A stretch of 54,149 bases of DNA, from NCBI GenBank assembly GCA_025362795.1, contig JANYFE010000033.1, forward strand, positions 1 to 54,149, written 5' to 3'. The position numbers were made by a program, and so were the translations under genes. Of the stretch, positions 1 through 54,149 are shown in pieces. Every line of letters starts with the position of its first letter. Within the stretch, counting starts at the first letter, position 1. The DNA comes from Rhodobacterales bacterium (GTDB taxonomy: Bacteria > Pseudomonadota > Alphaproteobacteria > Rhodobacterales > Rhodobacteraceae). The notes beneath the pieces are model-generated. The model ran no database searches and was not told the origin of the DNA. It saw only the letters and a program-made list of their open reading frames with translations.

Positions 1-120
1 CCTCCTCACACCTTGAATGCCGGGCTGTGGTTCCGGCGCGGTCGTCTCGTCATGGTCATCTCCTCGCATGCGGCAATCATGCCGTTGTTGCGCGGAAAAT
101 CCACTTATCCCAACTGTTCA
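1..120 (-). mobile_element. IS3-family element end with broken orfA start
   Basis: Read leftward, an ATG at 59 behind a GAGGAG ribosome binding site opens a 17-residue frame that contains TRRPRRNHSPAFK, the typical N-terminus of IS3-family OrfA (the helix-turn-helix subunit). It stops at a TGA at 8-6, where OrfA normally runs on, so this copy is broken or rearranged. The sequence upstream of that ATG, up to about position 120, would be the element's left end; a TGAACAG reading leftward from 120 could be the terminal base pairs. The rest lies outside the window. The exact boundary with the flanking dehydrogenase gene, between 120 and 138, is inferred. Confidence 0.6.
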
Positions 121-138
121 GTTTTCCCGAACCACCTC

Positions 139-837
139 TCACAGGGCATCGGCTTTGCGGTGGCACACCGCATGTCGGCCTCAGGGGCACATGTCGCCAT
201 TTGGGACCGCGACGAGGCCCTTGCCCGCGCTGCCGCCGACGCGCTGGGGCCCGATGCTCGGGCCTATGGTGTTGATATCACCGATGGACCTGCTCTTGAG
301 GCCGCTGCAGCTGCTACCCGCGCGGCGCAAGGCCCGATTGCAATACTTGTCACCAGTGCTGGGATTGCGGGCAATAATGCCAAAGTTGTCGACTATGATC
401 CGGCCGAGTGGCAGCGTATTCTTGATATTAACCTGACCGGCACTTTTAACACGTGCCGCGCTGTACTGCCGCAGATGGTGGCGCAGAACTATGGGCGCAT
501 AGTCACCGTCGCCTCGATCGCCGGCAAAGAGGGCAACCCGAATGCCGGGGCCTATTCGGCGTCAAAAGGCGGTGTGATCGCGCTGACCAAGTCGATGGGC
601 AAAGAACATGCCGCGCAGAATATTGCCGTGAACTGCGTGACCCCGGCGACCGCCAAGACACGGATTCTGGACACGCTGACCTCTGAATTTATCGCCTATA
701 TGCTATCGCGCATTCCTCGCGCCCGGTTTTTGGATGTGGAGGAGGCCGCAAGTATGATCACATGGCTGTGCAGCGCCGAGAATTCCTTTACCACGGGCGG
801 GGTGTTCGACCTGTCCGGCGGACGCGCCACGTATTGA
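139..837 (+). pseudogene. short-chain dehydrogenase/reductase, 5'-truncated by IS element
   Basis: The frame encodes the body of a classical NAD(P)-dependent SDR: the end of the Gly-rich cofactor loop (QGIG), the NNAG-equivalent region (TSAGIAGN), the catalytic Ser, then YSASK with catalytic Tyr and Lys, and a C-terminal TGGVFDLSGG. The first beta strand and the TGxxx half of the TGxxxGIG motif are missing. In their place the open frame continues into the end of an IS3-family element read backwards, so an ATG at position 13 would give a chimera. The most likely reading is that transposon insertion removed the start. The C-terminal half resembles sugar- or polyol-type SDRs, but the substrate cannot be told. 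Confidence 0.75.
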
Positions 838-1366
838 GATAAGGCCGATCTCGCGGCGTTTGACAGGCAGGCGACGGATTTTTGCAGCATCCGGTTCCAT
901 CGTCAGTTCGCGTTGGTAAACTTTTTGCTCGCAAGGAACCAAGGGGCGTTTCGAAGTTTCTTGTCACATTGTCCACAGCGATGCCGATGTCTGGCCTGAT
1001 GCGGTTGAATGCCAATGGAACTTCGGTCGGCCTTGATGCGGTTTGTTTTGATATCACCAGCCGCTATCGAGGCTGCCTGTCTGACCGCAGTGCAAGTCCA
1101 GCGTCTGCACCATTTGTGGCTGGGTCGCTCGGGCCGCGAGCGACCGTTAGGTGCGGCGTTTGGACATGCTATGGTCCCGCGTCCCAGAAAATTCTTGGCG
1201 AATGTTACTGCGACGAACCGCTGCGAAATTGTCAACCGGCCTATGCATCGCGCATTAACTTCGACGATCCGAAGTTTCCAGATCTGGTTGAAATGGGGAG
1301 GGCCGAGACCAGACAACGTTTTGTGACAGGGTCGGCGCCCGCCGTATTGATTAGGGCCGTCGTCCT
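838..1366. other. gene-free stretch
   Basis: About 530 bases between the truncated dehydrogenase and the 3' end of dnaE2. Open frames exist on both strands, but none has a recognisable domain, a good ribosome binding site or consistent codon use. It may be decayed sequence linked to the adjacent IS element; I see no terminator or RNA gene. Confidence 0.4.
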
Positions 1367-4300
1367 TCAATGGAAATCTCGACTTGGGAACAACTTCTTA
1401 GCCTGCTCCCTGGGATGGTGGGCAGACGATCTGACGCTGCCACCCACCGGCCGTCTGGCTTCATCCGCCCGCCCGTCATTCGCGTCGATGATCCCCGGGC
1501 GTCCCAAGGTCGCCAGCAGCGGTGAGACATCCTCGACCCGTTCGGCGATCAGGTGGACCACCGGCCCGTCGCGCTCAATTCGGCCCGTTACCCGGACCAG
1601 CCTCCCGGCGATCACGGCCTTGCGGAAGGTCTCGTAGACTTTCTGCCAGACCACCACATTTGCGGTACCCGTCTCATCCTCCAGCGTCAGGAAGATCACA
1701 CCAGAGGCAGTGCCCGGGCGTTGACGGGTGATGACGAGACCGGTGACGGTGACGCGGCCCGTTGTCTCGGTCAGCCGGTCATGCGGCAGACTTTCTGGCA
1801 ACCTGGGCCGCAACAGTTCCATCGGATGCGCCCGCAAGGAAAGGCGCAGCGACAGGTAATCTTCGATCACTTCCTGGCCCAAGGTCATCTGCGGCAGGGT
1901 GACACCCGGCTCAGTCCCACCCTCCCCATCTGGGCCAAACAGCGGCAGCGGGGCAGGGGCCTTCAACGCCTTGGCCGCCCAAAGCGCATCGCGACGGGTC
2001 AAACCAAGCGCGGCAAAGGCGTCCGCTTCGGCCAGACGCTCCAGCGTGTCAGGACGCACGCCTGCCCTGCGCCAGAGACTTTCAACATCGGGATAGCCGT
2101 TCCCCCGCGCACCCGCGATCCATGAAGCGTCCTCTTCGCGCATGCCCTTGATCTGGCGGAAGCCAAGCCGCAGAGCCAGTGCGCCATCGGGGCGTATTTC
2201 CAGCGTGCAATCCCAGACCGAATGGTTGACCGAGATTGGCCGGACCTCGACCCCGTGATCTCGGGCATCGCGCACCAATTGGGCAGGGGCATAAAAGCCC
2301 ATTGGCTGACTGTTCAGAAGGGCGCATGTGAAAACCGCCTGATGATGGCATTTGAGCCAGGCCGAGATATAGACCAGCCGCGCAAAACTGGCAGCATGGG
2401 ATTCAGGAAAGCCATAACTGCCAAAGCCTTCAATCTGGGCAAAACAGCGCGCCGCGAAATCGGCGTCATAACCGCGGGCCAGCATGCCAGAAACAAAGCG
2501 ATCGCGGAACGAGCCGATCGTGCCCATGCGCTTGAACGTGGCAAGGCTGCGGCGCAAACGATCTGCCTCGGATGGCGTAAAACCCGCGGCGACCACAGCA
2601 ATCTGCATCGCCTGTTCCTGAAACAGCGGCACGCCATAGGTGCGGGCCAGCACCTCCATCAAGGCGGGGCCAAGGTCTTCGACTTTTTCTCGCCCCATGC
2701 GACGGTTGATGAACGGATGCACCATGCCGCCCTGGATCGGACCGGGGCGCACGATGGCAACCTCGCAGACCAGATCGTAGAAGACGCGCGGCCGCATCCG
2801 GGGCAGGAAATTCAGCTGCGCCCGGCTTTCCACCTGAAACACCCCGATGGCATCGGCGCGGCAGAGCATGTCGTAGATCGGCGTATCCTCGGGTGGCACA
2901 TTGGCCAGCGTCAGCTTTTGGCCGCGATGGTCGGCCAGCAGGGTAAAGGCTTTGCGAATGCAAGTCAGCATACCCAAGGCGAGGATGTCGACCTTCAAAA
3001 GGCCAAGCGCATCGATGTCATCCTTATCCCATTCGATGATGGTGCGATCCTCCATCGCGGCATTCTCGATGGGGCACAGTTCGTCCAGGCGACCATGGGT
3101 GATAACAAAGCCGCCGACATGCTGGCTCAGGTGACGGGGAAAGCCAATGATCTCGCCGATCAGTTTGGTGGCGAGCGTCACGCGGTGGTCGGTCGGGTTC
3201 AGCCCCGCATCGCGCAGCCGGTCATCACCGGGGGCGGCCGAGGACCAACCCCAGATCTGCCCGGACAGGCGTGCGACCACGTCCTGGCTTAGCCCCATCA
3301 CCTTGCCGACCTCGCGGATCGCGGCGCGGGAGCGGAAGTGGATGACGGTGGCGGTCAGCCCGGCCCGCTCGCGGCCGTAACGGGCGTAGATCCACTGGAT
3401 CACCTCTTCGCGGCGTTCATGTTCGAAATCGACATCAATGTCCGGCGGTTCGCCGCGTTCCTTGCTGATGAAGCGTTCGAAGATCAGGGTGATGCTCTCG
3501 GGCGGCACTTCAGTGATACCCAACAGAAAACAGACCACCGAATTGGCGGCCGAGCCGCGCCCCTGACAGAGGATGCCCTTTGATCGGGCGAATTGCACGA
3601 TGTCATGCACGGTCAGGAAATAGGATGCGTATTCCACTTCGCGGATCAGGGTCAGTTCCTTTTCCACCCGGTGGACAATCTTGGGCGGCGGGCCATCGGG
3701 GTAGCGCCAATGCAGGCCCGCACGGGTCAGGCGTTCCAGCCTGGCCTGTGCCGGTTCGCCATCTTGCGCCTCATCGGGGTATTTATAGCGCAGGTCGTTC
3801 AGCCGAAAGGCGCAGCGGTCGGCAATCTCGACCGTGCGGCGCAGAGCAGCGGGATGGCGATGGAACAGTCGCGCCATCTCGCCGGCAGACTTGAGGCGGC
3901 GTTCGCCATTGGCCAGACGCCGCTCACCGATGCTGTCGATGGTGCAACCCTCGCGCAGGCAGGTCAGCACATCGGCCAGGGGGCGCCGGGCGGAACGGTG
4001 CATGAGCACATCACCCACGGCGACCATCGGCAGGTTGGCCCCCTGCGCCAGCTGCGCCAGACGGTCGAGGCGGGTCTGATCGCGACCATCGTAGCGGGGG
4101 GCGGCACCCAAAAAGCACTGGCTGGGGAACGTGCGGGCGAGTGCCAGCAGATCGGCGCGGGTGGTCTTGGGGCTCGCGTCCTCCAGCGGGTCGGGCGGCA
4201 GGGCGATCAGGATCATGCCTTGGCCCCAGTCAGTCAGATCGGCACGGTGCAGGTGGCATTCGCCCTTGGGGGCGCGGCGCTTGCCCAGCGACAGAAGGCG

Positions 4301-4723
4301 GGTCAGACGGGACCAGGCCCCCAGGTCACGCGGCAAGGCCAACCATTCAACGGCACTATCGGTCAGCGCCAGCCGAGCGCCGGGGATCAGCTTGGGCAAA
4401 GGCAAATCGGGCAGGATTGGCGAATCGGTATCGCCGGTGAAATGCGGCACGGTCTGGCGGCTGGAATGGTCGGTCACACGTTGCGAGCGGATCATCGGGC
4501 CATCTTGCGTCGCCGCGGTTGAGGAGAGGGCCTCGGTCCGCAGACGGGTGAGTTCCTTCAGCGCCGAATAGGCCCGCACCACGCCCGCCACCGAATTGCG
4601 ATCAGTGATGGCGATGGCGGCAAGGCCCAGTTCCGCCGCGCGAGTGACCAGTTCTTCGGGATGCGAAGCCCCGGTCAGGAATGTGAAGTTCGAGGTGACG
4701 CAAAGCTCGGCATAGATCGTCAT
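1367..4723 (-). CDS. dnaE2: error-prone DNA polymerase DnaE2
   Basis: This is a C-family polymerase alpha-subunit paralogue that carries out mutagenic translesion synthesis with ImuA and ImuB. The 1118-residue product opens with a PHP domain (SNFTFLTGASHPEE). The palm holds PPDIDVDF with the catalytic aspartates, and a C-terminal OB fold (about 960-1040) precedes the characteristic end SRDFH. The frame extends 37 codons upstream, but the ATG at 4723 begins the family-typical MTIYAEL and overlaps the imuB stop as ATGA, so translation is probably coupled. It is the last gene of the leftward SRAP-imuA-imuB-dnaE2 operon and is expected to be SOS-induced from the LexA box near 7446. Confidence 0.95.
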   Translation of the reverse strand: MTIYAELCVTSNFTFLTGASHPEELVTRAAELGLAAIAITDRNSVAGVVRAYSALKELTRLRTEALSSTAATQDGPMIRSQRVTDHSSRQTVPHFTGDTDSPILPDLPLPKLIPGARLALTDSAVEWLALPRDLGAWSRLTRLLSLGKRRAPKGECHLHRADLTDWGQGMILIALPPDPLEDASPKTTRADLLALARTFPSQCFLGAAPRYDGRDQTRLDRLAQLAQGANLPMVAVGDVLMHRSARRPLADVLTCLREGCTIDSIGERRLANGERRLKSAGEMARLFHRHPAALRRTVEIADRCAFRLNDLRYKYPDEAQDGEPAQARLERLTRAGLHWRYPDGPPPKIVHRVEKELTLIREVEYASYFLTVHDIVQFARSKGILCQGRGSAANSVVCFLLGITEVPPESITLIFERFISKERGEPPDIDVDFEHERREEVIQWIYARYGRERAGLTATVIHFRSRAAIREVGKVMGLSQDVVARLSGQIWGWSSAAPGDDRLRDAGLNPTDHRVTLATKLIGEIIGFPRHLSQHVGGFVITHGRLDELCPIENAAMEDRTIIEWDKDDIDALGLLKVDILALGMLTCIRKAFTLLADHRGQKLTLANVPPEDTPIYDMLCRADAIGVFQVESRAQLNFLPRMRPRVFYDLVCEVAIVRPGPIQGGMVHPFINRRMGREKVEDLGPALMEVLARTYGVPLFQEQAMQIAVVAAGFTPSEADRLRRSLATFKRMGTIGSFRDRFVSGMLARGYDADFAARCFAQIEGFGSYGFPESHAASFARLVYISAWLKCHHQAVFTCALLNSQPMGFYAPAQLVRDARDHGVEVRPISVNHSVWDCTLEIRPDGALALRLGFRQIKGMREEDASWIAGARGNGYPDVESLWRRAGVRPDTLERLAEADAFAALGLTRRDALWAAKALKAPAPLPLFGPDGEGGTEPGVTLPQMTLGQEVIEDYLSLRLSLRAHPMELLRPRLPESLPHDRLTETTGRVTVTGLVITRQRPGTASGVIFLTLEDETGTANVVVWQKVYETFRKAVIAGRLVRVTGRIERDGPVVHLIAERVEDVSPLLATLGRPGIIDANDGRADEARRPVGGSVRSSAHHPREQAKKLFPSRDFH

Positions 4724-6216
4724 GCGAACTCTCCCTGCACATACCAGTTTTGGGCTTCTGGCCCCGACCACCCTTGCGCCTGCGGGGTCAGGAACAGCCA
4801 AAGGCGCGGGCCTTCGGTGGTCTCGATCCGCCAATAGTCACGCAGACCGCTGCGCCAGGCTGGATCGTCGAACCACCATTCCGGCGTGATCCGTTCCGGC
4901 CCCGTCGCTCTCAGGGTTGTGAAGCGCATGCGCCGCCAGCGAAAACTGGCAGGCGGGGTGCCGCAGGCAGCTGCGACATGTTCGGGCGGAAACAGCGTGA
5001 TCGGTCGCCGCGTTCCGGCGCGATGCGGTGCGGGTTCGGGTATCGTATAAGCGGCAGGGCTCAGAACAAAGCTGCGCTCCGGGATCAGGCTTTCGGCGGG
5101 CAACAGACGCAGCACCCGGTCAAAGCCGATCCGGTTGCCAAGCGAGGACAGAAGATCTGCCAGCGCGTCGTCGTGGCGCAGGGCTGGACCGCCGCCAGTC
5201 TGCTCTGGGGCCATCGCTTCGGTCAGCGGCGCCGACAGCCGCAGCGCGTCGATACCAAAGCTGGAGTCGATTTCGTCAACGCCCTTGGCAAACAGCGCGG
5301 CGATCCGCTTTGGATCGCGCATCGGGCGGGCCAGACCGATCTCGACCTGCACTGTGCCGCGATCGACACGCCGCAACTCCAACCGCACCCGTCGCGCACC
5401 TTTTCGGTGGACGGCAAGTTTGTCGCAAAGCCGGTCCAACAGGCGCGACAGGCCCGCCATGACATCGGATTGCAGGCCGATTGGGTCTGGTAGCGTCATC
5501 CGCACCCCGAAGTGCGGGGCTTCCGGTTCTGCAGCGACCGGCTCTGCCTGCGCCCCAAGTGCCTGATCCAGCCGCAGCACCAGTCCCCGCCCGAAGCGCC
5601 GGGCCAAAGGCGCACGCGGCAGCGGGATCAGATCGGCGATCCGCGACAGGCCCATGCGGGCGAGGGCCTCAGCGGTGTCTTGATCGACGCGCAGCGCTGT
5701 GACCGGCAGCCGTCCGATGCCCTCGGCCAGCCGCCCCTCCGCCACGATGCCACCGCCGTGGCGGGCCAGCGCATGGGCAGCCCCCCGCGTTCCGGCGATG
5801 GCGCTGACGGCTGCCAGCCCGGCGCGTTCCAGCCTGGCCTGCAGGTCGTCGCGCAGGTCCTCCTCGCCCCCAAACAGATGCGGCACGCCGGAAATGTCGG
5901 CCATCAGTCCGTCCACGCCATCGGTTCCGACCATCGGCCCATAGCGGCCTGCCCAGCGGCGCAGATTGGCCAGTGCGGTTGACTCGCGTGCCAAATCGGC
6001 AGGCCGGGTGGCAAGTTCGGGGCAGATCGCGCGGGCATCGGCGAGGGCCATGCCGCGCACCAGACCCCGACCTGTCGCACTCCAGTTCACGCAATGCAGG
6101 TGATCGGCATTGCCCGATCGGTGGGTCAGGGCAAACGGCCCCTCAACGGGGCGGTTCCGCAGGCTCGTATCGCTCGCGAGTCTCGGAAACCATATGGAAA
6201 GCAGCCGACGCGCCAT
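4720..6216 (-). CDS. imuB: ImuB, Y-family polymerase-like mutasome protein
   Basis: ImuB is a Y-family polymerase homologue thought to act as the adaptor that docks DnaE2 and ImuA to the beta clamp, not as a polymerase. The 498-residue protein starts RRLLSIWFPRLASD, where an active Y-family enzyme would have its first catalytic Asp motif. DGLMADISGVPHLFGG (about 105-120) stands at the second metal-site region. A helix-hairpin-helix-like stretch (ARMGLSRIADLI) follows. Its start lies inside imuA, an overlap of 74 bases, and its stop overlaps the dnaE2 start. Absence of catalysis is a family inference supported by the altered first motif. Confidence 0.93.
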   Translation of the reverse strand: MARRLLSIWFPRLASDTSLRNRPVEGPFALTHRSGNADHLHCVNWSATGRGLVRGMALADARAICPELATRPADLARESTALANLRRWAGRYGPMVGTDGVDGLMADISGVPHLFGGEEDLRDDLQARLERAGLAAVSAIAGTRGAAHALARHGGGIVAEGRLAEGIGRLPVTALRVDQDTAEALARMGLSRIADLIPLPRAPLARRFGRGLVLRLDQALGAQAEPVAAEPEAPHFGVRMTLPDPIGLQSDVMAGLSRLLDRLCDKLAVHRKGARRVRLELRRVDRGTVQVEIGLARPMRDPKRIAALFAKGVDEIDSSFGIDALRLSAPLTEAMAPEQTGGGPALRHDDALADLLSSLGNRIGFDRVLRLLPAESLIPERSFVLSPAAYTIPEPAPHRAGTRRPITLFPPEHVAAACGTPPASFRWRRMRFTTLRATGPERITPEWWFDDPAWRSGLRDYWRIETTEGPRLWLFLTPQAQGWSGPEAQNWYVQGEFA

Positions 6217-6736
6217 TCCAGTTTACCATCCAACTTCCAAATGTTCCCTTTTTGTTCTTAGTAAGGATCCAATGATGCAGAGTCGAGTCCGCACCGGTGC
6301 TCGCCAGCGGTTCGCAAGCCCAACGGGTCTCGGTGGCATTGCAGCCAGCATCCTGGCGGATCAGTATCAGGCCGGTCGTACCTCCAGCCTCGGCAGCGAG
6401 TTGCAGACGCCGACCAGCGGTGAGGGACAACGGTTTCTCCGGTTCGGCGACAACCAGACTGACGGGCACGGTGCGCAACGCCTCTTCAACACACCAAAGA
6501 AGATCGGCTTCGCCCGCGGGGCGCAACAGGTGCAGCCGTTCGCCGACACCACGCGGCAGACCGCGCAGCATCGGCATCTCCGGCGCATGGGAGGGCAGGA
6601 TCCAGACCAATGGTCCGAGATGGCGCAGCGCCTGAAACAGCGCGAAGGTGCGGCGTCCCCGGCCTTCGGCCTCATGCATCCGCCCCTTGTGCAGGGTAAA
6701 GGCATCGCCAGACGGTGGCTCAGGCCGCATCCTCAT
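6143..6736 (-). CDS. imuA: ImuA, RecA-like mutasome protein
   Basis: A 197-residue protein of the short alphaproteobacterial ImuA type, a RecA-related factor needed for ImuB/DnaE2-dependent mutagenesis. Visible features are the opening GDAFTLHKGRMHEAEGRG, hydrophobic strands such as LGPLVWILPSHAPE and PVSLVVAEPEKPLSL, and TGLILIRQDA. I see no Walker A motif, as expected for this shortened type. The ATG at 6736 sits in the last codons of the SRAP gene (frames overlap by 17 bases). The 3' end overlaps imuB by 74 bases. Both overlaps point to one co-translated message. Confidence 0.88.
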   Translation of the reverse strand: MRMRPEPPSGDAFTLHKGRMHEAEGRGRRTFALFQALRHLGPLVWILPSHAPEMPMLRGLPRGVGERLHLLRPAGEADLLWCVEEALRTVPVSLVVAEPEKPLSLTAGRRLQLAAEAGGTTGLILIRQDAGCNATETRWACEPLASTGADSTLHHWILTKNKKGTFGSWMVNWNGASAAFHMVSETRERYEPAEPPR

Positions 6737-7400
6737 GCATCCCTTCTGCCACGATCTGCAACATCCCATCCGGCAAAGGCCGTTGCAGCCAAAGCGCGTC
6801 GGGCACGGGTGCCGTCAGCCATTTCCGCCACTCTTCGGGCTTGGTCAGGATCACGGGCATCGCCTTGGGATGGATGGGCGCCACTTCGCGGCCGGGGCTG
6901 CAGGTCAGAAAGCCGAACAGGTCCGCCGTCACAGTCCCCTCTTTCAGCTTGCGCACCGAGATCCATTCCGTGCGGATGCCCGCGAAGAAGGCCAGAGGCC
7001 GATCCGGGCCGAGGGCAAACCAGACCGGATGATTTCTAGGAGCATTCGCGCGGCTGTCGATCTCGGAAAAACTGGTGAAGGGCACGAGGCAGCGATTCTT
7101 AACTCCCAGCCAGCGTTTCCAATGAGAGGAGGTAACATTGCGGATGTTGGTCACGCCGGGATCAGTGCGTTTGCCTTCCAGAAACACCTGCGGCGTCGGC
7201 ATGCCCCAGCGGGCTTTGGTCAACTGCCAGCCGCCATTCGCACCATGCCGGATGATCGGCGCGACATAGTCCGGGAAAATGCCGGCCATGCTTGGCAGGT
7301 TGCCCACCAAGTCCTCGAACCCTTCATCATTTTCGACCATAGAGTCGAAAACATGCCGCATCGCGTCCTGACTCTTGGTTTGGGAATAGAGGTTGCACAT
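6720..7400 (-). CDS. SRAP (YedK/HMCES-type) abasic-site shield protein
   Basis: SRAP proteins crosslink covalently to abasic sites in single-stranded DNA through Cys2 and protect them from cleavage. The 226-residue product has Cys directly after the initiator Met (MCNLY), the conserved Asn near position 90 (TNIRN), a Glu in FTSFSEID (about 120) and the active-site His in IHPKAMPVIL (about 180). All key residues are present. It is the promoter-proximal gene of the mutasome operon, which fits the family's original link to SOS genes. A LexA box lies 39-53 bases upstream of the start. Confidence 0.92.
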   Translation of the reverse strand: MCNLYSQTKSQDAMRHVFDSMVENDEGFEDLVGNLPSMAGIFPDYVAPIIRHGANGGWQLTKARWGMPTPQVFLEGKRTDPGVTNIRNVTSSHWKRWLGVKNRCLVPFTSFSEIDSRANAPRNHPVWFALGPDRPLAFFAGIRTEWISVRKLKEGTVTADLFGFLTCSPGREVAPIHPKAMPVILTKPEEWRKWLTAPVPDALWLQRPLPDGMLQIVAEGMHEDAA

Positions 7401-7438
7401 GGGTTGATCCGGAATCGGGGCAGGTGAAGCATGATCGG

Positions 7439-7453
7439 GAACATTGCCAGAAC
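7439..7453 (-). promoter_or_regulatory. LexA (SOS) box
   Basis: The direct repeat GAAC-N7-GAAC (GTTC-N7-GTTC on the coding strand) matches the alphaproteobacterial LexA operator exactly. It lies 39-53 bases upstream of the SRAP start codon and would place all four genes of the SRAP-imuA-imuB-dnaE2 operon under SOS control. Confidence 0.9.
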
Positions 7454-7649
7454 ATAAGCGGCGAGGGAAGAGTTCCCTTTAGGGCGTGGTGAGGCAAGGG
7501 GCATAACCGGAAAGGCGTGTTTCCATCGGTTGACTTTGCAGGATTTCCAAACTGGCCTCAGCGTGGAACCCGAACGAGCGCAGATAGGGAGGTTCGGTGG
7601 CAATAAAACTGATACGCTTATTCAGCTGACACTTGGGACGGCCGTCAAC

Positions 7650-8150
7650 CCGGTGGTATTTACTCTGCGATATTGGTGGGGTGGTCGTATTTTCTGACTT
7701 CGCAAATCCGCGAAAATGTTTCTGCGCTCCGAAGTGATGTCACCGAGATTCGCGACACAACCCATGACAACACGCAATCCCTGGCTGACACGGACACAAG
7801 GCTGCACAGCGAAATTGGGGTGCTGGCTGCTCAGTTTTAGGGCAGCTCTGCACAGCTAGCCACAATCCCCGCCTCGGTTTCGGCGCTGCAATCCTCGGTC
7901 GATGCGATCACCCACGGTTTGACTTCACGCTACAAGAGCAGGCCGCATTTCAAACCTACGTTGTCACAAGACTGGGAGCGACGTCCTTGCACCCGTCAGC
8001 CTGCCCGCAGACTGGGGAAAAGCTCAGAGTGAAATCTTGCAGGAACTGAGTACTGGGAAAGACCCACTCAAGACATGGTTTGATTTTCTTAGGCGAAATC
8101 ACGCCCGGCTAGCCGGTTACAAGCCGCTTACTCCCACAGATGAATACGAA
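7650..8150 (+). pseudogene. decayed coiled-coil-like gene
   Basis: Three adjacent reading frames on the plus strand each give plausible protein for part of this stretch and then shift. The first (about 7660-7917) reads as polar heptad-like sequence (LRSDVTEIRDTTHDNTQSLA) and is cut by a TAG at 7838, after which the same frame resumes sensibly (PASVSALQSSVDAI). The second (about 7918-7985) contains LQEQAAFQTYVVTRLGA. The third (about 7983-8143) contains SEILQELSTGKDPLKTWFDF. Joined, they look like the C-terminal part of one protein damaged by one stop and two frameshifts. I do not recognise the family. Confidence 0.45.
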
Positions 8151-8199
8151 AAAGGGGGCTGGCGAATAATCGCTAACCCCTTGTTTTTAATTTATTTTT

Positions 8200-8274
8200 T
8201 GGCTCCGGCGGTAGGGATCGAACCTACGACCAATTGATTAACAGTCAACTGCTCTACCGCTGAGCTACGCCGGA
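8200..8274 (-). tRNA. tRNA-Asn (GTT anticodon)
   Basis: A 75-base cloverleaf including an encoded CCA. The acceptor stem TCCGGCG pairs with CGCCGGA, the D-arm is GCTC-AGCGGTA-GAGC, the anticodon loop CTGTTAA carries GTT, and the T-arm is GTAGG-TTCGATC-CCTAC. It stands alone between a decayed gene and a metallo-hydrolase gene. Confidence 0.97.
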
Positions 8275-8341
8275 ACACGGGCGTGCTATAGCAAGGGTGT
8301 CAGAGGGCGTAAAGGGGCAGCGTGAAGAAAGATTTGCTGCA

Positions 8342-9259
8342 TCAAAGCCAGCGGAACCGGGCTTCGGTCAATGGGCCCGGGTCGGGCCTGACGAGGTTGC
8401 GTGAGGTCAGGTCGATCAGGTGGGCCAGAACGTTGCGGGTGGCGGCGCGCAAAAGGACGGGCGGAGTGTCGCTGTAAATCAAGGCGGCAAGTTGGGCCGC
8501 CGCCGCAGGGCCAGTGTGGCGCAGGGTGTCCAGAATGGCGGCCTCACGCGCCAGCCGGTGCCTGATCAGATCGCCAATCCGCTGTGCCGGATTTTCGACC
8601 GGATCACCGTGACCGGGCAGAAACCTGCGCCAAGGACGCCCTGCAAGGCGGTTTAGGGCGGCCATATAGGCCGCCATATCGCCATCGGGTGGCGAGACCA
8701 GCGTGGTGGACCAAGCCATCACGTGATCTCCGGAAAACAACAGATCGCCCAGCGCAAATCCCAGATGGCATCCCATGTGGCCAGGAGTGTGCAGTGCCTC
8801 AATCGTCAGATCGTACTGGATCAGCGCCGCGCCATCGGGCAGCACATGATCCGGGCTAAAGGTGGGATCAATACCCTCATCGCCCGACAATCCCTCAGCC
8901 GCAAGGCGCTGCATGACTGGGCTGCGACCGGACGTGGCGGGACCGTATGCATAGGTTGTCGCCCCGGTTGCAGCAACGAGGCGTGGGATCAGGCCGGAAT
9001 GATCCAGATGGGCATGGGTCAGCAGAATGCGAGTGATCCGCTCTCCGGGGCCAAGCGAGGCCAGAATAGCAGACAGGTGGCTGTCCAGATTGGGGCCGGG
9101 GTCGATCACCACGACGTCCCCTTTGCCCAAAAGATAGGTGTTTGTGCCGCTGCCAGTCAGTGGCGCGCGGTTGTCGGCGCGGATCAGCCTGACATTGGGC
9201 TCGATTTGGACAACAGGCGGGACCAAGGGCGCATCGGCCTTTCCATGAGCGGCAGGCAT
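8342..9259 (-). CDS. metallo-beta-lactamase fold hydrolase, LACTB2-like
   Basis: A 305-residue MBL-fold hydrolase. The metal-binding motif is THAHLDHSG (about 80-88), followed by HTPGHMGCHLG and FSGDHVM, with a late PGHGDP. A C-terminal winged-helix-like region (about 230-305) matches LACTB2-type proteins, which in animals are endoribonucleases; bacterial members are mostly uncharacterised. The frame extends far upstream, but that part only mirrors the kinase gene on the other strand. I take the ATG at 9259, which leaves 15 bases to the divergent kinase start, so the two genes must share a very compact promoter region or depend on overlapping signals. Confidence 0.85.
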   Translation of the reverse strand: MPAAHGKADAPLVPPVVQIEPNVRLIRADNRAPLTGSGTNTYLLGKGDVVVIDPGPNLDSHLSAILASLGPGERITRILLTHAHLDHSGLIPRLVAATGATTYAYGPATSGRSPVMQRLAAEGLSGDEGIDPTFSPDHVLPDGAALIQYDLTIEALHTPGHMGCHLGFALGDLLFSGDHVMAWSTTLVSPPDGDMAAYMAALNRLAGRPWRRFLPGHGDPVENPAQRIGDLIRHRLAREAAILDTLRHTGPAAAAQLAALIYSDTPPVLLRAATRNVLAHLIDLTSRNLVRPDPGPLTEARFRWL

Positions 9260-9274
9260 GGTTAGGATCACGCC

Positions 9275-10594
9275 ATGGGGTTTCAAATCAAAAACTATCT
9301 GCCCCGTAGCCTTTTTGGCCGGGCGGCATTGATCCTGATCGTGCCCATCGTCACGATTCAGCTGATTGTGTCCATCATTTTCATTCAGCGCCATTTTGAC
9401 GGCGTTACCAAGCAATTGTCGCGCGGGGTAATGCTGGAGGTGAATTATCTGTTGGCTAAGGTCGATGCTGCGGACGGCGTCGAAATAGCGCGGGATCAGG
9501 CGGCGGACGTGGCTGTCGGTTTGGGGATGCGAATTGCCTGGCCAGACGCTGCGCCCGTCACTGCGGACAAACGCGATTTCTGGGACCTTTCGGGCCGCGA
9601 AGTGGGCACCACGCTGCATGAAGGCTTGCCGCAACTGACCGCCGTGGATTTGCAGGACAACGCCCGTGAAGTCCATCTTTGGCTCTCCACAAATCAGGGT
9701 GTGATGATGGTCGCTCTGCCGCGCAGCCGGGTTACGGCGTCCAACCCGCATCAGTTGCTGGTGTTGATGGTGCTGGCCTCGGCCCTGATGACAGCGGTGG
9801 CTTACGTGTTCTTGCGCAACCAGTTGTCTCCCATCACCCGTCTGGCCGCAGCGGCAGAGGCATTCGGGCGCGGCCAGACGACCTCCTACAGGCCGCGGGG
9901 GGCAGTAGAGGTTCGGGCGGCCGGAAATGCCTTTCTGGATATGCGGGCACGGATCGAGCGGCAGATAGAGCAGCGCACGCTGATGCTGTCCGGGGTCAGC
10001 CACGATCTGCGCTCGCCTTTGACACGGCTGAAACTGGGACTGTCGTTTTTGCCAGAGGATGCCGAGACTGACGCGCTGAAGCATGATGTCGAAGACATGC
10101 AGAGGCTGGTCGATGAATTCCTTGCTTTTGCCCGCGGTGACGCGATGGAGGAATCGGCGCTGGTCGATCCGGCAGCACTGATCGCGCAGGTGGTCGACAA
10201 GGCGCGGCGCGGCGGCCTGGCGGTGGCTTTGAGCGAGTGCAGCGGTGCGGGGCAGGTCAGGATGCGACCCCAAGCCGTGATGCGGGCCTTGGACAACTTA
10301 ATCGGCAATGCAATGCGCTACGGCAAGCGGGCTGAGCTGAGTTATGCGTTGACTGACCGGTCGTTGCGGCTATCGGTGGAAGATGATGGACCGGGAATTC
10401 CTAAGGACAAGCGCGAGGAAGCGCTGCTGCCGTTTACCCGGCTGGATGCGGCGCGCGATCCCAACCGGGGCGGCGGCGTCGGGCTTGGCCTTTCCATCGC
10501 GGCCGATATCGCCCGCACGCATGGCGGAACATTGCGGTTGGGGGATAGTACCCGGCTGGGCGGGCTGCGGGCCGATCTGGTTCTGGCACGCTAG
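9275..10594 (+). CDS. EnvZ-like sensor histidine kinase
   Basis: A 439-residue inner-membrane kinase. It has a transmembrane segment at about 15-38, a periplasmic sensor region, a second segment at about 160-180 and then a HAMP linker (RNQLSPITRLAAAAEAFGRG). The H-box SGVSHDLRSPLTRLKLGL supplies the phospho-accepting His at about 243. An N-box (DNLIGNAMRYG), G1 (VEDDGPGIP) and G2 (GGGVGLGLSIA) are all intact. The combination resembles the EnvZ/osmosensor class. No response regulator gene is adjacent, so its partner must be encoded elsewhere. The signal sensed cannot be told. Confidence 0.9.
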   Translation: MGFQIKNYLPRSLFGRAALILIVPIVTIQLIVSIIFIQRHFDGVTKQLSRGVMLEVNYLLAKVDAADGVEIARDQAADVAVGLGMRIAWPDAAPVTADKRDFWDLSGREVGTTLHEGLPQLTAVDLQDNAREVHLWLSTNQGVMMVALPRSRVTASNPHQLLVLMVLASALMTAVAYVFLRNQLSPITRLAAAAEAFGRGQTTSYRPRGAVEVRAAGNAFLDMRARIERQIEQRTLMLSGVSHDLRSPLTRLKLGLSFLPEDAETDALKHDVEDMQRLVDEFLAFARGDAMEESALVDPAALIAQVVDKARRGGLAVALSECSGAGQVRMRPQAVMRALDNLIGNAMRYGKRAELSYALTDRSLRLSVEDDGPGIPKDKREEALLPFTRLDAARDPNRGGGVGLGLSIAADIARTHGGTLRLGDSTRLGGLRADLVLAR

Positions 10595-10697
10595 TTTCAA
10601 GGCGAGTGTGTTGAAGCGGCGGCTCTATTAAAGCGGCTTGTTTGATTTGACCCATCCAAGGATTGAGGGCAATGCAAACCAACTCTGTTAAAAGCAG

Positions 10698-11165
10698 TTA
10701 CCTCTGTGCGCCAAGGTCAATGATCCAATACAGTAGCCCGTCCGATCCTGTGGCCACGCCAACCCCGATTTCTCGCAGCGATGGGGTCAAGATGTTTCGC
10801 CGGTGGCCGGGCGACTGCATCCAGCCATCGGTTACGGTGGTCGCATCTGGATAGCCGCCAGCGGCGTTCTCGGCTGCGATGGAAAAGCGGTAACCTTGGG
10901 ACGCGAGGCGGCTTTTCAAGGTCGAGCCTGTGCTGCCGGTATGGCCGACCGTCCGGTGAGCGGCATTGTCACACGCCAGGCTTTGCGCGGCCTTTGTCAG
11001 GGCTGCCGAGCCAGAAAGTGTGGGCAGGCTGTGTGCGCGACGTTGGGCGTTTATGGCGCGGATCAGTTCGGCCTGAACCGCTGGAAAGTTGGGCAGAATG
11101 GTGCAAGCCTGGGCAGGGCCGGCAACGGTCAAAGCCAACAGGACAAGGGCGAAGAGAAGGTTCAT
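10698..11165 (-). CDS. secreted CAP-domain (SCP-like) protein
   Basis: A 155-residue exported protein with an N-terminal signal peptide (MNLLFALVLLALTVAGPAQA) followed by a CAP domain. Typical signatures are INAQRRAHSLPTL near the start, a central HTGSTGSTLKSRLASQGY, then AENAAGGY and WMQSPGHRRNIL, followed by IGVGVATG. Bacterial CAP proteins are extracytoplasmic; their activity is mostly unknown. The ATG at 11165 lies one base past the stop of the upstream ABC ATPase gene, so it is probably the last gene of that operon. An upstream extension of the frame lies within the ATPase gene and lacks a signal peptide, hence this start. Confidence 0.85.
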   Translation of the reverse strand: MNLLFALVLLALTVAGPAQACTILPNFPAVQAELIRAINAQRRAHSLPTLSGSAALTKAAQSLACDNAAHRTVGHTGSTGSTLKSRLASQGYRFSIAAENAAGGYPDATTVTDGWMQSPGHRRNILTPSLREIGVGVATGSDGLLYWIIDLGAQR

Positions 11166-11166
11166 A

Positions 11167-11820
11167 TCAAATCCTGACATTCTGGCCAAGCGGCGACAAG
11201 ATACGCCCGCCCGCGGCGACAGCATCTGCCGGGTCATGTGTCACAAGGAGCACTGGCAGGTCGCGGGCTTTGGCATGGTTGAAAGTCAGGTTGCGGATCT
11301 GGTCACGCAAATCGGCGTCGAGACGTGAGAAGGGCTCGTCCAGCAGCAAAGCTTTCGGATCGGATATCAGACAGCGCGCCAGAGCGACGCGGGACCGCTG
11401 ACCGCCTGACAGGGTGGCGGGGTTGCGCCGGCCGAAACCATCAAGATCCATGCCAAAAAGCGCCTGCTCGATGCGGGTCAGCCGCAATGCGCGGGGGCGC
11501 ACGGTGGCAGGCAGGGCGAAGGCAAGGTTCTCGCCCACAGTCATATGCGGAAACAGCAGGTCATCTTGAAACAACAGACCAATCTGGCGGGCCTGTGGCG
11601 GCCGTTTGCTGATATCGGCGTCATCAAGTATAATTCGCCCCGTCAAGGCAAAAGCCGGATCGAGCGTGCCGGTCAGCGCGGCCAACAATGTGGATTTGCC
11701 AGACCCCGACGGCCCCATGATGGTTAGGACTTCGCCGGGTTCGACCGTCGTTGACAGGGCAACGATGGTATGGCCATGCAATTTTACCTTAAGATCAATG
11801 ATATGAAGGCCTTTCTTCAC
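11167..11820 (-). CDS. YnjD-like ABC transporter ATP-binding protein
   Basis: A 217-residue cytoplasmic ATPase with Walker A GPSGSGKST (about 35-43), Q-loop FQDDLLFPHMTVGEN, signature LSGGQRSRVALAR, Walker B ALLLDEPFSRLD and switch His in LLVTHDP. The start is a GTG at 11820 overlapping the permease stop as GTGA. It is the energising subunit of the adjacent YnjB/YnjC-type importer. Sequence class is close to ThiQ, so thiamine-related cargo is possible, but the binding protein is YnjB-like and its ligand is not established. Confidence 0.9.
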   Translation of the reverse strand: MKKGLHIIDLKVKLHGHTIVALSTTVEPGEVLTIMGPSGSGKSTLLAALTGTLDPAFALTGRIILDDADISKRPPQARQIGLLFQDDLLFPHMTVGENLAFALPATVRPRALRLTRIEQALFGMDLDGFGRRNPATLSGGQRSRVALARCLISDPKALLLDEPFSRLDADLRDQIRNLTFNHAKARDLPVLLVTHDPADAVAAGGRILSPLGQNVRI

Positions 11821-13487
11821 ATCTGGCCTCCTGCCTTGCGCCGCAACACGATAAAACGCGGCATGGCGATGGCAAGCGCGAAGGCCAAGGCTGGCACCAT
11901 GGACTGCAACAGGGCATAGGCAGCGGTTAACCGGCGGTTGCCGCCTGATGCCAGCGCCAAGGCCTCGGTTGTCAGGGTGGTCACGCGACCGCCGCCGATC
12001 AGTAAAGTCGGCAAGTATTGACCGACGGACACCGCCACGCCAATGGCGGCAGCCGTCAGCAGCGGTGTCAGAAGCATCGGCAGGCGCAGTCGCCAGAAGA
12101 TTCGGGTAGGGGATGCGCCCAGTGTCGCAGCGATTGTGGCAATCCGGGCGTCCCAGGACCGGAATGGCGCGGCAAGGCCAAGCCAGACATAAGGGAGGAC
12201 GAAGACGAGGTGGGTCGCTGTGACGCTGGCAATGCCACCAGTGGCGTCGAACGCAAGCAACAGATGCTCGATTCCCGGTAAAAAGCAGATTTGCGGTAGG
12301 ATTAGTGGCAAATACAGCCAGACGGCGGACAGAGGCCGGGCTTTGATCCGGAATTCTGCTTGCAACGCCGCGAAAGTAAAGATCAACGCGAGCCCGGTCG
12401 ACAAGCTGGCGATCAGGGCCGTGGTTTGAGTGGAGGATGCCAGCCCCGGCGCGGCGCGAACCCAGGCGGTCAAAGTCAGACTGCGCGGCAGGGCACCGGG
12501 GAACGGCCACGGTCCCGCGACAGACCACAGCGTAAGGCCGCACAGGCTTGCAACCAATAAGGCGAAAACAGTCAAGCCCCCCAGCATGGCGACGGCGCGA
12601 AAGGGGGCATCGAGTTTTCGCAACCGCAAACCCCGAAAAATGGTGCAGCGACGCAGAGCCGTGGCCAGATGCTCGGCGGCAATCCAGCCTGCGAAGCCAA
12701 CCAGTGTCGCGGCCAGTTGGGCAAGTGCGGCAGCCGCAGAAAGACTGCGGTGCGACAGGTCGGGGTCGGTCATCCAACGAGCGGTCTGCACGGCCAGCGT
12801 CGGCGGCAGGGTCGGCCCAAGGATCATCGCCATATCCACGTTGGTCATCGCATAGGCCAGCACGGCGTAGACCGGCATACGCAATTGTGAGTAAAGGACG
12901 GGCGTCACGGTCAACCAAAACCCGGCCACGCGGCCATAGCCAAGGGTTGCCGCCAGTTGCATGCGTTTGTGTGCGTCACACTGTGGTAAGGCTGCGAGGG
13001 TCATCAACAGGAGAAAGGGCAGTTCTTTGGTCGTCAAGCCAATGGTCAGCGCCATGCCCCAGGGATCGTTCAGGATCTGTAGGTCGGGCGGCTGGCTCCA
13101 GCCCGTGGCCCAGGGCGACAGGATGCGAGCGATCCAACCTGAAGGGGCAAGAAGGAACGCCATTCCAAGTGCCGCGGCAGCATGGGGCATTGCCAGCAGC
13201 GGGGGCAGCAAGCGACGCACCGCGGCAAAGGCTGGCGAACAAAGCAGGGTCGCGGTGATGAGCAGGGTCAAGCAGAGCGAAAGCGCAGTAGCTACAAGGC
13301 CTGTGACAAGTGACAGCCTCAGCGCGGCGGGCAGTCCTGTCCAGCTTGCTAGGTCGCGTAGTGCAACCAAATTGCCACCCTGCGCGAGGTCGAACGCGAC
13401 CCAGATAGCCCCCAGCAGGCCCGCCAATATGGGCACCAGCAGCAATACGGGCAAGAGACGCGCACTCGCCCAAGCGCCTGTGTTCAT
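11817..13487 (-). CDS. YnjC-like ABC transporter permease (duplicated)
   Basis: A 556-residue inner-membrane protein with about 12 hydrophobic segments, built from two fused binding-protein-dependent permease units. An EAA-type loop is visible in each half (LAATLGYGRVAGFWLTVTP and AATLGASPTRIFWRLRLP). The ThiP/FbpB-like duplicated architecture fits its single ATPase partner. I chose the ATG at 13487, 13 bases after the YnjB-like gene; an upstream ATG at 13517 would overlap that gene by 17 bases. It belongs to the leftward YnjB-YnjC-YnjD-CAP operon. Confidence 0.88.
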   Translation of the reverse strand: MNTGAWASARLLPVLLLVPILAGLLGAIWVAFDLAQGGNLVALRDLASWTGLPAALRLSLVTGLVATALSLCLTLLITATLLCSPAFAAVRRLLPPLLAMPHAAAALGMAFLLAPSGWIARILSPWATGWSQPPDLQILNDPWGMALTIGLTTKELPFLLLMTLAALPQCDAHKRMQLAATLGYGRVAGFWLTVTPVLYSQLRMPVYAVLAYAMTNVDMAMILGPTLPPTLAVQTARWMTDPDLSHRSLSAAAALAQLAATLVGFAGWIAAEHLATALRRCTIFRGLRLRKLDAPFRAVAMLGGLTVFALLVASLCGLTLWSVAGPWPFPGALPRSLTLTAWVRAAPGLASSTQTTALIASLSTGLALIFTFAALQAEFRIKARPLSAVWLYLPLILPQICFLPGIEHLLLAFDATGGIASVTATHLVFVLPYVWLGLAAPFRSWDARIATIAATLGASPTRIFWRLRLPMLLTPLLTAAAIGVAVSVGQYLPTLLIGGGRVTTLTTEALALASGGNRRLTAAYALLQSMVPALAFALAIAMPRFIVLRRKAGGQM

Positions 13488-13500
13488 TTCAGGACAGCCG

Positions 13501-14709
13501 TCACGGCGCGGTGCCATAGCGTTTGACCCAGTCGTCGCTGATCTGGGTCATCCAGTTGGCATGTGGCTCTAGCAGGACTGGGCCAAGGTCTGCGGGTGAC
13601 AGGGTGGCCAGACCAAGGTCAAGGGCGTCAAAGCGGGCTTGGTCGGCGGGTGTCAAGGCGGCGATACTCAGGACAGTCTGGAAGCCAAGCGTGGCCGGGT
13701 CTTGAGCATGGGCCTGTACTTCAGGGGCGAGTATCAAGTTGGCAACAACTTGCGCACCAGCATGTTTGGCATTGAACGGAATCGCGACGAAAGAGGCATT
13801 GCCGATGGTACCACCGTCCAGAACGTAGGTGCGAACGGTATTGGCAAGGTTTCCAGCGGCAATTTCGGCCGATGCGCGACCCGGGTTGAAGGCAAAAGAA
13901 ATGTCAGTTTCGGCATCGGCCAACAATTGCCCCAAAGCAGGCTCGTTGGCCGGGAATGCTTTGGCTTGCCGCCACAGGTTGGGGTGGAGCGTGTCGAGAT
14001 AGGCCCACAGCGGCTTTACCGCAGCGCTGTAATTGGCACCGGCGGGCGATTGCAGAATGGTGGTATCGGCCAGCAGGCCATACAGCGCTTGCTTCAGGAA
14101 AGTCAGGCCAAGATAGTCGGGCGGTTGCGGATAGGTAAATCGACCTGGATTGCTTTGTGCCCAATCGGACAGGTCGGCCAGGGATTTGGGGGGCTCGGCC
14201 AGTCGGGCGGTGTCATATTCAAAAACAAGTTGCGCCAATGCCCAAGGCGATTCGTAGCCCAGTGTCGGCAAGGTGAAATCTGTAGCGGTCGCAGGTTTGC
14301 CAGACACGTCGACCAGCGACCAGTTTGGTAAGCCTTCGGCGAATGGGCCGAAAAGCAGATCTTGACCCTTCATCGCGGCGAAATTCTCGCCGTTGATCCA
14401 AATCAGATCCACGGCGCCATCAGTGTTCCGGCCTGCCGCCTTTTCCGACAAAACACGGGAGACCGCATCAGCAGTCGAGGCAAGTTTGACATGGGTCAAG
14501 GTGATGCCATAGCGATCTAGAGCCAATCCACCCACCCAGGTGATGAAATCATTGATCTTTGGATCGCCACCCCAGGCGTGGAAATAGATGTTCTGGCCCC
14601 TGGCGTTTGCCAAAGTGGTCGCCCAATCGGCAGCCCATGCACATTTGCCCGCAAGTGCCAAAGCCGTACCGGCGGCGGCAAGTCGACCGAATTCCCGTCT
14701 ATTCATCAT
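13501..14709 (-). CDS. YnjB-like ABC transporter substrate-binding protein
   Basis: A 402-residue periplasmic protein. The N-terminus MMNRREFGRLAAAG has an RR followed by a hydrophobic stretch ending AWAADW, a signal sequence possibly of Tat type. The mature part starts with strand QNIYFHAWGGDPKINDFI and includes DGAVDLIWINGENFAAM and TLGYESPWALAQLVFEYD, as in YnjB-type binding proteins. First gene of the transport operon and divergent from the YnjF-like gene. In E. coli the ynjB-C-D and ynjF homologues are also neighbours, so the association is old. The ligand is unknown. Confidence 0.88.
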   Translation of the reverse strand: MMNRREFGRLAAAGTALALAGKCAWAADWATTLANARGQNIYFHAWGGDPKINDFITWVGGLALDRYGITLTHVKLASTADAVSRVLSEKAAGRNTDGAVDLIWINGENFAAMKGQDLLFGPFAEGLPNWSLVDVSGKPATATDFTLPTLGYESPWALAQLVFEYDTARLAEPPKSLADLSDWAQSNPGRFTYPQPPDYLGLTFLKQALYGLLADTTILQSPAGANYSAAVKPLWAYLDTLHPNLWRQAKAFPANEPALGQLLADAETDISFAFNPGRASAEIAAGNLANTVRTYVLDGGTIGNASFVAIPFNAKHAGAQVVANLILAPEVQAHAQDPATLGFQTVLSIAALTPADQARFDALDLGLATLSPADLGPVLLEPHANWMTQISDDWVKRYGTAP

Positions 14710-14840
14710 GCAGTCCTTTTCTCAATCTCGGGACGCTACGATTGGCAGGGGCGCAAGCGCAACCACCCGCACGGGATTGTGAGAGGCTGCAGGTTGCATT
14801 GGTTCAGTTTCAGCGTCACGGATAAGAAGAGGAGGACGTG

Positions 14841-15467
14841 ATGCTGGATGGCGTGATGCGACCTTTGATTGATCCCGTTCTTGGTCGTTGGGGGCAAAAG
14901 CTGGCTAAGTCTGGCTGGTCGGCTGATGGCATGACGTTGTTGGGTTTGGCGTTGGGTCTGGTTTCAGCTGCAGTCATCGCTGTTGGACTGCCGGGGTGGC
15001 TGGCCTTGGTGCCGCTCTTGGCAAGCCGGTTGGCAGACGGGCTGGATGGGGCGATCGCACGTGCGATTTTTTTGAGTGAACCCGGCACGCGCAGCGATTT
15101 TGGTGGCTATCTGGACATCGTCTGCGATTTTCTGTTTTACGGCGCACTGCCCTTGGCGTTTGCTTTGCGGCTTCCCGATGCAAACGCGGTGGCGGCAGCA
15201 TTCCTGTTGCTAAGTTTCTACGTCAATGGCGCGAGTTTTCTGGGCTATGCAGTGCTTGCGGAAAAACGCGGGATGCAGACCGCGGCGCGTGGGGCGAAGT
15301 CGCTATATTTCACGTCAGGTTTACTTGAAGGGACCGAGACGATCTTGTTCCTTTCAGCGCTTTGCCTTTGGCCCGATGCGTTCGCCTTACTGTCGTGGCC
15401 CTTCGGTAGCTTGTGCTTTGTGACCACGGTGTCGCGGGTCTTGATGGCGCGTCGGGTGTTTCGCTGA
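14841..15467 (+). CDS. YnjF-like CDP-alcohol phosphatidyltransferase
   Basis: A 208-residue multi-pass membrane enzyme of the CDP-alcohol phosphotransferase family, which joins a CDP-linked lipid or alcohol to an acceptor alcohol. The first half of the motif is LADGLDGAIAR and the second is GGYLDIVCD, supplying the metal-binding aspartates. The spacer between them is longer than the usual eight or nine residues, as in YnjF-type members. An AGGAGG box at 14829-14835 supports the ATG at 14841; a GTG directly upstream is an alternative. It diverges from the transport operon. Donor and acceptor are unknown. Confidence 0.87.
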   Translation: MLDGVMRPLIDPVLGRWGQKLAKSGWSADGMTLLGLALGLVSAAVIAVGLPGWLALVPLLASRLADGLDGAIARAIFLSEPGTRSDFGGYLDIVCDFLFYGALPLAFALRLPDANAVAAAFLLLSFYVNGASFLGYAVLAEKRGMQTAARGAKSLYFTSGLLEGTETILFLSALCLWPDAFALLSWPFGSLCFVTTVSRVLMARRVFR

Positions 15468-15496
15468 AGCGATTTTTTCAATGAAGGCGGGACGGA

Positions 15497-15540
15497 CCGT
15501 TCCAACCTTCTCCTTCGGACTGCTCCGAACGGCGTTTTTT
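15497..15540 (+). terminator. possible weak terminator
   Basis: CCGTTC at 15497-15502 can pair with GAACGG at 15527-15532, and a run of six T follows. The loop is long, so this is a weak candidate for the end of the phosphatidyltransferase transcript. Confidence 0.3.
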
Positions 15541-15659
15541 GCCTGCAAGCACCCGGTCACGATTTTGCCCCCCGCCCTTGCAGCCCCCTGTTCGCGCCAC
15601 TAAGACTCTGGCAAGCACCCAGCGATAATCATCCAAGCGGCAAAGAGGCAGGTTTTTTC

Positions 15660-16292
15660 ATGCGCGATCCAGTCGAACACTACATGAACACTTTGGTCCC
15701 GATGGTTGTCGAACAGACGAGCCGCGGCGAGCGGGCCTATGACATCTACTCCCGGATGCTGAAGGAACGGATCATTTTCCTTGCAGGCCCGGTACATGAC
15801 GGCATGTCCAGCCTGATCTGCGCCCAGTTGCTGTTCCTTGAAGCGGAGAATCCGTCCAAGGAAATCTCGATGTACATCAACAGCCCCGGCGGCGTCGTTA
15901 CCTCTGGTTTGTCGATCTATGACACAATGCAGTACATCCGGCCCAAGGTTTCCACTCTGGTCATCGGGCAGGCAGCCTCGATGGGATCGCTTTTGTTGCA
16001 GGCGGGCGAAAAGGGCATGCGGTTCAGCCTGCCGAACAGCCGCGTCATGGTTCACCAGCCATCCGGCGGATATCAAGGTCAGGCGACCGACATCATGATT
16101 CACGCGCGTGAGACAGAAAAACTCAAGCGCCGCCTCAATGAAATTTACGTAAAGCACACCGGTAACACCTATGAGGCGGTGGAAGCGGCGCTGGAGCGGG
16201 ATAACTTCATGTCGGCGGATGACGCCAAGGCCTGGGGCCTGATTGACGAGATTCTGGAAAGCCGTGGCAAAATGGATGACACCGCGAAATAG
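15660..16292 (+). CDS. clpP: ATP-dependent Clp protease proteolytic subunit ClpP
   Basis: A 210-residue serine protease that forms the two-ring proteolytic chamber used by ClpX and ClpA. The nucleophile Ser lies in [11 protein letters not shown] (about 105), the His in [13 protein letters not shown] (about 130), and the Asp in the [11 protein letters not shown] region (about 180). The N-terminus and length are standard, with a short processed leader ([20 protein letters not shown]). It precedes clpX by 96 bases, the usual order. Confidence 0.98.
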
Positions 16293-16388
16293 TGTGCGGC
16301 CTCCCGGCCGGGACCCGGGGGGCAATTTGACATTGTGGAGGCGCGGGCCTTGGCCTAAACTTCCTTCAGGCGGATGCAGAGGTAGATA

Positions 16389-17657
16389 ATGGCGACGAAC
16401 TCGGGCAGCGACAGCAAGAATACGCTCTATTGTTCCTTCTGCGGCAAAAGCCAGCATGAGGTGCGCAAGCTGATCGCCGGGCCGACCGTATTTATTTGTG
16501 ATGAATGCGTCGAGCTGTGCATGGACATCATCCGCGAAGAAACCAAGACCACTGGCCTGAAGGCGACGGATGGCGTGCCCATCCCGCGCGACATCTGCAA
16601 AGTGCTGGATGACTATGTGATAGGCCAGATCCATGCCAAGCGCGTGTTGTCGGTGGCGGTGCATAACCATTACAAACGGCTGAATCATGCCAGCAAAACC
16701 GACGTGGAACTGTCGAAGTCGAACATCCTGCTGATTGGACCGACCGGTTGCGGCAAGACCCTGCTGGCGCAGACTTTGGCGCGGATTCTGGACGTGCCAT
16801 TCACGATGGCCGATGCGACAACGTTGACCGAGGCCGGCTATGTCGGGGAAGACGTTGAAAACATTATCCTCAAGCTTTTGCAGGCGTCCGAATACAACGT
16901 CGAGCGTGCACAGCGTGGCATCGTGTACATCGACGAGGTCGACAAGATTACCCGCAAGTCGGATAACCCTTCGATCACCCGCGACGTTTCGGGTGAAGGC
17001 GTCCAACAGGCCTTGCTGAAGATCATGGAGGGTACGGTTGCCAGCGTTCCGCCGCAAGGTGGGCGCAAGCATCCGCAGCAGGAATTCCTGCAGGTGGACA
17101 CAACCAACATTCTGTTCATTTGCGGTGGTGCTTTTGCTGGCCTTGAAAAAATCATCGCTATGCGTGGCAAGGGGTCGGCAATCGGCTTTGGTGCAGACGT
17201 CAAAGATCCCGACTCGCGCGGGGCGGGCGAGCTGTTTGGTGAGTTGGAGCCGGAAGACCTCCTTAAATTCGGGCTGATTCCGGAATTCGTCGGCCGTCTG
17301 CCAGTTATCGCCACGCTGACCGATCTGGATGAAGATGCGCTGGTGACGATCCTGACCGAACCGAAAAACGCTTTGGTCAAGCAATACCAGCGCCTTTTCG
17401 AGATTGAGGGTGTCAAACTGACCTTCACCACCGACGCGCTGACCGCGATTGCCAAACGCGCCATCAAACGCAAAACTGGTGCGCGGGGGCTGCGGTCGAT
17501 CATGGAAGATATCCTTTTGGACAGCATGTTCGAACTGCCCGGTCTGGATGATGTCGCCGAAGTTGTGGTCAACGAAGAGGCGGTCAACAGCCCGACTGCA
17601 AAACCTCTGATGGTCCATGTCGAAGCCAAAGAAAAGAAACCCGCCAGCGTGGGCTGA
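16389..17657 (+). CDS. clpX: ATP-dependent Clp protease ATP-binding subunit ClpX
   Basis: A 422-residue AAA+ unfoldase that feeds substrates to ClpP. The N-terminal zinc-binding domain (CSFCGKSQ and CDECVELC, about 15-43) recognises substrates and adaptors. Walker A is GPTGCGKT (about 117), Walker [11 protein letters not shown], and the IGF-type loop for docking on ClpP is SAIGFG. A sensor-2 arginine lies in [16 protein letters not shown]. All expected motifs are intact. A strong terminator follows. Confidence 0.98.
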
Positions 17658-17677
17658 TCGGTTTGAAATAACCCGAA

Positions 17678-17706
17678 AGCTGCAGCTGTAACGCTGCGGC
17701 TTTTTT
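17678..17706 (+). terminator. Rho-independent terminator after clpX
   Basis: AGCTGCAGC at 17678-17686 pairs with GCTGCGGCT at 17693-17701 around a six-base loop, and the 3' arm runs directly into six T. It ends the clpP-clpX transcript. Confidence 0.85.
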
Positions 17707-17850
17707 CGTGTGGCGCATTCAATAGCCCGCTGTGCACCGATGCCGCCGCGAGGCGTCCACCCCCACCGCTTATCCTGTCAGCTCGTAAAATCCTATCTTA
17801 TTCTGCAGCGGACAGGCAATTGGCGCCGGTTCAGTGCACTGAATCTGTTA

Positions 17851-17940
17851 AGAAAAACCGCGGACACCATCACTGATCTTGAATCCGGGATCGACACGAT
17901 CTCGCTGCAAGGATCTGCGTTTGACATCCGACTTCCTTGG
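17851..17940 (+). pseudogene. possible fragment of an RTX-type protein tail
   Basis: In one plus-strand frame this stretch reads ADTITDLESGIDTISLQGSAF, which has the pattern of the segment after calcium-binding RTX repeats in secreted hemolysin/serralysin-like proteins (DTI-x-DF-x-SGTD-x-I-L). No nonapeptide repeats, start or export signal surround it. It may be the relic of a lost gene, or chance. Confidence 0.25.
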
Positions 17941-17948
17941 CAGGCACC

Positions 17949-18143
17949 ATGAAAACAGCGCAATTCGGAGTGGTCTGGACTACCCTGACCGGCCAAGATC
18001 TGGTGCTTTGTGCCCCCACAACCGGCGACATTTTCAAAATGGATATTGCCGTTTTCGCCCATGCCCCAACCGGCATAAAGCAGAGCCTTGATGACGTTGA
18101 ATGGTTCGGCGGCAAGTTCGCCGCGCTGGACCGCAACCCCTAG
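17949..18143 (+). CDS. small hypothetical protein (64 aa)
   Basis: An open frame of 64 residues beginning MKTAQFGVVWTTLTG, with alternating hydrophobic and polar sequence and an acidic/aromatic tail (LDDVEWFGGKFAALD). It has no signal peptide or membrane segment. It has no clear ribosome binding site. The opposite strand is also open here, but its frame looks like an artefact of GC-rich codon use. No family is recognised; position upstream of the NDUFA12-type gene does not suggest a role. Confidence 0.3.
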   Translation: MKTAQFGVVWTTLTGQDLVLCAPTTGDIFKMDIAVFAHAPTGIKQSLDDVEWFGGKFAALDRNP

Positions 18144-18197
18144 ACCCTCGCCGGCTTTTCCGCCATACCATGCCAAACCCCTGCCGGAGGCCTTGCC

Positions 18198-18572
18198 ATG
18201 AAGTTCCTGATCCGCATGCTGACATGGTGGAACAGCCAGACGCTTGGCACGCAGATTTTCACGGCCCGCAAAGGCCAGCGGGTGGGCGAGGATACGCAGG
18301 GCAACATCTATTATCAGACTGCCGATGCGAAGAAACGTTGGGTGATCTATAATGGCGAGATCGAGGCTTCTCGCGTGTCGCCTGACTGGCACGGCTGGCT
18401 GCATTTCACCTGGGATCAGCCGCCGACCAAAGCGGCGCTGATCCACAAAGCGTGGGAATTGCCGCATCTGGAAAACATGACCGGCACGGATGCTGCCTAT
18501 GTCCCCCCCGGTTCGATCCGTAAGGCCGTTCCAGTGGCGCGAACCGATTATGAGGCTTGGGCACCTGAATAA
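18198..18572 (+). CDS. NADH:ubiquinone oxidoreductase subunit NDUFA12 family
   Basis: A 124-residue homologue of the accessory complex I subunit NDUFA12 (B17.2), found in alphaproteobacteria and mitochondria. Recognisable are the opening [17 protein letters not shown], the central [25 protein letters not shown] pattern (RW-Y and P-W-HGWLH) and the tail YEAWAPE. It likely binds the peripheral arm and aids assembly or stability. Its stop overlaps the next start as TAATG, so it is coupled to the MlaD gene. Confidence 0.93.
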
Positions 18573-19042
18573 TGGCTGAGAACCGTCTGGAAATCGCAAC
18601 TGGCGCTGTGGTCTTGGCCGCAGCTATTGCCTTTTTTGCCTTTGCCAGTCATTCTTCGGGTCTGGCCGGGGCGACGGGGACCTATCCGCTCAAAGCCTCG
18701 TTCCGATCGATCGAGGGGGTTTCGCCCGGGTCGGATGTCAAGCTGGCAGGAGTCAAGGTTGGCACGATCGGGGCGATGACCCTGAATCCCAAGACTTACA
18801 TGGCCGATGTGGTGGTTGATCTGGACAAGTCGATACTGCTGCCGACCGACAGTGCCATTCTGATTTCCTCGGAAGGGTTGCTGGGCGGCAATTATGTCGA
18901 GATTGTCCCGGGTGGCGCACCAGACAATCTGGCGCCGGGAGACGAGATTGAAGATACCCAAGGTGCCGTGTCGCTGGTGTCGCTGCTGCTGAAGTTTGTA
19001 GGCTCCAAGGCCGATCCGGCACCCGCCCCGCCTGCACCATGA
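18572..19042 (+). CDS. mlaD: MlaD family outer-membrane lipid asymmetry protein
   Basis: A 156-residue periplasmic, membrane-anchored MCE-domain protein. One transmembrane anchor (about 10-28) is followed by the single MCE domain (TYPLKASFRSIEGVSPGSDV, GVKVGTIGAMTLN, and LGGNYVEIVPGG). MlaD forms the hexameric ring that carries phospholipid between the Mla ABC transporter and the outer membrane. The other mla genes are not nearby. The product starts on the NDUFA12 stop and ends overlapping the DUF2155 start (ATGA), a compact three-gene operon. Confidence 0.9.
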   Translation: MAENRLEIATGAVVLAAAIAFFAFASHSSGLAGATGTYPLKASFRSIEGVSPGSDVKLAGVKVGTIGAMTLNPKTYMADVVVDLDKSILLPTDSAILISSEGLLGGNYVEIVPGGAPDNLAPGDEIEDTQGAVSLVSLLLKFVGSKADPAPAPPAP

Positions 19043-19464
19043 AAATACTGGCTCTGGCTCTGAGTTTGACCGCAAGTGCGCTGTACGCCGCCGATGTACA
19101 GGAGGCAACTGGCGCACAGCTGCGCATGCTGGACAAACTCTCGGGCATTGTGTCGGACTATGATTTGGCGGTGGGGCAGTCGCAAGCCGAAGGCCGGCTT
19201 TCGGTCCGGCTGGATGATTGCCGCTACCCCGCCGATCTGCCCAGCGGCGAGGCCTATGCGCACCTTACCATCACTGATTCCCAGCAGAAAACGCCCGTAT
19301 TCAATGGCTGGATGATTGCCTCGTCCCCCGGCCTGTCGGCGTTGGACCACCCGCGCTATGACGTCTGGGTGCTGCGGTGCGATGTTCCAAAATCTGCAGG
19401 GCCTGTCGTTGATCCGGCGGTGGATCCGAATGCAACGGCACCTGCGGACGGTTCTGGCGGATAA
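19039..19464 (+). CDS. DUF2155 domain-containing periplasmic protein
   Basis: A 141-residue exported protein with a signal peptide (MKILALALSLTASALYA) and the DUF2155 core: a Cys in LDDCRYP, AYAHLTITD, PVFNGWMIASSPGLSALDHPRYDVWVLRC. The two cysteines may form a disulfide. The family is confined mainly to alphaproteobacteria and usually lies next to an NDUFA12-type gene, as here; its function is not known to me. Its last 109 bases overlap the convergent aat gene. Confidence 0.9.
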   Translation: MKILALALSLTASALYAADVQEATGAQLRMLDKLSGIVSDYDLAVGQSQAEGRLSVRLDDCRYPADLPSGEAYAHLTITDSQQKTPVFNGWMIASSPGLSALDHPRYDVWVLRCDVPKSAGPVVDPAVDPNATAPADGSGG

Positions 19465-20048
19465 CCGCGCGGATTGAACTCCGCCTCTGCCGCAAGTGCA
19501 CTACGCAAGCGCTGGTGATACAACTGCCTCGGGATTTCCACGGCGCCAAGGCTGGCCAGATGCGGCGTCAGGAACTGGGTGTCGAACAATTGGAACCCGC
19601 CCGCCCGCAAGCGATGCATCAGATATGCCAGTGCCAGTTTTGAGCCATCAGTGGCGCGGGAAAACATGCTTTCGCCAAAGAACGCCGCCCCGCGAACGAC
19701 GCCATAAACGCCGCCAATCAGCGCATCACCGTCCCAGACCTCCAGCGAATGAGCAAATCCCTGAACATGTAATGCCCCGTAAAGTTCTGAGATTTCGCTA
19801 TTGATCCAGGTTTCGGACCGGTCCGCACAAGCGGCAACTACGCTTGCGAAATTTCGGTCTACCGTCACGGCAACATCCACACGCAAGATGCGCCGCCGCA
19901 GGCTTCGCGAGATGTGAAAGTTGTCCAGCGGGAAAATACCACGACGTTTGGGGTCAATCCAGTGAATCACCGGGTTGTCTCGGTGTTCCGCCATCGGAAA
20001 CACGCCCTGCCCATAGGCGGCCAGCAGGATTTCCGGGGTCATTTTCAT
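19356..20048 (-). CDS. aat: leucyl/phenylalanyl-tRNA-protein transferase Aat
   Basis: A 230-residue cytoplasmic enzyme that adds Leu or Phe to proteins with N-terminal Arg or Lys, marking them for ClpAP degradation. Motifs are LLAAYGQGVFPMAE, WIDPKRRGIFPLDNFHISRSLRR, GGVYGVVRGAAFFGESMFS and FDTQFLTPHLASLGAVEIPR. The low-complexity tail ends STQTS and is encoded opposite the end of the DUF2155 gene. ATG at 20048 is used; the frame also allows TTG at 20054 and ATG at 20042. Confidence 0.95.
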   Translation of the reverse strand: MKMTPEILLAAYGQGVFPMAEHRDNPVIHWIDPKRRGIFPLDNFHISRSLRRRILRVDVAVTVDRNFASVVAACADRSETWINSEISELYGALHVQGFAHSLEVWDGDALIGGVYGVVRGAAFFGESMFSRATDGSKLALAYLMHRLRAGGFQLFDTQFLTPHLASLGAVEIPRQLYHQRLRSALAAEAEFNPRGYPPEPSAGAVAFGSTAGSTTGPADFGTSHRSTQTS

Positions 20049-20124
20049 GGCCAAGGGATGCTCGTCCCGCCTTCGCGGGCAAGCTTCGCCGTTAAGACAA
20101 ACACCTCAAATGACGGGGACTTCG

Positions 20125-21501
20125 TCACGCGCCGAAGGTGGCCGCCAACCATTTTTCCAGCCAATGAATGTTGTAATCTCCGCTCTGGATATCCGGTTCT
20201 GCCAAAAGCAGATCGAAAAGTGGAATTGTTGTTTCTATTCCGTCGATGATCAACTCGCCCAAAGCCCGCTTCAGGCGAGCCAGAGCTTCGGGACGGTCGC
20301 GACCATGCACGATCAGCTTGCCGATCAGGCTGTCGTAATAGGGCGGAATCGAATAACCGCCGTAAAGGGCGCTGTCCATCCGCACGCCCAAGCCGCCGGG
20401 CGAGTGGAATACTTTGACCTTGCCAGGACGCGGGGCAAAATCCGGAAGCCGCTCGGCATTGATCCGAACTTCTATACAGTGACCGTTGATCACCAGGTCA
20501 TCTTGCGCAAAGGACATCGGCAGACCCGACGCCACGCGGATTTGTTCGCGGACCAGATCGACGCCAAAAATGCCTTCTGTCACAGGGTGTTCGACTTGCA
20601 GGCGGGTGTTCATTTCGATGAAGAAGAACTCGCCGTTTTCATACAGGAATTCGATGGTACCCGCGCCGATGTATTTGATCTTGCACATCGCGTCAGCGCA
20701 GATTTTGCCGATCTTCTCGCGCAGGGCGGGAGTAATGACCGGGCCGGGGGCTTCCTCGAAGACTTTCTGATGGCGGCGTTGCAGGCTACAATCGCGTTCA
20801 CCCAGATGCACCGCGTTGCCCTTGCCGTCGCCAAACACCTGAATTTCGATATGGCGGGGGGTTTGCAGGTATTTTTCGATATAGACTTCGTCGTTGCCGA
20901 AGGCAGCTTTGCTTTCTGACCGCGCAGTGCGGAAGGCAATCTCAAGTTCTTCGGGCGTGGTGGCGACTTTCATGCCGCGCCCGCCGCCACCTGCCGTGGC
21001 CTTGATGATCACAGGAAACCCGATTTTCGCCGCTACGCCGATGGCGGATTCGTAATCGGGCACCCCACCGTCAGAACCGGGTACGACAGGAATCCCCAGT
21101 GCTTTTGCAGTTTCCTTGGCGGTGATCTTGTCACCCATGATGCGGATATGTTCAGCAGAGGGACCGATGAAAGTGATGTCGTGATCTTCAAGCGCCTGCG
21201 CGAAGGCAGCGTTTTCCGACAAAAATCCATATCCAGGATGCACGGCCTGCGCTCCGGTGATCTCGCAGGCAGAGATGATCGCGGCTTTGGACAGATAGCT
21301 CAGGGTCGAAGATGCTGGGCCGATGCAGACGGATTCGTCAGCCATGCGCACGTGCATCGCATCAGCGTCGGCGGTGGAATGAACCGCCACGGATTTGATG
21401 CCCATTTCGCGACAGGCGCGGATGACCCGCAAGGCTATCTCGCCCCGGTTAGCGATCAGGATTTTGTCGAAGATCGGTTGGGGTGCCACTTGGGGTGCCA
21501 T
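20125..21501 (-). CDS. accC: acetyl-CoA carboxylase biotin carboxylase subunit
   Basis: A 458-residue ATP-grasp enzyme that carboxylates biotin on AccB, the first half-reaction of acetyl-CoA carboxylase in fatty acid synthesis. Visible motifs are [11 protein letters not shown] at the start, [11 protein letters not shown], the ATP loop [20 protein letters not shown], and the catalytic [14 protein letters not shown]. Length is standard. ATG at 21501 preferred over an upstream TTG. It lies 22 bases after accB in the usual accB-accC order. Confidence 0.97.
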
Positions 21502-21523
21502 TTTATCTCGAGTCAAAATAGCC

Positions 21524-22009
21524 TCACTCGATGATCAGCAAAGGTGCGCCGTATTCTACCGCATTTCCGTCAGAAACGAGGATGCGCTTTACCGTCCCGG
21601 CACGTGGCGCGGGAATGTGGTTCATGGTCTTCATCGCCTCGATAATCAGCACGGTCTGACCTTCGGTCACCCTGGCGCCTACGGTTACAAAGGCGGCAGC
21701 ACCCGGCTCTGCCGAAAGGTAGATAGTGCCCACCATCGGCGAAGTAACTGCCCCCGGATGCTGCGCCGGATCCTCGACGGGGGCGGACGCTGCGACGGCA
21801 GCAGTTGCAGTTGGGGCAGGGGCATATTGCATTGCCGGTGCGGGGCCAGCCATCTGGACCACAGTGTTCTGCTTGACGACGCGTACTTCCAAGCTGTCGT
21901 TGTCGGCATATTCACGCTTCACTGACAGTTCGGTCAGCGCATTGCTGTTCAGCAGTTCTGCCAAAGCCGCGATGAATTTCACATCCGCATCGGGGGAATT
22001 TTTGCTCAT
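21524..22009 (-). CDS. accB: acetyl-CoA carboxylase biotin carboxyl carrier protein
   Basis: A 161-residue carrier whose Lys in EAMKTMN (about 125) is biotinylated. An N-terminal region rich in charged residues is joined by an Ala/Pro-rich linker (about 60-85) to the biotinyl domain, with the protruding-thumb segment present. The ATG at 22009 has a good AGAGGA site; an upstream in-frame ATG at 22033 lacks one. It heads the accB-accC operon and diverges from preT. Confidence 0.97.
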
Positions 22010-22156
22010 GCCGTCCTCTGTTGGCTCGTTCATTTGCAGGCCGGGCTGGCCGGGCCTGGCACATTATTTCTACCCATATACGCGACGACCGCTTCAAGGA
22101 AAAGCATCCTTATGGGGAAGGCGGCGCAGAGCGTCAGATTCTTCAGATTTACATAA

Positions 22157-22172
22157 TTTACCATTTGATAAA
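22157..22172. promoter_or_regulatory. possible degenerate RutR-type operator
   Basis: TTTACCATTTGATAAA lies 52 bases upstream of the preT start, in the AT-rich part of the accB-preT gap. It matches 11 of the 14 fixed positions of the E. coli RutR consensus TTGACCA-N2-TGGTCAA and keeps dyad symmetry. It is weaker than the two sites before the large pyrimidine operon. Confidence 0.4.
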
Positions 22173-22223
22173 AAATGAAACCCGTGTCAGCGTTTGAAAA
22201 TCGCGCCAAGGGAGATCCAGCCC

Positions 22224-23507
22224 ATGTCCAATTCCTCTCAGACCCCCGGTATCGTTGCCTATCGACTGCCCGCTGCGGCGGTGGCAGAAAATTTCGCACA
22301 TTATTCCCCGGCGCTGGACCGACACGAGGCGCGGGTTGCGGCAGATCGCTGCTATTTCTGCCATGATGCGCCCTGCGTTACTTCTTGTCCAACCAGCATC
22401 GACATACCGCTTTTCATCCGCCAGATCGCCACTGGCACCCCGGATGCTGCGGCAAAAACGATCTTTGCACAAAATATTTTGGGCGGTATGTGCGCCCGCG
22501 TCTGCCCGACCGAAACGTTGTGTGAAGAGGCATGCGTCCGCGAGGCGGCCGAGGGCAAGCCGGTGGAAATTGGCAGTCTGCAGCGCTTTGCCACCGATAC
22601 GCTGATGGGCAAGGGCGTGCACCCGTTTGCCCGCGCGGCTTTGACCGGAAAAAAGGTGGCTGTTGTCGGCGCCGGACCCGCCGGTCTGGCCTGTGCGCAC
22701 CGCTTGGCGCTCTTGGGACATGATGTTGTAGTGATGGAGCGGCGCCTGAAGGCAGGCGGACTGAATGAGTTTGGCATTGCTGCCTATAAGGCCACGGATG
22801 ATTTCGCTGCGCGCGAGGTGGAATGGCTGCTCAAGATCGGCGGAATCACGATCGAGACTGGCTTCGAGTTGGGCCGCGACTTCACCATGTCCAGCCTGGA
22901 GGCACAGTATGATGCGGTGTTTCTGGGCATCGGCCTGGCCGGGGTGAATACCTTGCGCCTGCCCGGAGAAGACCTGAGCGGTGTCCGCAACGCCGTCGAC
23001 TTTATTGCCGAGTTGCGGCAAGCCGAGGACAAGTCGGTATTGCCCGTTGGCCGCGATGTCGTAGTGATCGGCGGCGGGATGACAGCGGTGGACGCTGCCG
23101 TGCAGTCAAAGCTGCTTGGGGCGCAGAACGTCACGATGGTGTATCGCAGGGCCAAAGACATGATGAGCGCCAGTGTCTATGAACAGGAACACGCAACTTC
23201 CGCCGGGGTTACGATCCTGTACGGGGCAATGCCGCGCCGGATCATCGGTCAACTGGCGGTTGAGGCCGTAGAATTTGCCTACAGCGACACAGATGTGTTT
23301 ACGCTCAAGGCCGATCAGGTATTCAAGGCGATCGGCCAGACCCTGACAAGCATGCCGATCGCACCAGACGGGCCAAAGCTGGTCCGGCGATCCGGCAGAG
23401 TATGGGCTGGTGGTGATTGTGCGGCAGGCGGCGAAGATCTGACGGTGACTGCGGTTGCCGAGGGGCGCGACGCAGCTGAAGAAATCAACGCGGTGTTGCG
23501 GGGGTGA
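22224..23507 (+). CDS. preT: dihydropyrimidine dehydrogenase subunit PreT (PydX)
   Basis: A 427-residue flavoprotein that takes electrons from NAD(P)H and passes them to PreA to reduce uracil and thymine to dihydropyrimidines. The N-terminal part has the Cys-rich iron-sulfur pattern of GltD-like proteins (CYFCHDAPC, CPTSI, CARVCPTETLCEEAC). FAD and NAD(P)H sites are VAVVGAGPAGLACAH (about 135) and VVVIGGGMTAVDAA (about 270), with a late WAGGDCAAGG. Start at 22224 is set by a GGGAG site; the upstream ATG at 22194 lacks one. It begins the preT-preA unit. Confidence 0.92.
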   Translation: MSNSSQTPGIVAYRLPAAAVAENFAHYSPALDRHEARVAADRCYFCHDAPCVTSCPTSIDIPLFIRQIATGTPDAAAKTIFAQNILGGMCARVCPTETLCEEACVREAAEGKPVEIGSLQRFATDTLMGKGVHPFARAALTGKKVAVVGAGPAGLACAHRLALLGHDVVVMERRLKAGGLNEFGIAAYKATDDFAAREVEWLLKIGGITIETGFELGRDFTMSSLEAQYDAVFLGIGLAGVNTLRLPGEDLSGVRNAVDFIAELRQAEDKSVLPVGRDVVVIGGGMTAVDAAVQSKLLGAQNVTMVYRRAKDMMSASVYEQEHATSAGVTILYGAMPRRIIGQLAVEAVEFAYSDTDVFTLKADQVFKAIGQTLTSMPIAPDGPKLVRRSGRVWAGGDCAAGGEDLTVTAVAEGRDAAEEINAVLRG

Positions 23508-23601
23508 GACGCTCAGCGCAAGCGCTATTTTTGCTTTTGCGCAAGGGCCGAACGGGCCTTCACGCGAACAAATCAACACAGACAATTGAAGGGATGACCT
23601 C

Positions 23602-24900
23602 GTGGCAAACCTGACCTCTGCCTTCATCGGCATCAAATCCCCGAACCCGTTCTGGTTGGCTTCGGCCCCACCGACTGACAAGGAATACAATGTACGCCGC
23701 GCATATGAGGCAGGTTGGGGCGGAGTAGTCTGGAAAACGCTCGGGTCCGAAGGCCCGCCAGTCGTCAACGTCAACGGTCCCCGATATGGTGCCATCTGGG
23801 GGGCGGATCGGCGGCTCCTGGGCCTCAACAACATCGAACTGATCACCGACCGCCCCTTGGAGGTGAACCTGCGCGAGATCAAGATGGTCAAACGCGACTA
23901 CAAGGACCGTGCGCTGATCATTTCGTTGATGGTGCCGTGTGACGAGGAGTCTTGGCAGGACATCTTGGCGCGGTTGGAGGATACTGAAGCGGATGGGGTC
24001 GAATTGAACTTTGGCTGTCCGCACGGCATGGCGGAACGTGGCATGGGCTCGGCGGTCGGGCAGGTGCCGGAATACATTGAGATGGTGACCCGCTGGGTCA
24101 AAAAGCATTCCCGCATGCCCTGCATCGTGAAACTCACGCCCAATATCAGTGACATCCGCAAACCTGCTGCGGCGGCCAAAGCAGGTGGCGCGGATGCGGT
24201 CTCGCTGATCAACACAATCAATTCGATCACTGGGGTCGACCTCGACAATTTCGCGCCGTTGCCGACGATTGATGGCAAGGGCACACATGGCGGTTATTGC
24301 GGCCCTGCGGTTAAACCCATCGCGCTGAATATGGTAGCCGAGATTGCCCGCGACGCAGACACCCGTGGCCTGCCGATATCCGGCATTGGCGGGATTACCA
24401 CTTGGCGCGATGCGGCTGAGTTTTTGGCACTTGGTGCAGGCAATGTTCAGGTCTGCACGGCGGCGATGACGTACGGGTTCAAGGTCGTGCAAGAGATGAT
24501 TTCGGGGCTTTCGGACTATCTGGATGGCCACGACATGGGGCTGTCCGATCTGGTGGGCCGCGCGGTGCCAAATGTGACGGACTGGCAATTCCTGAACCTC
24601 AACTATGTCACCAAGGCGAAAATCGACCCTGATGCCTGCATCAAATGCGGCCGGTGTTATGCGGCCTGCGAGGATACATCGCATCAAGCAATTGCAATCA
24701 AGCCGGGCCGGGTATTCGAGGTGATGGACGACGAATGCGTCGCCTGCAATCTGTGTGTCGACGTGTGCCCGGTCGAGGATTGCATCACGATGGTCGAGAT
24801 GCCGCAGGGCGCCGTTGACCCCCGCACCGGGCGCACAGTGGGCGGCTATGCCAATTGGACGACCCATCCCAACAATCCTGGGGTGAAGGCGGCGGAGTAG
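23602..24900 (+). CDS. preA: dihydropyrimidine dehydrogenase subunit PreA (PydA)
   Basis: A 432-residue catalytic subunit that reduces the pyrimidine ring. The N-terminal FMN TIM barrel resembles dihydroorotate dehydrogenase (NPFWLASAPPT, ELNFGCPHGM with its active-site Cys region, KLTPNISDI, ISGIGGI). Two 4Fe-4S clusters are bound near the C-terminus by CIKCGRCYAAC and CVACNLCVDVCP. The start codon is GTG. It lies 94 bases after preT and completes the enzyme for step one of reductive pyrimidine degradation; steps two and three are encoded in the operon starting at 31286. Confidence 0.95.
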   Translation: MANLTSAFIGIKSPNPFWLASAPPTDKEYNVRRAYEAGWGGVVWKTLGSEGPPVVNVNGPRYGAIWGADRRLLGLNNIELITDRPLEVNLREIKMVKRDYKDRALIISLMVPCDEESWQDILARLEDTEADGVELNFGCPHGMAERGMGSAVGQVPEYIEMVTRWVKKHSRMPCIVKLTPNISDIRKPAAAAKAGGADAVSLINTINSITGVDLDNFAPLPTIDGKGTHGGYCGPAVKPIALNMVAEIARDADTRGLPISGIGGITTWRDAAEFLALGAGNVQVCTAAMTYGFKVVQEMISGLSDYLDGHDMGLSDLVGRAVPNVTDWQFLNLNYVTKAKIDPDACIKCGRCYAACEDTSHQAIAIKPGRVFEVMDDECVACNLCVDVCPVEDCITMVEMPQGAVDPRTGRTVGGYANWTTHPNNPGVKAAE

Positions 24901-25041
24901 CGATGCGAAATTGATTGTTCGCGGAAAAATCGGGGTGGGGGTTAAACATTTTTTGTCCGTCTTGGCGACTGACGCGCGGCTTTGCGGCAAACTTTGGCGC
25001 TGCCTGGTTGACCTTGGCCGACCGACGACTATCTGATTTTA

Positions 25042-26025
25042 ATGAAATACTCGCTCCTCGACCTTGCTCCCGTCGCTGAGGGCCAGACTGCGGCTGACGC
25101 CCTCGCCAACTCCCTTGATCTTGCCCGCCATGCCGAGGCTTGGGGTTATCATCGCTTCTGGCTGGCCGAGCATCACAACATGCCCGGCATTGCCTCGGCG
25201 GCCACTGCTGTGGTGATTGGACATGTCGCCGCGGGCACCAAGAACATCCGAGTTGGGGCCGGCGGCATCATGCTTCCCAACCATGCCCCGCTCATCATCG
25301 CCGAACAATTTGGCACCCTCGCCACGCTCTACCCAAACCGGATCGATCTGGGCCTTGGTCGTGCGCCCGGCACCGATATGACCACGGCGCGGGCCCTACG
25401 ACGACATATGGAAGCGTCCGACGAATTTCCAAGCGATGTCTTAGAGTTGCAGCGCTATCTTGATGTGCCCGATCCAGCCAACCGCATCCATGCTTTTCCG
25501 GGTGAAGGGACGCAAGTGCCGCTCTGGATCTTGGGGTCCAGCCTATATGGCGCACAATTGGCGGCCTATCTGGGGCTGCCCTATGCGTTTGCCAGCCATT
25601 TTGCACCCGCCCAATTGGAAGAAGCGGTGCACACCTATCGCACCACTTTCCGACCCTCAGCCAAGCGCGATGCCCCCTATTTCATGCTGGCCGCCGGCGT
25701 GTCCGCGGCGGATACCGACGCTCGGGCTGACTTTTTGCGCAGTTCGCAAGTCCTTGCCTTTGCCCGCCTGCGTGCCGGGCAACCCGGCAAACTGCCGCCA
25801 CCTCAAACAGACCTTTCAGAAGTGCCGTCGCAAATGCGGGCCGAAGTGGACTTTGCTTTGTCCTGCGCCGCCGTTGGCTCGCCGGCCACAGTCAAGGCCC
25901 AACTGGCCGCGTTGATTTCCCGGCACCAGCCCGACGAGGTCCTTCTGACTGGCATGATCTACGATCATCAGGCACGGTTGACATCATTCCAGATCGCGGC
26001 AGAGGCGATACGCGACCTTGGCTAA
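25042..26025 (+). CDS. luciferase-like (LLM class) flavin-dependent oxidoreductase
   Basis: A 327-residue bacterial-luciferase-fold protein of the single-subunit YhbW/MsnO8-type group. Signatures are [26 protein letters not shown], the FMN-contacting [20 protein letters not shown], and [12 protein letters not shown]. These enzymes oxidise varied substrates with reduced flavin. The neighbouring genes concern pyrimidine breakdown, but this member resembles the general group, not RutA, so a link is only positional. Substrate unknown. Confidence 0.88.
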
Positions 26026-26291
26026 ATCTAGCCCAGCCGCGGCGGGCGCCGTTACGACCGACTCGATTTACGGGCTACACCGGTAATGGTTCGGCTCGCC
26101 TGCAACCACGGACCGCCAGAATGGCCGACCTCATCGAGTAGAACGCGGTCGGGGCGCTTGCGCCGACCGGTCCCACGGCCGGCGAAGGTGTGGAAATTCG
26201 ACAAGTTCACTGTCGTTGAAGTCTTGATCCCCTGAATCAGTGTGAACAACCGGTTAACGAAAATTCCTAATACATTGAAATATAACAAAAA
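26026..26291. other. AT-rich gap with no convincing gene
   Basis: The convergent gap between the LLM oxidoreductase and kup. A minus-strand frame of 87 codons (26052-26315) starts inside the palindrome at the kup stop and has an Arg-rich end (TITGVARKSSRS), but no family or ribosome binding site. The part next to the palindrome is markedly AT-rich and resembles the flank of the second palindrome copy near 29083. Confidence 0.35.
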
Positions 26292-26321
26292 TAAGAAGTG
26301 TCCACATGTGGACACTTCTTA
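26292..26321 (-). terminator. 30-bp perfect palindrome at the kup stop, probable terminator
   Basis: A perfect 30-base inverted repeat with no interruption, centred between 26306 and 26307. It includes the kup stop codon and is followed on the minus strand by ATTTTTG, so it can act as a Rho-independent terminator. Its core GTGTCCACATGTGGACAC recurs exactly at 29065-29082, which is not explained by termination alone. Confidence 0.6.
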
Positions 26322-28256
26322 AATCGCCATCTGCTGCCCCATTTCGACCACCCGGTTAGATGGCAGACAATAGAACTGAGTGGCGTCGGCGGCGGATTTT
26401 GACAGGGCAATGAAAATCCGCTCTTGCCAGAACGGAAGACCTTGATGGCGCGCAGACCGGAAAGAGCGGCGGTTCAGGAAGAATGATGTCGTCATAATAT
26501 CGAACTTCTCGCCGCGCTTGCGGGCCAAAGACAAAGCCCGCGGCACGTTCGGGGTTTCCATGTAGCCAAAGTTCAGAATGACACGAAGGAAGTTTTCGGA
26601 AAGCCGCTCTAACGAAATCCGGTTGGCATCTGTCACGGTAGGCGTGGGGGCAACCGCAACGGTTACGATGAAATTCTGACTGTGCAGCACTCGGTTGTGC
26701 TTGAGGTTGTGCAGCAGAGCCGAAGGAGCAATGGACGGGTCTTGCGTCAGGAAAACTGCTGTTCCGGGCACTGCGATGGGCTGCGATTTGGTCAACATTG
26801 CGATCAGCTTGGTCAATGATATTGCCGAATCTGCCGCCTTCTGCTTGACATGCGCCGATCCGCGCACCCACGACCAGACCAGCAAACACATGGTCGACGC
26901 GATCAACGCCGGTACATAGCCGCCATCAATCAGCTTGGTTAGGTTGGCGCTAAGGAACATCAGTTCAACCGTCAAAATAGGTGCAATGACCGCGACCACC
27001 ACCGGCAGCGGCCATCTCCAAGCACGAGACAACAGCACAAAGGATAGGATCGAGGTGATCACCATATCGCCCGTCACCGCAATTCCGTAAGCCGAAGCGA
27101 GGCTTGTCGAAGAGCCGAACGCGACCACCAGACAGATCACCCCAGTCATCAAGATCATGTTGACCCGAGGCATGTAGATTTGGCCGTGCTGGGTTTCCGA
27201 GGTGTGCCGGATTTCCATCCGCGGCAAAAGCCCCATCTGCACCGCCTGCTGCATCATCGAGAAAGCCCCGGAGATTACCGCTTGGCTTGCGATAACGGTT
27301 GCTGCAGTAGCCAAGACGACCAACGGCAGCAGCGCCCATGTCGGCGCCATCAGAAAGAACGGGTCTACCGCCGCCTCGGGGTGGGTCAAGACAAACGCGC
27401 CTTGGCCGAGGTAGCTGAGCGCAAGCGACGGGAATACCAGAATGCCCCATGCAATGCGGATTGGGCGGCGCCCAAAATGGCCCATATCTGCATACAGGGC
27501 CTCGCCCCCGGTGACTGCCAAAAAGACCGAACCGAGCACGACGAACGAGCCAAAACCATGGTTTGTCAGAAAACGCAATGCATGCACCGGATTTAACGCC
27601 GCGAGAATCGCGGTGTCGTCCCCCAGATGCCGGAGGCCAAGGACGGCCATAACTATGAACCACAACACCATGATCGGACCGAACAGGATCGCAACTCGCT
27701 CGGTCCCTTGCGCTTGGAACAAGAAAAGACCCAAGATTATGGCCAGAGTTACCAGCACGACGTAGGGTTGAAAGCTTGGGGCGACAAGCGCCATGCCTTC
27801 CACCGCTGACAGTACTGACATGGCGGGGGTGATCATCGCATCGCCAAAGAAAAGTGAAATGCCGACAACACCGATCGCCAACAACCATCCTGGCCGTTTC
27901 TTCAGCGCCTGTTGTACCAGTGCTACCAGCGACAGAGTGCCACCTTCGCCCCGGTTGTCGGCCCGCATCACGAGCGCGACGTATTTCACCGTCACAATCA
28001 GAACAAGCGTCCACAAAAGAAGTGAGACAACGCCAATCACCTCTTCCGCCTGCAATCCGTCGCGGGAGGCGGCATGGAGCGATTCTCGCAATGCATAAAG
28101 CGGCGAGGTACCGATGTCTCCATAGACAACTCCAATACAACCGAGCACCAACTTCCACAGGTTCTGCGGGGGAGCGGGCGTAGGATGAGCATACGGAATT
28201 GCTGTGGTCTCGGCCAATGGCGTGGCCGTGTCGCCGGGGATGTTGTCTTCGTGCAT
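26319..28256 (-). CDS. kup: KUP family potassium uptake protein
   Basis: A 645-residue inner-membrane protein with about 12 transmembrane segments and a cytoplasmic C-terminal domain (about 480-645). Family signatures include CIGVVYGDIGTSPLYALRES near the start, FFGDAMITPAMSVLSAVEG, TGGEALYADMGHFGRRPIR, and ASQAVISGAFSMMQQAVQ. Kup proteins import K+ coupled to protons. Length is standard. It is followed by a terminator-like palindrome and lies 79 bases downstream of the rutR-like gene in the same direction, possibly co-transcribed. Confidence 0.95.
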   Translation of the reverse strand: MHEDNIPGDTATPLAETTAIPYAHPTPAPPQNLWKLVLGCIGVVYGDIGTSPLYALRESLHAASRDGLQAEEVIGVVSLLLWTLVLIVTVKYVALVMRADNRGEGGTLSLVALVQQALKKRPGWLLAIGVVGISLFFGDAMITPAMSVLSAVEGMALVAPSFQPYVVLVTLAIILGLFLFQAQGTERVAILFGPIMVLWFIVMAVLGLRHLGDDTAILAALNPVHALRFLTNHGFGSFVVLGSVFLAVTGGEALYADMGHFGRRPIRIAWGILVFPSLALSYLGQGAFVLTHPEAAVDPFFLMAPTWALLPLVVLATAATVIASQAVISGAFSMMQQAVQMGLLPRMEIRHTSETQHGQIYMPRVNMILMTGVICLVVAFGSSTSLASAYGIAVTGDMVITSILSFVLLSRAWRWPLPVVVAVIAPILTVELMFLSANLTKLIDGGYVPALIASTMCLLVWSWVRGSAHVKQKAADSAISLTKLIAMLTKSQPIAVPGTAVFLTQDPSIAPSALLHNLKHNRVLHSQNFIVTVAVAPTPTVTDANRISLERLSENFLRVILNFGYMETPNVPRALSLARKRGEKFDIMTTSFFLNRRSFRSARHQGLPFWQERIFIALSKSAADATQFYCLPSNRVVEMGQQMAI

Positions 28257-28335
28257 GACCTTCGGCCGTGGACCAGTCTGGCGTGCTCACTACACTGGCA
28301 GGGTCAGAACGTCCAGCGAAGGTTCTGCCATAAGA

Positions 28336-28944
28336 TCATGGCGGGGTCAGCAGGCGGCGGAACAAAAGATCGAGATATTCCCCGGCCTCCGCAAAGGGAT
28401 CATGAGTTTTGCCCAGAACCGCACGGACTTGGACGTCGAAATCGGCGTAGTGCTGTGTGAGCGCCCAAATCGAGAAGATCAGATGGACGGGGGGCATCTG
28501 CGCGATCCGACCCTCGGCCATCCAGCGGCGCAGGATCATAGATTTCTCTTCAACCAGCGTTTTCAGCGGCCCCTCAATCTCGGTCAGCATCCGCGGTGCG
28601 CCTTGCAGGATCTCGTTCGCAAACAGGCGGCTTTCGCGTGGGTAGTCTCGGGCCAGTTCGACTTTTCGATGGACATAGGCGAGAATTTCTTCGACCGGCT
28701 CGCCCTTGGGATTTATATGGCGCAGCGGGTCAAGCCAGGTTTGCATAAGCTGCGCCAAAAGGGCGAGGTAGACCGCATCTTTGGACGGAAAGTAATACAG
28801 CAGATTCGGCTTGGACAATCCCGCAACTTCAGCGATCTGGTCGAGGGTGGCTCCACGGAAGCCGTGTTGGGAAAACACGTCCAGCCCAGCCTCGAGGATG
28901 GCCTTAGAGTTGCGTTCCTGGATACGGGTGCGGGGTTTGAGCAC
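28336..28944 (-). CDS. rutR: TetR family regulator, RutR-like
   Basis: A 202-residue dimeric repressor. The N-terminal helix-turn-helix (FSQHGFRGATLDQIAEVAGLSKPNLLYYFPSKDAVY) matches RutR closely, and so does the C-terminal ligand domain (SRDYP-type LARDYPRESRLFANEIL, EEKSMILRRWM, HLIFSIWALTQHYADFDVQV). In E. coli RutR binds uracil and thymine and controls pyrimidine degradation. The start is GTG at 28944. Its likely targets are the RutR-type palindromes at 31054-31069 and 31220-31235 before the pyrimidine operon, and possibly 22157-22172 before preT. Confidence 0.88.
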   Translation of the reverse strand: MLKPRTRIQERNSKAILEAGLDVFSQHGFRGATLDQIAEVAGLSKPNLLYYFPSKDAVYLALLAQLMQTWLDPLRHINPKGEPVEEILAYVHRKVELARDYPRESRLFANEILQGAPRMLTEIEGPLKTLVEEKSMILRRWMAEGRIAQMPPVHLIFSIWALTQHYADFDVQVRAVLGKTHDPFAEAGEYLDLLFRRLLTPP

Positions 28945-29064
28945 GATGACTCCCGGGTTCGGGAGGTTCAGGATGGCGCAAATTTGGGCGGGATGTAAAC
29001 CGGGATTGGGAGGGATGCCTGCGGTTTTCGCCAGAAAGAGGCGCAGATATCAGGGGAGCGGCGG

Positions 29065-29082
29065 GTGTCCACATGTGGACAC
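29065..29082. repeat. second copy of 18-bp palindrome GTGTCCACATGTGGACAC
   Basis: A perfect palindrome identical to the core of the element at 26298-26315. It sits 121 bases upstream of the rutR start and 186 bases before the divergent cupin gene. Its right flank, read outward, shares GTTATATTT and a GTAT four bases later with the outward flank of the first copy, so the two are inverted copies of a longer element. It could be an operator for both divergent genes. Confidence 0.7.
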
Positions 29083-29267
29083 TATAAAAAAGTTATATTT
29101 ATCAGTATCTTAACGTTTTTCATTAATGATTCGTTAGACAGGATTAGGTTAATTTGGATCGTATTGCAGACGCGATTGCCTTTCATGAAACGCCCAGCAT
29201 AAATTTGCTTGTCGTAAGAAGAGTAACACGTAGACTCTGGCTTTGTGACCCATCGAAAGCCATCCCA

Positions 29268-29564
29268 ATGCGCCCGACCTGCACAGCCGCCACGATGATC
29301 GACGATGACCGGGTGCGTGTGACCCGTTTTGATTTTGTGCCTGGAGCAGAGACTGGGTGGCACAAGCATGGCTATGACTATGTGATCACCGCCGTCAGCG
29401 ATTGCCCGATGCTGATTGAAGAGATGGGTGGCGGCGAGCGGCGGGTTTTGGTCGCAGCGGGAACAGCTTATCGTCGGCTAGAGGGGGTAGAACACAACGT
29501 CATTAACGCAGGTATCGTCCCGATGTGTTTTGTCGAGGTCGAACTAAAACAGAGCAGGGGTTGA
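29268..29564 (+). CDS. small cupin-domain protein
   Basis: A 98-residue single-domain cupin beta barrel. Motif 1 appears as PGAETGWHKHGYDYV, with two His for metal binding, and motif 2 as RLEGVEHNVINAG. The frame continues upstream to 29154, but that sequence is poorly conserved in character; the ATG at 29268 begins just before the domain. An AT-rich leader with the 18-base palindrome lies upstream. It could bind a small ligand or be an isomerase-type accessory enzyme; no specific role is evident. Confidence 0.7.
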   Translation: MRPTCTAATMIDDDRVRVTRFDFVPGAETGWHKHGYDYVITAVSDCPMLIEEMGGGERRVLVAAGTAYRRLEGVEHNVINAGIVPMCFVEVELKQSRG

Positions 29565-29579
29565 AAAGCTGCATTTCCT

Positions 29580-30104
29580 CTACTGCCGGATGAAGCGCAG
29601 TGTTGGCTCTGGTGTCGCCAGCAGAAGTTGCGCAAACAGGCCTTTGGCGGGGACCGTGCTGTCGCGCAAGGCGCAGGCATCATCCACGAAACGGACAATG
29701 GCATTGGTCTTCAGTGAAGTTTTCAACGCAGCACAATCCAGCGGGCTGACCAATAGTTCGGCTCCGTCCCAAGTGGCAATGGCATAATCTGCCTCGCCCC
29801 GAGCCTCTGCCTGCACTGCATAGTGATCGGCATCGATAGCGACGAATGCGTAAGTGTCGGCGGACGTCAGATCGTCGGGCCGTTCGGGATCTGGAACGAG
29901 GTAGTGGTTGCCATCAGGGATTGCGGTGATCTGCGGTTCGTCCGAGTCGACCCAAGTGCCGTTTTTGCGTTCAAAGACTGACAGCGTCAGTTTTTTGCTG
30001 CCCAGAAGCGGCGTGGCATCGGCATCATCAAAGATCGGTTTGGTCGCGTGCAAAACGCAGGCAGACAGTGCCAATGCTATGCCGCAGAGAAAAACTGATC
30101 GCAT
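29580..30104 (-). CDS. putative lipoprotein, unknown function
   Basis: A 174-residue protein with a lipoprotein signal: MRSVFLCGIALALSAC, where the lipobox LSAC gives the lipidated Cys at about 16. The mature part is acidic with several short beta-like segments (KKLTLSVFERKNGTWV, YAFVAIDADHYAVQAEARGE, YAIATWDGAELL) and two further cysteines (LDCAAL and DDACAL). The ATG at 30104 follows a GGAGG site; an upstream frame extension lacks one. It follows the UPF0303 gene in the same direction. No family is recognised. Confidence 0.7.
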   Translation of the reverse strand: MRSVFLCGIALALSACVLHATKPIFDDADATPLLGSKKLTLSVFERKNGTWVDSDEPQITAIPDGNHYLVPDPERPDDLTSADTYAFVAIDADHYAVQAEARGEADYAIATWDGAELLVSPLDCAALKTSLKTNAIVRFVDDACALRDSTVPAKGLFAQLLLATPEPTLRFIRQ

Positions 30105-30158
30105 GGGAGCCTCCAAAATTGCGGACAGGATGACAGCGGCACGCTCCGGGTGCAACAG

Positions 30159-30611
30159 TCAGGTCAACCGGGTCATAAGTTCCATGATCCCAGCGACCAC
30201 CAAGGCGTGGTCCTCTTGCTCAGGCAGGCCGGAAATCGTGGCAATGGCAACCATTCCGGTACCAGTGATACAGATCGGCACCGCGCCGCCGCTGAGGGCA
30301 TAATCGGCCTCGGTAAGGCCATCGGTCTGCAGAGTACGCTTCCGTTCGGCGTAGCGCAGCGTGACGTACATCGAGGCTGCGCCGTGCATCAGCGCAGTGT
30401 TCCCCTTGCGCCGCGCCCAGTTGTCATTGTTGGCCCGCGATCCGGGCAGGGCGGCATGAAAGAATGTGCGGTGCGCGTTGCGGATGTTGATGACCACCGG
30501 TTTGCCTTTGGCGAGTTCGAGCAAGATCAGGCCCAGTCGCAGGGCGGTCTCCTCGTCAAAGCGTGACAGGACCAGGCGGGTGGCTTCGGCTTCTAGCGAC
30601 TGGATGTCCAT
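30159..30611 (-). CDS. UPF0303 / HbpS-like (GlcG) heme-degrading-domain protein
   Basis: A 150-residue cytoplasmic protein of the UPF0303 group with the GlcG/HbpS fold. Characteristic parts are LSRFDEETALRLGLILLELA at the start, AHRTFFHAALPGSRANNDNWARRK in the middle, and SGGAVPICITGTGMVAIATISGLPEQEDHALVV at the end. HbpS binds heme; for UPF0303 members the ligand is not settled. The ATG at 30611 begins the family-typical MDIQSLEAEA; the longer frame is not needed. Confidence 0.8.
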   Translation of the reverse strand: MDIQSLEAEATRLVLSRFDEETALRLGLILLELAKGKPVVINIRNAHRTFFHAALPGSRANNDNWARRKGNTALMHGAASMYVTLRYAERKRTLQTDGLTEADYALSGGAVPICITGTGMVAIATISGLPEQEDHALVVAGIMELMTRLT

Positions 30612-30670
30612 TTGGTCCTGACGTTGATCATAGGGTTGGAAAATCGCCAATCGTTCATAAGGGGGGGGTG

Positions 30671-30800
30671 ATGGCAACGCGCATTGTGGTGGTGACACAG
30701 CAACTGTCGACTTTTGTCGATGGGATTGTCAATTCAGGCCGATTCCACAGTAGGTGAGGCGTCGCGGGTGGGGCTACGATGCTGGAGTGCAACGCGGCGG
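30671..30800 (+). pseudogene. broken ParD-type antitoxin
   Basis: A frame starting with ATG at 30671, after a run of G, reads MATRIVVVTQQLSTFVDGIV then NSGRFHS, which fits the N-terminal ribbon-helix-helix of CC2985-type ParD antitoxins (the usual pattern is R-x-VVLT then LV-x-SGRY). After this it hits a stop. The continuation expected in such proteins, S-E-V-R-GLR, is found in the next frame (VGEASRVGLR), then LE in the first frame again. So the antitoxin carries frameshifts. No intact ParE toxin follows. Confidence 0.45.
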
Positions 30801-31053
30801 TCTGGACAAAGCCAAGGCCGGGGAACGGTGGGGAGGGCGCAATCGGTGCTGCGCCCAACGTTCGGCAAGGTTGTCAGACGAAATCCCATGTTGGACGCTG
30901 GGACAATTCGTTCGTGCACAGATGGTTAACTAGGCAAACGATCTTGCAAGTCGCTGTCCTGAAGTCGCGTGTCTAAACTCAGAGTCAAAAGTGTTGTGCA
31001 CGACACTGCGATTTAAGTCTGCGTGGTTGCCTAGTAGGAGAGCAGGTGGACGT

Positions 31054-31069
31054 CTGACCGTCTGGTCAC
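31054..31069. promoter_or_regulatory. RutR-type operator, distal site
   Basis: Contains TGACCG-TC-TGGTCA, one mismatch from the TGACCA-N2-TGGTCA core of the RutR consensus. It lies 217 bases upstream of the beta-ureidopropionase start and 166 bases upstream of the stronger proximal site. Confidence 0.6.
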
Positions 31070-31219
31070 ATCGGCGATTCGCTCCTCACAGGTTTTGGTC
31101 TTTGATTTGCCGCTTGATTTCAAGGCATCTTAGCGTTCGAGGCATTGGCGGCACGGGCCCCTTGGTTTTTGCCCGGCAGATTCAAGTTGACCGCGGGGTG
31201 TGGGGCTGTAGCCTTTCGT

Positions 31220-31235
31220 TTGACCATATGGTCAG
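31220..31235. promoter_or_regulatory. RutR-type operator, proximal site
   Basis: TTGACCATATGGTCAG matches 15 of 16 positions of a perfect RutR palindrome (TTGACCA-N2-TGGTCAA). It lies 51 bases before the start codon of the first gene of the pyrimidine degradation operon, a position suited to repression, with uracil or thymine as the expected inducer. Confidence 0.8.
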
Positions 31236-31285
31236 GAAACGAGTCGCGGCAAGGGGCTACAAGACCCTAAGCCTGGGAGGTTTGC

Positions 31286-32530
31286 ATGGCTGTTGGCGAG
31301 AATATCCGCATCAATCCGGCTCGGCTATGGGATTCGCTGATGGCGATGGCCCAGATCGGGCCGGGGATTGCCGGGGGGAATAACCGCCAGACCTTGACCG
31401 ATGCGGATGGCGAGGGGCGGCATCTGTTTGCGCGGTGGTGTGACGCGGCGGGCCTGACGATGGGCGTCGATACAATGGGGAACATGTTTGCGACCAGGGC
31501 GGGGACCGAGGATCTGGCCCCGGTCTATATGGGCTCGCATCTGGATACCCAGCCGACGGGGGGGAAATATGACGGCGTGCTGGGGGTTCTGGGCGCGCTG
31601 GAGGTGGTGCGGACGATGAACGACCTCGGGATCAGGACGCGGCATCCGATCGTGGTGACGAACTGGACCAACGAGGAAGGGGCGCGGTTTGCGCCGGCGA
31701 TGCTGGCGTCGGGGGTGTTCGCGGGGATTCACACCGAGGATTATGCCAAGGCGCGTCTGGACCCGGAGGGCTTGCGGTTTGGCGACGAACTGGCGCGGAT
31801 CGGCTGGGTCGGGGACGAGGTGGTGGGGGCGCGGAAAATCCACGCGATGTTTGAGTTGCACATCGAGCAGGGTCCGATCCTTGAGGCAGAGGGGCGTGAG
31901 ATTGGCGTTGTGACCCACGGGCAGGGGCTGTGGTGGCTGGAGATCACGCTGACGGGCAAGGACGCGCATACCGGGTCAACCCCGATGGCCATGCGGGTCA
32001 ATGCGGGGCTGGGCATGGCGCGGATCACCGAGCGGGTGCATCAGATAGCCATGTCGCATCAGCCCGGTGCGGTGGGGGCGGTGGGGCAGGTCAAGGTTTT
32101 TCCCAATTCGCGCAATGTGATACCGGGTCGGGTGGTGTTCACGGTCGATATCCGCTCCCCCGAACAGGGCAAGCTGGACCTCATGCGCGGCGAGGTGGAG
32201 CGGGCGGCGCATGCGGTGGCGGCGGAGTTGGGGCTGGGGTGTTCTATCGAGCCGGTCGGGCATTTTGATCCGGTGACGTTTGATCCGGGGCTGGTGGGGG
32301 TGGTGCGGTCTGCGGCGGAACGGTTGGGCTATTCGCATATGGATATCGTGTCAGGTGCCGGGCATGATGCCTGCTGGATCAACCGGGTGGCACCCACGGT
32401 GATGGTGATGTGCCCGTGTGTTGGGGGCCTGAGCCACAACGAGGCCGAGGAGATTTCCCCGGAATGGGCGGCGGCAGGGACGGATGTGCTGCTGCACGCG
32501 GTGCTGGAAGTGGCGGGGGTGGTGGGGTGA
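31286..32530 (+). CDS. pydC: beta-ureidopropionase / N-carbamoyl amino acid hydrolase (M20 type)
   Basis: A 414-residue zinc-dependent amidohydrolase of the HyuC/AllC group. Here it should hydrolyse N-carbamoyl-beta-alanine to beta-alanine, CO2 and ammonia, the last step of reductive pyrimidine breakdown. Metal ligands are visible in YMGSHLDTQPTGG and KYDGVLGVLGA, NWTNEEGARFAP, FELHIEQGP and SGAGHDACWI. A GGAGG site at 31277-31281 supports the ATG. It is the first gene of the operon, behind two RutR-type sites. Hydantoin- or allantoate-type substrates are alternatives excluded mainly by context. Confidence 0.9.
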   Translation: MAVGENIRINPARLWDSLMAMAQIGPGIAGGNNRQTLTDADGEGRHLFARWCDAAGLTMGVDTMGNMFATRAGTEDLAPVYMGSHLDTQPTGGKYDGVLGVLGALEVVRTMNDLGIRTRHPIVVTNWTNEEGARFAPAMLASGVFAGIHTEDYAKARLDPEGLRFGDELARIGWVGDEVVGARKIHAMFELHIEQGPILEAEGREIGVVTHGQGLWWLEITLTGKDAHTGSTPMAMRVNAGLGMARITERVHQIAMSHQPGAVGAVGQVKVFPNSRNVIPGRVVFTVDIRSPEQGKLDLMRGEVERAAHAVAAELGLGCSIEPVGHFDPVTFDPGLVGVVRSAAERLGYSHMDIVSGAGHDACWINRVAPTVMVMCPCVGGLSHNEAEEISPEWAAAGTDVLLHAVLEVAGVVG

Positions 32531-32540
32531 GGCCGAGGCC

Positions 32541-32586
32541 GGGGGTCAGCCCCCGGACCCCTGAGATATTTTGGACCAATGAAATG
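32541..32586 (+). repeat. interspersed hairpin repeat, copy 1
   Basis: GGGGGT-CAG-CCCCC hairpin followed by GGACCCCTGAGATATTTTGG and ACCAATGAAATG. It shares its layout (G5/C5 hairpin, C-rich spacer, GATATTT, then GAA-like end) with copies at 36081-36129 and 44993-45041. It lies between pydC and the next small gene. Confidence 0.65.
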
Positions 32587-32610
32587 CGAGGGACGGAGAG
32601 GGGTTCTGTG

Positions 32611-32862
32611 ATGATCGTCGGCGGGAAAATGGTCCCGGAGGACATGCTATATGAGAAGTTCTCTCTGGGATATGAAGCGCATGGTGGCAATGAGCCGCGA
32701 AGCATTTGCAGAGCATTGCGTTGCGTGGCCCGCGACTGGACGGAGGGGCGAGACAAATTCGTCGAATGCGCCAGACGCCATGGCCTCAATCCCGAAAACG
32801 CACGGATAGAGTGGTACAATGGGCGAAAGAGCCCAAAGGACACAGGGGAAAAGTCGATATGA
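32611..32862 (+). CDS. small hypothetical protein coupled to dihydropyrimidinase
   Basis: An 83-residue soluble protein (MIVGGKMVPEDMLYEKFSLG at the start; basic and aromatic later, with FVECARRHGLNPENARIEWY). It has three Cys and no signal or membrane segment. A GGAGAGGGG tract lies upstream of the ATG at 32611; a GTG one codon earlier is also possible. The stop overlaps the start of dihydropyrimidinase as ATGA, the same coupling seen at other joints of this operon, which argues that it is real. No family is recognised. It could be a regulator or accessory factor of the pathway. Confidence 0.65.
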   Translation: MIVGGKMVPEDMLYEKFSLGYEAHGGNEPRSICRALRCVARDWTEGRDKFVECARRHGLNPENARIEWYNGRKSPKDTGEKSI

Positions 32863-34310
32863 CCACCATCATCAAGAACGGAACCATCGTCACCGCCGAC
32901 CTGACCTACAAGGCTGATGTCCGCATCGAAGGCGGTATCATCACCGAGATGGGTCCGAACCTGTCTGGCGGCAGCGAACTTGACGCCACGGGCTGCTATG
33001 TCATGCCCGGCGGGATTGATCCGCATACGCATCTGGAGATGCCCTTCATGGGCACCTATTCGGCGGATGACTTCGAATCCGGGACGCGGGCGGCGCTGTC
33101 GGGTGGCACCACGATGCTCGTCGATTTCGTGCTGCCGGGGCAGGGGCAGGGGCTGATGGATGCGGCGCAGATGTGGCACAACAAGTCGGGGCGGGCGTCC
33201 TGCGACTATAGTTATCACATGGCGATCACCTGGTGGGGGCAGAAGGTTTGGGAGGATATGGAGGCTTCGGTCAAGGCCGGCATGACCAGCTTCAAGCATT
33301 TCATGGCCTACAAGGGCGCGTTGATGGTCAACGACGATGAAATGTATCAATCTTTCAAACGGGTTGGCGACCTGGGTGGCGTGGCGCTGGTCCATGCCGA
33401 GAATGGCGATGTCGTAGCGGAACTGACAGCGAAGCTGCTGGCAGAGGGCAATACCGGGCCGGAGGCGCATGCCTACAGCCGCCCGCCGCAGGTCGAGGGC
33501 GAGGCGACCAACCGGGCGATCATGATTGCCGACATGGCGGGGGTGCCGCTCTATGTGGTGCATACGTCCTGTGAGGAGGCGCATGAGGCGATAAGACGGG
33601 CGCGGATGCAGGGCAAACGGGTGTGGGGCGAGCCGCTGATCCAGCATCTGACGCTGGACGAAAGTGAGTATCAGCATCCCGACTGGGACCATGCAGCGCG
33701 GCGCGTAATGTCGCCGCCGTTCCGGGCCAAGGTTCATCAGGAGAGCCTGTGGGCGGGGTTGCAATCGGGGTCGCTGTCCTGTGTGGCGACGGATCATTGT
33801 GCCTTCACAACCGCGCAGAAGCGGTTCGGATTGAACGATTTTTCCAAGATCCCGAATGGCACGGGGGGCTTGGAGGACCGGATGCCGATGCTGTGGACGC
33901 ATGGGGTGGAAACCGGGCGGCTGACGATGAACGAGTTTGTCGCGGTCACATCAACAAACATCGCCAAGATATTGAATTGCTATCCGAAAAAGGGCGCGGT
34001 GCTGGTCGGGGCGGATGCCGATCTGGTGGTTCTGGACCCTGCGAAGGAAAAGACCATTCAGGCGACGACCCAGCAGTCGAAGATCGACTACAACGTGTTC
34101 GAGGGTAAGCGCGTCAAGGGATTGCCGCGCTTTACGCTGACACGGGGCCATCTGGCGATTGACGACGGCATCGTGAAAACGCGGGAAGGGCATGGGCAGT
34201 TCGTGGCGAGGGAGGCGCGGCCGGCGGTCAACCGGGCGTTGTCGGCGTGGAAAGAGTTGACCGCGCCGCGTCCGGTCATGCGGACGGGCATTCCGGCAAC
34301 GGGGGTTTGA
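32859..34310 (+). CDS. hydA: dihydropyrimidinase
   Basis: A 483-residue metal-dependent amidohydrolase that opens dihydrouracil to N-carbamoyl-beta-alanine. The binuclear site is seen in GGIDPHTHLEMPFMG, the carbamylated Lys in FKHFMAYKGAL (about 150), metal His in YVVHTSCEEAH, and the final Asp in CVATDHCAFTTAQK. Length and the end region are standard. Start at 32859 is set by the ATGA overlap with the small upstream gene; the long upstream extension runs through that gene in another frame. Also called PydB. Confidence 0.95.
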   Translation: MTTIIKNGTIVTADLTYKADVRIEGGIITEMGPNLSGGSELDATGCYVMPGGIDPHTHLEMPFMGTYSADDFESGTRAALSGGTTMLVDFVLPGQGQGLMDAAQMWHNKSGRASCDYSYHMAITWWGQKVWEDMEASVKAGMTSFKHFMAYKGALMVNDDEMYQSFKRVGDLGGVALVHAENGDVVAELTAKLLAEGNTGPEAHAYSRPPQVEGEATNRAIMIADMAGVPLYVVHTSCEEAHEAIRRARMQGKRVWGEPLIQHLTLDESEYQHPDWDHAARRVMSPPFRAKVHQESLWAGLQSGSLSCVATDHCAFTTAQKRFGLNDFSKIPNGTGGLEDRMPMLWTHGVETGRLTMNEFVAVTSTNIAKILNCYPKKGAVLVGADADLVVLDPAKEKTIQATTQQSKIDYNVFEGKRVKGLPRFTLTRGHLAIDDGIVKTREGHGQFVAREARPAVNRALSAWKELTAPRPVMRTGIPATGV

Positions 34311-34744
34311 TGGAGAACTGGCTGAAAAAGTCGGCGCTGGACAAACGGTTTGTCGACTTGGCTTGCGTCATGAGCCTGCTAGTCTGGATTTGGCTGGCGA
34401 TGACCCTTTTTGTGCTGCCCTTCATTTTCTGGAAGTTAGTCGTTCTATGTCAAGCGCTTGCGCTGCCGTTCGCGATACTGGGCTGGGCGGCAGGCTTCCG
34501 CGTGGGGCGCCGTATGGGGTTTCGGCCGCGCTGGGCGGCGCTGGTCGCGGGATGGTCGGGGTTGATGTCGGCCGAACTTGGGCTGGCTTTGGTGCTGATG
34601 CCGTGGCTTGGCTCAGGGGGGCTGATGCCGGGGATCTGGGCGTTTCCGGCACTTGCCGTTCTGGTAACTGTCGGAGTTATTTGGCTTTATCGGCCGAAGC
34701 CTTGGCCTGGAATTCTAGCGAATTTGGACGGGACGGGAGCATGA
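34310..34744 (+). CDS. small integral membrane protein in pyrimidine operon
   Basis: A 144-residue protein with four probable transmembrane segments (about 18-40, 40-60, 75-100 and 105-125). Its start overlaps the hydA stop (TGATG) and its stop overlaps the ABC ATPase start (ATGA). This tight coupling implies a role with the importer or the pathway. No family is recognised. It is too short and differently arranged to be one of the two canonical permeases, both of which are encoded further on. Confidence 0.75.
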   Translation: MENWLKKSALDKRFVDLACVMSLLVWIWLAMTLFVLPFIFWKLVVLCQALALPFAILGWAAGFRVGRRMGFRPRWAALVAGWSGLMSAELGLALVLMPWLGSGGLMPGIWAFPALAVLVTVGVIWLYRPKPWPGILANLDGTGA

Positions 34745-35538
34745 AGGATACCATTGGCCTTTCCGGTCCCATCATCGAGGCGCGCGGGGTCAATCTGGTT
34801 TTTGAGACTTCTGACGGGCCGGTGCAGGCTTTGAAGGATGTTTCACTGTCGGTATCCAAGGGGGAGTTTGTTTCGTTTATTGGGCCAAGTGGTTGTGGGA
34901 AAACGACTTTTCTGCGGGCGATTGCAGCTTTGGAGACGCCGACTTCGGGCGTTCTGGCCGTTAACGGGATGGGGGCGGAGGAGGCGCGGAAAAGCCGGGC
35001 TTATGGCTATGTCTTTCAGGCGGCGGGGCTGTATCCGTGGCGGACGATTGCGGGGAATGTGTCGTTACCGCTTGAAATCATGGGATTTTCCAAGGCGGAG
35101 CAGGCAGCCCGTGTGGAGCGGGTGCTGGAGCTGGTGGAGTTGAAGGGATTTGGGCGGAAGTTTCCGTGGCAGTTGTCTGGCGGCATGCAGCAGCGGGCGT
35201 CGATTGCGCGGGCGTTGGCGTTTGATGCGGACATTTTGCTGATGGACGAGCCCTTTGGCGCACTGGATGAGATCGTGCGGGACAGGCTGAATGAAGAAGT
35301 GCTAAGGCTCTGGAATCGCACGGGAAAAACGATCTGTTTTGTGACTCATTCGATACCGGAGGCGGTGTATTTGTCGACCAAGATCGTGGTTATGAGCCCG
35401 CGTCCGGGGCGGATTACCGATGTGATTGACAGTCCGCTGCCGCGGGAGCGCCCCCTGGATATTCGCGACAGCCGGGAATTTATCGAAATTGCGCACCGGG
35501 TGCGGGAAGGGCTGCGGGCGGGGCATGCGGATGCGTAA
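34741..35538 (+). CDS. ABC transporter ATP-binding protein (predicted pyrimidine importer)
   Basis: A 265-residue ATPase of the SsuB/TauB/ThiZ type. Walker A GPSGCGKTT (about 45-53), Q-loop FQAAGLYPWRTIAGN, signature LSGGMQQRASIARAL, Walker B ILLMDEPFGALD and switch His in FVTHSIPEAVYLS are intact. With the two permeases and NMT1/THI5-type binding protein that follow, it forms an importer of the kind often annotated as a pyrimidine or hydroxymethylpyrimidine transporter. The operon context favours uracil, thymine or a dihydropyrimidine as cargo. Confidence 0.9.
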   Translation: MKDTIGLSGPIIEARGVNLVFETSDGPVQALKDVSLSVSKGEFVSFIGPSGCGKTTFLRAIAALETPTSGVLAVNGMGAEEARKSRAYGYVFQAAGLYPWRTIAGNVSLPLEIMGFSKAEQAARVERVLELVELKGFGRKFPWQLSGGMQQRASIARALAFDADILLMDEPFGALDEIVRDRLNEEVLRLWNRTGKTICFVTHSIPEAVYLSTKIVVMSPRPGRITDVIDSPLPRERPLDIRDSREFIEIAHRVREGLRAGHADA

Positions 35539-35714
35539 AATAGTGGTCTTGAACGCGTCTTGCTTGCGTCTTCTTTGCGTGAAGACAGGACAGCGGATAT
35601 GACCGCGATGGTTTTTCGGGACCAAGGGGCAGCGCCCCACCCCAACCTTCCCCTTGACGGGAAAGGAGTGGCCCCTTGGCTGGCGTCGGTCGCGGCTGGC
35701 GCAGAGGTGGCGAC

Positions 35715-36050
35715 ATGAACGCGGTGGTGCTGGCGTATCTGGTGGGATCGACGGTGGTGTTCATGGCGGCGAATGCGACATTGAAGACCTATGCGGCGAG
35801 CGGCGGGACGTGGGTTCTGGCGGGTGCGCTGGCGCTGTTCTGCGTCGGCAACTTTCTGATGGTGCGGGTGATGCGGGAGAACGGGCTGGGGCTGGCGATC
35901 GCATTGTCGCTGATCTTTCAGCTGATCGCGATCACGGCGATGGCGATGGTGGTGTTTGGCGAGCGGCCAAGCGGGTTGCAGGTGGCGGGGCTGGTGCTGG
36001 GGGTGGTTGCGGTGACGATGATCATTTGGCCGCAGGGCGGGGCGACGTGA
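35715..36050 (+). CDS. small four-TM transporter, SMR/EamA-like
   Basis: A 111-residue membrane protein with four hydrophobic helices, similar in pattern to small multidrug resistance or single-unit EamA proteins (start NAVVLAYLVGSTVVFMAANA; VVFGERPSGLQVAGLVLGVV near the end, where ERP-type sequence is typical). Members usually act as dimers. An AGAGGTGG site precedes the ATG at 35715. It lies inside the importer gene set, between ATPase and first permease, with gaps of 176 and 93 bases, so it may have been inserted later. It might export a pathway product. Confidence 0.7.
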   Translation: MNAVVLAYLVGSTVVFMAANATLKTYAASGGTWVLAGALALFCVGNFLMVRVMRENGLGLAIALSLIFQLIAITAMAMVVFGERPSGLQVAGLVLGVVAVTMIIWPQGGAT

Positions 36051-36080
36051 TGAGGCGTTGCCCTTGGCTGGCGTTGGAGT

Positions 36081-36129
36081 GGGGGTTTCACACCCCCACA
36101 CCCCGGTGGGATATTTATGGACGGATGAA
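36081..36129 (+). repeat. interspersed hairpin repeat, copy 2
   Basis: A GGGGGT-TTCAC-ACCCCC hairpin, then a C-rich spacer, GGGATATTTATGG and ACGGATGAA. It lies between the small transporter gene and the first permease gene, with the permease start only 15 bases further. It may influence expression of the downstream gene. Confidence 0.7.
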
Positions 36130-36143
36130 TTGGGGTAGGGCAG

Positions 36144-37007
36144 GTGCGTAGCTTCTTTCCTATTTTGGCGGTTTTGGCGGTGATTATAGCACTGTGGTAT
36201 GCCGGGTCGGTCTGGCTTAACGCCCAGTGGGTTTATGATCAGGCGGGGCGGGCGGGGGAGACGGTTTCGTTTTCGCAGGTGGTGCCGCGGACGATGAATC
36301 AGGATCGCCCGGTATTACCGACACCGCATCAGGTGTTTTGGGAATTGGGCAAGTCGACATTGGGAATGGCGCCGAGTTCTAAAAAGTCGCTGATCTATCA
36401 TGGTTGGGTGACGATTTCGGCGACGCTGCTCGGGTTTGCGATTGGCACGGCATTCGGGATTTTGCTGGCGGTCGGGATCATTCACAATCGGGCGATGGAT
36501 TTGTCGGTGATGCCCTGGGCGATTGCCAGTCAGACGATTCCGATTCTGGCGATTGCCCCGATGATCATTGTCGTGCTGTCCTCGGTGGGGGTGCAGGGGT
36601 TGGTGCCGAAGTCGATCATCTCGGCATTCCTGAGTTTCTTTCCGGTGCTGGTGGGGATGGTGAAAGGCTTGCGCAGCCCGGATCAGATGCAGCTGGATTT
36701 GCTGGCGACCTATAATGCGAGCAGAGGCCAAGCTTTGTGGAAGCTGCGCCTGCCTTCGTCGATGCCCTATCTGTTCGCCTCGCTGAAGGTGGGCATTGCG
36801 GCCTCGCTGGTCGGCGCGATTGTGGGCGAGATGCCGACCGGGGCGGTCGCGGGCCTCGGCGCGCGGCTGTTGTCGGGGAGTTATTACGGCCAGACTGTGC
36901 AGATCTGGGCCGCGCTGTTCGCGGCGGCGATTGCGGCGGCGGGGCTGGTGATGATCGTGGGCGGGGTGGAGCGGGTCACGTTGCGGCGGATGGGGATGGC
37001 GCGATGA
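36144..37007 (+). CDS. ABC transporter permease 1 (predicted pyrimidine importer)
   Basis: A 287-residue inner-membrane permease with an N-terminal segment (about 5-25), a periplasmic stretch and five further helices. The EAA-type coupling loop is LLATYNASRGQALWKLRLPSS followed by MPYLF (about 190-215). The start is GTG at 36144 with a GGGTAGGG-like site. Its stop overlaps permease 2 as ATGA. The longer N-terminal loop (about 30-75) is typical of the first permease in this transporter type. Confidence 0.88.
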   Translation: MRSFFPILAVLAVIIALWYAGSVWLNAQWVYDQAGRAGETVSFSQVVPRTMNQDRPVLPTPHQVFWELGKSTLGMAPSSKKSLIYHGWVTISATLLGFAIGTAFGILLAVGIIHNRAMDLSVMPWAIASQTIPILAIAPMIIVVLSSVGVQGLVPKSIISAFLSFFPVLVGMVKGLRSPDQMQLDLLATYNASRGQALWKLRLPSSMPYLFASLKVGIAASLVGAIVGEMPTGAVAGLGARLLSGSYYGQTVQIWAALFAAAIAAAGLVMIVGGVERVTLRRMGMAR

Positions 37008-37855
37008 TCTGGCTGGTGGCCGCACTGGTGGTTTGGGTCGGGGCCTGGGGCGTGAACGTCTGGCTGTCGCATTCGGTGCTGGTCCGGACGCGGCTTGGGC
37101 GGTTGCTGGTTCCGGCGATTTTCGGGCTGACCGTGCTGTTTGTCTGGGAGGCGGTGGTGCGCGGCGCGCAGGTGCCGGGGGTGATTTTGCCTGCGCCGTC
37201 GGCGATCTGGGAAAAAATTGCCAGCAGTCTGCCGATGTTGTGGGCTGATTTCGCGCAGACTTTCGTGAAGGGCGCGCTGCGGGGGTATTTGATCGGCTGT
37301 GGCTCGGCTGTGCTGGTGGCGATTGCGATTGACCGGTCAGTCTTCTTGCAACGGGGCCTGCTGCCGATTGGCAATTTCGTCGCGGCCTTGCCGGTGGTGG
37401 GGATCGCCCCGATTCTGGTGATGTGGTTCGGCTTTGACTGGCAGTCGAAGGCGGCGGTCGTGGTGGTGATGGTGTTCTTTCCGGTCTTGGTGAACACGGT
37501 GGCGGGGTTGGCGGCGTCAGAGCGGATGCAGCGCGACCTGATGGCGACCTGGGGGGCGAGTTACTGGCAGACGCTGTTCAAGCTGCGCCTGCCTGCCGCG
37601 ATGCCGTTCCTCTTTAACGGCTTGAAGATTGCGACGACGCTGGCAATGATCGGAGCGATTGTTGCCGAGTTTTTCGGCAGTCCGATCGTGGGGATGGGCT
37701 TTCGCATCTCGACCGAGGTGGGCAAGCTGGACCTTGACATGGTCTGGGCCGAGATTGCGGTGGCGGCGCTGGCCGGATCGGCGTTTTATGGCGGGGTGGC
37801 GGCGCTGGAGCATTGGGTGACGTTCTGGCACCCTTCGCAACGAACGAGACGTTAA
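37004..37855 (+). CDS. ABC transporter permease 2 (predicted pyrimidine importer)
   Basis: A 283-residue inner-membrane permease with six or seven helices. The coupling loop MATWGASYWQTLFKLRLPAA followed by MPFLFNGLK (about 190-220) pairs with that of permease 1, so the transporter is a heterodimer. The ATG at 37004 overlaps the previous stop (ATGA). A long open frame upstream lies in a shadow frame of permease 1 and was not used. Confidence 0.9.
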   Translation: MIWLVAALVVWVGAWGVNVWLSHSVLVRTRLGRLLVPAIFGLTVLFVWEAVVRGAQVPGVILPAPSAIWEKIASSLPMLWADFAQTFVKGALRGYLIGCGSAVLVAIAIDRSVFLQRGLLPIGNFVAALPVVGIAPILVMWFGFDWQSKAAVVVVMVFFPVLVNTVAGLAASERMQRDLMATWGASYWQTLFKLRLPAAMPFLFNGLKIATTLAMIGAIVAEFFGSPIVGMGFRISTEVGKLDLDMVWAEIAVAALAGSAFYGGVAALEHWVTFWHPSQRTRR

Positions 37856-37880
37856 GAAACAACAACAAGGAGGATGCAAG

Positions 37881-38873
37881 ATGAAGAAACTACTGACGGG
37901 CGCTTTTGTGGCGGGCATGCTGGCCACCGGCGCACAGGCGGCGGATGATGTGACGCTGCAACTGAAATGGGTCACGCAGGCGCAGTTTGCGGGCTATTAC
38001 GTGGCGCTGGCCAAGGGGTTTTACACCGACGAGGGCCTGAATGTCACGATCAAGCCCGGCGGGCCGGATATTGCGCCCGAGCAGGTGATCGCCGGGGGCG
38101 GGGCGGATGTGATCGTCGACTGGATGCCGGCGGCGCTGGCGGCGCGGGAGAAGGGCTTGCCGCTGGTCAACATCGCCCAGCCGTTCAAGCATGGCGGGCT
38201 GGAGCTGACCTGTCTCAAGGAAAGCGGCGTGGCGACGCCGGCTGATTTCAAGGGCAAGACACTGGGCGTCTGGTTTTACGGAAATGAATATCCGTTCTAT
38301 GGCTGGATGGCGAAGCTGGGCCTGTCGACCGAGGGCGGGGCGGATGGTGTCACGGTTCTGAAACAGGCGTTCAACGTCGATCCGCTGCTGCAAAAGCAGG
38401 CGGCGTGCATTTCGGTGATGACCTATAACGAATATGGTCAGGTGCTGGATGCCGGGATCAAGCCGGAAGATCTGGTGACGTTCAACTATCTGGATCAGGG
38501 CGCGGGCGTCATGGAGGACGGGTTGTACGCGCTGCAGGACAAGCTGGCTGATCCGGCGTTTGCCGACAAGATGGTCAAGTTTGTGCGCGCGTCGATGAAG
38601 GGCTGGAAATATGCCGAGGCCAATGTGGATGAGGCGGCGCAGATCGTGATCGACAATGATGCGTCAGGCGCGCAGACGCTGGAGCATCAGAAATACATGA
38701 TGAGCGAAGTGGCCAAGCTGACGGCCGGATCGAACGGGGCGCTGGACCCGGCCGATTACAAACAGACAGTGGACACGCTGCTGGCGGCGGTGTCGAAGGA
38801 AAACCCGGCGATCACCAAGGCACCGGACGACGGGGCCTTTACCACGGCGATCACCGACAAGGCGCTGCAATAA
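37881..38873 (+). CDS. NMT1/THI5-type ABC substrate-binding protein
   Basis: A 330-residue periplasmic binding protein with signal peptide MKKLLTGAFVAGMLATGAQA and cleavage before ADD. The NMT1/THI5 fold starts VTLQLKWVTQAQFAGYYVAL, followed by GFYTDEGLNVTIKPGGP and WMPAALAAREKGLPLVNIAQ. Relatives bind thiamine-pyrimidine precursors, riboflavin or other small heterocycles. Placement at the end of a dihydropyrimidinase operon supports a pyrimidine ligand. A strong AAGGAGGATG site precedes the start, suited to high expression. A terminator follows. Confidence 0.92.
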   Translation: MKKLLTGAFVAGMLATGAQAADDVTLQLKWVTQAQFAGYYVALAKGFYTDEGLNVTIKPGGPDIAPEQVIAGGGADVIVDWMPAALAAREKGLPLVNIAQPFKHGGLELTCLKESGVATPADFKGKTLGVWFYGNEYPFYGWMAKLGLSTEGGADGVTVLKQAFNVDPLLQKQAACISVMTYNEYGQVLDAGIKPEDLVTFNYLDQGAGVMEDGLYALQDKLADPAFADKMVKFVRASMKGWKYAEANVDEAAQIVIDNDASGAQTLEHQKYMMSEVAKLTAGSNGALDPADYKQTVDTLLAAVSKENPAITKAPDDGAFTTAITDKALQ

Positions 38874-38893
38874 TCCTTGCAGTCGGAAAAAGG

Positions 38894-38922
38894 GCGCGTC
38901 CGGGCAACCGGGCGCGCTTTTT
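38894..38922 (+). terminator. Rho-independent terminator after pyrimidine operon
   Basis: GCGCG-T-CCGG, loop GCAA, CCGG-G-CGCGC, then TTTTT. A run of A upstream could let it work in both directions. It ends the operon that begins with pydC. Confidence 0.9.
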
Positions 38923-38992
38923 GCTGCCGCGCTTAAGGCTTTGCTAACCGGTTGCGCCGCAGGTTGGGCGGGTCAGAAGGCAGGGGTTCGGC

Positions 38993-39979
38993 ATGGTGGT
39001 CGCGGGTCAAGGTATCATCCGGCGCAAGGTGGCGGCGGCCAGGGCTGAGGCGGCCGAGGGCGGGCCGGGCGCGGATCGCAGCTGGCGGCTGGCGTTGGCG
39101 CGGGCGGCGCGGGACCATCTGAAATTGTCGCTGGAGGTGCAGACGCTGGTGCTGGAGCGGCGGTCGCTGGGCGAGGTCATGGACCTGCCGCCGGAGCGGG
39201 CGCTGATCGCGGTGCTGGAGGGGCCGGGCGAGGCGCTGGGGGTGATTGTGCTGTCGCCGCAAGTCATGGCCGGGTTCATCGAGGCGCAGACCACTGGACG
39301 GGTCAAGGCCGCCGATGCGCCGACCCGCAAGCCGACGCGCACCGATGCGGCGATGGTCATGGCGGTGATTGATGCGGCACTGACCGGGCTGGAACGGGCG
39401 CTGGCCGAGGAGGCCGATCTGGTCTGGGCGGGCGGCTTTCGGTATGCCAGTTTTCTGGACGATCCGCGCCCTTTGGGGCTGCTGTTGGAGGATGAGGTTT
39501 ACAAGGTGCTGCACGCCAGAGTGGCGCTGGCCGGTGGAATCCGCAGCGGCGAAATCCTGCTAGCACTGCCCGCCGAGGGCCGGGGCCAGCGCCCGGCCAG
39601 CAAGCCGATGGATCCGGCACAGGACCACGGCCCGGTGTTCCGCCAAGCGCTGGCGGAACGGGTGCAGGGGTCGCATTGCCGGCTGGAAGGCGTGCTGGCG
39701 CGGCTGGTCCTGCCGCTGGCAGACGTGCTGACGCTGGCGGAGGGGGCGGTGCTGGCCTTGCCGCAGGCGGCGCTGGACCGGATCAGTCTGGAGGGGCTTG
39801 ACGGACGAAGGCTGGCGGAGGGCCGGCTGGGTCAGAACCGCGGGATGCGGGCGGTGCGGTTGAGCGACGGTGTGGCGCGGCCTGCCCAGGCGCCGGCGCC
39901 GATGACGACGCTGAGCGAGCCTTTGGGCCGTGACGCGCCGGGTGAGGTTGAGTTGCAGGCGACGGGGACGGACGGATGA
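38993..39979 (+). CDS. FliM/FliN-domain flagellar switch-like protein
   Basis: A 328-residue cytoplasmic protein. The N-terminal half resembles a FliM middle domain (RAALIAVLEGPGEALGVIVLS-like region, about 65-90, and TDAAMVMAVIDAALTGLERAL). The C-terminal part has the SpoA-type FliN/FliM beta-barrel pattern (GVLARLVLPLADVLTLAEGAVLAL then the QNRGMRAVRLS end). Such proteins form the flagellar switch. No other flagellar gene is present here, so it is an isolated paralogue and might serve a different complex. Confidence 0.75.
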   Translation: MVVAGQGIIRRKVAAARAEAAEGGPGADRSWRLALARAARDHLKLSLEVQTLVLERRSLGEVMDLPPERALIAVLEGPGEALGVIVLSPQVMAGFIEAQTTGRVKAADAPTRKPTRTDAAMVMAVIDAALTGLERALAEEADLVWAGGFRYASFLDDPRPLGLLLEDEVYKVLHARVALAGGIRSGEILLALPAEGRGQRPASKPMDPAQDHGPVFRQALAERVQGSHCRLEGVLARLVLPLADVLTLAEGAVLALPQAALDRISLEGLDGRRLAEGRLGQNRGMRAVRLSDGVARPAQAPAPMTTLSEPLGRDAPGEVELQATGTDG

Positions 39980-40298
39980 TCGCGGATTTTCAGGCCTGAG
40001 CGGCTTGCATCGCGGTGGTGGGGGCAGTGGGGACGGGGAGGGTCGAACGAAGGTTGCTGCAACAGTCAGCTTTGGGGGCAAACCCCGGCGGTGCGCGGCG
40101 GTCGGTGATGAAAACCTGCCGCGGGAAGACTTACCGAACGCTCATCACCCGCGGAGAGGATTTGAGTCAGTGCGATAGGGTTGGAAACTAGGGCGCATCG
40201 CGGGGTGGTTGCGGCGGGCGTCAGGGGGAAGGGTTGGGTTGGCCGGGTGCGAAAGCCTTGGTCAGGGTAATTCAAGGCCGGGATCAGCTGTGACCGCC
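39980..40298. other. gene-free stretch
   Basis: About 320 bases between the 3' end of the FliM/FliN-like gene and the 3' end of the DUF442 fusion gene, which converge. I see no credible gene, clear terminator or repeat. A short inverted match CCGCGGGaag...cccGCGG near 40119-40154 is the only visible symmetry. Confidence 0.35.
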
Positions 40299-41159
40299 TT
40301 AACTTTTGGCCAGGGCGTCGATCCGGGGTCGCAACGCCTCTAGCTGGTAGCCGAATTTGGCGGGGATGCTGATGAGCATGTCGGTCGGCTGGTGGCCGGC
40401 CTGCATCATCGCCCAGACCTGAGAGCAGCGGTTGCCCGAGGCGCAATAGGCAAAGACCGGACCTTTGGACGCGGTCGCAGCGGCAGCCTGGTCTTTGATA
40501 TTGGCGTCGGTAATGTTGCCGGGCAAAAGCGGGATCGCGACAAAGGTCAGGCCCGCCGCCTCTGCCGCCCTGCGCATTGCGGCGGTTTGCAGGGTGGCAG
40601 GGATCTCGCCATCAGGGCGGTTGTCGATCAGTGTGGTGAAGCCGGCGGCCTTGATCGCCGCGATGTCGGACAGCTCGATCTGCGGCGAGACGGCGTAAGC
40701 GGGGGTCAGGGCACGGATTTCCATTTTGCTCCTTTGGGTGGCGGTTTCCAGCGGGCGAAGACCGGGTGCCACGACCATAGCGGCGGTCATGGCGATAAGA
40801 AAGACCACACCGCCACAGCCGCCAAAGCCGAGCGAGGCGAGGGCCGGACCCGGGCACAGGCCCACCAGCGCCCAGCCCATGCCGAACAGAACCGAGCCTG
40901 CGACAAGGTTGGTGTCGAGGGTGCGGCATGGCGGGGCGGGCAAGGGCCGCGCGAGAAACGAGGTCTTGCGCCGCGCCGCCACGCGCCACGCGACGGCCAT
41001 TGGCAGGATCGCGCCGCCGAGGACGAAGGCGAGGGTCGGATCCCAGGTGCCGAAAACGTCGAGCCAGCCTTGGACCTTGAGCGTGTCGGTCATGCCGGAA
41101 ATCAGCAGGCCGGTGCCGAAAAGCCCGCCTGCGATCAGGGCTGTCAGAAGCCGCGCCAT
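40299..41159 (-). CDS. YeeE-type sulfur transporter (DUF6691) fused to DUF442 rhodanese/phosphatase-like domain
   Basis: A 286-residue two-part protein. Residues 1-140 are a YeeE/DUF6691 membrane unit with four helices and the Cys motif GWALVGLCPGPALASLG. Residues about 146-286 are a DUF442 domain (TIGR01244 type) with DNRPDGE and the active loop FAYCASGNRCSQVWAM. The join, at an ATG at 40724, has an AAGGAG just upstream, exactly where the DUF442 gene would normally begin alone. So the frame reads through, yet the second part may also be made separately. It starts on the YeeE stop (TGATG). Likely role: import and handling of sulfane sulfur. Confidence 0.85.
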   Translation of the reverse strand: MARLLTALIAGGLFGTGLLISGMTDTLKVQGWLDVFGTWDPTLAFVLGGAILPMAVAWRVAARRKTSFLARPLPAPPCRTLDTNLVAGSVLFGMGWALVGLCPGPALASLGFGGCGGVVFLIAMTAAMVVAPGLRPLETATQRSKMEIRALTPAYAVSPQIELSDIAAIKAAGFTTLIDNRPDGEIPATLQTAAMRRAAEAAGLTFVAIPLLPGNITDANIKDQAAAATASKGPVFAYCASGNRCSQVWAMMQAGHQPTDMLISIPAKFGYQLEALRPRIDALAKS

Positions 41160-41587
41160 CAGATCACCCCGATCATGTGGCGCAGCACGGCCATCGTGAC
41201 GGCGCCCGCCAGGACATAGACCGCCGTTGCCACGATGCTGCGCGGCGACAGGCGTGCCATGCCGCAAACGCCGTGCCCAGACGTGCAGCCATTGGCCAGC
41301 CGCGTGCCAAGGCCGACCAGCAGACCGGCGGCGATGATCACCAGCCAATTGCCGGTGACATGGGTAGATGCGCCGGGATGGGCCCAGACCAGCAGCGCGG
41401 GCACCGTGACCAGAGCGGCAGTGAAGGCCACGCGCTCTGGCCAATCCGGCCAGCCGCTGCGGTCGATAAGCCCGCCGAATATGCCCGAGATGCCGAGGAT
41501 CCTGCCGTTCATCAGCAGGTAAAGCGCTGCGGCGCTGCCAATCAGCAGCCCGCCCGCAAAGCCCCACAGCCAGTCCGCATGCGCCAT
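41159..41587 (-). CDS. YeeE/YedE family sulfur transporter, first half
   Basis: A 142-residue inner-membrane protein with about four helices. The YeeE signature LGTRLANGCTSGHGVCGMARLS carries the cysteines that relay thiosulfate or persulfide sulfur in characterised YeeE proteins. Paired small YeeE units (PmpA/PmpB-like) together equal one full-length YeeE. The ATG at 41587 follows an AAAGGGGAC site. Its stop overlaps the next gene. Confidence 0.88.
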   Translation of the reverse strand: MAHADWLWGFAGGLLIGSAAALYLLMNGRILGISGIFGGLIDRSGWPDWPERVAFTAALVTVPALLVWAHPGASTHVTGNWLVIIAAGLLVGLGTRLANGCTSGHGVCGMARLSPRSIVATAVYVLAGAVTMAVLRHMIGVI

Positions 41588-41600
41588 CTTGTGTCCCCTT

Positions 41601-41681
41601 TCAGCGCAGCATTGGCAGGGCTGTGCGCAGAACCGCAAGGACAAAGACCAGCAGGAACCCGGTGAGGAAGGCTTTCAGCAT
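41601..41681 (-). CDS. possible 26-residue membrane microprotein
   Basis: A frame of 26 codons giving MLKAFLTGFLLVFVLAVLRT and a short tail, a single hydrophobic helix with basic ends. A GGAC lies before the ATG. It fits in the 158-base gap between the persulfide-dioxygenase-like gene and the YeeE gene, both on the same strand, so it would be co-transcribed. Size makes this uncertain. Confidence 0.4.
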   Translation of the reverse strand: MLKAFLTGFLLVFVLAVLRTALPMLR

Positions 41682-41745
41682 GTAGTTGTCCGTTTTTTGC
41701 GCCTGTCGGATACCAAAACCGGTGGCCACTGTTGTCTGACACGCT

Positions 41746-42609
41746 TTACAGCCCGTTGATCGGCACTTTGAGGTAGGATTTGCCATCCTCCTCTGGTTCT
41801 GGCATCTGGCCGGCCCGCATGTTGACTTGCAGTGCGGGGATGATCAGGCGCGGCATGTCGAGGGTGGCGTCGCGGGCCTCGCGCATTGCCACGAAATCGG
41901 CCTTGGCGCGGCCTGCGCCGACATGTTTGTTCAGGGCCTTTTGGGCGCCCACGGTGGATTCCCAGGCGAATTCGGCGCGGCCCGGGGCTTTGTAATCGTG
42001 GCAGACAAAGATGCGGGTGGCGTCGGGCAGGGCCAGGATGCGCTGGATGCTGTCATACATCTGCGCCGCCGAGCCACCGGGGAAGTCGCAGCGCGCCGTG
42101 CCGTAGTCGGGCATGAACAGGGTGTCGCCGACAAAGGCCGCATCGCCCAGAACATAGGTCAGGCAGGCCGGGGTATGGCCGGGGGTGTGCATGACGTCGC
42201 CGCGCATCTGGCCGATCATCAGGCTGTCGCCGTCCTTGAACAGCTGATCGAACTGCGAGCCGTCGCGGGCAAAACGGGTGCCCTCGTTGAAAACCTTGCC
42301 GAAGGTTTCCTGCACCTGTGTGATGCGGTCGCCGATACCCAGTTTGCCGCCGAGACGTTCTTGCAGATAGGGGGCGGCGGACAGGTGGTCGGCGTGGACA
42401 TGGGTTTCCAGAATCCAGTCCAGCCGCAAGCCCTGTGCCGCAATGAACGCCACGACGGCGTCGGCGGCGCGGGTGTCGGTGCGGCCCGAGGCGTAGTCGA
42501 AATCCAGCACCGAATCGATCACCGCACAGGCGCGGCCCTGCGGGTCGACCACAACATAGGTGATCGTGTTGGTCACTTCGTCGAAAAAGCCATGCACGTC
42601 GGGGGACAT
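41746..42609 (-). CDS. MBL-fold hydrolase, persulfide dioxygenase (ETHE1/Blh)-like
   Basis: A 287-residue metallo-beta-lactamase fold protein. Metal ligands are in LETHVHADHLSAAPYLQ (about 68-84), MHTPGHTPACLTYVLGD and FVGDTLFMPDYGTARCDFPGG, and FVCHDYKAPGR. ETHE1-type enzymes oxidise glutathione persulfide to sulfite. The neighbours are YeeE transporter units and a DUF442 domain, the usual partners in sulfide-response clusters (the bigR/SqrR regulon type), though no such regulator gene is in view. First gene of the leftward sulfur operon. Confidence 0.9.
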   Translation of the reverse strand: MSPDVHGFFDEVTNTITYVVVDPQGRACAVIDSVLDFDYASGRTDTRAADAVVAFIAAQGLRLDWILETHVHADHLSAAPYLQERLGGKLGIGDRITQVQETFGKVFNEGTRFARDGSQFDQLFKDGDSLMIGQMRGDVMHTPGHTPACLTYVLGDAAFVGDTLFMPDYGTARCDFPGGSAAQMYDSIQRILALPDATRIFVCHDYKAPGRAEFAWESTVGAQKALNKHVGAGRAKADFVAMREARDATLDMPRLIIPALQVNMRAGQMPEPEEDGKSYLKVPINGL

Positions 42610-42681
42610 CGCAATCTCCTAGGGGCAGGGGCCGGTTGGGGGTAGACTAGCGGATATGACGCCGGTTGTCGCGCTTTGGCA

Positions 42682-42695
42682 TTGACTTGCATCAA
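42682..42695. promoter_or_regulatory. FnrL/FNR-type box
   Basis: TTGAC-TTGC-ATCAA matches the FNR-family consensus TTGAT-N4-ATCAA with one change; TTGAC-N4-ATCAA is an accepted form in Rhodobacter FnrL sites. It sits in the divergent gap, 73 bases upstream of the hydrolase start and 51 bases upstream of the DksA-like start, so it could serve either gene under low oxygen. Confidence 0.6.
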
Positions 42696-42745
42696 GGTCG
42701 GGCGGGGCGATCCAGCCTAGTGTCGCGTCAATACAGGAGAATACC

Positions 42746-43063
42746 ATGACATCCACCGCCAAACGCAAGCTGCAACTGGAAACCCGGCTGGCCGATCTGA
42801 CCGGCCGCATTGGTGCCATCGGGCGCGAGCTGGGTGAGCATCAGGCCAAGGACTGGGAAGACATGGCGACCGAGCGCGAATCCGATGAGGTGTTGGAAAG
42901 CATGGGCGTGGGGGCGCAGCAGGAAATCCGCGCGATTGATGCGGCGTTGAAGCGGATCACCGCCGGGGATTATGGCAGTTGCGTGCGGTGCGGTGCCGAT
43001 ATCGGCGAGGCGCGGCTGGACCTTCTGCCGTTCACGCCGTTTTGCAAGGATCACGCCTCGTAA
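42746..43063 (+). CDS. DksA/TraR family zinc-finger protein
   Basis: A 105-residue protein with a coiled-coil N-terminal half (about 5-75) and a C-terminal zinc finger CVRCGADIGEARLDLLPFTP followed by FCKDH. The coiled-coil tip carries acidic residues (DWEDMATERESDEV), but the classic DksA DxxDxA motif is not evident. Members bind RNA polymerase through the secondary channel. It diverges from the persulfide-dioxygenase-like gene, with the FNR-type box between them. Confidence 0.85.
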   Translation: MTSTAKRKLQLETRLADLTGRIGAIGRELGEHQAKDWEDMATERESDEVLESMGVGAQQEIRAIDAALKRITAGDYGSCVRCGADIGEARLDLLPFTPFCKDHAS

Positions 43064-43141
43064 TTCCCGGGTGCGGGATATTGCCAATCCGCCTGCGCAT
43101 GGCCTTTAGTGGCACAGTGGAACGGTGTGGCGGGGGGTGCT

Positions 43142-44947
43142 GTGGCAGATCAGGAAACACAAGCGGCGGTGGTCCGGCAAGAGCGGATTGGCGCGGTCAT
43201 GGTGCTGGTGCTGACGCATCCGCCGGTCAATGCGCTGTCACAGGCGGTGCGGCAGGCGCTGGCGGACGGATTGCAGGCGGCGGAGGCGGATGCCGGCGTT
43301 CAGGCCATCGTGATCCGGGGCGAGGGCCGCGGATTTTCGGCCGGGGCCGATATTGCCGAGTTTGGCCGGGTCAGCCAGACCATCGGGCTGGGCGATCTGT
43401 GCCGCCGGATCGAGGCCTGCGACAAGCCGGTGATTGCTGCGCTGCATGGCACGGCTTTGGGCGGCGGTTTTGAAATCGCTCTTGCCGCCCATTACCGGAT
43501 TGCCAATGCGCAAGCCATGCTGGGGCTGCCGGAGGTCAATCTGGGCCTGCTTCCGGGTGCCGGTGGCACGCAGCGTCTGCCCCGGCTGATCGGGGCGCGT
43601 GCGGCACTGCGCATGATGCTGACCGGCATGCCGATCCGGGCCGCCGAGGCGGCAGGTCTGGGGTTGATCGACCGGGTGGTCGAGGCCGGGCTGACCGAAG
43701 CGGCGCTGGCGATGGCGGGCGAGGGTCTGCCGCCGCGCCGCACCGGGGATGCTGTGCAGGGCATGACGGATGCGGCGGGCAACCATGCCGCAGTCTTTGC
43801 CGCGCGGGCGGCGCAGAAGGGCAACTGCCTGCCCGCACCGGCAAGGATCATTGACTGCGTCGAGGCGGCGATGCTGTTGCCGGTGGCGCAGGGGCTTAAC
43901 GCCGAACGGGCCGCCTTTGAGGATCTGGTGGACACAACGCAAGCGGCGGGGCTGCGCTATGCGTTTTTCACCGAGCGTCGCGCGGTTGCGCCGCCACCAG
44001 CGGTGGCCGCACTGGGCGTGCAGACGATTGCGACGCTGGGCCTGTGGGGCGCGGATGACGCCTCGGCTGATCTGGCGGCTCAGGCGTTGTCCTCGGGGCT
44101 GCGGGTGGCGCTGGCCGATCCTGACCGCGCCGCACTGGTTGCAGCGTTGGAGCGGATTGCCGGACGGCAGGAACAGGCCGTGGTGGCGCAGCGTATGACC
44201 GCCGAGGCGCGGGACGCCGATTGGGCGCGGCTGACATCGACGCTGGCGGCTGATCCGTTGGCGGGGGTGGATCTGGTGCTGCTGAGCGGTGGACATGCTG
44301 CCGCGCCGGACGTGCCCGAGGGGGTGATGCAGGCGGTGATCGGCGCGGCGGGGCCGGAGGGTGCAGCACAGGTGGCAATCACGCTGGCCGATGTGGCGGG
44401 TGGTCTGGCGGAACTGGCGATGGCACCGGGGGCACCGGCTGATGTGGCGGCGCGGGTGCTGGCGCTGGCCCGGCGGCTGGGCTGGCGGACAATTTTCACC
44501 GGGCCGGGCGGGCCGATCGAGTTGCACCTGCGGCTGGCGCTGGCGGGGGCGGTGGCGGATCTGGAAGCGCAGGGTGTGACGCAGGAGGCCGTGGCGGCGG
44601 CGCTGGCGGCCTATGGCATTGGCACCGGCCCGTTGTCGTTCCTGCCGCCGATGCCGTCGGGCGGGGGCATGATTGTCACCAGTTGTCTGGCGGCGCTGGC
44701 CGCTGAGGGTGCGCGGATGTTGCAAGAGGGCCGTGCCCGCCGTCCGGTGGATATCGACGCGGTAGCGCTGCTGTCGGGCCTGCTGCCGCGCTGGGAGGGC
44801 GGGCCGATGTTTCAGGCCGACCGGCGCGGGCTTCTGGTGCTGCGGGCGGATTTGCGCAGGCGGGGTGCTGCGGTCTTCGCGCCGGCCGCGCTGATCGACC
44901 AGCTGATTGCCGATGGCCGGGATTTTGGCAGTCTGAACGGGCGCTAG
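43142..44947 (+). CDS. FadB/FadJ-like protein with degenerate dehydrogenase half
   Basis: A 601-residue protein. Residues 1-190 form an intact-looking enoyl-CoA hydratase/isomerase domain: IVIRGEGRGFSAGADIAEFG, HGTALGGGFEIALAAHYR, LPEVNLGLLPGAGGTQRLPR with the catalytic Glu region. From about 285 the sequence aligns by pattern with the 3-hydroxyacyl-CoA dehydrogenase domain, but the NAD loop GxGxxG reads LGLWGADDASADLA, and the catalytic His-Glu motif cannot be found. It is also shorter than true FadB (about 700). The second half may be structural. GTG at 43142 is the likely start; a GTG at 43109 is possible. Confidence 0.8.
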   Translation: MADQETQAAVVRQERIGAVMVLVLTHPPVNALSQAVRQALADGLQAAEADAGVQAIVIRGEGRGFSAGADIAEFGRVSQTIGLGDLCRRIEACDKPVIAALHGTALGGGFEIALAAHYRIANAQAMLGLPEVNLGLLPGAGGTQRLPRLIGARAALRMMLTGMPIRAAEAAGLGLIDRVVEAGLTEAALAMAGEGLPPRRTGDAVQGMTDAAGNHAAVFAARAAQKGNCLPAPARIIDCVEAAMLLPVAQGLNAERAAFEDLVDTTQAAGLRYAFFTERRAVAPPPAVAALGVQTIATLGLWGADDASADLAAQALSSGLRVALADPDRAALVAALERIAGRQEQAVVAQRMTAEARDADWARLTSTLAADPLAGVDLVLLSGGHAAAPDVPEGVMQAVIGAAGPEGAAQVAITLADVAGGLAELAMAPGAPADVAARVLALARRLGWRTIFTGPGGPIELHLRLALAGAVADLEAQGVTQEAVAAALAAYGIGTGPLSFLPPMPSGGGMIVTSCLAALAAEGARMLQEGRARRPVDIDAVALLSGLLPRWEGGPMFQADRRGLLVLRADLRRRGAAVFAPAALIDQLIADGRDFGSLNGR

Positions 44948-44992
44948 CGGCAGCTATCGCCGGAACCGGCGCACTGCTGCATTGAGGTTCGC

Positions 44993-45041
44993 GGGGGTTT
45001 CACACCCCCGTCCCGCTGCGTGATATTTGTGAAGAAAAGAA
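44993..45041 (+). repeat. interspersed hairpin repeat, copy 3
   Basis: The hairpin GGGGGTTTCACACCCCC is identical to that of copy 2, followed by a C-rich spacer, GTGATATTTGTG and AAGAAAAGAA. It lies in the convergent gap after the FadB-like gene, about 45 bases past its stop. Confidence 0.7.
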
Positions 45042-45112
45042 GGCGGGGCGAAATTTTAAATCGTTGGCGGGGGTCGGGGGGGGGCCATAGGTCTGCCACG
45101 GGGCATCCTGTG

Positions 45113-45325
45113 CTAGCGCAGAATGATCGCGACCACGACGACCATCAGGCCGAGTGCGGCGACGCCGAAGCCCGACATGTTCCAGATCAGCACCCGGTTC
45201 AGCGCCGACTTGCGGGCCTCGGGATCTTGCTCTGACCGGGCGGCGAGTGCCAGCCGGATGCACCAGACCAGCCCGGCCAGCCCCAGCAGCGTTATGGCTG
45301 CCCCGCTCCAGAGGATTGCGTTCAT
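45113..45325 (-). CDS. small membrane protein (70 aa)
   Basis: A 70-residue protein with two transmembrane helices (about 4-26 and 48-69) joined by a charged loop (ARSEQDPEARKSALNR). An AAAGGAG site precedes the ATG at 45325. The helix-loop-helix layout resembles small inner-membrane proteins of unknown role common in this group of bacteria. A frame upstream of the ATG covers the opposite-strand GapR gene and was ignored. Confidence 0.7.
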   Translation of the reverse strand: MNAILWSGAAITLLGLAGLVWCIRLALAARSEQDPEARKSALNRVLIWNMSGFGVAALGLMVVVVAIILR

Positions 45326-45460
45326 CAGAGGCTCCTTTTTTTCGGCGGCTATCCTGTCCGGGCCGGTCTGACAAGCTGTGCCAGTCGTTGCACCACCCCC
45401 TTGCACCGCCCCCTTGCCCGGGGATAGTGAGGTCCAAAGCAACCGATGCGAGGCATTCAG

Positions 45461-45715
45461 ATGAGCGACCCTATCGACACCTATTCCGTGACCGCTGACG
45501 AATTGCGTCAATTTATCGAGCGACTGGAACAGCTTGACTCGGAAAAAGCCGACGTCGCCGAACAGCAGAAAGAGCTGATGGCCGAGGCCAAGGGGCGGGG
45601 CTATGACACCCGGATCATCCGCAAGGTCATCGCGTTGCGCAAACGCAAGCCCGACGAGATTGCCGAAGAAGAGGCGATCATGGAGATGTACAAGGCTGCA
45701 CTGGGCATGAAGTAA
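45461..45715 (+). CDS. gapR: DUF2312 protein, GapR-like nucleoid-associated protein
   Basis: An 84-residue, highly charged, helical protein matching DUF2312. The sequence from AEDLRQFIERLEQLDSEK-like start (TADELRQFIERLEQLD) through QKELMAEAKGRGYDTRIIRK and KVIALRKRKPDEIAEEEAI follows the family closely. In Caulobacter GapR binds overtwisted DNA ahead of replication forks and helps topoisomerases. ATG at 45461 begins the family-typical MSDPI; the ATG 15 bases upstream is an alternative. Confidence 0.93.
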   Translation: MSDPIDTYSVTADELRQFIERLEQLDSEKADVAEQQKELMAEAKGRGYDTRIIRKVIALRKRKPDEIAEEEAIMEMYKAALGMK

Positions 45716-45802
45716 GCCGGGCTGCCTGCGCGCGAGGACGGTGCGGGCCGCGGGTCTGCGCCGGCAGTGCAAGGGGCGCGGCACCGGCGGCACGACCGAG
45801 CA

Positions 45803-46690
45803 TCACGGCGCGATCAGGCGGACCCCCGGCATGCGGGCGATGCGTGCCACGTCCTGTTCGTAGATCTGGCTCATGGTGGCGATGGTGTCGGCGGTCCAGC
45901 CCGGCACCTCGACCTCGACATTGATCCGGTCTGGCACAGCGAATTTGTCCAGAAACGCCGACACCACCTTGCGCCGCATTTCGGGCGAGGTGACGGGATG
46001 GCTGGCGAGATAGGCCTGCATCCGTTTCAGGCCTTCGGCGGACATGATCTGGGTCAAGAGTTCATGCGCATCTTCGAGCACTGTGCCGGGGGTGTGGCCG
46101 GACACCGCCTGCAGGACCTCTGGCCAGATCAACGGCGTGTCTTCGTCGCACCAGATCACCAGGGGCACATCCGGGTTCACCCGCAGCACCCGTTCGACCA
46201 GGTTGGACCAGCGGATATCATAGGGATCAAGGCCCTTCAGGAATTCCGCGAAGGTCTTGCTGCCGCCCTTGTGGTTTTTCTGCTTGTCAAAGAGGGCGGG
46301 CAGAAAGGTTGCCGGGTTGCGCAGGGCCAGGTGAAATTCCGCCTCGATCTGCGGAAAGATCTGCGAAAACGCCCGGATGCGTTCGGCCGCGGTGGGATAG
46401 AGGGTCAAGTCCAGCGCCCAGGGCGGATAGGACAGGAAACTGTCCCAGCTGAGGATGAGCCGTTCGGCGGCATCCTCTTCCATGATCTGTTCCAGGACCA
46501 GCGCCTGCGTGTCCAGCGAGGCCGGCTGCCCCTTCAGCGCCACGGCGGTGTCGCGCAACAGCGTGCGGTATTTCGTCGGCCCCGGCACGACGATACCCTG
46601 TTCGGCCAGCGTACCGCGGTTCTTGAGCAGGCAGCGCAGCAACCGTTCGTCGTCGGTGCAATGTGCGCCAAGATGGTAGACGATGCGCAT
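45803..46690 (-). CDS. sulfotransferase-like hypothetical protein
   Basis: A 295-residue protein. The start MRIVYHLGAHCTDDERLLRC, followed by an AEQGIVVPG pattern, has the layout of sulfotransferase-like proteins, where strand 1 leads into the PAPS-binding loop HIGAHKTGTTxLQ. Here the loop's Lys and Thr residues are replaced (HCTDDERL), so cofactor binding is doubtful. Later regions (LILSWDSFLSYPPWAL, EFHLALRNPATFLPAL, VPLVIWCDEDTPLIWP) also fit that fold. Function is unknown. ATG at 46690 begins the fold; the upstream frame extends past the divergent permease start. Confidence 0.6.
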   Translation of the reverse strand: MRIVYHLGAHCTDDERLLRCLLKNRGTLAEQGIVVPGPTKYRTLLRDTAVALKGQPASLDTQALVLEQIMEEDAAERLILSWDSFLSYPPWALDLTLYPTAAERIRAFSQIFPQIEAEFHLALRNPATFLPALFDKQKNHKGGSKTFAEFLKGLDPYDIRWSNLVERVLRVNPDVPLVIWCDEDTPLIWPEVLQAVSGHTPGTVLEDAHELLTQIMSAEGLKRMQAYLASHPVTSPEMRRKVVSAFLDKFAVPDRINVEVEVPGWTADTIATMSQIYEQDVARIARMPGVRLIAP

Positions 46691-46775
46691 GGGGGGAGGC
46701 CTGCCTCTTATTCTTGTTTTGCGGCAATATACCGGGTTTTCTGGACAGGGAAACCGGTTTCCTCTACCACGCCTC

Positions 46776-48437
46776 ATGGTCCAGAAAATCCTTGCGGCAA
46801 ACCTGGTATCCTGGCGCGCCTTTGTGCCGGATTTTTGGTCGGCGGCGGCGCTGTTGATCGGTTTGGTGGTGCTGGCGCCGATGCTGGCGGTGGTGTGGCT
46901 GGCGTTTCATCCGACCGAGAACATCTGGCCGCATCTGATGGCGACGGTGCTGCCGCGCTATCTGGCAAACACGCTGATGCTGATGCTGGGGGTTGGTGCG
47001 CTGAGCGGGCTGGTGGGCACCGGGGCCGCGTGGCTGGTGGTGATGTACCGCTTTCCGGGGCAGCGCTGGCTGGATTATGCGCTGCTGTTTCCGATGGCGA
47101 TCCCGGCCTATATCGGCGCCTATGCGTTGGTGGATTTTCTGAACTATTCCGGCCCTTTGCAATCGGCGCTGCGGTTGGCGATGGGATGGCATTCGGCGCG
47201 GGATTATTATTTCCCGGAGACGCATTCGATGGGCTTTGCCATCGTGGTGCTGGCCGCAGCGTTCTATCCCTATGTCTATCTGCTGGCCCGGGCCGCATTC
47301 CGCGAACAATCGGGGGCATCCTATGAGGTCGCCCGCGCCCTGGGGGCGGGGCCGGTGGCGCTGTTGTTCCGGGTGGGATTGCCGCTGGCCCGGCCCGCCA
47401 TCGCCGCTGGCCTCGCGCTGGTGCTGATGGAAACCATCGCGGATTTCGGCACGGTGCAGCATTTCGGGGTGCAGACGTTGACCACCGGCGTGTTTTCCAC
47501 CTGGTTCAACGGCGACAATGCCGGAGGTGCCGCACAGATCGCCGGCGTGATCCTGGTACTGATCCTGTCGCTGGTCTGGGCGGAGCGGCACAGCCGCCGC
47601 CATGCCCGTTATCACCGGCCGTCGCGTGCGTCGCGTCCGGTCAGCCCGATGGATCTGACCGGGCCACGCGCCTGGGTGGCGACGGTTCTGTGTCTGGTGC
47701 CGCTGCTGCCGGGCTTTGTCCTGCCGGTTGGCGTGATGGGCTGGCATGCCCTTGGCAACCCGCAGGTCTGGTTGGCCGCAGGGTTGGCGCAAGCCGTCGT
47801 CAACACCCTGACCGTCGGCGGGTTGGCGGCACTGCTGACCGTGACGGCGGCGCTGGTGCTGGTGTATGGCGTCCGGCTGTCGGGCCGGGTTCTGGCGCGG
47901 GTGGTTTTGCCGATGACGGCGCTGGGCTATGCCGCACCGGGCGCGGTTCTGGCGGTGGGCATCTTGATCCCGGTGGCGGCGCTGGATCATCGGTTGGCCG
48001 ATGCGGTGCTGGCGCTGACCGGGCATGATCCGGGGTTGCTGTTGACGGGCACGGCGGCGGCGCTGGTGCTGGCCTATGCGGTGCGGTTTTTCGGGATCGC
48101 GCAGAGTGCGGTGGACAGCGCCTTTGGCCGGGTATCGCCCTCGTTGCCGATGGCGGCGCGGTCCTTGGGACGCACGGGAGGCGGCACGCTGACGGCAGTA
48201 TACCTGCCGCTGATGCGCGGATCGGTTGCCACGGCACTGCTGGTGGTGTTTGTCGAATGCGTCAAGGAATTGCCCGCGACACTGCTGCTGCGCCCGTTCA
48301 ATTTCAGCACGCTGGCGACCCGCGCCTATGAACTGGCGAGTCTGGAGAAGATCGGCGAAAGCGCCCCAGCCGCACTGCTGGTCATCGCGGTCGGCCTGGT
48401 CGCCGTCGCCATTCTGGCCCGCACCAGCCGACACTGA
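46776..48437 (+). CDS. ABC transporter permease, Fe(III) FbpB/SfuB-like
   Basis: A 553-residue inner-membrane protein with about 12 helices made of two fused permease domains, typical of ferric-ion importers. Coupling loops are EVARALGAGPVALLFRVGLP (about 215-235) and AARSLGRTGGGTLTAVYLPL (about 465-485). Residues LMETIADFGTVQHFGVQT and CVKELPATLLLRPFNF are family hallmarks. No binding protein or ATPase gene is adjacent, so partners must lie elsewhere. Start at 46776 begins MVQKILAANLVSW; the frame extends upstream but overlaps the divergent gene. Confidence 0.88.
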   Translation: MVQKILAANLVSWRAFVPDFWSAAALLIGLVVLAPMLAVVWLAFHPTENIWPHLMATVLPRYLANTLMLMLGVGALSGLVGTGAAWLVVMYRFPGQRWLDYALLFPMAIPAYIGAYALVDFLNYSGPLQSALRLAMGWHSARDYYFPETHSMGFAIVVLAAAFYPYVYLLARAAFREQSGASYEVARALGAGPVALLFRVGLPLARPAIAAGLALVLMETIADFGTVQHFGVQTLTTGVFSTWFNGDNAGGAAQIAGVILVLILSLVWAERHSRRHARYHRPSRASRPVSPMDLTGPRAWVATVLCLVPLLPGFVLPVGVMGWHALGNPQVWLAAGLAQAVVNTLTVGGLAALLTVTAALVLVYGVRLSGRVLARVVLPMTALGYAAPGAVLAVGILIPVAALDHRLADAVLALTGHDPGLLLTGTAAALVLAYAVRFFGIAQSAVDSAFGRVSPSLPMAARSLGRTGGGTLTAVYLPLMRGSVATALLVVFVECVKELPATLLLRPFNFSTLATRAYELASLEKIGESAPAALLVIAVGLVAVAILARTSRH

Positions 48438-48479
48438 CATCTTGTGCTGAGCGCCGAGGGGCGGTATTGCACGGGGAGT

Positions 48480-48555
48480 GCCCTTATAGCTCAGCTGGTA
48501 GAGCACCTGATTTGTAATCAGGGGGTCGCGGGTTCAAGTCCTGCTGGGGGCACCA
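48480..48555 (+). tRNA. tRNA-Thr (TGT anticodon)
   Basis: A 76-base cloverleaf including encoded CCA. The acceptor stem GCCCTTA pairs with TGGGGGC (two G-T pairs), the D-arm is GCTC-AGCTGGTA-GAGC, the anticodon arm CTGAT-TTGTAAT-CAG carries TGT, and the T-arm is GCGGG-TTCAAGT-CCTGC. Its 3' flank is a zone of gene remnants. Confidence 0.95.
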
Positions 48556-48849
48556 TATAAATCAACGAGTTGGGCTGACTTCCTGCACCGCACTCGTAAA
48601 GTACCGTCCACATGCCTTGCGGGTTTGTCGGTTGACCTGTTGCGATCCTAAGCATGAGTCGCCCCAGGCCAAAGTTTCCCGATCTTGCTTTGGCTGCTGG
48701 TCTGGCTGCGGCCCAGATTCGTCTGGGTTAAAGGGGCGTTGGTGGGCTCTGTTTGAGGTGCCCCTAGATTTGTCGAGGCCTTGTTTGGTAATTTTGGAAG
48801 CAAGGAGAAGCGCAGATGGGCAAACAGGATTGGACCGCCCCGGGTTTAC
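48556..48849. other. gene-free flank of tRNA-Thr
   Basis: About 290 bases without a credible gene. The region precedes an IS3 remnant and other broken genes, so it may be left over from an integration event at the tRNA. I see no direct repeat of the tRNA 3' end within the next 1.5 kb. Confidence 0.35.
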
Positions 48850-49035
48850 CGGAGGGTGATTTGTTCAACGGCCAGGCGACCTTATCGAGCGTGTTCAGGT
48901 TTGCATAGAATGCCTGCTCTGCTTCGGCTCGCGGGATGCATACGATAGGGCCGAGAAGGCGGCGGTTGTTATATCAATCGACCCATTTGAGGGTTTCCCA
49001 GTCGACCTCGCGCATTGATTTCCATGGGCCGACCA
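48850..49035 (-). mobile_element. IS3-family transposase OrfB remnant
   Basis: The minus strand reads GPWKSMREVDWETLKWVD, a stop, then YNNRRLLGPIVCIPRAEAEQ and FYANLNTLDKVAWPLN. This is the C-terminal end of an IS3-family OrfB integrase (usual form WVDWYNNRRLLGPIGYIPPAEAE), with TGA replacing a Trp codon. Only this end survives; the upstream part breaks off near 49035, where a different gene remnant begins. The element is inactive. Confidence 0.75.
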
Positions 49036-49096
49036 GCCTTGAACATCCGGTTCACCTTGTCGTCCAGGCAAGGCTGAGACGTGTCCGGTTGGGTAT

Positions 49097-49466
49097 TTGA
49101 CGCTCGAGATGATTCTGGGTTTCGTGCCCAACATTGCCCGCGCCCGTGTGCATCTGTGGGGCCCGACCCAGATGATGGCGGCCGTGCTGCCCATGTTGGA
49201 TGGCCCTGGCGTCGACGAAGGCGTGATTTCCACCGAGGATTTTGTGTCCCTGCCGTTTGAACCCGGCCCGGGGTGCGGATGAAGAGGTCAATATGACCTT
49301 TGCCAAAAGCGGCAAGACCGTGATCGCGCGGCGCGGCGAAGGCGTGATCCGGGTGGCCGAAGCCAACGGCATTGCCAAGGATTATACTTGCCGAAACGGC
49401 GAATGCGGGTCGTGTCGCTGCAAGCTGCTGTCCGGTGAGGTCGGCATGCCGGACAGCCTGCTGTAA
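49097..49466 (+). pseudogene. truncated ferredoxin reductase with 2Fe-2S domain
   Basis: Two frames together give the end of an FAD/NAD(P)-binding oxidoreductase with a C-terminal plant-type ferredoxin. The first frame (to about 49280) has HLWGPTQMMAAVLPMLDGPG and ISTEDFVS, the usual last part of the NAD-binding domain. The second frame has VTF-like MTFAKSGKTVIARRGEGVIR and the cluster motif CRNGECGSCRCKLLSGEV. A frameshift lies between them near 49265-49285, the N-terminal two thirds are missing, and the fourth cluster Cys region is lost by an early stop at 49464. It resembles Hcr-type or related reductases. Confidence 0.7.
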
Positions 49467-49850
49467 CTGGCCCGTCGGTTTGGTCTGGGTTGGATGCTGC
49501 TGCGCTGGTGGAACGGTTTGCTGCTGAACCGGCGCAGAATGGTTCGTCTGGTGCGGATGTTCCGGATAAATGGCGTAAAAATACTCATCATTGGCAAATT
49601 GACCCACGCCGCTGGAGTTGCGGTACTTCTGGCTGCAGGTGCGGCGCGAATGCCATTTCTACTATTTCCGGCTGCCAGTCTTGTCGCAACGGTGCCTAAA
49701 TCCCTGGCGTTTGCCGCGCTTGGCTATTTTGCCGGGGCCGCCTACGGCGAGATTTCCACCGGCATCTATTGGCTTTCCCCGGTGGTCATTGCGGCTTTGG
49801 CAGTTGCCTGCCTTATGCGCCACCGTTTGGTGGCGTGGTGCGAACGATGA
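49467..49850 (+). pseudogene. N-terminally truncated DedA/VTT family membrane protein
   Basis: About 128 codons are open after the ferredoxin stop; an ATG at 49494 could start a 118-residue product. The sequence RINGVKILIIGKLTHAAGVA and AAGAARMPFLLFPAASLVAT has the pattern of the VTT domain of DedA proteins (G-x-GR-x-P-x-R, AG-x-M), but only its second half, and the usual first helices are absent. Full members are near 200 residues. It begins where the reductase remnant ends, so two broken genes are joined here. It could still be translated. Confidence 0.55.
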
Positions 49851-49991
49851 TCCTTGCAGTGCCAGCAAGATGCACGCCATGTGCCCGGGGCGGCAGACGT
49901 CACAATAAATTTTGATCATGTGTCCGACGGAATTTCATTGCCAGCGCGTTCAGGATAGTGTGTGGAACGGCACCCCCAGTGGAGCTTGCCA

Positions 49992-50609
49992 ATGGAGAAA
50001 CTGCAAAAACTGCGCGCCAGGATGCGCTATGTTGGCGCCCCCGCGACGACGCATAGCTGGGTGACCAGGTGGATTCACTGGGCAGCCATCGCGCTGCTGA
50101 TCTTTGCCGCAGTCAAGAATGGCGACGCTTCGGGCGCATTGTTCCACCCGGCTGTCCTGCAGCAAGAGGTCTATGTCGGCCTCGTCCTGACCGGGCTCTA
50201 CGTCTTTTTGTGGTTTTGGGTCCGCGGTCCTGACGGCGGAACCCGGCTTCCCAAGGATGCGCCGTGGTGGGAGCAACGCCTGTCGCGGCTGGTGCATGTT
50301 TGCATATACTTGGCCATCGGGGCCATTCTGCTGAGCGGGTTTGCGATGGCCTATTTCGCCGGATCCGACGTGGTCATCGATGCAAAGGCCGAAGTCGTCC
50401 TGAGCATGTCGTCCAGGTTTTCCTTTCTGCGCGGCGTTCATCTGGTCAGTTTGGCGATTTTGGCGCGGCTGCTGATTTTGCACCTTGTTGGCGCGCTGTG
50501 GCACCGACTTGTTCGCCATGATGGGGTCATGCAGTCGATTTCGCTGTTCAAGCGCGATTTCCCGAACCGCAACCCAACGCCAGAAACCCGCCCGACGGAT
50601 GAACTATGA
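49992..50609 (+). CDS. cytochrome b561 family protein
   Basis: A 205-residue inner-membrane di-heme cytochrome with four helices. Candidate heme His residues are in THSWVTRWIHWAAIALL (about 30-37), LSRLVHVCIYLAIGAILLSG, and the pair in GVHLVSLAILARLLILHLVGALWH (about 150-170). Such proteins pass electrons between quinol and periplasmic acceptors, often superoxide or cytochromes. Start at 49992 has a GGAG upstream; a GTG/ATG at 49962 is possible. The next gene starts 135 bases further. Confidence 0.8.
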   Translation: MEKLQKLRARMRYVGAPATTHSWVTRWIHWAAIALLIFAAVKNGDASGALFHPAVLQQEVYVGLVLTGLYVFLWFWVRGPDGGTRLPKDAPWWEQRLSRLVHVCIYLAIGAILLSGFAMAYFAGSDVVIDAKAEVVLSMSSRFSFLRGVHLVSLAILARLLILHLVGALWHRLVRHDGVMQSISLFKRDFPNRNPTPETRPTDEL

Positions 50610-50692
50610 ATTGCCGCCACGGATAGATGGCGAGCCAGAATGCGATGACCGTCAATTAAGGGTTATTCCTTCATCCCGAATAGTGTCACCGT

Positions 50693-50715
50693 GCCGCCTG
50701 TCGTCAGCAGGCGGC
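50693..50715 (+). other. stable hairpin in the MFS gene leader
   Basis: GCCGCCTG pairs perfectly with CAGGCGGC around loop TCGTCAG, 29 bases upstream of the MFS start codon. No T-run follows, so it is not a simple terminator. It could be a translation-control element or part of a weak upstream terminator. Confidence 0.4.
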
Positions 50716-50743
50716 CAAACCACCCTGTCGGGAGAGGCTGATA

Positions 50744-51955
50744 ATGACCGCCATGCGCACTGGCCTTGCCGCGATCCCGCGCGGGATTTGGGTTTTGGGA
50801 TTTGTCAGCATGCTGATGGATGTCTCGTCCGAGATGATCCACAGCCTGTTGCCGCTGTTCATGGTCACCGTGCTGGGGGCAAGTGCGCTGACGGTTGGCC
50901 TGATCGAGGGTGCTGCCGAGGCAACGGCTTTGATATCCAAAGTGTTTTCCGGCGTGCTGAGCGATTGGATTGGACGCCGCAAAGGACTGACACTGCTGGG
51001 ATATGGCTTGGGTGCCATCACCAAGCCGCTGTTTGCCTTGGCCCCCAGTCTTGGCATTGTGCTGACGGCACGGCTGCTGGACCGCGTTGGCAAGGGCATC
51101 CGGGGTGCGCCGCGCGATGCACTGGTGGCCGACATCGCTCCGCCCCATTTGCGCGGCGCCGCATTCGGCCTGCGCCAGTCGCTGGATACGGTCGGGGCTT
51201 TTGCCGGGCCGTTGCTGGCTGTCGGGCTGATGCTGCTGTGGCAGAACAATTTTCAGGCGGTGTTCTGGGTCGCCGTGATCCCCGGAGCACTGGCGGTTCT
51301 GCTGCTGGCCATGGGCTTACAGGAACCCGCGCCGCAGAACGTGACCAAACGCACGAATCCGATAAAACGCGCCAATCTGAAGCGGTTGGGCACCGAATAT
51401 TGGCGCGTTGTGGCCATCGGCGCAGTTTTCACATTGGCGCGGTTCAGCGAAGCGTTCTTGATCCTGCGCGCCCAGCAAAGCGGTATTGCCGTCGCATTGG
51501 TGCCTTTGGTGATGGTGGCGATGAACGTGGTTTATGCGGGGTCGGCCTATCCGTTTGGCAAATTGTCGGATCGGATGAGCCACAACCAACTGCTGGGGGT
51601 CGGGCTTCTGGTCCTGATTGCCGCTGATCTGGTGCTGGCGTCGGGGGCGCATTGGATTGCGCTGACGGCGGGCGTCGCGCTGTGGGGGCTGCATATGGGC
51701 ATCACGCAAGGGCTGCTTGCCACCATGGTCGCCACAACCGCCCCCGCCGATCTGCGTGGCACGGCCTATGGGTTTTTTAACCTGATGAGCGGCTTGGCCC
51801 TGCTTTTGGCAAGCGCCACGGCCGGGCTGCTGTGGGACCAGTTCGGGGCGCAGACCACGTTTATTTCAGGCGCCGTCATAGCCGCGGCAGCACTGGGGTT
51901 GCTGGTCATGTTCAGGCCCAAGGCGGCGACCGCCACGACGGGCGCAGATCTGTGA
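50744..51955 (+). CDS. MFS transporter
   Basis: A 403-residue protein with 12 transmembrane helices. The first half has LLSDWIGRRKG-type loop (GVLSDWIGRRKGLTLLGYGL, loop 2-3) and RVGKGIRGAPRDALVADIAP, a conserved segment of a family of MFS proteins resembling YfiS/fosmidomycin-type exporters. The second half has GKLSDRMSHNQLLGVGLL. Length is standard. Cargo cannot be told; the neighbours give no hint. An AGAG site lies upstream of the ATG. Confidence 0.88.
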   Translation: MTAMRTGLAAIPRGIWVLGFVSMLMDVSSEMIHSLLPLFMVTVLGASALTVGLIEGAAEATALISKVFSGVLSDWIGRRKGLTLLGYGLGAITKPLFALAPSLGIVLTARLLDRVGKGIRGAPRDALVADIAPPHLRGAAFGLRQSLDTVGAFAGPLLAVGLMLLWQNNFQAVFWVAVIPGALAVLLLAMGLQEPAPQNVTKRTNPIKRANLKRLGTEYWRVVAIGAVFTLARFSEAFLILRAQQSGIAVALVPLVMVAMNVVYAGSAYPFGKLSDRMSHNQLLGVGLLVLIAADLVLASGAHWIALTAGVALWGLHMGITQGLLATMVATTAPADLRGTAYGFFNLMSGLALLLASATAGLLWDQFGAQTTFISGAVIAAAALGLLVMFRPKAATATTGADL

Positions 51956-52348
51956 ACTGCAGCAAATTCTTTGTCAGCCGGTCGCCAGATGGTTCGGCTG
52001 CGGAAGTCTTGGGCTGATGCAATCCTTGCTTCGATTCGGTTGCACTGATGGGCGACGGACCAGATCACCTGGCAATGGTCCGCGGCACACCGGTCACTGG
52101 GCCGACAGCGGAGCCCTGGACGAGCCTGTTGGCGACGACGCCGGTGCCCGCGACAGTCGGTAGTGGCTCCGTTAAATCTCCGATGCATCTGGCAAAGATG
52201 GATTGGCCGATGGCATAGTTGGGTATGGGTTCACGTCCTGCCGGGGTTCAGCAGAATTGCGCCGATTTGTGGCGGGCGCGTAACGGGCTTGGCCTTCGGT
52301 GGCATAACCCGGTAACATCAGACAGTCCGAATCCTCCCGAGGTTGCCC
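51956..52348. other. gene-free stretch
   Basis: About 390 bases between the MFS gene and the DUF4177 gene. A minus-strand frame (51766-52188) is open, but mostly lies opposite the MFS gene and shows no domain. The sequence may contain decayed mobile-element DNA; nothing specific is recognised. Confidence 0.35.
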
Positions 52349-52723
52349 ATGCAGCGTTACGAATACAAAGTTGTACCCAGTCCCCGCAAAGGCGAAAAGG
52401 CGCGGGATGCCAAGACGACGCCGGACAGGTTCGCGCTGGCTTTGACCAGTTTGATGAACAGGATGGGGCTGGACGGTTGGGAATATCTGCGCGCCGATGC
52501 GTTGCCCTGTGACGAGCGGGTCGGGCTGACCGGCAGCAAGACCACCTATCAAAACATGCTGGTGTTCCGCCGGGCGCTGGACGCGGCGGACGCCGTATCA
52601 CCTTTGTCGCTGTCGGCTATCACGGAAATGCCGCCGGCGCGACCGGTGCTGAGTGCGGCGGAGGCGCCGGAAGGCGCGGCACCGGCGCTGGGGCCGGCCA
52701 AGCCAAGCCTAGCGGCGGAGTGA
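52349..52723 (+). CDS. DUF4177 domain-containing protein
   Basis: A 124-residue protein. Residues 1-80 show the DUF4177 pattern: MQRYEYKVVPSPRKG, then LMNRMGLDGWEYLRADALPC and TYQNMLVFRR. The C-terminal third is Ala/Pro-rich and likely disordered (about 85-124). The function of the domain is unknown. An in-frame ATG two codons upstream (52343) is an alternative start. Its stop abuts the stop of the convergent aminotransferase gene with no gap. Confidence 0.8.
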   Translation: MQRYEYKVVPSPRKGEKARDAKTTPDRFALALTSLMNRMGLDGWEYLRADALPCDERVGLTGSKTTYQNMLVFRRALDAADAVSPLSLSAITEMPPARPVLSAAEAPEGAAPALGPAKPSLAAE

Positions 52724-53827
52724 TCAGCCCGCGGCTTTGATTGCCAGAGGCAGCGCTTCGGCGAAGGCTGTCAGGGCGGCATCGTCACCGAGGCTGACCC
52801 GGATACAGCGGTCCAGGGGCACGACCCCCGGCATGCGCACAAAGATGTCGCGGGCCAGCAGTTCGCGCAACACAGCGCGGGCATGGTCGCCATCGCGGGT
52901 GCAATCCATCGTCACGAAATTGGTGGCCGAGGGCAGCGGGATCAGGCCATTGGCGCGGGCGATTTCAGCGAGACGGGCGCGGGCCGCGGCGGCTTTGCTG
53001 CGGATCGTCATCAGATAGGCTTGGTCCAGCAAGGCGGCGAGCGCACCGGCCTGCGCGATGCGGCCCACGGCGAAATGGTTGCGGACCTTGTCGAACGCAG
53101 TTGCAAGCGGTGCGGCGGTGATGGCGTAACCGGTGCGCAGACCGGCCATGCCATGCGCCTTGGAGAAGGTGCGCAGGCGGATCACGTTGGCGGTTTCGGG
53201 GGGAATGGCGGGTTCGGTGCCCGGGGGGGCAAGGTCGATATAGGCTTCGTCGAGGATCAGCAGGGTTTCGGCGGGCAGGTTGGCGATCAGGTCGGTGATC
53301 GTGGCGGCGGAATGCTGGCTGCCCATCGGGTTGTCGGGGTTGGCGAGGTAGAGGAGTTTCGCGCGGCTCTGGCGGGCGAGGTCCAGCAGGGCGTCGGGGT
53401 CTTCGTGGTCGGCCTTGTAGGGGGCGCGGTGCAGGGTGCCGCCGTAGCCGGTGACGTGGAAGTTGAAGGTCGGGTAGGCGCCGAGCGAGGTTACGACCGG
53501 GTCGCCGGGCTGGATCATCAGGCGGGTGAGGTAGCCGAGCAGGGCGTCGATGCCTTCGCCGACCACGATGTTTTGGGGGGAGCATTTGTGATGGGCGGCG
53601 AGGGCGGTTTTGAGGTCGTGGGTCTCGGGATCGCCGTATTTCCAGACCTGTTCAGCGGCGGCTTTCATCGCGGCGATGGCGCGGGGTGAGGGGCCGAACA
53701 TCGACTCATTTGCGCCAAGGCGGGCTTTGAACAGCCGGCCGTTTTGCCGTTCCAGCGTTTCGGGTCCGGTGAAGGGCACGGTGGAGGGCAGGGCGGCGGC
53801 GCGCGGGGTGAGGATCGGGGCTTTCAT
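52724..53827 (-). CDS. histidinol-phosphate aminotransferase-like PLP enzyme
   Basis: A 367-residue fold-type I aminotransferase of the HisC group. The PLP Lys is in LRTFSKAHGMAGLRTGYA (about 225), preceded by LANPDNPMGS (Asn and Pro of the cofactor pocket) and LLILDEAYIDLAP. The end has the substrate-binding Arg in RCIRVSLGDD. It opens with LGANESMFGPSP, typical for HisC-type enzymes. HisC itself is near 350-360 residues; other members act on aromatic amino acids. No his genes adjoin, so a paralogue is likely. ATG at 53827 is preferred to one 12 codons upstream. Confidence 0.85.
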   Translation of the reverse strand: MKAPILTPRAAALPSTVPFTGPETLERQNGRLFKARLGANESMFGPSPRAIAAMKAAAEQVWKYGDPETHDLKTALAAHHKCSPQNIVVGEGIDALLGYLTRLMIQPGDPVVTSLGAYPTFNFHVTGYGGTLHRAPYKADHEDPDALLDLARQSRAKLLYLANPDNPMGSQHSAATITDLIANLPAETLLILDEAYIDLAPPGTEPAIPPETANVIRLRTFSKAHGMAGLRTGYAITAAPLATAFDKVRNHFAVGRIAQAGALAALLDQAYLMTIRSKAAAARARLAEIARANGLIPLPSATNFVTMDCTRDGDHARAVLRELLARDIFVRMPGVVPLDRCIRVSLGDDAALTAFAEALPLAIKAAG

Positions 53828-54025
53828 GGTCGGGAATTTGGCGGGGATCGGGCGGGCTGGCAAGGGGGTGGCGCGTCCGGTTCCGGACAGTTTGTGAAGC
53901 CTATTGATTTCAATAGGTTGGGTTTTTAGTTCTAACGCGGTGTTTGGGATTGGGGTTGGTTGCGGGGTACGGGCATCGCGGTTAACGTGGTGTTTACCAC
54001 GGGCGGCGAGGGTGGTGGACGGCGT

Positions 54026-54046
54026 GGTGCGCCATGAATGCGCACC
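54026..54046. repeat. hairpin GGTGCGC-loop-GCGCACC
   Basis: A seven-base perfect stem with a seven-base loop, followed by CTACGGGGG, 14 bases before the methyltransferase start. The form, a G-rich/C-rich hairpin followed by CCTACGG, looks like an intergenic repeat seen widely in this bacterial group; only one copy is in the window. Confidence 0.4.
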
Positions 54047-54060
54047 CTACGGGGGCTTGG

Positions 54061-54149
54061 ATGAACCATCTGTATTACGGCGACAATCTGCGGGTGCTGC
54101 GCGACAGCATCAAGGACGCGTCGGTGGACCTGATCTATCTGGACCCGCC
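54061..54149 (+). CDS. site-specific DNA methyltransferase, N-terminal fragment at window edge
   Basis: Twenty-nine codons starting with ATG at 54061 read MNHLYYGDNLRVLRDSIKDA then SVDLIYLDPP. The GDN-x-VLR opening and LDPP (start of the DPPY/F catalytic motif IV) identify an N6-adenine or N4-cytosine methyltransferase with the catalytic motif early, as in the beta class and type III Mod subunits. The gene continues beyond the window, so type and partner nuclease are unknown. Confidence 0.85.
   Translation, partial: MNHLYYGDNLRVLRDSIKDASVDLIYLDP

Follow-up and report, generated by a model that had tools for sequence, protein, structure and literature searches.

RutR-type operator-like sites and a second, decayed RutR-like gene at the reductive pyrimidine pathway genes of a Rhodobacterales bacterium

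The window, that is, the whole 54,149-nucleotide stretch of DNA analysed here, carries genes assigned to the reductive pathway of pyrimidine degradation, a RutR-like regulator gene designated p1, operator-like sites upstream of preT and of pydC, and what remains of a second RutR-like gene, designated p2. The features are the following.

22157-22172, plus strand: operator-like site TTTACC-ATTT-GATAAA before preT (TTKACC-N4-GRTMAA in 36 of 41 preT upstream regions from the best 80 loci)
22224-23507, plus strand: preT-like gene, dihydropyrimidine dehydrogenase of the flavoprotein subunit type (PF14691 and PF07992)
23602-24900, plus strand: preA, NAD-dependent dihydropyrimidine dehydrogenase subunit PreA (NF006183, 700.6 bits, cut-off 335)
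28336-28944, minus strand: p1, RutR-like TetR regulator (PF08362, 157.7 bits; best solved match E. coli RutR)
30983-31083, minus strand: relic of p2, helix-turn-helix part (nhmmer profile of 37 p2 genes, 21.2 bits)
31054-31069, no strand: palindrome of the original prediction, inside the p2 relic (alignment with p2 coding sequence)
31187-31202, plus strand: predicted distal operator whose right arm has decayed, TTGACCGCGGGGTGTG (position homologous to the distal site of 11 same-genus loci)
31209-31214, plus strand: proposed -10 box TAGCCT, 16 bases after TTGACC (weak consensus)
31220-31235, no strand: predicted proximal operator TTGACC-ATAT-GGTCAG before pydC (genome-unique at one mismatch or fewer; conserved)
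31286-32530, plus strand: pydC-type amidase, hydantoinase/carbamoylase family Zn-dependent hydrolase (NF006769, 666.9 bits, cut-off 452; TIGR01879, 374, cut-off 204)
32706-34310, plus strand: pydB, dihydropyrimidinase (TIGR02033, 591.6 bits, cut-off 393.25)
34363-38873, plus strand: ABC transporter genes for an ATPase, two permeases and an NMT1-like binding protein (domain/family matches)

The preT-like gene reached no NCBIfam cut-off among the best 25 of 59 families, and the true start of pydB is probably later than annotated, the family match beginning at residue 55. The original prediction had assigned the targets to the reductive pathway, and this assignment is borne out by the PreT/PreA-like, PydC-type amidase and dihydropyrimidinase genes nearby and by the lack of RutA: no match to RutA was found in the window's genome, and none of 41 genomes scored over the cut-off, leaving no rut operon as a target of p1. 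Between preA and p1, at 25042-28256, lie a luciferase-like monooxygenase gene (MsnO8 family) and a Kup-type potassium transporter gene, in an order kept in several relatives; a cupin-like ORF, scoring under the Pfam cut-off, and a gene of HbpS-like type (PF03928) occupy 29154-30698, in the interval that separates the positions of the two regulators, and are likewise found in several relatives.

The RutR-like gene predicted at 28336-28944 is confirmed. Its product, the sole TetR_C_3 (PF08362) protein found in the window's genome, combines a TetR_N domain (52.5 bits) with a YcdC-like C-terminal domain (PF08362), both over cut-off. The recognition helix of p1 reads SKPNLLYYF against SKTNLLYYF in E. 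coli RutR, and the C-terminal motif TQHYADF is common to the two proteins. Both RutR equivalog models score p1 below their cut-offs (TIGR03613, 238.2 bits vs 368; NF011584, 213.3 vs 230). In a regulator tree of 50 rows thinned from 128, a branch supported at 100/100 separates p1 and two reference RutR rows from p2; p1 by itself forms a single group with support of only 63/27.

The palindrome predicted at 31220-31235, TTGACCATATGGTCAG, whose 3' end lies 50 bp upstream of the pydC start codon, proved to be real: it is the single match to TTGACCATATGGTCAA at one mismatch or fewer in the 3.84-Mb genome, and its core, TGACC-N4-GGTCA, recurs before pydC in relatives. The RutR operator consensus is TTGACCANNTGGTCAA, and the site, standing before a predicted target with one mismatch to TTGACCATATGGTCAA, is close to it. 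The exact core occurs nine times genome-wide vs ten times for a reversed control pattern, so that a single such palindrome is not above chance and, the shorter core not being rare, function must be argued from conservation. Judged by sequence comparison, the locus is special in that two of the nine genome cores lie within 180 bp of each other and, above all, in its conservation in relatives. The other seven perfect cores lie outside this region, most inside ORFs; all seven are outside the window, six of them inside mechanical ORFs of at least 100 aa. The seventh, C30:76421, in the gap between a class-V aminotransferase gene and a phosphatase-like gene, was considered as a regulon member and rejected as chance: at its homologous loci in same-genus genomes no core at one mismatch or fewer was present in 13 of 17, and in the remaining four (L227, L230, L231, L238) the cores lie inside the aminotransferase ORF and not in the homologous place. 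The pattern TTKACCRNNYGRTMAR has nine matches in the window's own genome vs two for its control, and, among the matches listed, one more of them (C18), in addition to 22157 and 31220, is identical letter for letter in G007.

Conservation before pydC was counted in the best 80 pydC loci from one species-level genome collection, of which three with less than 170 bp before pydC were left out. The core at one mismatch or fewer precedes pydC in 67 of the 77 counted loci, and 76 of the 87 exact cores in 1.575 Mb of DNA lie no more than 700 bp before pydC. The expectation that both of the originally predicted sites would be conserved before pydC homologues holds for the 31220-type core in these 67 loci and fails for 31054, which has no equivalent in relatives lacking p2. 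As to whether palindromes are missing before pydC in regulator-bearing relatives, 30 of the 33 p1-adjacent loci among the best 80 have one site (10 perfect, 20 with one mismatch), three (L055, L075, L077) have none, and two sites were found in none, an outcome that favors the original prediction.

A different arrangement is seen where p2 is the neighbor. This gene, 35-38% identical to p1 in same-genus genomes, is divergent from pydC in 32 loci of this set, and 30 of these have two operator sites (both perfect in 28), spaced at 33-34 bp in 29 pairs and at 30 bp in one. The other two, L034 and L036, have p2 adjacent yet a single site, so that a site can be lost while p2 persists. In the Stappiaceae loci L048, L067 and L081, p2 lies away from pydC, and a 33-bp pair is found before p2 and none before pydC; in these loci (Roseibium, Pannonibacter) p1 and p2 are near one another, both away from pydC. 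In Mesorhizobium, one p2-bearing locus has the operator pair, and two loci without p2 show no site before pydC. The p2-bearing locus (L047, compared with L057 and L058) has p2 and twin operators beside pydC as in Rhodobacteraceae, and its p1 groups with Mesorhizobium; the p2-pydC unit has perhaps moved between lineages in this case. Because the loci are related and not independent, Fisher values overstate the evidence and are rough only.

Intact sites are also found in genomes where p2 was not. The genomes of L026, L028, L029 and L031 have p1, and each locus keeps one intact pydC site; that of L017 yielded neither p1 nor p2 at E<=1e-20 and keeps an intact proximal operator-like site before pydC, although this assembly may be incomplete. 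The genomes of L053 and L076 show neither regulator and have no site at pydC or preT.

The window's genome belongs with those in which p2 was not found. Matches to p2 are present in 14 of 15 same-genus genomes, the exception, G014, being 75% complete and having no match to p1 better than E 1.6e-9, and p2 was not found in the window's genome, which is listed as 100% complete. At 31083-30983, in the position and on the strand of p2 in relatives, a stretch of roughly 100 bp matches an nhmmer profile of p2 genes with E 7.7e-7 over the window, and the best score in 1000 dinucleotide shuffles of the spacer was 1.7 bits, against 21.2 for the relic. The profile drew on 37 of 45 genes, eight having been dropped by identity or length, and includes at least one duplicate pair (L008, L149). 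Protein queries with p2 gave weak matches at the relic (best there E 0.16), as expected of a frame-broken relic. By this comparison the window's species has lost p2, the decayed gene having left the relic.

In the 11 same-genus loci with upstream DNA, the distal operator lies 33-34 or 30 bp from the proximal site, and the homologous place in the window is 31187-31202, where the left arm TTGACC (31187-31192) is intact and the right arm has decayed. The distal sites of L031 and L017 have decayed likewise, with TTGACC kept. The second member of the predicted operator pair is thus placed at 31187-31202, rather than at 31054-31069.

The retained left arm probably reflects a role as the -35 box of pydC. 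In p2-adjacent loci among the best 80, a T....T hexamer lies 16-18 bases downstream of the first site's TTGACC in 30 of 32 cases; the corresponding count in p1-adjacent loci, at a spacing of 15-18, is 5 of 30, about chance level. The window reads TTGACC-16-TAGCCT (31187-31192, 31209-31214), and in the Paracoccus loci L055 and L075 the palindrome is lost and TTGACA-16-TAGCCT or TAGCGT kept. The single site kept in L026, L028 and L029 resembles the distal operator by its place before a -10-like hexamer. These patterns suggest that the distal operator's left arm serves as the -35 box of pydC, that transcription would start within the proximal operator, close to 31220, and that operator spacing is set by the promoter.

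A weaker match at 22157-22172, TTTACCATTTGATAAA, had been proposed to extend the regulon to preT. The core TGACC-N4-GGTCA at one mismatch or fewer was found in none of 49 preT upstream regions, about 0.5 being expected from shuffles, and the proposal stands in another form, a 6-4-6 site. When the window is aligned with 11 relatives, TTTACC-R-TTTGATAAAAA is nearly invariant before preT. The pattern TTKACC-N4-GRTMAA, written after viewing this 12-sequence alignment, occurs within 300 bp before preT in 36 of 41 loci of the best 80, the other 39 having no usable preT start or too little upstream DNA; neither of two control patterns gave a match. Of the five misses, two (L053, L076) belong to the genomes in which neither regulator was found, and the other three (L028, L045, L062) have p1. 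In nine further stretches, chosen for holding such a site, the site is before preT in all nine. Since the preT site is present whether or not a locus has p2, it is more likely read by p1. The preT and pydC genes are about 115 kb apart in G001 and on different contigs in G010; contig breaks between the two genes elsewhere do not prove distance. In L247 (G016), two preT-type operators, TTGACCAAATGATAAA and TTTACCGTTTGATAAA, lie 17 bp apart before preT (1292-1324).

We consider it likely, with a probability of roughly 0.75, that p1 represses preT-preA at 22157-22172 and the pydC-pydB-transporter operon at 31220-31235, that p2 was lost and the distal operator decayed, and that the 31054 palindrome most likely arose by chance. 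By analogy with the RutR family, a p1 dimer would bind the 6-4-6 operators TTTACC-ATTT-GATAAA before preT-preA and TTGACC-ATAT-GGTCAG at pydC, the latter covering the predicted start of the pydC-pydB-transporter operon, and a pyrimidine or dihydropyrimidine would release it from both. In close relatives, p2 lies divergent from pydC, and the promoter region between them usually has two predicted operators 33-34 bp apart; here p2 has decayed, and the distal operator is left without its right arm and with the TTGACC left arm retained.

The pydC operator pair of close relatives tracks p2, so that p1 need not read the pydC site, and a pair accompanies p2 also where p2 is away from pydC. The pydC operator could then be an orphan, formerly read by p2 only and now decaying, with p1 controlling preT-preA alone, and one of the window's two sites has indeed already decayed. 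We regard this as unlikely, though not negligible, because the proximal site still has its perfect core in the window and in L031 and L017, where p2 was not found, because a similar pydC site accompanies p1 as the sole adjacent regulator in 30 of 33 loci, and because p1 and p2 have the recognition-helix core K52, N54, L55, Y57, Y58 and F59 in common.

The palindrome at 31054-31069, CTGACCGTCTGGTCAC, had been taken for a second operator with one mismatch. It does contain a perfect TGACC-N4-GGTCA core, but it differs from 31220-31235 at 4 of 16 positions, not at one, and was not recovered at up to three mismatches to TTGACCATATGGTCAA. A perfect core is expected in the spacer only 0.0005 times from base composition or 0.0011 times from the genome rate, low values that would favor 31054 and 31220 as two working operators of a RutR-like protein, for instance joined by a 166-bp DNA loop; the site was, however, noticed after the fact and sits in coding-derived sequence. 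It lies within the decayed p2 gene, where, in the alignment, p2 of relatives encodes the recognition helix, and none of the p2-less loci L017, L026, L028, L029 and L031 shows a second site at one mismatch or fewer in the 420 bp preceding pydC. Chance cores exist elsewhere in this genome, as the seven outside the region attest. Joint operation of the two sites is therefore very unlikely, and a second operator at 31054 is not supported, the match having probably arisen by chance inside the p2 relic. We give as little credence to the idea that, after loss of p2 and decay of the distal site, the palindrome was selected from p2's own recognition-helix codons as a replacement upstream operator for p1. 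Binding of the palindromes by an unrelated regulator, conserved with the cluster by happenstance, is less likely still: the assignment to p1 does come from sequence comparison and L017 keeps a site although no RutR-like protein was detected in its genome, but the sites go with the p1 and p2 genes and are of RutR type, and the genomes of L053 and L076, without either RutR-like gene, have no pydC or preT site.

The proposed control by p1 resembles two known systems. In Pseudomonas putida, the RutR-like regulator PydR reportedly represses the reductive-pathway gene for dihydropyrimidine dehydrogenase (Hidese et al. 2012, J. Biochem. 152:341-346; as cited in PMC7332683), and here too a RutR-like gene is linked to dihydropyrimidine dehydrogenase genes with operator-like sites before them. 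The comparison with PydR covers its reported role. Since RutR-like control of the reductive pathway has thus already been reported for PydR, the headline is not new. E. coli RutR, whose structure has been solved with uracil (4JYK, PMC10891134), is like p1 a TetR_C_3 protein, with an almost identical recognition helix, a ~16-bp palindromic operator and a role in pyrimidine use (PDB 3loc, 4jyk, 4xk4; PMC10891134). According to the latter source it acts on the rut operon and carAB, whereas here RutA is lacking and the likely targets belong to the reductive pathway.

A comparative-genomics study of 68 genomes from 13 proteobacterial taxa (Leyn et al. 2016, PMC5343134) reconstructed RutR regulons for pyrimidine catabolism, and the present case resembles them as a pyrimidine catabolism regulon with taxon-specific motif changes. 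The main text of that study is without 'pyd', and its searched passages name no second paralogue or operator pair, which its tables or supplements may list; the RutR passage of PMC4344238 belongs to an E. coli table. Ten alphaproteobacterial rutA stretches (nine with RutA over the cut-off, one below) contained neither TGACC-N4-GGTCA nor TTKACC-N4-GRTMAA, and only one of them, L202, holds a RutR-like gene, 55% identical to E. coli RutR. These stretches were compared with regard to the original suggestion that one operator may have been kept while the regulated pathway differs. The literature searched, which did not extend to the RegPrecise tables and most subscription papers, yielded no account of a two-regulator arrangement with twin operators or of its decay; we do not claim that it is absent from print.

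The reductive pyrimidine pathway of these Rhodobacteraceae thus appears as a small, clear and probably two-operon regulon of the RutR type. The 31054 palindrome carries the warning that even a perfect palindromic site close to a promoter can be a fossil of coding sequence. The window's species and a few other lineages, each without one of the paralogous repressors and each with one intact operator-like site, offer a natural experiment that lets one test how operators become separated from promoters once a regulator is lost.
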